Positions 1 to 37,710 of a DNA stretch of 37,710 bases are shown here, piece by piece (the first letter of the stretch is position 1; every line of letters begins with the position of its first letter). The notes under the pieces were generated by a model. The model searched no databases. It was not told the origin of the DNA and worked only from the letters and a program-made list of their open reading frames with translations. The stretch comes from Candidatus Omnitrophota bacterium. GTDB taxonomy: Bacteria; Omnitrophota; Gorgyraeia; Gygaellales; Profunditerraquicolaceae. Where the stretch lies: positions 1-37,710 of the forward strand of contig JAPLLV010000072.1 in NCBI GenBank assembly GCA_026387405.1. The letters are read 5' to 3'. The position numbers and the translations under genes are program-made.

Positions 1-793
1 CAATTCCCGGTAAAGGAACTGGAACATCTGCGCATTCAATTCCCGGCTTAAGGCCGCGCCCTTCAGATTAATCGCGTAGCGGCCATATTGGTCATAACCA
101 AAGGCAACACCAAAGGTCTTACTCAGGCCTATTTCTGCAAATTCGCTTATTATCGCGCCGCCTACAGTAGAAACAAAAATCGCCAGGCGCTTATCGTATT
201 TCTGGATATTCTCATATAGGAATGTCCGGGCCAGGCCGTAGATTGCGCCTTGCGCGCCCTTTAAAAGCCCAACTGCCAATAGGCTGGCGTTCGGGCCGGC
301 CAAACCCCTTACGCCGGCGTTCAGAGTTTTACCGGCTACGGCGCCTCCTATGTGTTTTAAAAAATTCTTAAACCTGGTAGCTAGAGACGCGTACTTGCCG
401 ACGCTTACCTGTCCCACCTTTGCCGCTAGAGTTGAATCTGCTGCAACGTTAGCCGCAGCGCTTACGTCAACAGCGGCGCCTACACCGGTAGATATACCCA
501 TTTCTATTGCCGCGCGCAGATAAGGGTTTTTAATGCCTGCGGCGTCGCAGAGCAGGCTGGCTCCCCGAGGCACCAGATAGCACATGGCAAAAGACTGGAC
601 TGCGCTCCAACTGGGATTAACCATCAAACCCTGGAGAAAACCAGAGACTATTGCCAGCAACACGTCCAAGGCGCCGATCTCCCCTTCTTTGCGCAGGTCG
701 GTCCTCTCCGCGAAACAAACCTGCTGGCTGGCAAAAGTAACCAGGAGCACCAGGGCTATGACTTTAAGAATCTTACTCTCTCTGAAACGCCTC
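1..793 (-). CDS. Exported protein of unknown function, C-terminus outside the window
   Basis: The frame is open from an ATG at 793 to the window edge, giving 264 codons and no stop. GGAG lies five bases before the ATG. The first 29 residues form a clear Sec signal peptide: basic MRRFRESK, a hydrophobic core, and a likely cut after QQVCFA. The rest is rich in Ala and Gly, with several weakly hydrophobic stretches (for example around ALDVLLAIVSGFLQGL and GGAVAGKTLNAGVRGLAG). I do not recognise the family. It is the last visible gene downstream of tadC on the same strand, but a TCATTGCGAG repeat separates the two, so co-transcription is uncertain. Large surface proteins are often encoded next to Tad loci, but nothing here identifies this as one. 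Confidence 0.8.
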
Positions 794-821
794 ATTTAGT
801 CTCCAATATCCATAATTCTTT

Positions 822-905
822 CGTCATTGCGAGGAGGGCGGAGCCCGACGAAGCAATCTCTAAAACCGGGATTGCTTCGCTCGCTAACGCTCGCTCGCAA
901 TGACG
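822..905. repeat. TCATTGCGAG inverted repeat, copy 1
   Basis: The element starts CGTCATTGCGAG and ends CTCGCAATGACG, with inner complementary GAAGCAATC and GATTGCTTC boxes, so it can fold into one long hairpin. It lies between tadC and the truncated exported gene. The same arrangement recurs at 1819-1915, 3573-3670, 10760-10835 and 12455-12535. Confidence 0.9.
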
Positions 906-916
906 ATATCCATGCC

Positions 917-1795
917 TCATTTACCCAATCCTTTTAATAATCCGCCTTCCATAAACTGCAGGAAGATCGGCCCGCCGATAACAATGCCGATAACCGGCAA
1001 GATGCAGAAAATAAGCGGGAAGAGTATCTTGATCGGCGCCTGCATGGCGATCCTCTCTCCGCGGTGAAAACGCTGCAAACGCGTGTCTTCGGAAAGTATT
1101 CCAAAGGCCTCGGCAACCGGAGTACCCATGCGGTCTGCCTGCACCAGGGTCTGCACAAAAGAACTCACCTCGGAGATATTCAGCCTGCGGGACATATCCC
1201 TTAAGGCCTGTATGCGCGACTTACCCCACTTGATCTCTTCCAGCACAAATCCCAGCTCTTCAATAAGCGGGTTATTCGGCACCTTTTCCACTACCCAGCG
1301 CACCGCCGTGGTAAAATCCAGGCCTGCCTCCACGCACAGACCCAGCAAGTCCACGGTCTCCGGTAACAGGCGGGCAATGGCGTATTTACGCTGGCCGATC
1401 TTGCGCTTTAGATAAAGATCGGGAAGTATATATCCCAAAGTCACGCCGACCAATAGAATCCATGGCCCGGACTGGCTCACGAATAAAAATGTCAAAAAGC
1501 AAAAACCTGTAATCAATAATAGCTTCAAATTGAAAAATTCCTCTACCGAAAGATGCAGGTGCGCGGCGTCAAGCTTATCCTTCATGGGCTTATCCAGCTT
1601 GAACTTTTCAAGCAGCTTGCGGGAAAAAGGAAATACCTTCTCCAGCCAGGTATGTATGGATCTTCTCTTGACCGGCCGGCCCAGCGCTTCGGGAAGCTTG
1701 ACCCGGGAAATAGTGTAAGTAAATTGCCCGGATATCGCCCAAAGGATAAGGCCAAACCCTCCGATAAGAAACAGAAAAATTACCAGCTCTACCAT
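917..1795 (-). CDS. tadC: TadC, inner-membrane platform protein of the Tad/Flp pilus
   Basis: This 292-residue protein belongs to the type II secretion F (GspF/TadC) family. It has an N-terminal membrane helix (residues 1-22), a helix pair around 95-130, a cytoplasmic F domain (about 135-255) and a C-terminal helix. The F-domain signature is LLPETVDLLGLCVEAGLDFTTA followed by LGFVLEEIKWG and VQTLVQADRMGTPVAEA, typical of TadC. The start is set by AAGGAG five bases before the ATG. TadB and TadC form the membrane platform that works with the TadA ATPase to extrude Flp pilins. The gene follows tadB, separated by a repeat element of about 100 bp. Confidence 0.93.
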   Translation of the reverse strand: MVELVIFLFLIGGFGLILWAISGQFTYTISRVKLPEALGRPVKRRSIHTWLEKVFPFSRKLLEKFKLDKPMKDKLDAAHLHLSVEEFFNLKLLLITGFCFLTFLFVSQSGPWILLVGVTLGYILPDLYLKRKIGQRKYAIARLLPETVDLLGLCVEAGLDFTTAVRWVVEKVPNNPLIEELGFVLEEIKWGKSRIQALRDMSRRLNISEVSSFVQTLVQADRMGTPVAEAFGILSEDTRLQRFHRGERIAMQAPIKILFPLIFCILPVIGIVIGGPIFLQFMEGGLLKGLGK

Positions 1796-1818
1796 TGTAA
1801 CTCCTTAGTGTCAATTAG

Positions 1819-1915
1819 CGTCATTGCGAGCCACGGAGTGGCGAAGCAATCTTCTTTTTGAGATTGCTTCGGTCGCTTCCCTGCCTGCCGGCAGGCAGGG
1901 CTCCCTCGCAATGAC
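1819..1915. repeat. TCATTGCGAG inverted repeat, copy 2, with a nested palindrome
   Basis: The outer arms are GCGTCATTGCGAG and CTCGCAATGAC. The perfect palindrome CCTGCCTGCCGGCAGGCAGG is nested at 1880-1899. The same palindrome is the core of the different elements at 12895-12980 and 32362-32455, so one family has apparently inserted into another. It fills the tadB-tadC gap. Confidence 0.88.
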
Positions 1916-1930
1916 AATCTTTCAACGGTT

Positions 1931-2779
1931 TCATATTTTTATCTCGCTGAATTTCCGGATCAAGACCATACCCACTACCTGCAAAATAATTGCCACGATC
2001 AAAAGCATCCTTCCTGTCTCGCTCTCAAGCATAATATTGAAATGGTTGCGGTTAAAAGCTATAACCCACCAGACAAAGACAAAGGGGAGCGCAGACATAA
2101 TCACCCCCTGCATCCTGCCCTGAAGGGTGAGGGTGCGGATGGAGTCTTTTAACTTACGGTTGTCGCGAATGGTAGTGGTCAGACGGCTAAAGACCTTGGT
2201 CAGGTCGCCGCCGGTCTCCCTGGCAACCAGTATGGAATTAATCACCATGCTCAACTCGTCCATATTCATACGCTTACCCAAATGCCTAAGACTCTCTTCC
2301 AGAGAAACGCCCATCTTGTTTTCTCTGACCACAAGGCCGATCTCCTGTTGCATAGGCGCGGGCATCTCTTCTTCCAAAACCTCTAAGGCCTGTAGTAAAC
2401 TCAAGCCGCCTTTTAAAGAACTCGAAAGTATCATGATCGCGTCCAATAACTGCCCGTTAAACTGCTGCCTTCTCTTGGTATCGCGCATTTTTAAAACCAG
2501 GTTCGGGACAAAGAATCCCGCCACCACGCCTACTGCCGTCAACAACACCGACTTGAATAACAAGGCTGCTGCCAGGCCAAAGGCGGGAGGCACAATATAA
2601 TAGAGCCGCATGATCTTCTGGGGGCTCTTGTCGTAAAACAGCTTGTCCAGTTCCTTCTCTACCACCTTCTGTCTTTTATCCTGCCAGCTCTTGGCCTTTT
2701 CCAAAACCGGAGGCATAAGCGCCAAGGTCAGCAAGAATAAGGCAGAGCCGACCAATAAAATAACAACTAATAACAACAT
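1931..2779 (-). CDS. tadB: TadB, inner-membrane platform protein of the Tad/Flp pilus
   Basis: This 282-residue protein is of the type II secretion F family. It has an N-terminal helix (about 1-24), a helix pair (about 60-95), the cytoplasmic F domain (LLDAIMILSSSLKGGLSLLQALE, then VINSILVARETGGDLTKVF) and C-terminal helices. The RETGGDL motif is characteristic of TadB. Its ATG directly follows the stop of the upstream gene (TAAATG), with GGGAGG eight bases before the start, so translation is probably coupled. It should pair with TadC as the platform for pilin export powered by the TadA domain encoded at 13020-15191. Confidence 0.93.
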   Translation of the reverse strand: MLLLVVILLVGSALFLLTLALMPPVLEKAKSWQDKRQKVVEKELDKLFYDKSPQKIMRLYYIVPPAFGLAAALLFKSVLLTAVGVVAGFFVPNLVLKMRDTKRRQQFNGQLLDAIMILSSSLKGGLSLLQALEVLEEEMPAPMQQEIGLVVRENKMGVSLEESLRHLGKRMNMDELSMVINSILVARETGGDLTKVFSRLTTTIRDNRKLKDSIRTLTLQGRMQGVIMSALPFVFVWWVIAFNRNHFNIMLESETGRMLLIVAIILQVVGMVLIRKFSEIKI

Positions 2780-3694
2780 TTATTTAACCTCCCTCTTAGG
2801 AAAAGCTATCTCTCTTTGCATATTCCTGGTAATAATGATAAGGGTGCGGCCCAGCGCTTTGGCTTCGTCGGGAAAATTCTTTGGCGTTACCGTGATGTTG
2901 AATAATACCGTGTTATCCCCGCGGTGAAAAAGAAGTATCTGCATATCCTTAAGCATGGGGTTCAGTTTCTGCATCACCTCGGCGCTCAAAGCCCTCTCTT
3001 CCTTCCAGCCGCTGCGCGGCATTTCCTGGCGAAAAAACCGGGCGATATCCCTGGGGGCTGCGTCTGTCTCATAGATTAAATACCCTGCCTGCTGCGGAAA
3101 AAGGACATCTATCCTGCGCCGGCTGCCCGGATAACGCGGCACATCGGCAAAGTCCTTTCCTTGCACATCCGGAGCAATCCGCTCTTTTAAAAAATAGTCC
3201 TTTAAATTCTCACAGATAGCCAGGGAGGCTGGCGAGGCGATCAGATAGACATCGCGCGGATGATTTTCTTTAGCGGGAATTATACCGATATAGATAAATC
3301 TGTCTTTTTTAATAAAAGCGGAAATATCGGGGGTGAGTTTTTTATCATACTTCCAGCCCTGGCCTTCTAACGCATTTTTATAAAAACTGATGATTTTATC
3401 TTCGGATAGGGCCGTTCGTAAATGCGTGGCATTGGCCTTGATCTGGTTTACCTCCATCGGTTGGTCCTTCCAGACCACGGTAGCTTCGGGAAGCTGGGGC
3501 AGCTGCCAGAGGTCCGCGTCCATGGCCAAGGCAGAGGAAATAAAAAAAGCGCTTAAGAAAATTGCCCAAAAAGTCATTGCGAGACTAGCTCTCAACTTCG
3601 TCATTGCGAATCCCCGAAGGGGATGAAGCAATCTCAAAAAAGTGATTGCTTCGCTTCGCTCGCAATGACGATTTATTAAGCTTGATCTATCCAT
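2780..3694 (-). CDS. Exported protein of unknown function with a repeat-derived N-terminal insert
   Basis: The ATG at 3694 has a strong Shine-Dalgarno (AAGGAG, five-base spacer) overlapping the upstream stop codon, so this is probably the real start. Residues 8-40 are translation of a TCATTGCGAG element (for example HCERSEAI and LRASLAMT). A normal signal peptide follows, TFWAIFLSAFFISSALA. The mature part contains two similar modules: a phrase of the type FYKNALEGQGWKYDKK near the middle, and later FFRQEMPRSGWKEER, each preceded by a beta-rich stretch. This suggests an internal duplication. The family is not recognised. The position between tadG-like and tadB genes and TAAATG coupling to tadB suggest a periplasmic or envelope accessory role. 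A secondary start at 3577 would also leave a signal peptide. Confidence 0.82.
   Translation of the reverse strand: MDRSSLINRHCERSEAITFLRLLHPLRGFAMTKLRASLAMTFWAIFLSAFFISSALAMDADLWQLPQLPEATVVWKDQPMEVNQIKANATHLRTALSEDKIISFYKNALEGQGWKYDKKLTPDISAFIKKDRFIYIGIIPAKENHPRDVYLIASPASLAICENLKDYFLKERIAPDVQGKDFADVPRYPGSRRRIDVLFPQQAGYLIYETDAAPRDIARFFRQEMPRSGWKEERALSAEVMQKLNPMLKDMQILLFHRGDNTVLFNITVTPKNFPDEAKALGRTLIIITRNMQREIAFPKREVK
3573..3670. repeat. TCATTGCGAG inverted repeat, copy 3, inside a coding region
   Basis: Two left-arm-like GTCATTGCGA boxes (3573 and 3600) face a right arm CTCGCAATGACG ending at 3670. The element lies wholly within the first 41 codons of the gene at 2780-3694 and keeps its frame open, adding about 33 residues between the start codon and the signal peptide. 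Confidence 0.88.
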
Positions 3695-3703
3695 ATCTGC
3701 TCC

Positions 3704-4816
3704 TTACTGTATCGAAAAATCGTAACCCGACCAGACGCTGCCGCTGATATTCACCCTGCCGGTATGCTGCAGGTAAACTGTCCTGCTAAAAAAGGGAAGC
3801 TTGGTAAAAGGCATCCGTTTATTCAAGATCAGTCCGAAACTGCTGTTAAAATTTACCGAGGCAATCCAGGCAAAAGGAACCGGCATAACTCCGACACCTA
3901 CTCCAACAATGCATGGTGGGCCCCACCAATCATAGGGACAGGGAAACGCCCATATGTAATATAAAAAAACAACTACCATAGGCATAGGGATTATATCCAC
4001 GCTGTCGGGAAAATTGTCAAGCCGCGTCCCAAAATAAGAGCTGTAATCCGGCATAGCGTTCTCGGTTGCCTGAGGCCCAGGTCCAGGGACAAAAGGGATT
4101 TTCATGACCCCGGGAAGGTCACGAGCCTCTGTTATGCCCTTATTAAAAAAATAGGATATGGAATTATTTTGGTACCATCCTCCATTACCAAATTTCAAGG
4201 CGCGGTACTCACAGATGAAACGCGAATCCCGCTGCATATATTTGGGGTAATTCACATAATTGACCACGCCCTTGGCATCCCGGCCTACCTCATTCCAGCC
4301 GATCAAATTCTCTTTCTTACAGGTATCGGTGCCCAGGGGATGCATGACTGTGGCTGGTTCTGAGCTTTCCCGAAAAGGCTTGGGCTCATCTATCAGCGCC
4401 CCGCCTAACGTCGTATCATATACCGAAGCGCGCAGGTCCTTAGGCATCTCATCGGAGAGCGTGCAGGCCTGATCAAAAAGGTTATAATTCTGCTCCTCGG
4501 TCAACGCGGTCCATGCAGCAGCAATGACATACGCATGAATCTTGTCAATAAAGGGGCTGGCCACTAAAAGAGCGGTCTGTAAGGAGATATAATTCAGAAG
4601 CATTTTATTATGCAGGGGACGGATGGAATTTAAGCCGCGGCAGAAAGCCGAAACCCCGGAGATAAGCGCGGAATCGCCGATATTGGCCATGCGCAGGCGC
4701 GCAAAACCGGTCTCGCCGATAATCATGGTCGCGGCAATGGCCAGAATCAGGACCGCCATCACCAGTACCATAAAAGGAGCGATCTGCCCATTCCTATCTC
4801 TTAACAGCATAAACAT
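3704..4816 (-). CDS. TadG-like protein with Tad N-terminal domain
   Basis: The 370-residue protein starts with a short basic segment followed by GQIAPFMVLVMAVLILAIA, the TadE/TadG-type N-terminal membrane helix (Tad domain, putative Flp pilus-assembly TadG-like). The usual Glu at +5 after the Gly of true pilins is absent, so processing by a prepilin peptidase is doubtful. The rest is periplasmic or extracellular and rich in aromatic residues, Pro and Gly, with Cys pairs, but no von Willebrand A domain is evident. AAAGGA precedes the start. It lies 11 bases after the large prepilin-like gene and 9 bases before the exported protein gene, so all belong to one transcription unit. Confidence 0.8.
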   Translation of the reverse strand: MFMLLRDRNGQIAPFMVLVMAVLILAIAATMIIGETGFARLRMANIGDSALISGVSAFCRGLNSIRPLHNKMLLNYISLQTALLVASPFIDKIHAYVIAAAWTALTEEQNYNLFDQACTLSDEMPKDLRASVYDTTLGGALIDEPKPFRESSEPATVMHPLGTDTCKKENLIGWNEVGRDAKGVVNYVNYPKYMQRDSRFICEYRALKFGNGGWYQNNSISYFFNKGITEARDLPGVMKIPFVPGPGPQATENAMPDYSSYFGTRLDNFPDSVDIIPMPMVVVFLYYIWAFPCPYDWWGPPCIVGVGVGVMPVPFAWIASVNFNSSFGLILNKRMPFTKLPFFSRTVYLQHTGRVNISGSVWSGYDFSIQ

Positions 4817-4827
4817 TTATTTGTCCT

Positions 4828-7356
4828 TTATATTGCGCCGCGCACCACAATCTTCGTACCACTATCATAATGACAATCCGTAACCCTATAAAGGGCCCGG
4901 ATATCGAGACGCGCCGAACTAAGCCCTTGGGCGCGCTTTACCTGTATCGCCCGTATGTCCAGGATCTTTTGGCTCTCGTCGGAAGTCAGGCCTTCCCCTC
5001 CTTGATTCGCAGGACCATTAAGTATCCCCGCAAGAGTTACCGGATTATAAATATCTGCTATTCTTGATATGATGTCCTGTATCACTATTGCCCGTTGCCC
5101 ATCGTCTGCCGGGAATCTCGAGGGGTCAGCATCATGAAGCTTTGCGGAATCTTTTGCCTCATTATCCCAATCTTTTAACGCCCCGTCAAGCCTGTTCTTA
5201 AGCCTCTCGGCTAAGCCGTTTAAAAGCGGATGCGTATCCACTAATTCAGGCCAAGACTGGGGGTCATCAACCGCTTCCTTGGTGAGAGACAAAAGCGTGC
5301 TCTGCGCCAATTGCACAGAGATCTTTATCGCCAGCGCCCCCTTCTCCGGCAAGAATCCGTATATCGTTTCTATCTGGCCGGATAAGTATTTTGAAAATAT
5401 CAAACGTTCGCCATTTGCAAAACTATCGTCCGCTGTCAGCCTATATAATAAGTAGATAATTGACTGGGCTTTGCGCAGGCTGCTATTTTTAAGCTCAAGA
5501 TAATCTATGATCAACGTCTTATCTTCAAGCTCTATTGTTGCGCTGTGGGCATCATTATCGGCGCTAGTAATCTTGCACTCCCACCCTCGGCTGGTATATG
5601 CCGCATCTCCTTCCTTCATCTCCGGTATCGGTACTCCATCGTCAACCTTGGCCAGTTTTATTACCGCGGTAGAAGTGGAGGTAACCGAAGTAATACTGCC
5701 CTTGCCTTCTTGGCCGACATATATTTCTTCCTCACCCTCCAACTGCCGCTCTACTGTGACGATATGTATAGAAGTATCGACACTAATAACCTTTTCTCTC
5801 CCCTCGCCGGTATAGATGAATTCTCCCACCAGCGGCGGACTATTATCATTCCACCTGGCTATGGCTTGCGTAAGATTCCCCGCCAGTTCATCCACGGGAG
5901 GCTTAAGCTGACTCAAGCCCAAGACATTAAACTTTACGGATACCATATCCGCGTTATTTTTGGCGTTAGTGGCATCGTCTAAGCTGATATTGCCGACTTC
6001 CTGAGCAGAATAGCTATTACCGTAAATTTTACCGTATATATCTTTTATCAGGGCCTTAGTGCCGGAATCCAAGGATATCGACGAGCCAGAGGTTGTCTGT
6101 AAGCCGACTTGTCCCACATACTTGATTAAGGACTTTAAGAACCCTCCTACTGCGGCGTTGTGTGCCGTGAAAGAGGGTTGCCAATAAGTCCAACAACCCC
6201 CGCGATTACAGTTATACGTTGGCCAGTTGGGATCAGGTTTGGCAAAAGTATCATTTATATGACCAAAGGCCCCCTGTAACCCATATCTCACTATATAACT
6301 GTCTGGATTATTCAAATCTACCGGCATACGGCTATCGCCGTTTATGAGACGTTTTAAACCGCCGGCGTAAGCAGTCTGCAAGGCAATAATAGTGCTTTTG
6401 ATCTGCTCGCGGTTATTCAAATTTTGCGCCTTGATATCCTTAAGCCTATCCCTGTTCACTTGAGTATCTTCCAAACCGTAAACTGCCAACTGGGGGTCAG
6501 GGTTAAATGGGCCGGGATTCTTGAGCACAGGGGAATCTGCCGGGACCGGGGGAAGCGAAACGCCGTCTTTAATCGCATAGCTTCCCGGAGGATCATAACC
6601 CAGCGCCTCTTTAAAACTATCAATCGCCTTGCCAAAATCGGTATAAGCCTGATTAACCAGGGTCCTGCTATCTATCACTAAAGTCTGCACCAAAGGAATA
6701 TACTCAAAATGAGTCCAATTAACCATCAAAAAGGGATTATTGTAAGAGATATCGCTGCCATTACCGCTATAATCGGCCCACGTTGCCGTAGTCCAATGAT
6801 ACTTCCTCCAATCGGAATATTTAGTTGATTGGAGGACCTGCTGTACCGAAGGATCGGACCACCTCCCTCGACTGCCCGAACCCTGTAACGGAAACCCGGG
6901 ATACCATTGGGAGCCATTCTGCGAATATTGTAATGGATAGTAATACCATTTACCGTAATCAGCGGTAGTCGTAACCTGGCTGGCAAGATAATAGGCCTGA
7001 TTAATCTTATAAGGCAGTATCACATTTATAATATCGTTTTCTTCCTCTAAAAGCCGGGAGGCCTCAAATATGTATGGATCTTGCAGAAAAGCGACATCGA
7101 ATCCGGGGTTAAAACCCGTGACGGGAGTAGGCGTGTATGTATAATCGAACAAAAACTTAAGCGGGTCCGGGCCTGCGTTATTAAAGGCGTCCAAGCGGCT
7201 GCTCCGGTAGTGGTCAATGCGAGTGGTCATATTCAGGTTAAGATTAGAGAATATGCGCATCGAAACCACGGCAAAGGTAGCCAGGCTGATGATTACCAGC
7301 GCGGCCTCCAGAATGACCTGGCCGCTTTTATCAGCGTTTGGGGTTATACGTAACAA
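4828..7356 (-). CDS. Very large prepilin-like Tad-locus protein (842 aa)
   Basis: The start is TTG at 7356, ten bases after AAGGAGG inside the end of the upstream gene (26-base overlap). The N-terminus reads DKSG^QVILEAALVIISLATFA: a Gly before the cut site, Glu at +5 and a hydrophobic helix, as in TadE-like pseudopilins. More than 800 residues follow, many Tyr, Trp, Asn and Pro in the first half (Trp-rich around 125-215), then a beta-rich segment (about 510-620) and helical stretches to the end. Typical TadE proteins have under 250 residues, so this looks like a pseudopilin with a large passenger, perhaps a tip or adhesive subunit. That role is inference. The family of the passenger is not recognised. 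Confidence 0.83.
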   Translation of the reverse strand: MLRITPNADKSGQVILEAALVIISLATFAVVSMRIFSNLNLNMTTRIDHYRSSRLDAFNNAGPDPLKFLFDYTYTPTPVTGFNPGFDVAFLQDPYIFEASRLLEEENDIINVILPYKINQAYYLASQVTTTADYGKWYYYPLQYSQNGSQWYPGFPLQGSGSRGRWSDPSVQQVLQSTKYSDWRKYHWTTATWADYSGNGSDISYNNPFLMVNWTHFEYIPLVQTLVIDSRTLVNQAYTDFGKAIDSFKEALGYDPPGSYAIKDGVSLPPVPADSPVLKNPGPFNPDPQLAVYGLEDTQVNRDRLKDIKAQNLNNREQIKSTIIALQTAYAGGLKRLINGDSRMPVDLNNPDSYIVRYGLQGAFGHINDTFAKPDPNWPTYNCNRGGCWTYWQPSFTAHNAAVGGFLKSLIKYVGQVGLQTTSGSSISLDSGTKALIKDIYGKIYGNSYSAQEVGNISLDDATNAKNNADMVSVKFNVLGLSQLKPPVDELAGNLTQAIARWNDNSPPLVGEFIYTGEGREKVISVDTSIHIVTVERQLEGEEEIYVGQEGKGSITSVTSTSTAVIKLAKVDDGVPIPEMKEGDAAYTSRGWECKITSADNDAHSATIELEDKTLIIDYLELKNSSLRKAQSIIYLLYRLTADDSFANGERLIFSKYLSGQIETIYGFLPEKGALAIKISVQLAQSTLLSLTKEAVDDPQSWPELVDTHPLLNGLAERLKNRLDGALKDWDNEAKDSAKLHDADPSRFPADDGQRAIVIQDIISRIADIYNPVTLAGILNGPANQGGEGLTSDESQKILDIRAIQVKRAQGLSSARLDIRALYRVTDCHYDSGTKIVVRGAI

Positions 7357-8173
7357 CGGTCTTATCCCTCCTTAAGGTCTCGTTAAAATTCAAAACTATT
7401 TCCGGCGGTATATTTCTTATAGGTATAGCATCAGGATTGCCGATCTTGCCGTCCCAGTTATCATTTTTATAGTTCTGCCTGATCTTGTCCGCAGATTGAA
7501 AGGTGATGGCCAGGGGGATCTTATCATCGCTTACGTTTTCTCTCTCTGTCTTCTTATAACCCTGCTCTGGCATTTGGCCAGCGGTTATATAATTCGGGTT
7601 TTCAGTTGCTTTTATAGTGGATGAATAATAAGAAGTCCGGGGTTCTACTTTATTCTGAAGGGCTAATTCTCCAGCCGGCTTGTCTTGAGGATCAATCTCC
7701 TCTACCGCAGAGGTCCCCCATCGCGGGCCGTCCCCCGAACCCGTATCCACCAAGGTAGGGGGTATCTCCAGGAAATACCCTTGCTGATTATTCCCTAAAA
7801 TCATCGCGTCATTGACCTGTAATAATTGCAGACTGGCGACATCCTGAGGGTCTGACTGTTTGGCATCCCAGATTATCCAGGGGTTATACTCTACAATACT
7901 GGTAGACATCAGCCTCTGACGGCTAAGCCCGGTAAAAAAAGAAGGGGTGATCACGTCCCTTATCACTGTAAGGTTGATACCCCTTTCTTGCTGCTTGCTT
8001 AATTGCAAGGCCTTTCTGAAGGTATACATCTCCAGGGCCTGGCGGTTATTGTACAAAAATCCCTGGGAGACAAGATAGCTCAAAAGCATAAGCACTATCG
8101 CTCCCATTATTGCCAATTCCGCAGTAGCCTGCCCTTTATTCCTAAGGGGCCTCCTCGGGTGTAACATTTTCAT
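7331..8173 (-). CDS. Prepilin/TadE-like protein (280 aa)
   Basis: The start is the ATG at 8173, supported by AAGGTGGGG about six bases upstream. A longer frame reaching 8266 would overlap the preceding pilin gene much more. The N-terminus has RNKG^QATAELAIMGAIVLMLLSYLV: Gly before the cleavage point, Glu at +5 and a single hydrophobic helix. The C-terminal 220 residues are polar, with many Pro, Asp and Asn, and presumably exposed. It overlaps the upstream pilin gene by 32 bases and the downstream 842-residue gene by 26 bases, so the three are translationally linked. It is best viewed as a mid-size minor pilin or TadE homologue; the exact role is unknown. Confidence 0.83.
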   Translation of the reverse strand: MKMLHPRRPLRNKGQATAELAIMGAIVLMLLSYLVSQGFLYNNRQALEMYTFRKALQLSKQQERGINLTVIRDVITPSFFTGLSRQRLMSTSIVEYNPWIIWDAKQSDPQDVASLQLLQVNDAMILGNNQQGYFLEIPPTLVDTGSGDGPRWGTSAVEEIDPQDKPAGELALQNKVEPRTSYYSSTIKATENPNYITAGQMPEQGYKKTERENVSDDKIPLAITFQSADKIRQNYKNDNWDGKIGNPDAIPIRNIPPEIVLNFNETLRRDKTVVTYNPKR

Positions 8174-8492
8174 ATCCCCACCTTGTGGTTTGTTCGCCTT
8201 TATGCTCTTTACCCGACGCATCGGTCCAGTTCTCCGGAATCGCGCTATTAGTAATGCCGTTATCATAACCTTGGGTGAGATTGCCTATTTGCTCGGTAGT
8301 ATAAAATGATGTGGTCCGGCCCGGCTCATAATGATAGACGCTGAGCTGGTCGGATAAATTGCGTATCCTGCCCTGCAGGCCGCGTTTTACGTACACCTGC
8401 ATGGCGATCAACGCCGCTGCCATGACGGCCAAGAGCACAGCATACTCTGCTGTGCTCTGGCCTATGGATTTGCGGAGAATTCTTTTTTTCAT
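8142..8492 (-). CDS. Flp-type prepilin (116 aa)
   Basis: The N-terminus is KSIG^QSTAEYAVLLAVMAAALIA, the classic Flp/Fap prepilin motif with Gly at -1, Glu-Tyr at +5/+6 and a hydrophobic helix. It is followed by the phrase MQVYVKRGLQGRIRN shared with its neighbours. The remaining 70 residues are polar with no cysteines. Typical Flp pilins have only 50-70 residues; this one has an added exposed tail. AAGG precedes the ATG. It is one of eight consecutive prepilin genes below the c-di-GMP riboswitch. Cleavage after Gly11 by a TadV/CpaA-type peptidase is expected, but that gene is not in the window. Confidence 0.9.
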   Translation of the reverse strand: MKKRILRKSIGQSTAEYAVLLAVMAAALIAMQVYVKRGLQGRIRNLSDQLSVYHYEPGRTTSFYTTEQIGNLTQGYDNGITNSAIPENWTDASGKEHKGEQTTRWGYENVTPEEAP

Positions 8493-8504
8493 AGAATACT
8501 TGCC

Positions 8505-8891
8505 TTATTGAGCTGTGGATTGGGCTTGCTTGCCCCAGTATTCTCCGTAGCTGCCATAACCTTCTATCTTTTCTGTGCCGGTCTTATCCTGCGACTGAAG
8601 GCTGTTGGTAGTAGTCTTACCACCGGGAATGGCTGGATCTATTCCAGCATCAGACCCTCCTTCGCGAGGAGCTACGGTCTCGTCAGAATGTATAGTGGTA
8701 GTTGTGGTATAGTCATACTTGCTGGCTCCGGGGGAGAATTGCGCCCCGATATCATCGGACGACTGCTTAAACCTTCCCTGGATGCCTCTTTTGATATATA
8801 CCTGGGTGGCAAGCAACGCGCCTACGATAACGGCGATCACTACCGCATATTCCAAGGTACTCTGACCTCTTTTAGTTAGATGGATAAACAT
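8505..8891 (-). CDS. Flp-type prepilin (128 aa)
   Basis: The leader TKRG^QSTLEYAVVIAVIVGALLA is a textbook Flp prepilin start with Glu-Tyr at +5/+6. The helix ends in TQVYIKRGIQGRFKQ, closely matching the pilins at 8142-8492 and 8922-9377, so these are tandem paralogues. The C-terminal half is Thr, Ser and Gly rich (DYTTTTTIHSDE and similar) and probably exposed or glycosylatable; the latter is inference. A strong AAGGAGGTG lies seven bases before the ATG, among the best ribosome sites in the locus, suggesting high expression. Confidence 0.9.
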   Translation of the reverse strand: MFIHLTKRGQSTLEYAVVIAVIVGALLATQVYIKRGIQGRFKQSSDDIGAQFSPGASKYDYTTTTTIHSDETVAPREGGSDAGIDPAIPGGKTTTNSLQSQDKTGTEKIEGYGSYGEYWGKQAQSTAQ

Positions 8892-8921
8892 TAAATTTCA
8901 CCTCCTTAAATTAAAATATTC

Positions 8922-9377
8922 TTAGTCTGTTTGAGGCAATGGTGTAGACACTGCAGGTGCCGCGGGTTTATCAGGCACTGTGGTGGGTGTGACATCGTCT
9001 GTTGGAACCGCTGCCAGGTCGTCACCTGTCCAACCCGTAACCTGTTGGCGGGCCTGTTTGGTCTGTTCACCTGAACCCCTACCCACTTCTCCTTTGCCGC
9101 CTAAAACCTCCTGCTCTGAACTCTGGCGTCCACTTAAAGATGAGGAAGAAGTATAGTAAGGTTCGTACTGCCTGCCGGTAAAGCCGAAGTTGCTTTCTCC
9201 TATTGGTTGCTCATTAGCATCAGCTTTTATACCCACGTGATCCACCACATTCTTGATCCTTTCTTGCATGCCGCGTCTTATATATACCTGCATTGCTACA
9301 ACCGCTCCTACTACAATAGCAATAAGAATGGCATATTCCGCTGTTGTCTGCGCTCTCTTGTTTAACTTAGGTAACAT
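8922..9377 (-). CDS. Flp-type prepilin with long Pro/Thr/Gln-rich tail (151 aa)
   Basis: The leader is LNKRA^QTTAEYAILIAIVVGAVVA: the -1 residue is Ala rather than Gly, which prepilin peptidases accept in some families, and Glu-Tyr is in place. The motif MQVYIRRGMQERIKN follows the helix as in the sister genes. The tail, about 100 residues, is low-complexity: Ser-rich around 75-90, Gly/Glu-rich, and ending in a Pro/Thr/Ala segment. AAGGAGGTG is placed nine bases before the ATG. It is the longest of the small pilins and may be a minor or surface-modified subunit; that is inference. Confidence 0.88.
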   Translation of the reverse strand: MLPKLNKRAQTTAEYAILIAIVVGAVVAMQVYIRRGMQERIKNVVDHVGIKADANEQPIGESNFGFTGRQYEPYYTSSSSLSGRQSSEQEVLGGKGEVGRGSGEQTKQARQQVTGWTGDDLAAVPTDDVTPTTVPDKPAAPAVSTPLPQTD

Positions 9378-9406
9378 TGTCTTTCACCTCCTTAAACTCG
9401 GTTTAA

Positions 9407-9601
9407 TTATTTGGTTACTCCTGAGGTTGCGGGAGTATAGTCGATCTTGTTCACCTGTACTTCCATCTGTTTTGTTACGCTCTCCAACGAATTCTGGGTG
9501 TGTGTTTTTAACATCCCCCCTGCGACTATGATGACCACCGCGATGATAGCAGTTAACACGATCACGTACTCCAGGGTTGACTGACCCTTGCTTGATAACA
9601 T
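9407..9601 (-). CDS. Short Flp-type prepilin (64 aa)
   Basis: Starting at the ATG at 9601, eight bases after AGGGGG, the protein begins MLSSKG^QSTLEYVIVLTAIIAVVIIVAGG. A GTG three codons upstream is possible but sits directly on the Shine-Dalgarno. At 64 residues it has the length of a classical major Flp pilin, and unlike the neighbours it has no long tail and lacks the QVYxxRG phrase. This makes it the best candidate for the major pilin subunit, although expression data would be needed to know. Confidence 0.9.
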   Translation of the reverse strand: MLSSKGQSTLEYVIVLTAIIAVVIIVAGGMLKTHTQNSLESVTKQMEVQVNKIDYTPATSGVTK

Positions 9602-9627
9602 ATTTTTCACCCCCTCTCTTTTTCTGT

Positions 9628-9825
9628 TTATTTTGCCTCTGTAACATTTTGTATCATGACTCCCGGGTTGACTTCCAGCTCGATGTTGTGCAGCCGGGCA
9701 TTTACCGCCCGTCGGATATACAGATTCATAGTAATGAATGCCGAAGCCACCGTAATGATGAGCAGCGTGTATTCCAATACGCTTTGGCCTCTGGCTTTAA
9801 TCCTGCCCGTGTTTGGCTTTATCAT
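9628..9825 (-). CDS. Short Flp-type prepilin (65 aa)
   Basis: The leader is RIKARG^QSVLEYTLLIITVASAFIT with Glu-Tyr at +5/+6, followed by MNLYIRRAVNARLHN, a divergent version of the motif in the longer pilins. The protein ends about 30 residues after the helix, so it is of standard Flp length. Its ATG overlaps the stop of the upstream prepilin gene in an ATGA, indicating coupled translation; AAGGA lies close upstream. The leader peptide is 13 residues long. Confidence 0.88.
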   Translation of the reverse strand: MIKPNTGRIKARGQSVLEYTLLIITVASAFITMNLYIRRAVNARLHNIELEVNPGVMIQNVTEAK

Positions 9826-10217
9826 TTGTCCTTCCAGTCCGTTAATTTAATAAGTTTGGACCCGCCTTGCCAGACATCGAGAAGCTGGACATTGGTTGAA
9901 CCTGCCCCGGAAACCAGATCTAAACTGCCTATGTCGGTGCCGGTTACGACGGTGCGTATGCCAAGCGTGGGGTTTTCAATACTGATATTCCCCACCTTTA
10001 TGCCGGAATCAGACGTCTTAACATATTCTGCGCTTGACCCGGGGTCAATCGCTTCGTCATCAGGCGGATTAAACTGCTCATCGGAGAAACTATCGGCATT
10101 GCCGCGCCAATGCCCCTGGAGCGCTCCCCGAAAATACCTTTCCGAGACCAGGAGCGCCGCTGCCGCCAGGGCGATCAACACACATACTTCCAGAGTAATC
10201 ATGCCGCTTTTCCCCAT
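9822..10217 (-). CDS. Prepilin-like protein with atypical cut site (131 aa)
   Basis: The chosen ATG at 10217 has GGAG six bases upstream and comes just after the stop of the first pilin gene (TAAGATG). The N-terminus is MGKSG^MITLEVCVLIALAAAALLV: Gly at -1 and Glu at +5 are kept, but Met replaces the usual Gln at +1 and there is no Tyr at +6. A short basic motif follows (YFRGALQGHWRGN), and then about 90 polar residues, Asp and Ser rich, predicted mostly beta. It is probably a minor pilin or pseudopilin of the same system. Confidence 0.83.
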   Translation of the reverse strand: MGKSGMITLEVCVLIALAAAALLVSERYFRGALQGHWRGNADSFSDEQFNPPDDEAIDPGSSAEYVKTSDSGIKVGNISIENPTLGIRTVVTGTDIGSLDLVSGAGSTNVQLLDVWQGGSKLIKLTDWKDK

Positions 10218-10218
10218 C

Positions 10219-10449
10219 TTATCTCCAATCAGCAATGTGCTCGATACTACCGTTGGTCGCATCCTGAAAAACCTGGACCAATCTCATCATCACCGGGCGC
10301 CCTACCTTATGCGCCGCGCTGAGGTTATTTTCATAGCCGGGGTTGAAGCCTCCGCAAACTATAACTATCCCGACTAGCAAAACCGCAAATATCACCACAT
10401 ATTCGGTTATGGCCTGGGCTGAAGATTTTAAATTCTTTTTTAATCTCAT
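10219..10449 (-). CDS. First prepilin of the riboswitch-controlled array (76 aa)
   Basis: The ATG at 10449 is preceded by GAGGAG with a six-base spacer; this Shine-Dalgarno directly abuts the T-run of the riboswitch terminator. The leader is NLKSSA^QAITEYVVIFAVLLVGIVIVCGG, with Ala at -1 and Glu-Tyr at +5/+6. The tail is short (about 40 residues) with motif RPVMMRLVQVFQDAT. A longer frame would start inside the terminator and is unlikely. As the gene nearest the switch, it is the first to respond to ligand. Confidence 0.9.
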   Translation of the reverse strand: MRLKKNLKSSAQAITEYVVIFAVLLVGIVIVCGGFNPGYENNLSAAHKVGRPVMMRLVQVFQDATNGSIEHIADWR

Positions 10450-10460
10450 TAAAAACTCCT

Positions 10461-10513
10461 CAAAAAAATAAAGCCGGGTTACCAATTTGCTTTCGGCTTT
10501 CGGTAACCCGGCT
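10461..10513 (-). terminator. Intrinsic terminator that is the expression platform of the riboswitch
   Basis: On the minus strand a perfect 12-bp stem, AGCCGGGTTACC (10513-10502) with GGTAACCCGGCT (10483-10472), encloses an 18-base loop. It is followed by TTATTTTTTT. The 5' arm is the conserved 3' end of the c-di-GMP aptamer, so aptamer folding and terminator folding exclude each other: ligand binding should permit read-through (ON switch). Confidence 0.92.
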
Positions 10514-10625
10514 AACGTTCTCGCTTATCGACCCAATAGGAGAAGAAAAAAATAAAATTGCATTTGGGCGAGCATCGTTCCGTGGCTTTGCGCCTCCACC
10601 CCCTCCAGGGTAGATTTGCCTTTTC
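10499..10625 (-). ncRNA. c-di-GMP-I (GEMM) riboswitch aptamer upstream of the pilin array
   Basis: Read on the minus strand, the three conserved blocks of the GEMM-I aptamer occur in order: GGCAAAUC (10620-10613), GCGCAAAGCCACGG (about 10593-10580) and GUUAGCCGGGUUACCG (about 10515-10500). Between the first two, UCUACCC pairs with GGGUGGA to form P2. Between the last two, AACG and CUCGC pair with GCGAG and CGUU to form P3, which here carries an extra A/U-rich extension. The usual GNRA loop on P2 is not obvious, and I could not assign P1 with certainty. Family knowledge: such aptamers bind c-di-GMP, and variants bind 3',3'-cGAMP; the bases I can align do not favour the variant. The terminator overlap predicts activation by ligand. 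Confidence 0.9.
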
Positions 10626-10693
10626 GTTGCCGCCTGCCCCTTTTCGGGCTTGCCTCGCCAACGTCTTACTGGCGGGCTTTCATTTCCGCTCAA

Positions 10694-10722
10694 AATATAA
10701 CATTTAATTATAGTGCTGTCAA
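10694..10722 (-). promoter_or_regulatory. Sigma70-type promoter for the riboswitch-pilin operon
   Basis: TTGACA (10722-10717), a 17-base spacer and TATATT (10699-10694) form a near-consensus promoter. Transcription would start around 10687-10690, leaving about 65 bases of leader before the conserved aptamer core. The leader can form small GC-rich hairpins whose role is unclear. Confidence 0.82.
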
Positions 10723-10759
10723 GGCTATTTTAGTCAACGCGGGAAACCGCTTTCTTGAA

Positions 10760-10835
10760 CTAGTCATTGCGAGGGCGATAGCCCGAAGCAATCTCAAAAA
10801 GCGGGATTGCTTCTCCTTCGGCTCGCAATGACTAG
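10760..10835. repeat. TCATTGCGAG inverted repeat, copy 4
   Basis: The ends are CTAGTCATTGCGAG and its exact complement CTCGCAATGACTAG, with inner GAAGCAATC/GATTGCTTC boxes. It fills the space between the HTH gene's stop codon and the pilin promoter, and could act as a terminator-like hairpin for the HTH gene, although no T-run follows. With the promoter and riboswitch it accounts for the whole gene-free stretch 10450-10837. Confidence 0.9.
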
Positions 10836-10837
10836 CA

Positions 10838-12379
10838 TTATAGCAGAAACCAAGCTTTTTGGCCTTCCTGAAATAGGATCTTTTTTTCGTTTAGACGACG
10901 ACAGGCATAGGCCAGTTCTTTCAGGAAAGGGTACCCCTCGGGAGGCTGAAAAACGACGCTGGAGTAGCCTTTTTGGGCCTTGATAGCGGCGTTTAGGCTA
11001 TAAAAACGATCTTTCATCGTCGATAAAGCAGCATCGCGGTAAACAGGCGGGAGAAAATAAAAAACTACAAAAAGATTCAGAATCTCAAGATAGTCCTTAA
11101 GCATCTCTTCAAGGCTCAATGGGCCATGGCGCGCAAGAGACTGCAATTCCTCTTCAAAACTCCTGCTTTGGTCTTTAAGCTCGATTTTTCGGCTCAGGTC
11201 CTGAAAAGTAGACTCAAAATTTGGCCAGTTTTCCAGATAAATGTTCATGAAATTGTCCAAACTAGAATTGTCCAAACTGTCTGCCGCAGGCGGATCCGCC
11301 TGCGGCGGAGAATTAGTTAAGATAAGCAGCCGGATATCTTCGTCCGGGCCGATCTTCAAGGCGCACCCTTTAAGAGCCACCGCCTCCTCTTTTAGGTCCT
11401 GGAATAATTCTACCGATACCGGCGCGATATGGAAGCTTTCTTTTAGCGGCTCGAAATAAAAAGCCTTGAATTCTCCGGCCAATGTTATTTTCTTCAGGCC
11501 GGAGAATTGCCAGGGCCAGAGGCCAAAAAAGAAATGCTCCCTTTTGCCGGAAGAAAGCTTTAGCTCTTCCAATTCCTGCGCATTACTGTCAAGCAATGTA
11601 ATGGCGGTAATATTATTCCCTAAAGACACAGTGCTCTTCAAAAAATTAAAGAATTCTTTTGTGGGCGCATCGTAACCCGGGGCCATAAAAAAGGCCAATG
11701 GCGAACGGCCTTGCGCATAATCATGCGCAAGGAGCCTGGCCTGAAGAACGGTTGTTGAGAACTTATAAGGTATCTTGGGCTGCGGCCATACGGTGTGCAA
11801 TTGTCCGTCGAGATAGATAGCCGCCGAGTCGGATAAAACAACCTTGATGCTGCGCACCGAGTTAACGCAGGTAAAAAAATCCCGGGCTGTCTCCGAAGAT
11901 AGAACATCTTTCTCCTGCAGTTTGCGGGCAAGAGAAACAATATCTCCGGGCTGCGCCGTGCGGTTAATCAGCGGCCACAGTCCGCTTTCAAGCGGCGCAT
12001 TGCCGGATGCGCCAAATAAAGGGGAATACAGTAAATATTCCAGGCCTGTCCTGATATCGGCCAACGGAAGATCGCTTCTCTTTTTAATGGCCTCGGCCAA
12101 CCCTTGCGTGCCGCCTAAAAGATAATCCGCGGCTTTAAGGAGTATTGTCCCCAGGCCACGGCCGAATACCTCGTTGCGCCTGGATTTACGCCTCCTGCCC
12201 ACGGGCATACTTAACCCGGTGGATTTTATAACGTCGCTGACACTGGATTTGGAAACAGGTGTTTTATATTTTTTTTCTACCAGAGAGGCTATGGCGCGGC
12301 AGCCTAAGCGGGGATTATTTTTGCGGGTGCTAAGGATGAAATCGGTGATCTCAGGTTTTAATTTATAGACTACGCCCAT
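10838..12379 (-). CDS. HTH protein of unknown function between the two Tad blocks (513 aa)
   Basis: The N-terminal 65 residues look like a winged or homeodomain-like helix-turn-helix of the kind found in transposases and their domesticated relatives: EITDFILSTRKNNPRLGCRAIASLVEKK, then KTPVSKSSVSDVIKSTGLS, and a basic tail GRRRKSRRN. The central 330 residues include VVLSDSAAIYLDGQLHTVW, which recalls the first acidic strand of an RNase H-like fold. I cannot trace a complete DDE triad, so catalytic activity is not claimed. A 22-bp palindrome is inserted in frame (residues about 357-364). It has its own promoter at 12414-12441 and sits just upstream of the pilin promoter, so it could be a DNA-binding regulator of the locus or a former transposase. 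Confidence 0.8.
   Translation of the reverse strand: MGVVYKLKPEITDFILSTRKNNPRLGCRAIASLVEKKYKTPVSKSSVSDVIKSTGLSMPVGRRRKSRRNEVFGRGLGTILLKAADYLLGGTQGLAEAIKKRSDLPLADIRTGLEYLLYSPLFGASGNAPLESGLWPLINRTAQPGDIVSLARKLQEKDVLSSETARDFFTCVNSVRSIKVVLSDSAAIYLDGQLHTVWPQPKIPYKFSTTVLQARLLAHDYAQGRSPLAFFMAPGYDAPTKEFFNFLKSTVSLGNNITAITLLDSNAQELEELKLSSGKREHFFFGLWPWQFSGLKKITLAGEFKAFYFEPLKESFHIAPVSVELFQDLKEEAVALKGCALKIGPDEDIRLLILTNSPPQADPPAADSLDNSSLDNFMNIYLENWPNFESTFQDLSRKIELKDQSRSFEEELQSLARHGPLSLEEMLKDYLEILNLFVVFYFLPPVYRDAALSTMKDRFYSLNAAIKAQKGYSSVVFQPPEGYPFLKELAYACRRLNEKKILFQEGQKAWFLL
11284..11305. repeat. Perfect 22-bp palindrome inside the HTH gene
   Basis: The palindrome has half-site CCGCAGGCGGA and its exact complement. 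It is read in frame as part of SPPQADPPAAD within the protein. A tandem duplication giving SLDN-SSLDN follows on the coding strand. A related CCGCCTACGG-type cluster lies at 19248-19312. Confidence 0.85.
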
Positions 12380-12413
12380 TTTTTTACAGATTGGACATTA
12401 ACAACTTAATTCT

Positions 12414-12441
12414 ACTATATCACCAAATTAATATCTGTCAA
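12414..12441 (-). promoter_or_regulatory. Sigma70-type promoter for the HTH gene
   Basis: TTGACA (12441-12436), a 16-base spacer and TATAGT (12419-12414) are present. The predicted start lies near 12407, giving a leader of about 28 bases to the ATG at 12379. There is no clear Shine-Dalgarno in that leader. Confidence 0.72.
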
Positions 12442-12454
12442 TACAGTTTTCTAC

Positions 12455-12535
12455 TAGTCATTGCGAGGGCGCGCAGCGGCCGAAGCAATCCCAACTTCAG
12501 ATTGCTTCGTCGGGCTTTGCCCTCCTTGCAATGAC
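12455..12535. repeat. TCATTGCGAG inverted repeat, copy 5
   Basis: The arms are TAGTCATTGCGAGGGC and a slightly diverged right end TTGCAATGACA, with the inner GAAGCAATC/GATTGCTTCG boxes. It sits between the DUF192 gene and the promoter of the HTH gene, near the end of the pilus-assembly transcription unit. No further copies occur in the remaining 25 kb. Confidence 0.85.
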
Positions 12536-12546
12536 AATATCTCTAA

Positions 12547-12888
12547 CTATTCAATTCGGAGAATATCACCTGGAGAGGTGCGCGTGGAAACGATCACTCC
12601 GGTAGGCAGTTCGATGGCGCGGCTGGCGGAAAAATAAATCTTACTTAGCCGGAAGGGTTTTAAGCCGGGGATAACGGAAACTACCTTAAACACCCGGTCC
12701 ACAAATATCACGTCAATGGAAAACCGCATAAAAAAGGTGTGGATGGAATTACAGGGCGCAAGAACCAACGCCTCGTGAGGTAGAAACGCTTTTCTACCCA
12801 ACAACCCCTTTGTCCTGCTCAAAGGGTTATCGGCCAGAACGGCATTTTCAGCCAAGACCGTATTTTTACTAAGATTAATTATCTTCAT
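12547..12888 (-). CDS. DUF192 family protein
   Basis: This 113-residue protein matches the DUF192 pattern: LSRTKGLLGRKAFLPHEALVLAPCNSIHTFFM, then FSIDVIFVDRVFKVVSVIPGLKPFR and a closing AIELPTGVIV. The order small-Gly-Leu-Gly-Arg, PC.SIHTFFM, IDV.F.D and ELP.G is the conserved core. Members are single compact beta-rich domains, often next to Tad or secretion genes; the function is not established. No signal peptide is visible. The ATG lies only about six bases from the edge of a hairpin repeat and has no good Shine-Dalgarno. It follows the TadZ-TadA gene on the same strand. Confidence 0.88.
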   Translation of the reverse strand: MKIINLSKNTVLAENAVLADNPLSRTKGLLGRKAFLPHEALVLAPCNSIHTFFMRFSIDVIFVDRVFKVVSVIPGLKPFRLSKIYFSASRAIELPTGVIVSTRTSPGDILRIE

Positions 12889-12894
12889 AGGGGC

Positions 12895-12980
12895 TTCTCG
12901 ACTCGGCCAAAATTATTCTTCGAGCATTGTCCCTGCCTGCCGGCAGGCAGGGAGAAGAAGAATTTTGGCCTCGCTCGAAG
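12895..12980. repeat. CCTGCCTGCC hairpin element, copy A
   Basis: The core palindrome CCTGCCTGCCGGCAGGCAGG lies at 12932-12951. It is flanked by long arms GGCCAAAATTATTCTTC and GAAGAAGAATTTTGGCC (one mismatch) and by outer CTCGACTCG/CTCGCTCGAA. The copy at 32362-32455 has the same layout with differently spelled but still complementary arms. Confidence 0.88.
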
Positions 12981-12999
12981 GATACTACGACGGGAGAGT

Positions 13000-13052
13000 A
13001 AACCCCGTTACACCCCGCCCTACAGGGGACTTTCTGGGCGTAACGGGGTAAA
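13000..13052. repeat. CCCCGTTAC inverted repeat spanning the 3' end of the TadZ-TadA gene
   Basis: ACCCCGTTAC plus GCCC on the left pairs with GGGCGTAACGGGGT on the right, with a bulge. The last nine or so codons and the stop of the TadZ-TadA gene (PLRPESPL) are encoded by this element, which may also act as a 3' hairpin. Confidence 0.7.
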
Positions 13053-15191
13053 TATATTTTCGGGCAAATTAATACCTTTGATCCTGATTTCTTCGGCAAA
13101 GGTAGGCACGTAACCGGTGGCCTGGTAATACCCCAGGGTATTACCTTTTTTATCCACTCCGGTCTGTTTAAAACTGAAGATATCTTTTAAATCAATGTGC
13201 AGCTCATCTTTCATGCCGGCGATCTCGGTGACCTGGGTGATCTTGCGGGAGCCGTCAGTGAGCCTGACGGTGTGCACGATCACATCCACCGCAGAGGCGA
13301 TCATTTCGCGTATGGCCCTGATGGGAAGCTCGATCCCGGCCATCAAGATCATGGAATCCAGGCGCGACAGGACGTCGTGGGTGGAATTAGCGTGGATAGT
13401 GGTCATGGAACCATCGTGGCCGGTGTTCATTGCCTGGAGCATATCCAGGGTCTCGATGCCGCGGCACTCGCCGATGATTATCCTGTCCGGGCGCATCCTC
13501 AGGGTATTGCGGAAAATGTCTCTGATGGTAATAGCGCCCTTGCCTTCTATATTGGGCATGCGCGCCTCCAGCCTTACCCAGTGGTCCTGATTCAATTTGA
13601 GTTCCGCCGCGTCCTCGATAGTGATTATGCGTTCGTTCTCGGGGATAAATCCGGACAGGACATTTAAAACGGTGGTCTTTCCTGAACCGGTCCCTCCCGA
13701 AACGATTATATTCTTGCGCGAAATCACGCAGGCCTTGATAAAATCCGCCATCGGCGCACTCAAGCTATTCATCGCCACCAACTCATTGATGGTAAACCTC
13801 TCCTTGCGGAATTTCCTGATGGTCAGGGCCGGGCCGGTCAGGGAGAGCGGATGTATGATAGCGTTGACGCGCGAGCCATCCGGCAGGCGCGCGTCCACCA
13901 TCGGGACAGACTCGTCAATCCTCCTGCCGATGGGAGCAATGATGCGTTCGATTATTATCTTGACCTGCTCATTGGAAATGAATTTCTTGCTGGTCAATTC
14001 TATTTTGCCGTGCCGCTCGACGAACACCTCATTTTTATTATTCACCATGATATCCGTGACATCTTCATCTGCCAACAGGTCTTCCAAGGGCCCTAACCCC
14101 AGCGCCTCTTCAATGATCTCCTTCACTAATTTTCTGCGCACCTCCTGCGAGGAGATAAAACTGCCTGCCTCTTCGGCCAATAGATTTGCCACCAATAACT
14201 CGGCGCGGTTTTTTAGCTCCTTGGTCTTCTGCGCGTCGCTGAATACCTTGAGGTCCAGGCGTTTGAGGTTCAACTGTTCTATCAGGCGATTGTGGATGCG
14301 GCGTTTTAACAAAAGTATCTCGTCTTTGTCTTCGCTGGCAAGGGGATGTTCCAGGGTCTCGGATAAACCTTCTTCCTCCCAGAATTCCCCGCCCTTGGCT
14401 AAGGCCGCGTCCTTGAGCTTGATCTGGTCTATCTCTTTATGCTCCACGTAGAGTTTATTTTCTTCCACCAGATCATGAGCCAATCTCTTAATCTCCAGGG
14501 AAATCTTGCTCTTGGGGCTATCGATCACCACGGGGATCCCGCGGTTAACCGCCTGGCCGACGATCCTTCCCTCGGATGGGATACGAGAGATAAGGTCAAC
14601 GGGCAGGCTCACCCGGATCTCCTGCCAGCTGATACTGGCTGCGGATTCCGAACGATTTAAGACTGCCCTGATCATGGAAAGCGGAAAATGCAAAAATTGC
14701 AGGGTATCCAGCACCCACTTGGTCTGGTATATAGAGAGTATGTCCGGGGTAACCACCAGCAGGATCAGGCTCGCCTGGTTCAGGGCGGCGACAAAGACCT
14801 CGGTAAAGGTCTTTCCGGCATCGACGATTATATAGTCGTAATTATTATGCAGGAGATTGAATACGTCTTTGATGCGATCCGGCTCCAGGTGGGGCGACTG
14901 CTGCGGCCTTAAGACACCGGGGAGAAAATCAATCCCGTGTGAATTATGTGTCAGGAAACCCTCTGTGGTAAACGCCTCGGGCTGGATGTGCATGAGGTTG
15001 ATTATATCTACCATCGCCCTTTGCGGGGACAGGTCCAGCATCCTGGCCATGTCTCCGACGGTACTTAGGTCCAGGTCGATAAGACAGACCTTCTTTGCCT
15101 CCTCCTTGGCCAGGCTTACTGCCAGGTTAGCGGCGATCAGGGTTTTGCCGGTGCCGCCTTTACTGCTTAATAATACGATTATTCTGGCCAT
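13020..15191 (-). CDS. TadZ-TadA fusion: MinD/ParA-type ATPase joined to Tad secretion ATPase
   Basis: One uninterrupted 723-residue frame holds two normally separate Tad proteins. Residues 1-240 are a TadZ/CpaE-type ATPase: deviant Walker A KGGTGKT (11-17), CLIDLDLSTVGD, and DYIIVDAGK as the Walker B region. The receiver-like domain found at the N-terminus of many CpaE proteins is missing. A charged linker (about 245-300) leads to a CpaF/TadA-type ATPase: Walker A GGTGSGKTT (499-507), Asp box ITIEDAAEL, Walker B RIIIGECRG (570-578) and His box GHDGSMTTIHANS (591-603). TadA powers pilin extrusion; TadZ places the complex at the pole. The fusion ties location and motor 1:1. The last residues derive from a repeat. 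It starts two bases after the secretin gene's stop. Confidence 0.95.
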   Translation of the reverse strand: MARIIVLLSSKGGTGKTLIAANLAVSLAKEEAKKVCLIDLDLSTVGDMARMLDLSPQRAMVDIINLMHIQPEAFTTEGFLTHNSHGIDFLPGVLRPQQSPHLEPDRIKDVFNLLHNNYDYIIVDAGKTFTEVFVAALNQASLILLVVTPDILSIYQTKWVLDTLQFLHFPLSMIRAVLNRSESAASISWQEIRVSLPVDLISRIPSEGRIVGQAVNRGIPVVIDSPKSKISLEIKRLAHDLVEENKLYVEHKEIDQIKLKDAALAKGGEFWEEEGLSETLEHPLASEDKDEILLLKRRIHNRLIEQLNLKRLDLKVFSDAQKTKELKNRAELLVANLLAEEAGSFISSQEVRRKLVKEIIEEALGLGPLEDLLADEDVTDIMVNNKNEVFVERHGKIELTSKKFISNEQVKIIIERIIAPIGRRIDESVPMVDARLPDGSRVNAIIHPLSLTGPALTIRKFRKERFTINELVAMNSLSAPMADFIKACVISRKNIIVSGGTGSGKTTVLNVLSGFIPENERIITIEDAAELKLNQDHWVRLEARMPNIEGKGAITIRDIFRNTLRMRPDRIIIGECRGIETLDMLQAMNTGHDGSMTTIHANSTHDVLSRLDSMILMAGIELPIRAIREMIASAVDVIVHTVRLTDGSRKITQVTEIAGMKDELHIDLKDIFSFKQTGVDKKGNTLGYYQATGYVPTFAEEIRIKGINLPENIFTPLRPESPL

Positions 15192-15193
15192 GG

Positions 15194-16852
15194 TTAATCC
15201 AAGCGATAGGCTATGGGCACATCTATCCAGAGATCTTTCTGGGCCAGGCTGGAGGGGAAGGGGGGATAAAAGGCAACTGTCTTGGCCACATACATGGCGT
15301 TATCATCAAGGACCTTGTATCCGGATGACGATTTCACCGCCACATTTAAGAGCTCGCCCAGATACGACAGGTGCAGGCTGAGTTTCACTGTGCCCTGAAA
15401 ACCCGCTTCTCTGGCGTACGCGGGATAATTCAGGTTATCCAAGATACGTTTCTGCACGATGCGGGCATACCCTTCTTGCGGTTGAGAGAGGCCTTTATCT
15501 CCGGCAGCCTCGGCTGATTCGCTCTTCCCCGCTTGGCCCGGGGCATTTTCTTCCTGGGCCGCGGCATTGAGATTGGTTACTATAGTAGGCGTAAGGGTGA
15601 CAAAAAGCTCGGTGTTACCTTTTGTTCCGTATCCTCCGCCGAGGCTGGTAACCCTTTTCCTAAACATGATACCTATGATAGGGATATCCCCGAAAAATGG
15701 CACCTTAGTGATAGCCTCTTCTTCTTTTCGTTTCATCAGGCCGCCGATGGCCAGGGTCTGGCTGTTGTTTACAAATACCTCCGTGGAAACCGTGCGCTTG
15801 GTAAGAGGGTAGGCCTTGGCAGTGGGGGCATTGGCTGCCCCGATGACATCCGCGGTTCCCGCTTCGCTTACCTCTACATTTAAAACCAATTTTATCCTGT
15901 TCTCTTCGGTCACCGTGGGTTTTATCTTTAGTTTAATCCCGTATTCTTTATAATCTACGGAGGTGGAGCTAGCGGTGCTACCCTGTACCGAAGTGGTAAT
16001 CACCGGTTTTTCTCCTCCCACCAATAACTCCGCCTCCTTGCCGCTCTGGCAGGCCAGGCTGGGCCGGGAAAGCACGCGCGCCTTGCCTTCCTGCACTAAA
16101 GCATCCAGCGTCCAGGCAAATGCGTCGCGCTTAAGATTTAAAACCTTAAACAGGTATTGCATTTTAGTGCCTGTGCCTGGAGTAGTAAGCGCAGGCGAGC
16201 CTGTTTCAGTAATAGTAATACTGTTCGGCCAGGTAAAACCCAGGGTATTGGTAGCGTCCTTATCCAACTCCAACACCTGCACCTCGATATCCACCACCGC
16301 CTCTTCCTCTTTGACCTGCACCAGGTCAAGGGATTTATCCCTCAATGTCCCGATAGCCATCTCGATCCTGTCTTTTTCAGCCTGTGTCTTAACCGTTCCC
16401 AGGATCAGGACCTTACCTTCCTCATCTTCTGCCTGGGTGTAGACGCTGGGCATCTGGAGCCTGGACAACAGTTTGTCGATGCGGCGCTTGATATCCTGCA
16501 TATTCTGTTCAAAGACCTTTACCGTATAGGCCTGCTCGCCAAAATTGTCCCAGATCACCAGCGTAGTCGAGCCTGCGGCCTTGGCAGAGACAGTGATCTC
16601 CGTCTTCTTGGTATCGGTGACATCGGCAACAGAAGGGTTTCCCAGGGCTATGCGGGTGGGATTATTCACCGGCAGGATCTTGATATCGCCTACGTATAGT
16701 TTGAGCTCCTCCTCAACATCATCGCTGGCAGGGCAATTGGCAAAAAAAACGCATGACGCAAGACACATAACGCATAACGAAAAAGATACTGATGTTAAGC
16801 GCCATGCGTTGTGCGTTTTGCGATATGCGATATGCGATATGCGATTAGCCAT
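15194..16852 (-). CDS. cpaC: Tad secretin (CpaC/RcpA) with a C-terminal TonB domain
   Basis: Residues 48-115 form the pilus-formation N-terminal domain (LKLYVGDIKILPVNNPTRIALGN), and 116-175 a BON-like region. Residues about 240-425 are the secretin beta-barrel region ending in the signature ELFVTLTPTIV. After a Gln/Glu/Ala-rich linker (430-460), residues 462-552 match the TonB C-terminal fold: ILDNLNYPAYAREAGFQG, then VKSSSGYKVLDDNAM and FYPPFP. Secretin plus TonB-C in one chain is unusual. The start ATG lies in a 45-bp segment identical to one at 35742-35786. Residues 1-13 (MANRISHIAYRKT) and much of the hydrophobic signal segment are encoded by heptamer repeats. GGAG lies five bases before the ATG. 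The protein should form the outer-membrane pore for the pilus. Confidence 0.92.
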   Translation of the reverse strand: MANRISHIAYRKTHNAWRLTSVSFSLCVMCLASCVFFANCPASDDVEEELKLYVGDIKILPVNNPTRIALGNPSVADVTDTKKTEITVSAKAAGSTTLVIWDNFGEQAYTVKVFEQNMQDIKRRIDKLLSRLQMPSVYTQAEDEEGKVLILGTVKTQAEKDRIEMAIGTLRDKSLDLVQVKEEEAVVDIEVQVLELDKDATNTLGFTWPNSITITETGSPALTTPGTGTKMQYLFKVLNLKRDAFAWTLDALVQEGKARVLSRPSLACQSGKEAELLVGGEKPVITTSVQGSTASSTSVDYKEYGIKLKIKPTVTEENRIKLVLNVEVSEAGTADVIGAANAPTAKAYPLTKRTVSTEVFVNNSQTLAIGGLMKRKEEEAITKVPFFGDIPIIGIMFRKRVTSLGGGYGTKGNTELFVTLTPTIVTNLNAAAQEENAPGQAGKSESAEAAGDKGLSQPQEGYARIVQKRILDNLNYPAYAREAGFQGTVKLSLHLSYLGELLNVAVKSSSGYKVLDDNAMYVAKTVAFYPPFPSSLAQKDLWIDVPIAYRLD

Positions 16853-16859
16853 TTATGCT
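16748..16859. repeat. Heptamer array with inverted arms at the secretin start
   Basis: The left arm is a series of ACGCATA-like 7-bp units (about 16749-16780). The right arm is GCGTTGT, GCGTTTT and three GCGATAT units (about 16807-16845). The arms are roughly complementary. Positions 16815-16859 (45 bp) recur exactly at 35742-35786 and include the start codon. Confidence 0.82.
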
Positions 16860-16866
16860 CCGATTG

Positions 16867-17769
16867 CTAATGGGATAAGGTTGACTTTCCTTTTGTCGAC
16901 CCGCGGTAGATCTCAACATAACCCTCATCGGGGGCGGGTTCTTTATCTTTCTTGTTTTCCTTTTCCGCCTGAACCGGAACTTTCTCTTTAGGCATGATAT
17001 ATTGAAGCAGGGTATCCCAACTCGCAGGAGCTATGGGCTCTATCTGGGAATCTCCCGGCGAACGCAGCACCAAACGCAGTTTCCCCTGCTCTTGGACAAA
17101 AGCCAGGAGGCTTGACTCTTGAGGCGTAAGGGCCACGGTTACCGGCGGGTTGGCTTCCTGCGCCTCTTCCTTCTTGCCGGAACTCCCCCCTGTTTCACGC
17201 CCCACTGCCAAGACCAATACATTCTGGAACAAAGGGATCACCGCTATCTGCGAGGCCTGTTTTCCGTCGGGAGTCTGCACCGGCACAGGAAGCAAGGCGA
17301 TGATATCCGTGTAGTCTCCCACTTTAAGCATCCCTAATAGCGAAGAAGAAACGGCGTCTACTGAAATGGTAATGGCGCGTTTCCCCACCGGAGTAAGTTC
17401 CGCGAGGGCTCCGGAGCGCCGCTGAAAGGTAAGCTTGCTTAAGGTGATCTGTTCGCCTTTGGAAATAGGGGCTACGGTGATCATACCGGCAATACGGTCC
17501 AAAGAGGTCACTGCCTGCGGCTGGACAAATCTGTTAGGCACAATCGCTATCTCCAGGCTTTCCGGGGGAACCGTTACGCCTTTAGGAATATCCTGTTTTG
17601 CTACCAACACCGAAGCCTGATTCGCCTGCTGCGACTGAATGGCCTCGTTGGCCCTCTCTACGGCCTGTTGACGCTGCTGGTCAATATATACCTTGACCAT
17701 CATTATGCCGATGATCGCCAAGACCACCCCGGCTATCAGGATAATCTTTTGCTTCGGTATCTGCAGCAC
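16867..17769 (-). CDS. cpaB: CpaB/RcpC, Flp pilus assembly protein with SAF domain
   Basis: The 300-residue protein has an N-terminal membrane anchor (residues 8-27, IILIAGVVLAIIGIMMVKVY) and a SAF domain (ASVLVAKQDIPKGVTVPPESLE, then RIAGMITVAPISKGEQITLSKL). It continues with the CpaB/RcpC core (GKRAITISVDAVSSSLLGMLKVGDYTDIIALL) and ends in a charged Lys/Glu tail. Family members sit in the periplasm and are thought to help assemble or gate the secretin. The start is GTG, overlapping the TAG stop of the upstream lipoprotein gene by one base (TAGTG). The secretin gene follows 14 bases later, matching the usual cpaB-cpaC order. Confidence 0.93.
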   Translation of the reverse strand: MLQIPKQKIILIAGVVLAIIGIMMVKVYIDQQRQQAVERANEAIQSQQANQASVLVAKQDIPKGVTVPPESLEIAIVPNRFVQPQAVTSLDRIAGMITVAPISKGEQITLSKLTFQRRSGALAELTPVGKRAITISVDAVSSSLLGMLKVGDYTDIIALLPVPVQTPDGKQASQIAVIPLFQNVLVLAVGRETGGSSGKKEEAQEANPPVTVALTPQESSLLAFVQEQGKLRLVLRSPGDSQIEPIAPASWDTLLQYIMPKEKVPVQAEKENKKDKEPAPDEGYVEIYRGSTKGKSTLSH

Positions 17770-18674
17770 TACTTTATCTCTCCCTCGTTAATCTCGATCT
17801 TGGATTCGCGGGACAATTTGCCGATCAGATCTTCGATCTTCTGCTGCTGTTTTAAGAATGTCAGGCCTTTCTTGATATCATCCCACATATCTGAAAGAGA
17901 CCTCTGTTTGCCGCCGCGCTTGGCCTCCAGTTTCACGATGTAGTATCCGTCAGGGCCCTTAAAGACCCCGCTCATCTTTCCCACCTCCAGGGTATCGGAA
18001 AAGGCCGCGGCGTCAAACTGGGGCGATTTCTTGCCTTTGGTAATAAATCCCAAGTCTCCGCCGTCCTTAGCGCTTGGGGCCTTGGAGCTGGCTTTGGCCA
18101 CGGTAGCAAAATCCGCGCCCTGCAGCAATTGAACCATCACGTCTTTAGCTTCCTGCTCAGTGGAAAGCATGATCTCGCGTAATTGTCTCTCTTCAGGCTC
18201 CTTGAGTTGCTCCTTATAAGTATTGTAATAATCTTCAATCTCCTTGGAAGAGACGTCTATCTTCTGCGCCTCCTGCCGGACCAGTTCCACGACGAGAAGA
18301 TCCATCTTGGTCTTATCCATCACCTTGACCACATCTTCATTCCTGTCCAGTCCTTTATTCAAGGCATCCTGGTAGAGAAGCATCCTGCGCACCAATTCAT
18401 TCTTCAGATAAGTTACTTTTTGCTCTTTGGTGGTGATCTTGGCCTCCGGCCTGTTTTGCCCCACCGCCTCGTTAAAGGCATTTACCTCTTCGTTCAGATC
18501 TTCCAATGTAATGGGCATATTATTGATCTTGGCAATGACCGTGCCCTTGGTGGATATTGCAGGAGAGGTCCTACCTAGGCCTGCGCCGCCTTGGGATTTT
18601 GGAAAAAGTTTATCGCAGCCGAATAATGCCAAACACAGAAATAACCCGCACGCCAACACCGTATACTTACGCAT
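17769..18674 (-). CDS. Parvulin-type peptidyl-prolyl isomerase lipoprotein (SurA/PrsA-like)
   Basis: The ATG at 18674 has GGGAGG six bases upstream, so upstream in-frame codons are not used. The 301-residue product starts with a lipoprotein signal, MRKYTVLACGLFLCLALFGC, with lipobox LFGC. Residues about 45-160 form a SurA-like N-terminal chaperone domain (VIAKINNMPITLEDLNEEVNAF). Residues about 165-260 are a rotamase domain (ERQLREIMLSTEQEAKDVM, then DGGDLGFITKGKKSPQFDAAAF and GPDGYYIVKLEAKR). It should assist folding of exported or outer-membrane proteins, plausibly the secretin and pilins encoded next to it. It overlaps cpaB by one base and the gene before it by eight. Confidence 0.92.
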   Translation of the reverse strand: MRKYTVLACGLFLCLALFGCDKLFPKSQGGAGLGRTSPAISTKGTVIAKINNMPITLEDLNEEVNAFNEAVGQNRPEAKITTKEQKVTYLKNELVRRMLLYQDALNKGLDRNEDVVKVMDKTKMDLLVVELVRQEAQKIDVSSKEIEDYYNTYKEQLKEPEERQLREIMLSTEQEAKDVMVQLLQGADFATVAKASSKAPSAKDGGDLGFITKGKKSPQFDAAAFSDTLEVGKMSGVFKGPDGYYIVKLEAKRGGKQRSLSDMWDDIKKGLTFLKQQQKIEDLIGKLSRESKIEINEGEIK

Positions 18675-18924
18675 TTTGACCCTCCCTTTTACACTGTTCT
18701 GATAGCTTAAGCAATAGATCCGCGATACCGGCCACAAGATGCAGGAAGAAGAATACCAGCACGTATATTATCAACACCACCGGACCCATCAGCCGCGGTA
18801 TCTCTTGACCGGTGTATCTCAGCATTATAAATGTTGAGGCCACTAAACCCATCAATAAAAAAATCCAGGCAGCTATTTTAATCACTGCGCTGGATACCTT
18901 TAATAACCCTGTACCTCCGCCCAT
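18667..18924 (-). CDS. Small membrane protein at the head of the Tad assembly operon
   Basis: The ATG at 18924 follows GGAGGGTCG closely, so the 85-residue reading is preferred over an extension that would run through leader hairpins. The protein has a short Gly-rich start (MGGGTGLLKVSS) and two predicted membrane helices (about residues 13-35 and 45-70), ending in a basic Arg/Lys/Glu tail. The family is not recognised. The end overlaps the isomerase start by eight bases, so it is surely part of the operon. It may stabilise the envelope complex; this is inference from position only. Confidence 0.75.
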   Translation of the reverse strand: MGGGTGLLKVSSAVIKIAAWIFLLMGLVASTFIMLRYTGQEIPRLMGPVVLIIYVLVFFFLHLVAGIADLLLKLSEQCKREGQNA

Positions 18925-19110
18925 CGACCCTCCTTGTCCACAAGGACAACACCCGCGCAAATCTTCACCGCAAGGTGAACACTGGCCCAATACCTATCTG
19001 GGCCAGGCGCTATTAGCGCGGGGTGTCTTATCTATCCCGCCTAGCGGTGCCTGGGGTAAAATTTATCTGTCCTAACCCAAAACGGTACCGGTAATTATAT
19101 TATTTTTAAC
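18925..19110 (-). promoter_or_regulatory. Structured 5' leader of the Tad assembly operon, with possible promoter
   Basis: Going downstream on the minus strand, four hairpins occur one after another: GCGCTA-type stem (19007-19019), CTGGCCCA/TGGGCCAG (18982-19006), TTCACC/GGTGAA (18964-18979) and TTGTCC/GGACAA (18934-18949). The last ends just before the Shine-Dalgarno. A TATAAT box at 19099-19094 could be a -10, but I find no good -35. The leader matches no riboswitch class I know. The hairpins may instead be further short repeats. Confidence 0.4.
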
Positions 19111-19247
19111 ACAAACTACCCCTTATTGCAAGATAAATCTTTTTTGGCAGCACCAACGGTCCTGCTTCGCTCTTTAATAGACTCGTAATAACTCTGACGA
19201 GCTCCGCAGGGCTCGGTTGGATACAAATAATAGCCCCCAACCGGATT

Positions 19248-19312
19248 TTCCGCCGCATCCGCCGAAGGCTGATCTGCCTACGGCAGAGGCGGACCCGCCT
19301 ACGGCGGGGAAC
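19248..19312. repeat. CCGCCTACGG-type palindrome cluster
   Basis: Consecutive small palindromes (CTGCCTACGGCAG, then CCGCCTACGGCGGGG and a CCGCCGAAGG box) sit between the assembly-operon leader and tRNA-Glu. They resemble the 22-bp palindrome at 11284-11305. No gene is evident from 19111 to 19320; the open frame crossing it also covers the tRNA and is not credible. Confidence 0.7.
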
Positions 19313-19320
19313 CGATAAAT

Positions 19321-19398
19321 TGGTAGCGCTAACGAGATTTGAACTCGTGTACTCAGCTTGAGAAGCTGATGTCCTAGACCAGGCTAGACGATAGCGCC
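19321..19398 (-). tRNA. tRNA-Glu (anticodon CUC)
   Basis: The minus strand folds as a full cloverleaf. Acceptor GGCGCTA pairs with TAGCGCT (one G-U), then comes discriminator A and an encoded CCA. The anticodon arm TCAGC-TTCTCAA-GCTGA gives anticodon CTC, reading GAG. The T arm holds GTTCAAATC. Its cognate synthetase, gltX, is 7 kb away in this window. Confidence 0.95.
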
Positions 19399-19537
19399 AG
19401 GTTATTTTTAGCTCAATTTTAAATAATATAGCATACTTACCGACCGGGTCAATCAATTTCTGCAGCGCGCTTTCGTATGAAATTGATACTAAGGCGGCAC
19501 GCGGAAGATTCATATGCGCCGCGAACGTATAATTTTA

Positions 19538-19567
19538 TTGACCCTGGCGCGGATATGGGTATATACT
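19538..19567 (+). promoter_or_regulatory. Promoter for the FIST-kinase-regulator operon
   Basis: TTGACC (19538-19543), an 18-base spacer and TATACT (19562-19567) are present. The predicted start (about 19574) is almost at the chosen ATG (19576), implying a nearly leaderless transcript; no Shine-Dalgarno lies before that ATG. Confidence 0.55.
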
Positions 19568-19575
19568 ATTCTCCT

Positions 19576-20772
19576 ATGAACAATATTAAAGCCGGGTTTG
19601 GCTTAAGTTTAAAAAGGGATTACCTCCAGGCTACGCGCGACGCTTTCCAGCAGGCGCAAAAAAACATGGAGAAGGAAACCGCGGACCTGGCCATTGTCAT
19701 CAGCTCCCCTGAATTCGCCCACAGCGGGACTTTAAGCGCGTTAAAAAATTTCCTCGGGCCCGCAACTGCGCTTATCGGCGCAAGCAGCCGCGCCGTAATC
19801 TCTAACTACGGGATATCTAAACAATCCTTGGGCGTATTGCTCCTGAAATTACCGCAAGGGGCCTATTGCAATGCCGCCTGTATCCAAAAGATAAAAGACA
19901 GGGAACCGCATGAGGCCGGGGAGGAATTAGGGGAAAAACTTCTGCGCGGTTTTAAAGGGATACGCAAAGACTTCGGCCTTATATTATCCGATATGGCGCC
20001 AAAGGAAAACTCAGGTCTTATCGCCGGCCTGCAGGAGAGATTGGGATTAAGCTTTCCCCTGATCGGAGCGAGCCTGCTTGACGAATTGAATCTCTTCAGG
20101 CCTTCGATATATTTCGAGCAGCAACCGCTAAAAGATTCAGCCGCGGCAATCATCATCGGAGGAAAATTGAACTTCGGCGTGGGCGTCAAGCACGGATGGC
20201 GCCCTCTGGGAAAACCCCGTCTTGTCACCAAGTCCGAAAATAATGTTGTCTATGAAATCAACGGGGCCTCGGCCACTAATCTGTATGAGGAATATTTCAA
20301 CTGCGATCTCGCGAAACTAAAAAAGGAACTGGCGCGCATCTCGGTGTTTTATCCCGTCGGGATACACGTTAAAGAAGCCCAGGAATATCTTTTAAGAAGC
20401 GTTGCCTCCATAGAGGACAACGGCTCTCTTTGTTTCCAGGGCAATATCCCGGAGGGCTCAACCATACGGCTTATGATCGCTACCAAGGATTCCTGTCTTG
20501 AGGCTACGAAATACGCAACCCGGGAGGCCAATAGCTATTTAGGGGGCGCAAATGCTAAATTAGTGCTTGTCTTTAACTCATTTTCGCGATATAAATTGTT
20601 GGGAGATGATAGCGCCAAAGATATAGACATAATTAAGGGCGAGTTCGGGGAAAACACCCCCGTAATAGGCCTGTTGAGCTGCGGTGAACAGGCGCCTTTG
20701 GCATCCATAGATTACCGCGGCAAAGCGTATTTTCTTAATCACAGCATTCTAGTCTTAGTTATCGGGGACTAA
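19576..20772 (+). CDS. FIST-domain sensor protein
   Basis: The 398-residue reading from the ATG at 19576 starts MNNIKAGFGLSLKRDYLQATRDAFQQA, the usual FIST opening. An N-terminal FIST domain covers about 1-205, and a C-terminal FIST_C domain covers 206-398, with GVKHGWRPLGKPRLVTKSENNVVYEING and a closing phrase FGENTPVIGLLSCGEQAPL. FIST proteins are soluble small-ligand sensors; the NosP group binds haem and nitric oxide and works with an adjacent histidine kinase. Whether His206 binds haem here is not known. The kinase starts four bases after the stop. Upstream in-frame ATGs overlap the promoter and lack ribosome sites. Confidence 0.9.
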   Translation: MNNIKAGFGLSLKRDYLQATRDAFQQAQKNMEKETADLAIVISSPEFAHSGTLSALKNFLGPATALIGASSRAVISNYGISKQSLGVLLLKLPQGAYCNAACIQKIKDREPHEAGEELGEKLLRGFKGIRKDFGLILSDMAPKENSGLIAGLQERLGLSFPLIGASLLDELNLFRPSIYFEQQPLKDSAAAIIIGGKLNFGVGVKHGWRPLGKPRLVTKSENNVVYEINGASATNLYEEYFNCDLAKLKKELARISVFYPVGIHVKEAQEYLLRSVASIEDNGSLCFQGNIPEGSTIRLMIATKDSCLEATKYATREANSYLGGANAKLVLVFNSFSRYKLLGDDSAKDIDIIKGEFGENTPVIGLLSCGEQAPLASIDYRGKAYFLNHSILVLVIGD

Positions 20773-20776
20773 AGGG

Positions 20777-22273
20777 ATGATGGGAAACGAAAACTTGATT
20801 AATATCCTTGGGCTTTCCGGGATCATCGCTATATTATCGCTGGTAATCGTCCTGGTCTTAAAAATGGAAAAAATAAAACATATGCGTAATGAAAATGAGC
20901 TCTTGAGGCGCTCTCTCGACGAAATGGATGAACAGGCAAAGCTCATCGTGCGCACCGATATGGAATTGAATAAGACCCAGGAGGAGTTGGATAAAAAAAT
21001 GACCGGCCTCTACGCCTTGCAGCGGGTCTCGCGCTCCATCAGCACAACCCTGGAAGAATCCCAGATGTTCAAGCGTATTGATTCTAAGTGCCTGGATGAG
21101 CTGGGATTTGAAAAAACCTGCTGTTTCCTATGGAATAATTCCAATGAAAAATTTGAATTGCGCCTCTGTATGGGCTATGCGGAAGAGGAGATAGGCAAAC
21201 TTTATTCTTTTGCGCAAGATAACAGGCAGCTCTTCCTGGGATTGATCAACGGGGACAGCAATCTGTCCTCCCTCTCTTTCAAAGAAGAGGCCGGCCTCAA
21301 AAACGCGATAACCCACACCTTCGGCGTGCACTCCTTTGTTATCGCTCCGGTATTGCCCAAGGAAGGCCAAAAGGGTTTCTTATTCGCCGGGACACAAAAC
21401 CTGGACTTCGCTATTACCGAAGGCGACGAAGAGCTCATTTCAATCCTGGCCAACCAGCTCGGACAGGCCCTGGAAAACGCCCGCCTTTTTGAAAAAACGT
21501 GGCTGGCCCAGCAGGGCCTGGAGAAAAAAGTAGAAGAAAGAACGCGGGCGCTCAGCCAGGCCCTAGAAGAGGTAAAAATAATAAGCAGGCGCAAGACCGA
21601 TTTTGTATCCGCGGTATCCCACGAGTTGAGGACCCCGCTTACATCCATCAAAGGCTATGCCTCGATATTGCTAGCCGGGAATCTCGGCAAGGTGCCTCAA
21701 GAGGTATTCTCCAGGCTGGAAAAGATAAACAAGCACAGCGACGAGCTCACGCACATGGTAAACGACCTTCTTGATATATCGCGTATCGAATCCGGAAGGG
21801 TGGCAATGAAGCCGGTGCCGCAGGACCTTATAATTATCCTGGAGAAGGTCGGGGACCTCCTGGGCGTGCAATTAAAAGAAAGAGGTTTAGAATTAATAGT
21901 CAACATATCGCCGGACGCCTTGACCGTTTTGGCTGACAGTGAACAGCTTAGCCGCATATTTATAAATATTATCGGCAACGCACTTAAATTCACTCCCCCC
22001 GGCGGCAAAATCACCGTGCGCAGCCAGAAACGCGACCATCTGGTAGAGATAGATGTTTCTGACACGGGCTGCGGTATACCCTTAGAGTCTAAAGAAAGGA
22101 TCTTCGAAGAATTCTACCGGGTAGAAAACCCCATAAACGAACAGGTAAAAGGAACCGGCTTAGGCCTGGCGCTGGTAAAGCATATTATCGAGGCCCACGG
22201 CGGGAAGATCTGGGTGGAGAGTAAAATAGGGGCCGGCTCAACCTTCAGCTTTACCTTGCCGGCGGCGGCATAA
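20777..22273 (+). CDS. Membrane-anchored GAF-type sensor histidine kinase
   Basis: The 498-residue protein has one N-terminal membrane helix (residues 9-29), a coiled coil (about 32-80), a GAF-like domain (about 85-237) and a second coiled coil (240-270). A HisKA domain follows with SHELRTPL (phospho-acceptor His282), then an HATPase domain with N box NIIGNALKF (Asn401), DTGCGIP and GTGLGLALVKHI. All catalytic motifs are intact. Two ATGs three bases apart follow AAGGG very closely, so the exact start is uncertain. The FIST protein encoded just before is the likely sensory partner and the receiver-GGDEF protein just after the likely phosphate acceptor. Confidence 0.95.
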   Translation: MMGNENLINILGLSGIIAILSLVIVLVLKMEKIKHMRNENELLRRSLDEMDEQAKLIVRTDMELNKTQEELDKKMTGLYALQRVSRSISTTLEESQMFKRIDSKCLDELGFEKTCCFLWNNSNEKFELRLCMGYAEEEIGKLYSFAQDNRQLFLGLINGDSNLSSLSFKEEAGLKNAITHTFGVHSFVIAPVLPKEGQKGFLFAGTQNLDFAITEGDEELISILANQLGQALENARLFEKTWLAQQGLEKKVEERTRALSQALEEVKIISRRKTDFVSAVSHELRTPLTSIKGYASILLAGNLGKVPQEVFSRLEKINKHSDELTHMVNDLLDISRIESGRVAMKPVPQDLIIILEKVGDLLGVQLKERGLELIVNISPDALTVLADSEQLSRIFINIIGNALKFTPPGGKITVRSQKRDHLVEIDVSDTGCGIPLESKERIFEEFYRVENPINEQVKGTGLGLALVKHIIEAHGGKIWVESKIGAGSTFSFTLPAAA

Positions 22274-22284
22274 AGATAAAAACC

Positions 22285-23217
22285 ATGCTTACTAAGATAT
22301 TGATCGTCGACGATGACCCGGATATCCGGGACGTATTAAAACTGACCCTATCCGAAGAAAATTACACGGTAATAGAGGCCCAGGACGGCGAAGAGGCCTT
22401 AAAAGCAATTAATACCAAATCCCCGGACCTGGTGCTCCTGGATTATAAGATCCCCAAGATGGACGGAAGACAGGTCTGCCGGCAGATAAAAAGAGACCTG
22501 CTGCTAAGACATCTGCCTATCATTATGGTAACCGGAAAAGGCGATATCAACGACCGGGTAGACGGCCTGGATGCCGGAGCGGATGATTACGTGGTAAAAC
22601 CTTTTGAGCCCAAGGAACTCCTGGCGCGCATCCGCATGGTCTTAAGACGCACGCAGATAGACCTGGAGGCAAATCCTCTCACCCGCCTGCCGGGGAACGT
22701 TTCTATCATAAACGAATTAACCAAGCGCATTGAAAATAAATCCCTGTTCGCGGTCTGCTATGTGGACCTGGACAAATTCAAGGCCTACAACGACAAATAC
22801 GGATTTGAGCACGGAGACGAGGTCATCCGGGAGACCGCCCGCATCCTGATCCGTTCCGCCCAAAAATACGGCAGCGCCGAGGATTTTATCGGGCATATCG
22901 GCGGAGACGATTTTGTGGTAATAACAGTTCCGGACACAGCGGATAATATCTGCCAGGAAATTATCGATGAATTTGATGGGGCCGTGCCGGAGTTTTACAA
23001 CGAGAAGGACAGGGATAACGGCTATATCGTAGCCCTGGACCGCAAAGGCAACGAACAAAGGATCCCCCTCCTTGCCGTATCTATCGGCGTGGTGACTAAT
23101 GAGGCGAGAAAGATCGAGCACGTAGCCCAGATAGGCGAGATCGGCGCGGAATTAAAGTGCATTGCCAAAAGCCAAGAAAAAAGCAACTACGTCAAAGATA
23201 AACGCCGCGACAAATAG
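22285..23217 (+). CDS. Receiver-GGDEF response regulator (probable diguanylate cyclase)
   Basis: Residues 3-120 form a CheY-like receiver with acidic pocket DDD (9-11), phospho-acceptor Asp53, Thr83 and Lys105. A short linker containing LTRLPG leads to a GGDEF domain (about 130-290). It has metal site Asp161, FKAYND (base-contacting Asn169), EHGDEV (Asp178) and signature GGDDF (206-210). Asn and Asp at the recognition positions fit c-di-GMP synthesis rather than the Hypr cGAMP type. The fourth signature residue is Asp, not Glu, so activity should be tested. The RxxD inhibitory site is lost (SAED), so feedback inhibition is unlikely. It is the third gene of the plus-strand operon and a plausible source of ligand for the pilin riboswitch. 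Confidence 0.93.
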   Translation: MLTKILIVDDDPDIRDVLKLTLSEENYTVIEAQDGEEALKAINTKSPDLVLLDYKIPKMDGRQVCRQIKRDLLLRHLPIIMVTGKGDINDRVDGLDAGADDYVVKPFEPKELLARIRMVLRRTQIDLEANPLTRLPGNVSIINELTKRIENKSLFAVCYVDLDKFKAYNDKYGFEHGDEVIRETARILIRSAQKYGSAEDFIGHIGGDDFVVITVPDTADNICQEIIDEFDGAVPEFYNEKDRDNGYIVALDRKGNEQRIPLLAVSIGVVTNEARKIEHVAQIGEIGAELKCIAKSQEKSNYVKDKRRDK

Positions 23218-23274
23218 ACCGTTTCTATCTATCTCTTTGCAAGATAAGAGGTTCTGCTAGAAGTGTCCCCAAGA

Positions 23275-23339
23275 AAAAAGGGGACGTTTCTATTTTTCAG
23301 GAGAGCAGATTAAAGGAAAAATAGAAACGTCCCCTTTTT
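23275..23339. terminator. 24-bp perfect inverted repeat, probable bidirectional terminator
   Basis: Arms at 23275-23298 and 23316-23339 are exact complements (core GGGGACGTTTCTATTTTTC), with a 17-base loop. On the plus strand the right arm ends CCCCTTTTT. It lies between the end of the response-regulator gene and the convergent tRNA-Leu, where a terminator is expected. It could also be a dispersed repeat. Confidence 0.7.
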
Positions 23340-23371
23340 GCGCTTTTTGCGGTAAGCCCGCTTAATTATTT

Positions 23372-23455
23372 TGGTGCGCGAGGGGGGAGTTGAACCCCCA
23401 AGCCTTTCGGCACAAGCCCCTCATGCTTGCGTGTCTGCCATTCCACCACCCGCGC
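23372..23455 (-). tRNA. tRNA-Leu (anticodon GAG)
   Basis: On the minus strand, acceptor GCGCGGG pairs with CTCGCGC (one G-U), followed by discriminator A and an encoded CCA. The anticodon arm CAAGC-ATGAGGG-GCTTG gives GAG. A long variable arm (TGCCGAAAGGCTT) and the T arm (GGGGGTTCAACTCCCCC) fit a class II leucine tRNA. Confidence 0.95.
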
Positions 23456-23513
23456 GTATTCAAAAAATCTTTATATAATCAATATAGCACGATAATTTTA
23501 GCTGCTCAAGGGA

Positions 23514-25196
23514 TTATAACTTACTTTCGATCTTAGCCCAGGTGTCTCGCAAGGTCACTATCCGGTTAAAAATTATTTTCCCCGAGGCGTCGAGGCTATC
23601 CACCGAGAAATACCCTACGCGCTCGAATTGATAACGGCTTCCGGGGAGCGCATTCTTCAGGCTGGGTTCAACCAGGCATGAGGGGAGAATCTCAAGGGAC
23701 TTAGGGTTAAGGTTCACGGTGAATTCGCTCCCCTCCGGCACGTCGTTGGGATTACGTTTCGTAAAAAGGATGTCATATAAACGCGCCTCGGCTTCCAGGC
23801 AGTGGCGCGAGGATACCCAATGAATCGTGGCCTTGACCTTGCGGCCGTCAGGGGCATCTCCGCCGCGCGTGGCGGGGTCATAGGTGCAGTGGATATCTTT
23901 TATCCGGCCCGTAGCCTCATCCTTAGAGACGCCGACGCATTTGATAAAATAGGCGCAACGCAAACGCACCTCTCTGCCAGGCGCTAATCTGAAAAATTGC
24001 TTCGGAGGATCTTGGCGAAAATCCTCCTGCTCGATATAAAGTTCCCTGGAAAAAGGGACCTTGCGCGTGCCGCAGGAAGGGTCTTCCGGATTATTAATTA
24101 CGTCCAGTTGTTCGGCCTGGTTTTCCGGATAATTATCAATGATCACCTTAAGCGGCCGCAGCACTGCCATAACGCGGGGAGCCGTCTTATTCAACTCTTC
24201 GCGGATGCTATTTTCCAGCATGACCAGATCCACTATGCTGTCGGCCTTGGCCACCCCGATCTGATCACAAAATTTGCGTATGGATTCCGGGGTGTAGCCG
24301 CGGCGCCGAAAACCGGCGATAGTAGGCATACGCGGGTCATCCCAGCCGAGGACGTATTTTTTCTCGACGAGCTCCAGTAGTTTACGTTTACTTAAAAGCG
24401 TATGGCTTAGGTTAAGGCGGGCGAATTCGATCTGCTGCGGATGATGAATGCCTAATTCATCAAGGATCCAGTCATATAACTGGCGGTGCACTTCAAATTC
24501 CAGGGTGCAGATAGAGTGCGTGATCCCTTCCATAGAATCGCAGATACCGTGGGTAAAATCGTAGGTGGGATAGATACACCAATTCCTCCCCGTCCTGTGA
24601 TGCGCTTCTTTTTTTATGCGATAGAAGACCGGATCCCGCATCAATAAATTAGGGTGGGCCATGTCGATTTTTCCGCGCAGGACCTTCTGCCCTTCTTCGA
24701 ATTCACCCTTCCTCATGCGAGAGAATAAATCGATGTTTTCTTTAATGCTGCGGCTGCGAAAGGGGCTTTCCTTGCCGGGTTCGGTAATCGTGCCCCGGTC
24801 CCTGCGCATATCCTCAAGAGACTGGTCGCAGACAAAGGCCTTGCCTTTATTGATCAGCTGGACGGCAAATCCGTAAAGTTTTTCGAAATAATCTGATGCG
24901 TAGTATAGACGGTCAGCCCAATCAAAACCCAGCCAGCGTACGTCTTCCGTGATCGACTGCACGTATTCGACGTCTTCGGTCTCCGGGTTGGTATCGTCAA
25001 AACGCAAGTTACATAACCCCTTATAATCCCGGGCAATGCCGAAATTGAGGCAGATGCTCTTGGCGTGCCCGATATGCAAATAACCGTTGGGTTCAGGCGG
25101 GAAGCGTGTGTGCACCCGGCCGTTATTTTTGCCCGCGGCTAAGTCTCCGTCGATGATCTCGCGGATAAAATTGGTGGGGGATTTAGGCGTTTCCAT
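23514..25196 (-). CDS. glnS: Glutaminyl-tRNA synthetase
   Basis: This 560-residue class I synthetase has [15 protein letters not shown] (HIGH at 41-44), [16 protein letters not shown], and the KMSKS equivalent LLSKR (267-271). The C-terminal beta-barrel anticodon domains end in [10 protein letters not shown]. Length and motifs match bacterial GlnRS of the Escherichia coli type, which charges tRNA-Gln directly. Many bacteria instead use GatCAB, so GlnRS suggests the direct route here. A tRNA-Gln gene lies 0.8 kb upstream and gltX 1.1 kb upstream. The ATG overlaps the stop of the small upstream gene (TAATG). Confidence 0.97.
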
Positions 25197-25414
25197 TATC
25201 TCTCTCCTCTTGCCTGACGCCTCCAGTATTCATCCTCCCAACGCTTCTTCTCTTCTTCATGAAGCTTTTTTCGCGGGCTCATTGTTTGTTCGTTTCCCTG
25301 GCGGTCTGCTTCATCTCGACGTTTTCTTTCTTCTTTTATTTTCCTTATCTTAAGGAAGTAAAATATTATATATAATGCAACAAGTATTATTGTAATCCAA
25401 AGAATAGTGCCCAT
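25196..25414 (-). CDS. Small single-pass membrane protein
   Basis: The 72-residue protein has one membrane helix (residues 4-21, [18 protein letters not shown]) followed by a highly charged, probably helical cytoplasmic part ([18 protein letters not shown] onward). No family is recognised. Its stop overlaps the glnS start codon (TAATG), which is the best evidence that it is translated. The Shine-Dalgarno is weak. The gap upstream (25415-25559) holds only A/T-rich sequence and the 18-bp palindrome AAATTCAATATTGAATTT at 25531-25548, possibly an operator or terminator. Confidence 0.6.
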
Positions 25415-25559
25415 ATCTTCACTTTTTAATTATGCCGCATCCGTAACATATTTTATTGCAGAGTGTTAATGAAATCTGACTGCCCCTGTTGGATGAAATC
25501 TGCAACTGCCTGTATACGGAAGAAACAGAAAAATTCAATATTGAATTTAATGTTTTTGT

Positions 25560-25964
25560 TTAACTTACTCCTTTTGCTTTGGGCTGACGAGATAGAACAT
25601 CTCGCTCTATCTTCTTATACTCCTCAATGTCGCAGTGGAGTTGTTTACAAATAATCCTTTCTGTTTCTGCTTTTGTTTCGGCAATCTTAATAAGCTCTTC
25701 TTGTATTCTTAAGCGTTCGGCAGTTTCTTTTTTTAGTTCCCGCCATCTACGCCAAGAAAAAATACCAAAACCGATGCTTAAACTCAAAAGACCTGTGATA
25801 ATCTCATCTATCCAGGTTACCGAATGGGGGTGTTTTCGAAAAAATTCCACAAGGAATACAAATACATCGAAGAAATACGAGAGTACAAATATAAAAATAG
25901 TAATTAAAGCTAATATGACTAAATCTTTAGAGGCACTTGTAAATCCGAATTTCGTGTTTTTCAT
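25560..25964 (-). CDS. Two-helix membrane protein with coiled-coil tail, perhaps a sensor fragment
   Basis: The 134-residue protein has two membrane helices (about 14-40 and 52-72) joined by a short loop, then a long coiled coil starting SWRRWRELKKETAERLRIQEELIKI. This resembles the signalling linker that follows the membrane domain in many histidine kinases and diguanylate cyclases, but no output domain follows. It could be a stand-alone small protein or the remnant of a truncated sensor. Base composition is more A/T-rich than that of neighbouring genes, which may mean recent arrival. It lies between glnS and tRNA-Gln. Confidence 0.65.
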   Translation of the reverse strand: MKNTKFGFTSASKDLVILALITIFIFVLSYFFDVFVFLVEFFRKHPHSVTWIDEIITGLLSLSIGFGIFSWRRWRELKKETAERLRIQEELIKIAETKAETERIICKQLHCDIEEYKKIERDVLSRQPKAKGVS

Positions 25965-25980
25965 AATGTAGGATATATAA

Positions 25981-26051
25981 CTGCCCCCTATGGATTCGAA
26001 CCATAATACCCAGATCCAGAGTCTGGTGTCCTGCCGTTGGACGAGGGGGCA
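25981..26051 (-). tRNA. tRNA-Gln (anticodon CUG)
   Basis: On the minus strand, acceptor TGCCCCC pairs perfectly with GGGGGCA, with discriminator G. The anticodon arm CCAGA-CTCTGGA-TCTGG gives CTG. The T loop contains GTTCGAATC. No CCA is encoded, unlike in the other two tRNAs of the window. The cognate glnS lies nearby. Confidence 0.95.
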
Positions 26052-26072
26052 ATAATTAAATTTGCCGGCGGC

Positions 26073-26276
26073 TTACCAGAGATTATCCTGCATCCAACTG
26101 TCCGCTCCCTTAAGCCAATCCCAGGTATTACGGGCGTCGGTTGAGACATTCCCCGGGACAGAACCCAGGTCTCTACCAAGGCCCTTTACCGTCTCGCAAC
26201 CGCTTAAGAAAACAATACAAAACAAAATTACCGCAAGAAATAGGTTGCGACACGCCGCGCACTTTAACTTATCCAT
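26073..26276 (-). CDS. Small lipoprotein (entericidin-like)
   Basis: The 67-residue product has a lipoprotein signal ending in the lipobox LSGC (Cys27), followed by ETVKGLGRDLGSVPGN. The pattern Gly-Cys-(Glu/Asn)-Thr-x-x-Gly-x-Gly-x-Asp is that of entericidin-like small envelope lipoproteins. The mature part is about 40 residues. It overlaps the 3' end of gltX by 13 bases. Its role is unknown; entericidin relatives are linked to envelope stress and a toxin-antidote pair in enterobacteria, but no partner is visible here. Confidence 0.75.
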   Translation of the reverse strand: MDKLKCAACRNLFLAVILFCIVFLSGCETVKGLGRDLGSVPGNVSTDARNTWDWLKGADSWMQDNLW

Positions 26277-27559
26277 TTTTCTAACCTCTCTTTTGTGCGT
26301 TCCTTGCCCAAATAATATATTACCTCAAATAATCCCAACCCCACGGTCTTGCCGGTAAGCGCCACCCGGATAGGGTGGATAAGGGCCTTGGACTCAAGGC
26401 CCAGTTCTTTTACCATGTCCCGGAAAGTTGCCTCAATGCCGGCAACATCAAACCGCTCCAGGGCTTCCAGTCGTTCAATAAAAAGGCCGAACTCCCTGGA
26501 AAAATCGCGGCTCAAGAACTTCTCTTGGGCCTGCGGGTCAATATTAATATCTTTAACCAGAAAGTAATCCGCCCACTCAACGAACTCATTTATCCTGGGC
26601 AGGCGCGGTTGGAATAATTTTACCAGAGAAACGAGATACTTTCTATCAAATTTATCCTGCTCTATATATTTTTTCTCAATCAACAAAGGAATGAGTTGAT
26701 CTGCCAACTGCTCTGGGTCGGCATTTTTTATATACTGGTTATCCATCCACTCCAGCTTTTTTAGATCAAAGGTGGCAGCGGTTTTGTTCACGCCTTTTAA
26801 ATCAAATAATCTTATGGCCTCGCTGATATCGATCACCTCGCGGTTATCACCCGGCGACCAACTAAGCAGCAATAAATAGTTCACCAAAGCCGACGGCAGA
26901 TATCCCATTCTGCGGTAATCAGAAATAGCCGTGGCCCCGGTCCTTTTGGAGAGCCTGCCTCCTTCCATACCTAAGATCAACGGCAGGTGCGCAAAATCAG
27001 GAAGGGAGAAACCCAGCGCTTCATAAAGCATGGCCTGCTTCGGGGTATTGGAGATATGATCGTCACCGCGTATAACATGCGTAATGCCCATAGCCGCGTC
27101 GTCCACCACGCAGGCAAAATTATAAGTCGGAGAGCCGTCGGACTTAATCAAGACCTGGTCCTTGATAGTCGTGGCGTCAAATTCTATCTCGCCGCGGATA
27201 AGATCATTCACCTTTATCTTCTGCGGGGAGACCTTATAAATGATCGCCTCTTGAGGCTTTCCTTCCAATTTTTCGGTATAGGCCTTACCTTCTTTTAATA
27301 AGCGCCCGGCCTCTTGACGGTAAATATCAATGCGCCGGCTCTGATAATAAATCTCATCCCAGCCAAACCCCAGCCAATTCAGGCTGTCTAATATTTCATC
27401 CACGTATTCCTGTTTGGAGCGTTCCCGGTCAGTATCCTCGATGCGCAAAATAAATTTACCCTGCTTTGCCTTGGCAAACAACCAGTTAAATAAAGCAGTG
27501 CGCCCGCCGCCGACGTGTAAATAACCCGTGGGGCTGGGTGCGAAGCGAACTCTAACCAT
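26264..27559 (-). CDS. gltX: Glutamyl-tRNA synthetase
   Basis: This 431-residue class I synthetase begins VRFAPSPTGYLHVGGGRTALFNWL, with the HIGH-type box at 15-18. It contains LRIEDTDRERS, the anticodon-side catalytic stretch GDDHISNTPKQ, and the KMSKS equivalent RLSKR (202-206). It is somewhat shorter than the 465-490 residues usual for bacteria, mainly at the C-terminal anticodon-binding end. Since a separate GlnRS is present, this enzyme probably charges only tRNA-Glu. The ATG overlaps the stop of korC (TAATG), so it is co-transcribed with the oxidoreductase genes. Confidence 0.96.
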   Translation of the reverse strand: MVRVRFAPSPTGYLHVGGGRTALFNWLFAKAKQGKFILRIEDTDRERSKQEYVDEILDSLNWLGFGWDEIYYQSRRIDIYRQEAGRLLKEGKAYTEKLEGKPQEAIIYKVSPQKIKVNDLIRGEIEFDATTIKDQVLIKSDGSPTYNFACVVDDAAMGITHVIRGDDHISNTPKQAMLYEALGFSLPDFAHLPLILGMEGGRLSKRTGATAISDYRRMGYLPSALVNYLLLLSWSPGDNREVIDISEAIRLFDLKGVNKTAATFDLKKLEWMDNQYIKNADPEQLADQLIPLLIEKKYIEQDKFDRKYLVSLVKLFQPRLPRINEFVEWADYFLVKDINIDPQAQEKFLSRDFSREFGLFIERLEALERFDVAGIEATFRDMVKELGLESKALIHPIRVALTGKTVGLGLFEVIYYLGKERTKERLEKWIS

Positions 27560-28089
27560 TATGCCAACCTCAATCCTTGCATAAAAGCCTGTTTGTTGAT
27601 CTTTATCAACTCTTTTTTGCCGGCGGGCGCCATGCGCCTTATGGTCTCAAAAATAGTCTTGGTAGCCACGGTGCCCTTCTGCCCCAGGTAACTCCCCAGG
27701 GCAATCATATTCGCAACTTTTATATTCCCCTGCTTGAGCGCTAGATCCGTAAATGGGTAACGCAGGACGCGCGCATTTTGCGGGTCGTCCTCCAGGTCAA
27801 AAGAACTATTGGCTATAATAAGGCCGTTCTTCTTTACCCTGCATTTGAACTTCTGGAAAGACAAACCGTTCAGTATGATCAACGTATCTGCCTCCCCGAT
27901 ATACGGCGAGCCGATCTCGCTATCGGAGATGATCACCATGCAAAAGGCAGTCCCTCCGCGCACCTCCGGGCCATAGGCAGGAAGCCAGGTAACGTATCTT
28001 CCTTCTTGCATGGCTGCCTCGGCCATGATCTTGCCAGCGAGCATAATGCCTTGGCCGCCTGCGCCTGCTATTATGATCTTTTCTGTCAT
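27559..28089 (-). CDS. korC: 2-oxoacid:ferredoxin oxidoreductase, gamma subunit
   Basis: The 176-residue protein starts with the gamma-domain signature IIIAGAGGQGIMLAGKIMAEAA and has WLPAYGPEVRGGTAFCMVIIS, both typical of the gamma subunit of pyruvate/2-oxoglutarate:ferredoxin oxidoreductases. It completes a korDABC set whose enzyme oxidises a 2-oxoacid with CoA and reduces ferredoxin. The 2-oxoglutarate substrate is assumed from subunit organisation, not proven. A heptamer repeat runs to about 12 bases before the ATG and no clear Shine-Dalgarno remains. The stop overlaps the gltX start. Confidence 0.92.
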   Translation of the reverse strand: MTEKIIIAGAGGQGIMLAGKIMAEAAMQEGRYVTWLPAYGPEVRGGTAFCMVIISDSEIGSPYIGEADTLIILNGLSFQKFKCRVKKNGLIIANSSFDLEDDPQNARVLRYPFTDLALKQGNIKVANMIALGSYLGQKGTVATKTIFETIRRMAPAGKKELIKINKQAFMQGLRLA

Positions 28090-28164
28090 AGTCTCTGGTC
28101 GTTAGTCGTTAGTCGTTAGTCGTTAGTTTGTAACTAACGACTAAAAACCAACGACCAACGACTA
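28090..28164. repeat. GTCGTTA heptamer array with inverted arm between korB and korC
   Basis: Plus strand: about four TCGTTAG units, a short TTTGTAA spacer, then the inverted CTAACGA arm and CAACGAC units ending CGACTATTTTA. The korB stop codon TAG is the element's edge. An element of the same design lies between korA and korD. Confidence 0.88.
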
Positions 28165-28890
28165 TTTTATCCTTCCCAAGGGAAACTCTTTTAACATAAC
28201 TTCCTTGATCCAATTCAACGACTGCCGCGGCGACATCCCCCAGTATGTCGGGCAGGGCGATATGATCTCCACCAGAGAAAACCCTTTGCCCTGGATCTGA
28301 TTCAAGAACGCCTGTTTTATCGCTGCCTTGGCCTTTAATATCTCCTGGGGCGAATGTAAAGATACCCGCTCAAGGTATTTCACCCCCGGAAGAACTTTTA
28401 ACATCTCGGAGATCTTGAGGGGATACCCCTGGCCCTTTACCTCGCGGCCTTTAGGGGTTGTAGCGGTCTTCTGTCCCACCAAAGTAGTGGGGGCCATCTG
28501 GCCCCCGGTCATCCCGTATACCGCATTGTTAATGAAAATAACGGTGAGGTTCTCTCCCCGGTTTGCGGCATGAATAGTCTCGTTGGTGCCGATGGCGGCT
28601 AAATCTCCGTCTCCCTGGTAGGTAAAGACAATTGTTTTAGGCTTTACCCTTTTTATGGCGGTAGCCACTGCCAGGGCCCTGCCGTGCGCGGCCTCGGAAC
28701 AATCAAAATCCCAGTAATCATAGGCGACTACAGCGCAACCCACCGGCGCGACCCCTATAGTCTTTTCCCTTATCCCCAACTCATCCACTACCTCGGAGAT
28801 CAAACGGTGGGCTATGCCATGCCCGCAACCGGGGCAATAATGCGTGGTAACCTTTCGCAAGGATCTGGGATGAGAAAATATTTTTTTCAT
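28162..28890 (-). CDS. korB: 2-oxoacid:ferredoxin oxidoreductase, beta (TPP-binding) subunit
   Basis: The 242-residue protein carries THYCPGCGHGIAHRLISEV (the Cys-x-x-Cys-Gly-His near the N-terminus) and the thiamine diphosphate motif GDGDLAAIGTNETIHAANRGENLTVIFINN. GMTGGQMAPTT follows, as in KorB/PorB proteins. With KorA it forms the catalytic core for CoA-dependent oxidative decarboxylation. It starts one base after the korA stop. Its stop codon TAG is shared with the edge of a heptamer repeat element. Confidence 0.95.
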   Translation of the reverse strand: MKKIFSHPRSLRKVTTHYCPGCGHGIAHRLISEVVDELGIREKTIGVAPVGCAVVAYDYWDFDCSEAAHGRALAVATAIKRVKPKTIVFTYQGDGDLAAIGTNETIHAANRGENLTVIFINNAVYGMTGGQMAPTTLVGQKTATTPKGREVKGQGYPLKISEMLKVLPGVKYLERVSLHSPQEILKAKAAIKQAFLNQIQGKGFSLVEIISPCPTYWGMSPRQSLNWIKEVMLKEFPLGRIK

Positions 28891-28891
28891 C

Positions 28892-29959
28892 TTAAAGTAA
28901 ACTTGTTATATTCTTAATAATCTCTTCTTCGCTGGGCATGCCTCCGCCTAGACGTCCTAAGAACCCTACCGCAGACCTTCCGTTAATAACCAATTTTACG
29001 TCTTCCAACATCTGTCCCGCGGACATCTCCACCACTAAAAACTTCTTGGCCATTTTACCCAAGGCAAGGCGTTCGAAAGCCTGCACGGGAAAGGGCCAAA
29101 GAGTTATTGGCCGGAGCAACCCGACTTTTTTCCCCTGCCCGCGGAGCTTATGCGTGATGCTTTTTATGATCCGGGCCATTGTCCCATAGGCGACCAGCAC
29201 TACCTTGGCGTCATCTAAATATTGCCCCTGGTAACGCTGTTCTTTAGCTTCGATGGTTTTATATTTTTTCTGCAGGAGGAGATTTACTTTTTCCAGGTCC
29301 CCTTCGCGCAGATAAAAGGATTTGGCTACATTGGGGCTTCTACCCTTACTATTGCCCAGCGCCCATTTTGGCTTATGGCTTATGGCTAATGGCTTATGGC
29401 TGCGCATTAAAACCGGCTCCATCATCTGGCCCAGCATGCCATCGCTTAAGATTATCGCCGGCATCCGGTACTGATCCGCCAAAGAGAATGCCAGGGGCAT
29501 ACATTCATAACATTCCTGCACAGTCGAAGGGGCCAGCACTATGGAGCGATAATCTCCGTGCCCGCCGCCGCGCGTGGCCTGAAAATAATCCGCCTGGGAA
29601 GGCCAGATATTCCCCAATCCCGGCCCTCCGCGCATCACATTAACAATGACTGCCGGCAGTTGCGCACCGGCTATATAGGAAATTCCTTCCTGCTTGAGGC
29701 TTATCCCGGGACTTGAAGATGAGGTCATTGCCCTGACCCCGCAGGCAGAAGCGCCAAAGACCATATTTATCGCGGCCAATTCCGACTCGGCCTGAATAAA
29801 CACTCCCCCCGAGTCCGCAAGATGCGCGGCCATATAAGCAATCAATTCGTTCTGGGGAGTAATGGGGTATCCGGCGTAAAAACCACACCCTGCCTGGATA
29901 GCGCCCTCGGCAATCGCCTCATTCCCCGTCATTAATACTCGTTTAAGGTTATTGATCAT
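28892..29959 (-). CDS. korA: 2-oxoacid:ferredoxin oxidoreductase, alpha subunit
   Basis: The 355-residue protein has MTGNEAIAEGAIQAGCGFYAGYPITPQNELIAYMA near the start, then SELAAINMVFGASACGVRAMTSSSSPGIS and RGGPGLGNIWPSQADYFQATRGGGHGDY, all hallmarks of the alpha subunit. Residues about 186-198 (RSHKPLAISHKPK) are encoded by GGCTTAT heptamers and appear to be an in-frame insertion or replacement in a variable stretch before WALGNSKGR. A GTCGTTA heptamer array ends directly at the ATG, leaving no recognisable Shine-Dalgarno, so translation may rely on coupling or an unusual initiation context. Confidence 0.95.
   Translation of the reverse strand: MINNLKRVLMTGNEAIAEGAIQAGCGFYAGYPITPQNELIAYMAAHLADSGGVFIQAESELAAINMVFGASACGVRAMTSSSSPGISLKQEGISYIAGAQLPAVIVNVMRGGPGLGNIWPSQADYFQATRGGGHGDYRSIVLAPSTVQECYECMPLAFSLADQYRMPAIILSDGMLGQMMEPVLMRSHKPLAISHKPKWALGNSKGRSPNVAKSFYLREGDLEKVNLLLQKKYKTIEAKEQRYQGQYLDDAKVVLVAYGTMARIIKSITHKLRGQGKKVGLLRPITLWPFPVQAFERLALGKMAKKFLVVEMSAGQMLEDVKLVINGRSAVGFLGRLGGGMPSEEEIIKNITSLL
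29366..29404. repeat. GGCTTAT heptamer array inside korA
   Basis: About five 7-bp units (GGCTTAT, GGCTTAT, GGCTAAT, GGCTTAT, GGCTGCG) run through korA codons 186-198 without breaking the frame. Three units make 21 bases, so the translation repeats about every seven residues (SHKPLAI, SHKP). Confidence 0.85.
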
Positions 29960-29960
29960 T

Positions 29961-30036
29961 TGGTCGTTAGTCGTTTGTCGTTAGTCGTTTGTCGTTAGGT
30001 TCTAACTAACGACTAAAAACCAACAACCAGCGACTA
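29961..30036. repeat. GTCGTTA heptamer array with inverted arm between korD and korA
   Basis: Units alternate TCGTTAG and TCGTTTG, followed by CTAACTAACGACTAAAAACCAAC-type inverted units and the end CGACTATTTA. The TAG stop of korD forms the edge, and the other side abuts the korA ATG within three bases. The design parallels 28090-28164. Confidence 0.88.
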
Positions 30037-30237
30037 TTTAAATACTTCAATACAACAGTCCGGGCAGATCACCGCGCACATCGCGCAGGCGATGCAGGCG
30101 GTATCTTTTTTGAACCTTACCGGCTTTATCCCTTTACGGTTTAATTTTGTATCGGGCACTATCGCGCCCTTGGGGCAAAAACTAATACACAAAAGACAAC
30201 CCTTGCATTTTTCTCTATCAATGGTTATTTTGGGCAT
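30034..30237 (-). CDS. korD: 2-oxoacid:ferredoxin oxidoreductase, delta (2x[4Fe-4S] ferredoxin) subunit
   Basis: The 67-residue protein has two complete cluster motifs, CKGCLLCISFCP and CIACAMCAVICPDCC, in a bacterial ferredoxin fold. As the first gene of korDABC it should carry electrons from the TPP site to free ferredoxin. It overlaps the 3' end of dxs by 20 bases, so the kor genes probably share a transcript with xseA-xseB-dxs. No strong Shine-Dalgarno is visible. Confidence 0.93.
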   Translation of the reverse strand: MPKITIDREKCKGCLLCISFCPKGAIVPDTKLNRKGIKPVRFKKDTACIACAMCAVICPDCCIEVFK

Positions 30238-32098
30238 GTAATTTTATACTGGCATAACTCCGTATTGTATCCGCTATCCCCTGGCTGGTTAAACCGTATT
30301 TCTTCAATAAAACACCCCTTGCGCCGCAGGGCATAAATTCATCCGGCAGGCCGATCCTTATCACCGGCAAGTCCGTACTCTCAGTTACCGCGCTGCCAAA
30401 ACCTCCCTCTATAACACCGTCCTCAACGGTAAAAATAAATTTAGCCTGAGAGGAAACCATTTTAAACAATGCCTGGTCCAGGGGTTTTACAAAACGCGCG
30501 TTGATTAAAGTACCCTGGAACCCTTCATTCTTCAACAACTGCGCGGCCTCAATACAAGGGGCAACCATGCTGCCCAGGGCGATAATCACATAATCCTGTC
30601 CCTCTTGCAGCAGCAATTGGGCCTTACCCAATTCTATGGGCGATAACGGTAAACTTAAAGACGGCGCCTGGGCCTTAGGATACCTTATTGATACAGGGAA
30701 CTTTGAGTCCACAGCAAAGGCCAACATTGCCTCTAGTTCCGCGGCATCTGCCGGAGCCATTACCGCCAGATTCGGAATAGTGCGCAGGAAACAGATATCG
30801 AACACTCCTTGATGCGTGGCCCCGTCTTCTCCCACCACGCCCGCGCGGTCAAGACAAAAAATCACTCCCAGGTTCTGCAAGGCCACGCTCTCGATAATCT
30901 GATCATAGGCCCTTTGCAAAAAAGTAGAGTAGATCGCTATTACCGGTTTTAAACCCTGCCTGGCAAGGCCTGCGGCAAAAGTAACCGCGTGCCCTTCGGC
31001 AATACCCACATCGAAAAATCTCTCCGGATAAAGGTCGCGAAACTTATCCATCCCCGTACCCTCAGGCATAGCCGCGGTTATAGCAACCATCTTCCTGTTC
31101 TCCCTGGCCAGAGATACTAACGCCTCGCTAAAAGCGGCGGTAAAGGTTTTTTGTCCCGTAGCAACCTTGGCTATGCCTTTACCGGTTGCGATCTCAAATG
31201 GGCCGACGCTATGGAACCTTACGGGGTCATTTTCCGCCGGGGCATAACCCTTACCTTTTTTGGTAATCACGTGCAAAAGCACAGGACCTTTGATGGTCAG
31301 GATCTTTTTGATAGTGGGAATGAGACTGTTGAGGTTATGGCCGTCAAAAGGGCCGAAATAACGGAACCCCAGCTCTTCAAAGAGCACCCCCGGGATAAAT
31401 AATTCCTTAAGGCCTTTTTCGAATTTATTGGCGATCTTTACCAGGCGGCTGCCTTTAGGGATACGGGATTCCACAAATTTATCAAAAGAATCTTTAAAGC
31501 GATTGTAGATAGGCTGGGATATCAGCTTATTCAGATAATTGCTTATCGCCCCCACGTTGGGGGCAATGGACATCTCGTTAGTGTTTAAAACTACCAATAA
31601 ATCTTTTTTAAGATGCCCGGCATTATTCAAACCCTCAAAACACAACCCGCCGCTCAAGGAACCGTCTCCGATAACCGCGGCCACGCGGAACTTCGCGGCA
31701 GGCGTAATATCCCTGGCACTGGCTAATCCCAGAGCCAGAGAAACGGCGGTAGAGCTGTGCCCGGTGGTAAACGGGTCGTACGGAGATTCTTCTTTGCAGG
31801 GGAATCCGGTCAGCCCCTGGTATTGACGCAGCATATTAAAATCTTTGCACCTTCCGGTGAGTATCTTATGGGCGTAGGCCTGATGGCCCACATCCCAGAT
31901 AATCTTATCCTCGGGCGTATCCAGGCAATAATGCAGCGCGATAGCCAACTCCACTGCGCCCAGGCTGGAGGCCAGATGCCCGCCGGTCCGGGAAACCACC
32001 TCTAATATCTTCTGGCGTATCTCGGCGGCCAGTATAGGCAGTTCATCAAGCGAAAGCTTTTTCAATTCCTGCGGGTTATTGATGTTGTCTAAGAGCAT
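30218..32098 (-). CDS. dxs: 1-deoxy-D-xylulose-5-phosphate synthase
   Basis: The 626-residue protein begins with the DXS pattern (SRTGGHLASSLGAVELAIALHY). It has KIIWDVGHQAYAHKILTGR and the thiamine diphosphate motif GDGSLSGG (144-151) with NTNEMSIAPNVGA. The central transketolase domain holds DVGIAEGHAVTFAAGLA with the catalytic Glu, and a C-terminal domain completes it. It condenses pyruvate and glyceraldehyde 3-phosphate, the first step of the MEP isoprenoid pathway. GGAAG lies five bases before the ATG, which directly follows the xseB stop (TAAATG). The xseA-xseB-dxs order is common in bacteria. Confidence 0.97.
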   Translation of the reverse strand: MLLDNINNPQELKKLSLDELPILAAEIRQKILEVVSRTGGHLASSLGAVELAIALHYCLDTPEDKIIWDVGHQAYAHKILTGRCKDFNMLRQYQGLTGFPCKEESPYDPFTTGHSSTAVSLALGLASARDITPAAKFRVAAVIGDGSLSGGLCFEGLNNAGHLKKDLLVVLNTNEMSIAPNVGAISNYLNKLISQPIYNRFKDSFDKFVESRIPKGSRLVKIANKFEKGLKELFIPGVLFEELGFRYFGPFDGHNLNSLIPTIKKILTIKGPVLLHVITKKGKGYAPAENDPVRFHSVGPFEIATGKGIAKVATGQKTFTAAFSEALVSLARENRKMVAITAAMPEGTGMDKFRDLYPERFFDVGIAEGHAVTFAAGLARQGLKPVIAIYSTFLQRAYDQIIESVALQNLGVIFCLDRAGVVGEDGATHQGVFDICFLRTIPNLAVMAPADAAELEAMLAFAVDSKFPVSIRYPKAQAPSLSLPLSPIELGKAQLLLQEGQDYVIIALGSMVAPCIEAAQLLKNEGFQGTLINARFVKPLDQALFKMVSSQAKFIFTVEDGVIEGGFGSAVTESTDLPVIRIGLPDEFMPCGARGVLLKKYGLTSQGIADTIRSYASIKLHAQNNH

Positions 32099-32335
32099 TT
32101 ATTCTTCCAATTTTGCGCCATCAAGGGGCTTCAATTCAAATTCGCCTTTTTTATTTTTGGCAAGCAGATCTATCTTTTTCTTCGCGCTCTCCAGCCTCTG
32201 GTTGCAGATACGCGAGAGCTCGATACCTTCCTGATATTTTTTCAGAGCATCATCCAATGAAAGATCTCCCTTTTCCAGGTCATCGACTATTTTTTCCAGT
32301 TTTTTTAAGGCGTCCTCGTATTTTATTTCAGCCAT
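32099..32335 (-). CDS. xseB: Exodeoxyribonuclease VII small subunit
   Basis: Starting at the ATG at 32335, nine bases after AGGAGG, the 78-residue protein reads MAEIKYEDALKKLEKIVDDL, then LSLDDALKKYQEGIELSRIC and a charged C-terminus, the standard helical-hairpin XseB. The frame continues open upstream to 32479, but that extension is translation of a hairpin repeat (SLPAGRQG) and overlaps xseA, so it is not accepted. XseB binds XseA to form exonuclease VII, which digests single-stranded DNA from both ends. Confidence 0.93.
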   Translation of the reverse strand: MAEIKYEDALKKLEKIVDDLEKGDLSLDDALKKYQEGIELSRICNQRLESAKKKIDLLAKNKKGEFELKPLDGAKLEE

Positions 32336-32361
32336 TTTAAACAACCTCCTCGCTAATCTTT

Positions 32362-32455
32362 TAGTTCTCGACTCGTCAGCAAATTTATTCTTCGAGCAAC
32401 GTCCCTGCCTGCCGGCAGGCAGGGAGAAGATAAATTTGCTGGCTCGCTCGAACAA
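32362..32455. repeat. CCTGCCTGCC hairpin element, copy B
   Basis: The core palindrome is at 32404-32423. Arms CAGCAAATTTATTCTTC and GAAGATAAATTTGCTG pair with one bulge; the outer boxes are CTCGACTCG and GGCTCGCTCGAA. Compared with 12895-12980 the loop and outer boxes are the same but the arms differ together. It separates xseA and xseB. Confidence 0.88.
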
Positions 32456-32465
32456 TATTGGCGGA

Positions 32466-33797
32466 TTATTGCTTATCAATTACTCTACTTATAATTTCTC
32501 CCCGGTGCAATCTGGTCTTGAGTAAATCGCCCGGCGAAACCTGAGAAGCTTCTTTAATAATGCCCTCTCCTTCCGCCTGAAAAGTTATACTGTAACCGCG
32601 CGATAGTATGCTCAAAGGGCTTAAGGAAGAGAGCCTTCCGGAGGCCCTGGTAAACTCTGCCTGGCGGATCTTAACGAAGTGGTTTGCGGCCAAGGAAACC
32701 TGGTTAAGGCTCGTGCCGATCTTCTCCTGATAGCGCCGGATCACTGCCATGGGATTAAGTATAGCCAATTTTTTCTGGGCGCTATTAAAATTAGCGATGC
32801 TTAATTCAAAGATGTGGTCAAGGCTAAGAATCAGCCTATGCGCCAGGTCCTCCAAGTCATCCCCAAGGCTAAGGGCATAATCCGATAAAGCCCTTTTTAA
32901 ATCTTGGAACAAAGAGTCCAACCGGATTTTTAAGTCTTCTTTCTTTGGGATAACTATCTCGGCGGCAACTGAAGGGGTAGCCGCGCGCACATCCGCCACC
33001 AAGTCCGCGATAGTCCAGTCCCGCTCGTGCCCCACCGCGGAGATGACCGGGATACGGGAATTGTAGATCGCCCTGGCCACCATCTCTTCGTTAAAGGCCC
33101 AGAGGTCTTCGATACTCCCGCCTCCGCGGCCGACGATCATCACCTCGATGCGCGCACAAACAGGCGCTTGTTGATTGTAGTCATTCATATCTTTAATGGC
33201 TCCGGCAATATCTTCCTTTGCCCCTTCTCCCTGCACGCGCACCGGGTTGATGATTATGTGGACATCCTTAAACCGGCGTTCCAAGACCTGGAGTATATCT
33301 TTAATGGCCGCGCCTTGCAGTGAGGTAACCACGCCTATGCGCGAAGGGAGTTGCGGTATTGTCCTTTTATGTTCCGGAGAAAACAGCCCTTCCTTCTCCA
33401 GCTTCTGTTTTAACTGCTCCAGGGCCAGCTGCAGGCTTCCTAAACCCTTGGGTTCTATTTTATCAACGATAAGCTGGTACTGCCCCCGGGGCCCGTATAC
33501 CTCAACGCTGCCGTGGCAGATAACCTTGAGGCCGTCTTCAATCTTAAATCGAACCTCTTTTGCCAGGCGGCTGAATATTACTGCCTGTAATATGGAACCT
33601 TCGTCCTTTAAGGAGAAATAGTAATGCCCGGCGGAGGAAGGCCGGAAATTGGATATTTCTCCCTCAATCCAGATCTCACCAAAGGTATTTTCCAGAATCA
33701 GTTTAATGTCCTGGGTAATCTCGGAAACCGTATAGATATGGTCCTGGGGATTGTTTTTTTGGGAAAATAAATCTGGCTGCAGGCTATCTTTAGGCAT
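32466..33797 (-). CDS. xseA: Exodeoxyribonuclease VII large subunit
   Basis: The 443-residue protein has an N-terminal OB-fold (YTVSEITQDIKLILENTFGEIWIEGEISNFRPSSAGHYYFSLKD) and the catalytic region GRGGGSIEDLWAFNEEMVARAI, then PVISAVGHERDWTIADLVADVRAATPSVAAE. A long coiled-coil region follows and the end is LSILSRGYSITF. All are characteristic of XseA. It begins five bases after the stop of the GH39-like gene, with only a weak Shine-Dalgarno. Together with XseB it degrades single-stranded DNA during repair and recombination. Confidence 0.96.
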   Translation of the reverse strand: MPKDSLQPDLFSQKNNPQDHIYTVSEITQDIKLILENTFGEIWIEGEISNFRPSSAGHYYFSLKDEGSILQAVIFSRLAKEVRFKIEDGLKVICHGSVEVYGPRGQYQLIVDKIEPKGLGSLQLALEQLKQKLEKEGLFSPEHKRTIPQLPSRIGVVTSLQGAAIKDILQVLERRFKDVHIIINPVRVQGEGAKEDIAGAIKDMNDYNQQAPVCARIEVMIVGRGGGSIEDLWAFNEEMVARAIYNSRIPVISAVGHERDWTIADLVADVRAATPSVAAEIVIPKKEDLKIRLDSLFQDLKRALSDYALSLGDDLEDLAHRLILSLDHIFELSIANFNSAQKKLAILNPMAVIRRYQEKIGTSLNQVSLAANHFVKIRQAEFTRASGRLSSLSPLSILSRGYSITFQAEGEGIIKEASQVSPGDLLKTRLHRGEIISRVIDKQ

Positions 33798-33802
33798 TAG
33801 CG

Positions 33803-35779
33803 TTAAGGGCCCTGCTGCGTGGCCTTGGGGATTACCGTACTATTCGTCTGCTTCTCTGGTTCTGCCTGCTTGGCAGGCTCAGCTTCTTTTGCCGGCTCCG
33901 CTTGTTTCGCAGGCTCTGCTGCAGTAACAGGCGTCTTTTGTTCTGGCGTAGGAAGAGCAACCTTTGCTGTTTCCTTACCGACAGAAACGGGTTGCTCTGT
34001 TTGCTGAAGGGGTAAAACCGGTTTCTCCGGTTCGGGCACCCACTTTCTAAAAATGAGCATGGTCACTGAATAAGGATTGAGGACCAGCGTATCCTGGTAT
34101 GTGTCGTTTATCTGGATATTCTTATCTTCCTTGGGGACAAAATCACAATACAACCCGCACAAAGAATCCACGGTAAAACGCTGGTAGAGAAAACTACCTT
34201 TAAGGTTTTTTATATTCAGTTTGACGGTGCGGCTGGACAAGCTGAATTTAGCCGCCTGCTCATTAAGCCTCTGCGCCTGGATCAAGAGCTGTTTCAGGTG
34301 ACGGGGGGCATGGACCTGGGCAACGTCGGATTCGCTGCGGATGACCTTATCCAGCCTATTGGTCTTGATCATATTGAGCAGGACCCTTCTTTCTCCGTCG
34401 CTTAAGGAGGCGATATTCCTGGATAGGAAACTCTTGACTATGTCCGGGTCGATGTAATTATAAATCAGGATGATCACTTCGTCCTGTTTTTTTGTGGCGA
34501 TCAGGCCTACGAATTCATCGCTGGATTTGGCCGGGGCTATAAACATCCGGTCATCCAAGCTGTGCAGCATACGAAAGATATTATAGATAGATTTCGGCGA
34601 TCCCTTATAGCTTTGGGACTCCGCATCATACCAGAATGCCCCGGTATTCCGCATCACCCCTTCAGTATTATTCTGGAAATCCTCCATGCAGAAATACACC
34701 TGATTATCGATACCTGCCTCATACATACCCTTGAGCCTCGCCGGTATATAGCTTGCCGCGATATTCGATTTCTCATGCCTCGCAGGAGAGAGATTAATTC
34801 CTGAGTCGAAATTCCATTCGTCGATGATAAAAGGGGTGTGTTTATTGAAACGGAAATAGCTCAACCAATCGCGGATAAGGGCAATACCGGATTTCTTGTA
34901 TACCGTCGTGTCCTGCTCCGCCTTAGGGTCGGTGGAATAGGCGTGCCAGCTGATGAAATCAAGCGGAAGGCGATAATGGTAGCAGAAGCGGATCAGTTCA
35001 TAAATGAGGCTGCGCTCCGGATTGATAATGGTATTACCGTCCAGATCCTGGAACCACCAGCTCACCGAAGGGCCGCCTACGGGTATCTGCGTCTTTGTCT
35101 CATTCTCCAACTCCCTGGCTGCCTCGGCCACTGCCCGATAGATGGTCAGATACTCCTGTCTCTTGCCCAGGAAGAACTCATCGGTGTCCGGGGCGCTCCA
35201 GACCTCATACCAGATCGAATATTTCTTCTCGCAGCTCAACGTCCTCATGTGGCTCTTTAGCAGCTCTTTAAAGGCGCGGGGGTCAATGGGCGGGCTCTTC
35301 TTATCCAGGACCTTGCCCAGGCCGGCCGGGGTGCCGAATATATCCAGGACCACGATCCCGCCGGCATCGCTTATCTTCTTGATTATGGAATCGTAATTAT
35401 TCAAGAGTTCTTCCTGCGCAGGCTTGTCCTTAGCCAGCTCCTGTATCTCCCAAAGGTTATACTGGAGCCGATAAAAACCGGAAAACCCGATATCCCTATC
35501 CCAGACCTGGAGCACCTCTTGAGCCGCCATCCCTTGCGGCCAGCTCTTTTGGCGATGGGAACCCCTGCCGCTTACGTCAACATTAGGCCTGAATATCCTC
35601 GGTAAAGCGATGGTATTGGAGTTGACGTCTTGCGTCAACTCAAGGTCATCGCCCTGCTGGGCAAAACAAAAAAGCGCAAAATTTAAAATAAGAATTGTAA
35701 AACCAAGGCTTAAAAAATGAAATTTTAAGTTTTGAATTTTGGTTTTGCGATATGCGATATGCGATATGCGATTAGCCAT
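33803..35779 (-). CDS. Exported GH39-like protein lacking the usual acid/base residue
   Basis: The 658-residue protein has a signal peptide (mature start near residue 41) and a (beta/alpha)8 region resembling glycoside hydrolase family 39. Landmarks are RLQYNLWEIQEL, YEVWSAPDTDEF, VGGPSVSWWFQDLDG, FISWHAYSTDP and FIIDEWNFDSG. In active GH39 enzymes the fourth strand reads Asn-Glu-Pro; here it is Ser195-Ala196-Pro, so the acid/base Glu is gone. The nucleophile position (Glu321 in DEW) is kept. A C-terminal beta domain and an Ala-Glu-Pro-Lys repeat tail (about 600-650) follow. Residues 1-13 (MANRISHIAYRKT) come from a heptamer repeat shared with the secretin gene. It may be a carbohydrate-binding pseudoenzyme or a variant hydrolase. 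Confidence 0.8.
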   Translation of the reverse strand: MANRISHIAYRKTKIQNLKFHFLSLGFTILILNFALFCFAQQGDDLELTQDVNSNTIALPRIFRPNVDVSGRGSHRQKSWPQGMAAQEVLQVWDRDIGFSGFYRLQYNLWEIQELAKDKPAQEELLNNYDSIIKKISDAGGIVVLDIFGTPAGLGKVLDKKSPPIDPRAFKELLKSHMRTLSCEKKYSIWYEVWSAPDTDEFFLGKRQEYLTIYRAVAEAARELENETKTQIPVGGPSVSWWFQDLDGNTIINPERSLIYELIRFCYHYRLPLDFISWHAYSTDPKAEQDTTVYKKSGIALIRDWLSYFRFNKHTPFIIDEWNFDSGINLSPARHEKSNIAASYIPARLKGMYEAGIDNQVYFCMEDFQNNTEGVMRNTGAFWYDAESQSYKGSPKSIYNIFRMLHSLDDRMFIAPAKSSDEFVGLIATKKQDEVIILIYNYIDPDIVKSFLSRNIASLSDGERRVLLNMIKTNRLDKVIRSESDVAQVHAPRHLKQLLIQAQRLNEQAAKFSLSSRTVKLNIKNLKGSFLYQRFTVDSLCGLYCDFVPKEDKNIQINDTYQDTLVLNPYSVTMLIFRKWVPEPEKPVLPLQQTEQPVSVGKETAKVALPTPEQKTPVTAAEPAKQAEPAKEAEPAKQAEPEKQTNSTVIPKATQQGP

Positions 35780-35786
35780 TTATGCT
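35742..35786. repeat. GCGATAT heptamer segment identical to the secretin start region
   Basis: These 45 bases equal 16815-16859 exactly. They contain three GCGATAT units, the start ATG of the GH39-like gene and the TAA stop of ymdB (in GCATAAATGG). Next to it, an A/T-rich stretch (about 35672-35741) with inverted AATTTT-type blocks encodes the rest of the signal peptide. Confidence 0.92.
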
Positions 35787-36562
35787 AGTTTCCTTTGTAT
35801 CCTCAAAATCGACCTGGCGCGGCCGGTATCTTCGTCTACGTCTACCACTACTCCGCCCAACTGTACATTCGTCTCGGCGACATTGAATCTGGTCGGGATA
35901 GCGGTGAGGAATCTCTCCAGGACATCCTCCACCCTCCTGCCGATAACAGAATCCATCGGCCCGGTCATGCCCACATCGGTGATAAATGCTGTCCCCGCGG
36001 GGAGGATCTTCTCATCCGCGGTCTGGATATGGGTATGGGTGCCCACTACTGCCGATACCAACCCGTCCAGGTACCAGCCGAGCGCGACCTTCTCAGAGGT
36101 AGCCTCTGCGTGTATATCCACCAGGATGATCTTAGTCTCTTGCGCGATCTGTTCCACCGCCTGCCGGGTGGTCTTAAAAGGGCACTCCAGGGCCTCCATA
36201 AATACCCGGCCCTGCACATTTATCACGCCGACCTTGCTGCCGTTTTTTGTATTAAAGACATTCCATCCTCTTCCCGGAGCTCCGGAAGGGAAATTATTCG
36301 GCCGCAGGATACGGCTCTCGGTGCCGATAATTTCGAATATCTCTTTCTTCTTCCAGATATGGTCTCCTGAAGTCAACACATCTATCTCGGCATCAAACAA
36401 CTCATTGGCAACCCGCGGAGTTATACCTGAGCCGCCGGCGGCATTCTCGGCATTGGCAATAACAAAATCGAGCCGGTGCTCTTTTCTTAATTGAGGCACC
36501 AGCGTCTTTACCGCTTCCCTCCCAGGAGAACCCACTATGTCGCCTATAAATAGAATATTCAT
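35780..36562 (-). CDS. ymdB: YmdB-family metallophosphoesterase
   Basis: The 260-residue protein starts MNILFIGDIVGSPGREAVK and has ANAENAAGGSGITPR, TSGDHIWKKKEI, VDIHAEATSEK and VGTHTHIQTADE. These are the metal-binding motifs of the TIGR00282/YmdB family, a cyclic nucleotide 2',3'-phosphodiesterase linked to RNA turnover and biofilm switching in Bacillus. It lies directly after rny, a pairing found in many bacteria. The gap between them is filled by a heptamer array that ends five bases before the ATG, leaving no Shine-Dalgarno. Its TAA stop is coupled to the next ATG. Confidence 0.95.
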   Translation of the reverse strand: MNILFIGDIVGSPGREAVKTLVPQLRKEHRLDFVIANAENAAGGSGITPRVANELFDAEIDVLTSGDHIWKKKEIFEIIGTESRILRPNNFPSGAPGRGWNVFNTKNGSKVGVINVQGRVFMEALECPFKTTRQAVEQIAQETKIILVDIHAEATSEKVALGWYLDGLVSAVVGTHTHIQTADEKILPAGTAFITDVGMTGPMDSVIGRRVEDVLERFLTAIPTRFNVAETNVQLGGVVVDVDEDTGRARSILRIQRKLA

Positions 36563-36564
36563 TT

Positions 36565-36639
36565 TTTAGCGTTTAGCGGATAGCGTTTAGCGGATAGCGG
36601 ATAGTTTTTTCTAAACGCTATACGCTCTACGCTAATCTA
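36565..36639. repeat. AGCGGAT/AGCGTTT heptamer array between rny and ymdB
   Basis: Plus strand: AGCGTTT, AGCGGAT, AGCGTTT, AGCGGAT, AGCGGAT, a T-rich spacer, then the inverted units CTAAACG, CTATACG, CTCTACG, CTAATC. The TAG stop codon of rny lies at the edge, as in the two kor elements. Confidence 0.87.
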
Positions 36640-37710
36640 TTTCGCGTATTCGATCGCCCGCGTCTCGCGGATAACCGAGACCTTGATCTGACCGGGATAT
36701 TCCATACCCTCTTCTATTTTCTTACGGATCTCCCGCGCCATGTTTATCGCATCGCTATCCGAGATTTTTTCCGGCTGCACGATAACCCGGATCTCCCTGC
36801 CTGCCTGGATAGCATAGGATTTTTCCACGCCCTTGAATAGATTGGCGATCGATTCCAGTTTCTCCAGGCGTTTTATGTAGGTTTCCAGCGTCTCGCGCCG
36901 CGCCCCGGGCCGGGTGGCGCTTATGGCATCGGCGGCAATGGCCAGGACCGCGTAAAAGCTGCTCTGTTCCGCCTCTTCATGGTGCGCCTCGATCGCCGAG
37001 ACCACGATGGGAGATTCATTGTACTTCTTGGCCAACTCCGCGCCCAACTTGGCGTGCGTGCCTTCCACCTGATGGTCCACGGCCTTTCCTATATCGTGCA
37101 AAAGCCCGATGCGCCGGGCGATCTTCATATCTAAAGACAGCTCCGATGCCATTACTCCCAGAAGAAAAGATACCTCTTTAGAATGCTGCAAGGCATTCTG
37201 GCCAAAACTGGTGCGGTACCGGAGTCGGCCTAAGAGTTTGATCAGCTCCGGATGTAACCCATTCACCCCCGCCTCAAAGGCAGCGCGCTCGCCCTCTTCA
37301 CGGATCTTCTCGTCCATCTCTTTCTTGGCTTTTTCCACTACCTCTTCGATCCTGCCGGGATGGATCCTTCCGTCGCTGATCAATTTTTCCAGGGCCATGC
37401 GCGCCACTTCCCTGCGCACGGTATCAAATGCGGATAGCGTTACCGCCTCCGGCGTATCGTCGATAATCACATCCACTCCCGTAGCCATCTCAAATGCCCG
37501 GATATTCCTTCCCTCCCGGCCGATAACCCTCCCCTTCATCTCATCGCTGGGCAGGTTCACTACGCTTACCGTAGACTCAACCGTATGTTCCGCGGCACAC
37601 CTCTGTATCGCCAGGCTGATAATCTCTTTGGACTTTTTGTCCGCGACCAAGCGCAGCTCCTCTTCCTGTTTTTTGATCAAGAGGGCTTTTTCATTATTGA
37701 GCTCTTCATT
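36637..37710 (-). CDS. rny: Ribonuclease Y, N-terminus outside the window
   Basis: The frame is open to the window edge and 357 residues are visible of about 520 expected. The missing part would hold the membrane anchor and most of the coiled coil. A KH domain contains [28 protein letters not shown], and an HD domain contains [13 protein letters not shown] and [31 protein letters not shown] with the metal-binding His-Asp pair. The C-terminus ends [16 protein letters not shown], as in other RNase Y proteins. The enzyme starts mRNA decay by endonucleolytic cleavage at the membrane. Confidence 0.95.

Follow-up and report, generated by a model that had tools for sequence, protein, structure and literature searches.

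It is very likely that a GEMM-I riboswitch acts as a transcriptional ON switch for the Tad/Flp prepilin operon of an Omnitrophota bacterium, and the arrangement suggests that direct RNA sensing of c-di-GMP decides whether these bacteria grow pili. The switch lies in a stretch of 37,710 nucleotides (contig JAPLLV010000072.1), here called the window. Without c-di-GMP, the terminator would form and transcription would stop; with c-di-GMP bound, the aptamer would hold AGCCGGGTTACC, the terminator could not form and the prepilin array would be transcribed. The Omnitrophota are mostly uncultured, very small, suspected predators or symbionts with Tad pili and giant proteins. If the proposal is true, a known second messenger is linked to attachment in organisms beyond present manipulation. 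That c-di-GMP riboswitches occur before type IV pilin genes was known previously; what is new here is a conserved GEMM-I variant before Tad prepilins.

The riboswitch in the window

Promoter, aptamer, terminator, Shine-Dalgarno sequence and first prepilin gene follow one another on the minus strand in the order given by the original prediction (Table 1). In a covariance search against all 4227 Rfam families, which had been proposed as a check, RF01051 matched 10499-10630(-) with 51.4 bits (E 2.3e-7; gathering score 35). According to the RF01051 alignment the ligand-contact positions are intact, namely G10620, A10589 (intercalating) and C10503, corresponding to positions 20, 47 and 92 in the Vc2 numbering. 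Score, contact nucleotides and predicted structure place the element in GEMM-I, and as far as the sequence can tell both this family assignment and the Tad/Flp targets had been named correctly. The element shares with RF01051 and the Vc2 type of Vibrio cholerae the core sequence, the three-way junction, the specificity G, the ligand-pairing C and both P2 and P3, but differs in its GGAGG P2 loop and in its P3, which is extended to some 80 nt and carries a GGGUC hairpin. It thus departs from GEMM-I in the tetraloop-receptor contact, as the loop is UGGAGG and not a GNRA tetraloop of P2 docking into a P3 receptor; this contact is usual but not universal, and was not taken as defining.

Table 1. 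Features of the Tad locus and its leader, with positions in the window
Feature	Position	Strand	Basis or remark
FIST sensor - histidine kinase - REC-GGDEF operon	19477-23217	+	adjoins Tad locus
CpaB/RcpC	16867-17769	-	TIGR03177 above cut-off
Secretin (RcpA type)	15194-16852	-	TonB_C domain at C-terminus
TadA ATPase fused to MinD/CpaE-like N-terminus	13020-15191	-	upstream of switch
Promoter TTGACA-17-TATATT, extended -10 (TG)	10694-10722	-	sigma-70-like; 11/12 consensus matches
GEMM-I aptamer including P1, 139 nt	10494-10632	-	Rfam match
P1 stem	CGGC 10632-10629 with GCCG 10497-10494	-	
Ligand-specificity base (position 20 of Vc2), G, c-di-GMP type	10620	-	RF01051 alignment
P2 hairpin, loop UGGAGG in place of GNRA	10595-10614	-	GGAGG 10606-10602
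P3 with long extension	10502-10587	-	stem CUCGC/GCGAG, GGGUC motif; conserved 3' end AGCCGGGTTACC
Intrinsic terminator, 12-bp perfect stem	10472-10513	-	U-tract 10471-10462
Shine-Dalgarno GAGGAG of first prepilin gene	10456-10461	-	ATG 10449-10447
Prepilin 1 (SAQAITEYVV)	10219-10449	-	motif
Prepilin-like gene 2 (GMITLEVC)	9822-10217	-	motif
Prepilin 3 (GQSVLEY)	9628-9825	-	motif
Prepilin 4 (GQSTLEY)	9407-9610	-	motif
Prepilin 5 (AQTTAEY)	8922-9377	-	Pfam Class_IIIsignal just below cut-off
Prepilin 6 (GQSTLEY)	8505-8891	-	motif
Prepilin 7 (GQSTAEY)	8142-8492	-	motif
Prepilin-like gene 8 (GQATAELAI)	7331-8173	-	motif
TadE/TadG-like protein, 842 aa (GQVILEAALV)	4828-7356	-	motif and position only
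TadG-like protein, GQIAPFM motif (GQIAPFMVLVMAV)	3704-4816	-	motif and position only
TadB/TadC-type inner membrane protein (T2SSF)	1931-2779	-	PF00482, 73.4 bits
TadB/TadC-type inner membrane protein (T2SSF)	917-1795	-	PF00482, 59 bits

In the terminator, AGCCGGGTTACC (10513-10502) pairs with GGTAACCCGGCT (10483-10472), followed by TTTATTTTTTT, and the stem has a folding energy of -25.4 kcal/mol. With a loop above the 8-nt limit of that method, it escaped a scan for consensus terminators. Within the aptamer, AGCCGGGTTACC supplies the 3' strand of the P3 base together with the ACC, the C of which presumably pairs with the ligand as is established for Vc2. The nucleotides that make up the 5' arm of the terminator (10502-10513) thus serve in the aptamer as the 3' strand of P3, the shared strand on which the original prediction was built, and c-di-GMP binding should therefore turn transcription ON. 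This predicted logic, in which the bound aptamer keeps hold of the terminator arm, agrees with the sequence and with the comparative evidence. The predicted minimum free energy structure of the unbound RNA (-39.6) is not the GEMM fold, which reached -37.2 with the GEMM pairs enforced, and folding may thus depend on ligand and transcription.

In an OFF switch, like the class I switches of Clostridioides difficile, bound ligand would favour termination; we consider this very improbable here. Class I switches do act in both directions in other species (PMC6366702), but here the terminator 5' arm is inside the aptamer, so that the RNA cannot form the terminator and the bound aptamer at once, and the window leader shows no separate anti-terminator. 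The overlap of aptamer and terminator also recurs in relatives in two different forms, with the arm beginning at AGCCGGG (the form in the window) or at ACCGAAAGCC, which consists of the ligand-pairing ACC and the P1 3' strand. In both forms terminator and bound aptamer are mutually exclusive, and an ON switch is therefore predicted.

A conserved leader subtype

A covariance model built from four Tad leaders was searched in 108 genomes of the same family (f1), where it found 25 strong leaders of 73-159 bits, with the remaining matches at 63 bits or below. Prepilin genes follow every one of the 25. The P2 loop is GGAGG, not GNRA, in all f1 leaders examined, and a P3 extension with GGGUC or GGUC is found in nearly all of them. 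Thus, the extended P3 and the lack of a GNRA loop, originally listed as departures from the consensus, are real but not peculiar to this RNA, since they are conserved in f1. Together they define a Tad-leader subtype that is conserved across genera.

Pair counts were made on 24 of the leaders, in an alignment that was fitted to the tested structure and so favours it: 97.9% of cells were paired, double-change cells numbered 72 (19.9 in shuffles), and the covariation score was 0.405, with the controls far off (0.135 shuffled, at most 0.085 slid). Compensatory changes occurred at 10 pairs, and P2 had double changes at 7/7 pairs. The P3 helices were 97-98% paired. Support was weaker for the P3 distal hairpin, where swapped stems reached the score of its own stem in 1/2000 shuffles with relatedness ignored. 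P1 shows little variation in f1 but has compensatory pairs in relatives (for example GCGGA/UCCGC, UGGU/ACCA, UUGAC/GUCAA and GAGAC/GUCUC, from rows with a correctly placed anchor).

The GGAGG loop could also be a Shine-Dalgarno sequence inside the aptamer, so that ribosome binding or a short leader ORF, and not the ligand alone, sets termination. The loop usually lies 5-7 nt before an AUG in the f1 leaders, and two leaders in which the ligand core is lost (L041, L042) keep a GGGAGG hairpin followed by AUG. However, neither the window nor some nine of the relatives have the AUG, several of the frames end within 6-15 codons, and in other families (L130-L132) the same AUG accompanies P2 loops that are not GGAGG, making a peptide function unlikely; overall, we regard control by the ribosome as improbable. 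A leader peptide starting from AUGCGCAAAGCC after GGAGG was rejected for the same missing AUG and short frames. CsrA binding at the GGAGG loop was likewise rejected, as no CsrA was found in the bacterium's own genome (92.9% complete), and so was kissing of the GGAGG and GGGUC loops, which are not complementary. GGAGG and GGGUC are not strictly coupled, since L127 has GGGUC together with a GUAA P2 loop.

We hold it possible, if somewhat doubtful, that these leaders are a distinct GEMM-I subclass in which the GGAGG P2 loop and the GGGUC P3 hairpin replace the tetraloop-receptor contact and give either a second input (ribosome or other factor) or a new tertiary contact, with the ligand base drifting among genera from G towards A or C. 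The redesigned aptamer is a natural test of GEMM-I working without the tetraloop-receptor contact, and the Tad leaders also offer a test of ligand-specificity drift at one base.

Leaders across the phylum

The leader model was searched in 384 Omnitrophota genomes. Related leaders that the model recognised stand before prepilin arrays in some ten families of the phylum (f1, f2, f4, f5, f6, f8, f26, f36, f37 and f40). Outside f1, 17 of the 50 examined model matches were Tad leaders, a sample that is selected by the model and not unbiased. Among the leaders read, f1 and f8 are the only families with a GGAGG loop. A promoter of the window type is also found 5' of most Tad leaders in relatives; the statement on promoters and terminators leaves out a few divergent leaders.

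In some relatives the switch appears to have decayed. The aptamer is reduced to fragments in L041, L042 and L055, the promoter alone is kept in L043, L045, L046 and L058, and in genus g13 the specificity base (here A) and the ACC have both changed. Such relatives would fit a reading in which the window leader is a relic, a constitutive attenuator that has lost ligand binding. However, the contact positions are kept in the window, its score exceeds the Rfam cut-off (in a comparison of 13 relatives, 7 exceeded it too, and several are below it or missed), and P2 is under compensatory selection, so that we consider a relic extremely improbable. A separate Tad leader (L059, 6224-6293) has P3 nearly deleted and keeps the promoter, a P2-like hairpin and the terminator.

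Ligand and local signalling

Enzymes that make cGAMP have Ser at a particular position of the GGDEF domain (the Hypr rule). The bacterium's own genome (metagenome-assembled, 1.92 Mb) has six GGDEF domains, and those with the active site read have Asp at this position. Sensing of a different cyclic dinucleotide (3',3'-cGAMP or c-di-AMP) by the aptamer, or promiscuous sensing, is decidedly unlikely. The specificity base is A in eight orthologous leaders and C in two, with G in most others, and A here marks the cGAMP switches of GEMM-Ib (PMC6456294), but the window has G, together with the C in the ligand-pairing ACC, and its own GGDEFs read carry Asp and not the Hypr Ser. The GGDEFs read in three genomes with A at position 20 (G011, G005, G038) all have Asp as well. 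Three g13 genomes (L197, L200, L201) each have one GGDEF with Asn for Asp (GHLVGNDAL).

c-di-GMP is thus the most likely ligand, and the FIST-kinase-REC-GGDEF operon next to the Tad locus is an attractive candidate for the source of the signal. Counterparts of this operon lie upstream of TadA at 11 related loci, 10 of which have the REC-GGDEF gene (70-81% identity). The motif of the neighbouring REC-GGDEF is the non-standard GGDDF, which makes its activity uncertain.

Genes downstream and upstream of the leader

Q-x3-E motifs, or sequences close to them, in eight small genes confirm the claim of at least eight prepilin genes, and the two T2SSF genes downstream on the same strand fit tadB/tadC as probable targets. 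Pfam and NCBIfam searches gave no match for the 842-aa TadE/TadG-like protein or for the TadG-like protein. One secreted protein is also encoded downstream of the leader on the strand of the pilin array. The full Tad/Flp set is present (TadA ATPase, CpaB/RcpC, secretin, TadB/TadC and small prepilins), and since CpaB/RcpC, secretin and TadA lie 5' of the promoter, the switch would govern just that half of the locus which holds the pilin and TadB/TadC genes. For TadA, TIGR03819 was the best match but below cut-off (341.6 vs 373), and its best relatives among named genomes belong to Candidatus Omnitrophota. A protein of 513 aa, whose HTH N-terminus is transposase-like, is encoded between TadA and the leader and is present in most related loci.

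An inverted repeat, CATTGCGAGC...GCTCGCAATGAC, lies upstream of the promoter at 10757-10823 and is probably a mobile palindromic element. The ORF at 2780-3694 begins with a CATTGCGAGC-type stretch (CACTGCGAGC-like, reading HCERSEAI).

Comparison with known systems

The nearest functional parallel is the c-di-GMP-II riboswitch before pilA1 in C. difficile, an ON switch in which c-di-GMP prevents termination (PMC6366702). Ligand-prevented termination ahead of pilin genes is common to both (predicted in the window), but the C. difficile aptamer is of an unrelated class and serves a Gram-positive type IVa-like pilus, not Tad/Flp. In Geobacter, GEMM-Ib (cGAMP) riboswitches lie upstream of pilus-assembly and cytochrome genes, expression of the targets drops when the cGAMP synthase is deleted, indicating ON behaviour, and A20G converts a cGAMP aptamer to c-di-GMP (PMC6456294). 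The aptamer superfamily and the pilus-assembly targets are as in the window; in contrast, the Geobacter switches bind cGAMP and have A as their specificity base, and no Tad prepilin arrays are described in PMC6456294. The class I switch Bc2 of Bacillus thuringiensis is a GEMM-I ON switch by transcription read-through of an adhesion gene (PMC6366702), although its target is a collagen adhesion protein and not pili. Tad and giant ORFs of Omnitrophota, the phylum and gene systems of the window, have been proposed as predation or symbiosis traits (PMC10066038). In that paper, the main Omnitrophota survey discussing Tad, c-di-GMP, GGDEF and riboswitch appear nowhere in the text. Our literature search, which covered open-licence papers, found no paper on GEMM-I control of Tad/Flp pili.

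Other GEMM-I copies

The bacterium's own genome has seven GEMM-I matches, one of them just under cut-off. GEMM-I copies were also observed directly 5' of giant ORFs (L234, L235, L248, L245, L239, L240, L244 and, in the own genome, L236 at G000:C14:5210-5305 and downstream). One of these ORFs has 4,919 aa, others are still open after 4,477 to 6,624 codons, and several have a common N-terminal motif, FKSSFKSWIRVVAFIV..FLPEQVAQAV. Together with the Tad leaders, this suggests that in many Omnitrophota families the supply of pilins is controlled through RNA sensing of c-di-GMP, as are giant-protein genes in some genomes.

A further GEMM-I subtype, with a GAAA loop and a GCCGATAAAGG start (L077, L080, L084, L086, L087, L096 and own L001), precedes genes of proteins that start with FLWGAATSAHQVEG and resemble family 1 glycosidases. 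In the own genome, another GEMM-I copy (L004, G000:C21) is followed by a response-regulator gene and a PilZ-like gene, a possible feedback in c-di-GMP signalling.
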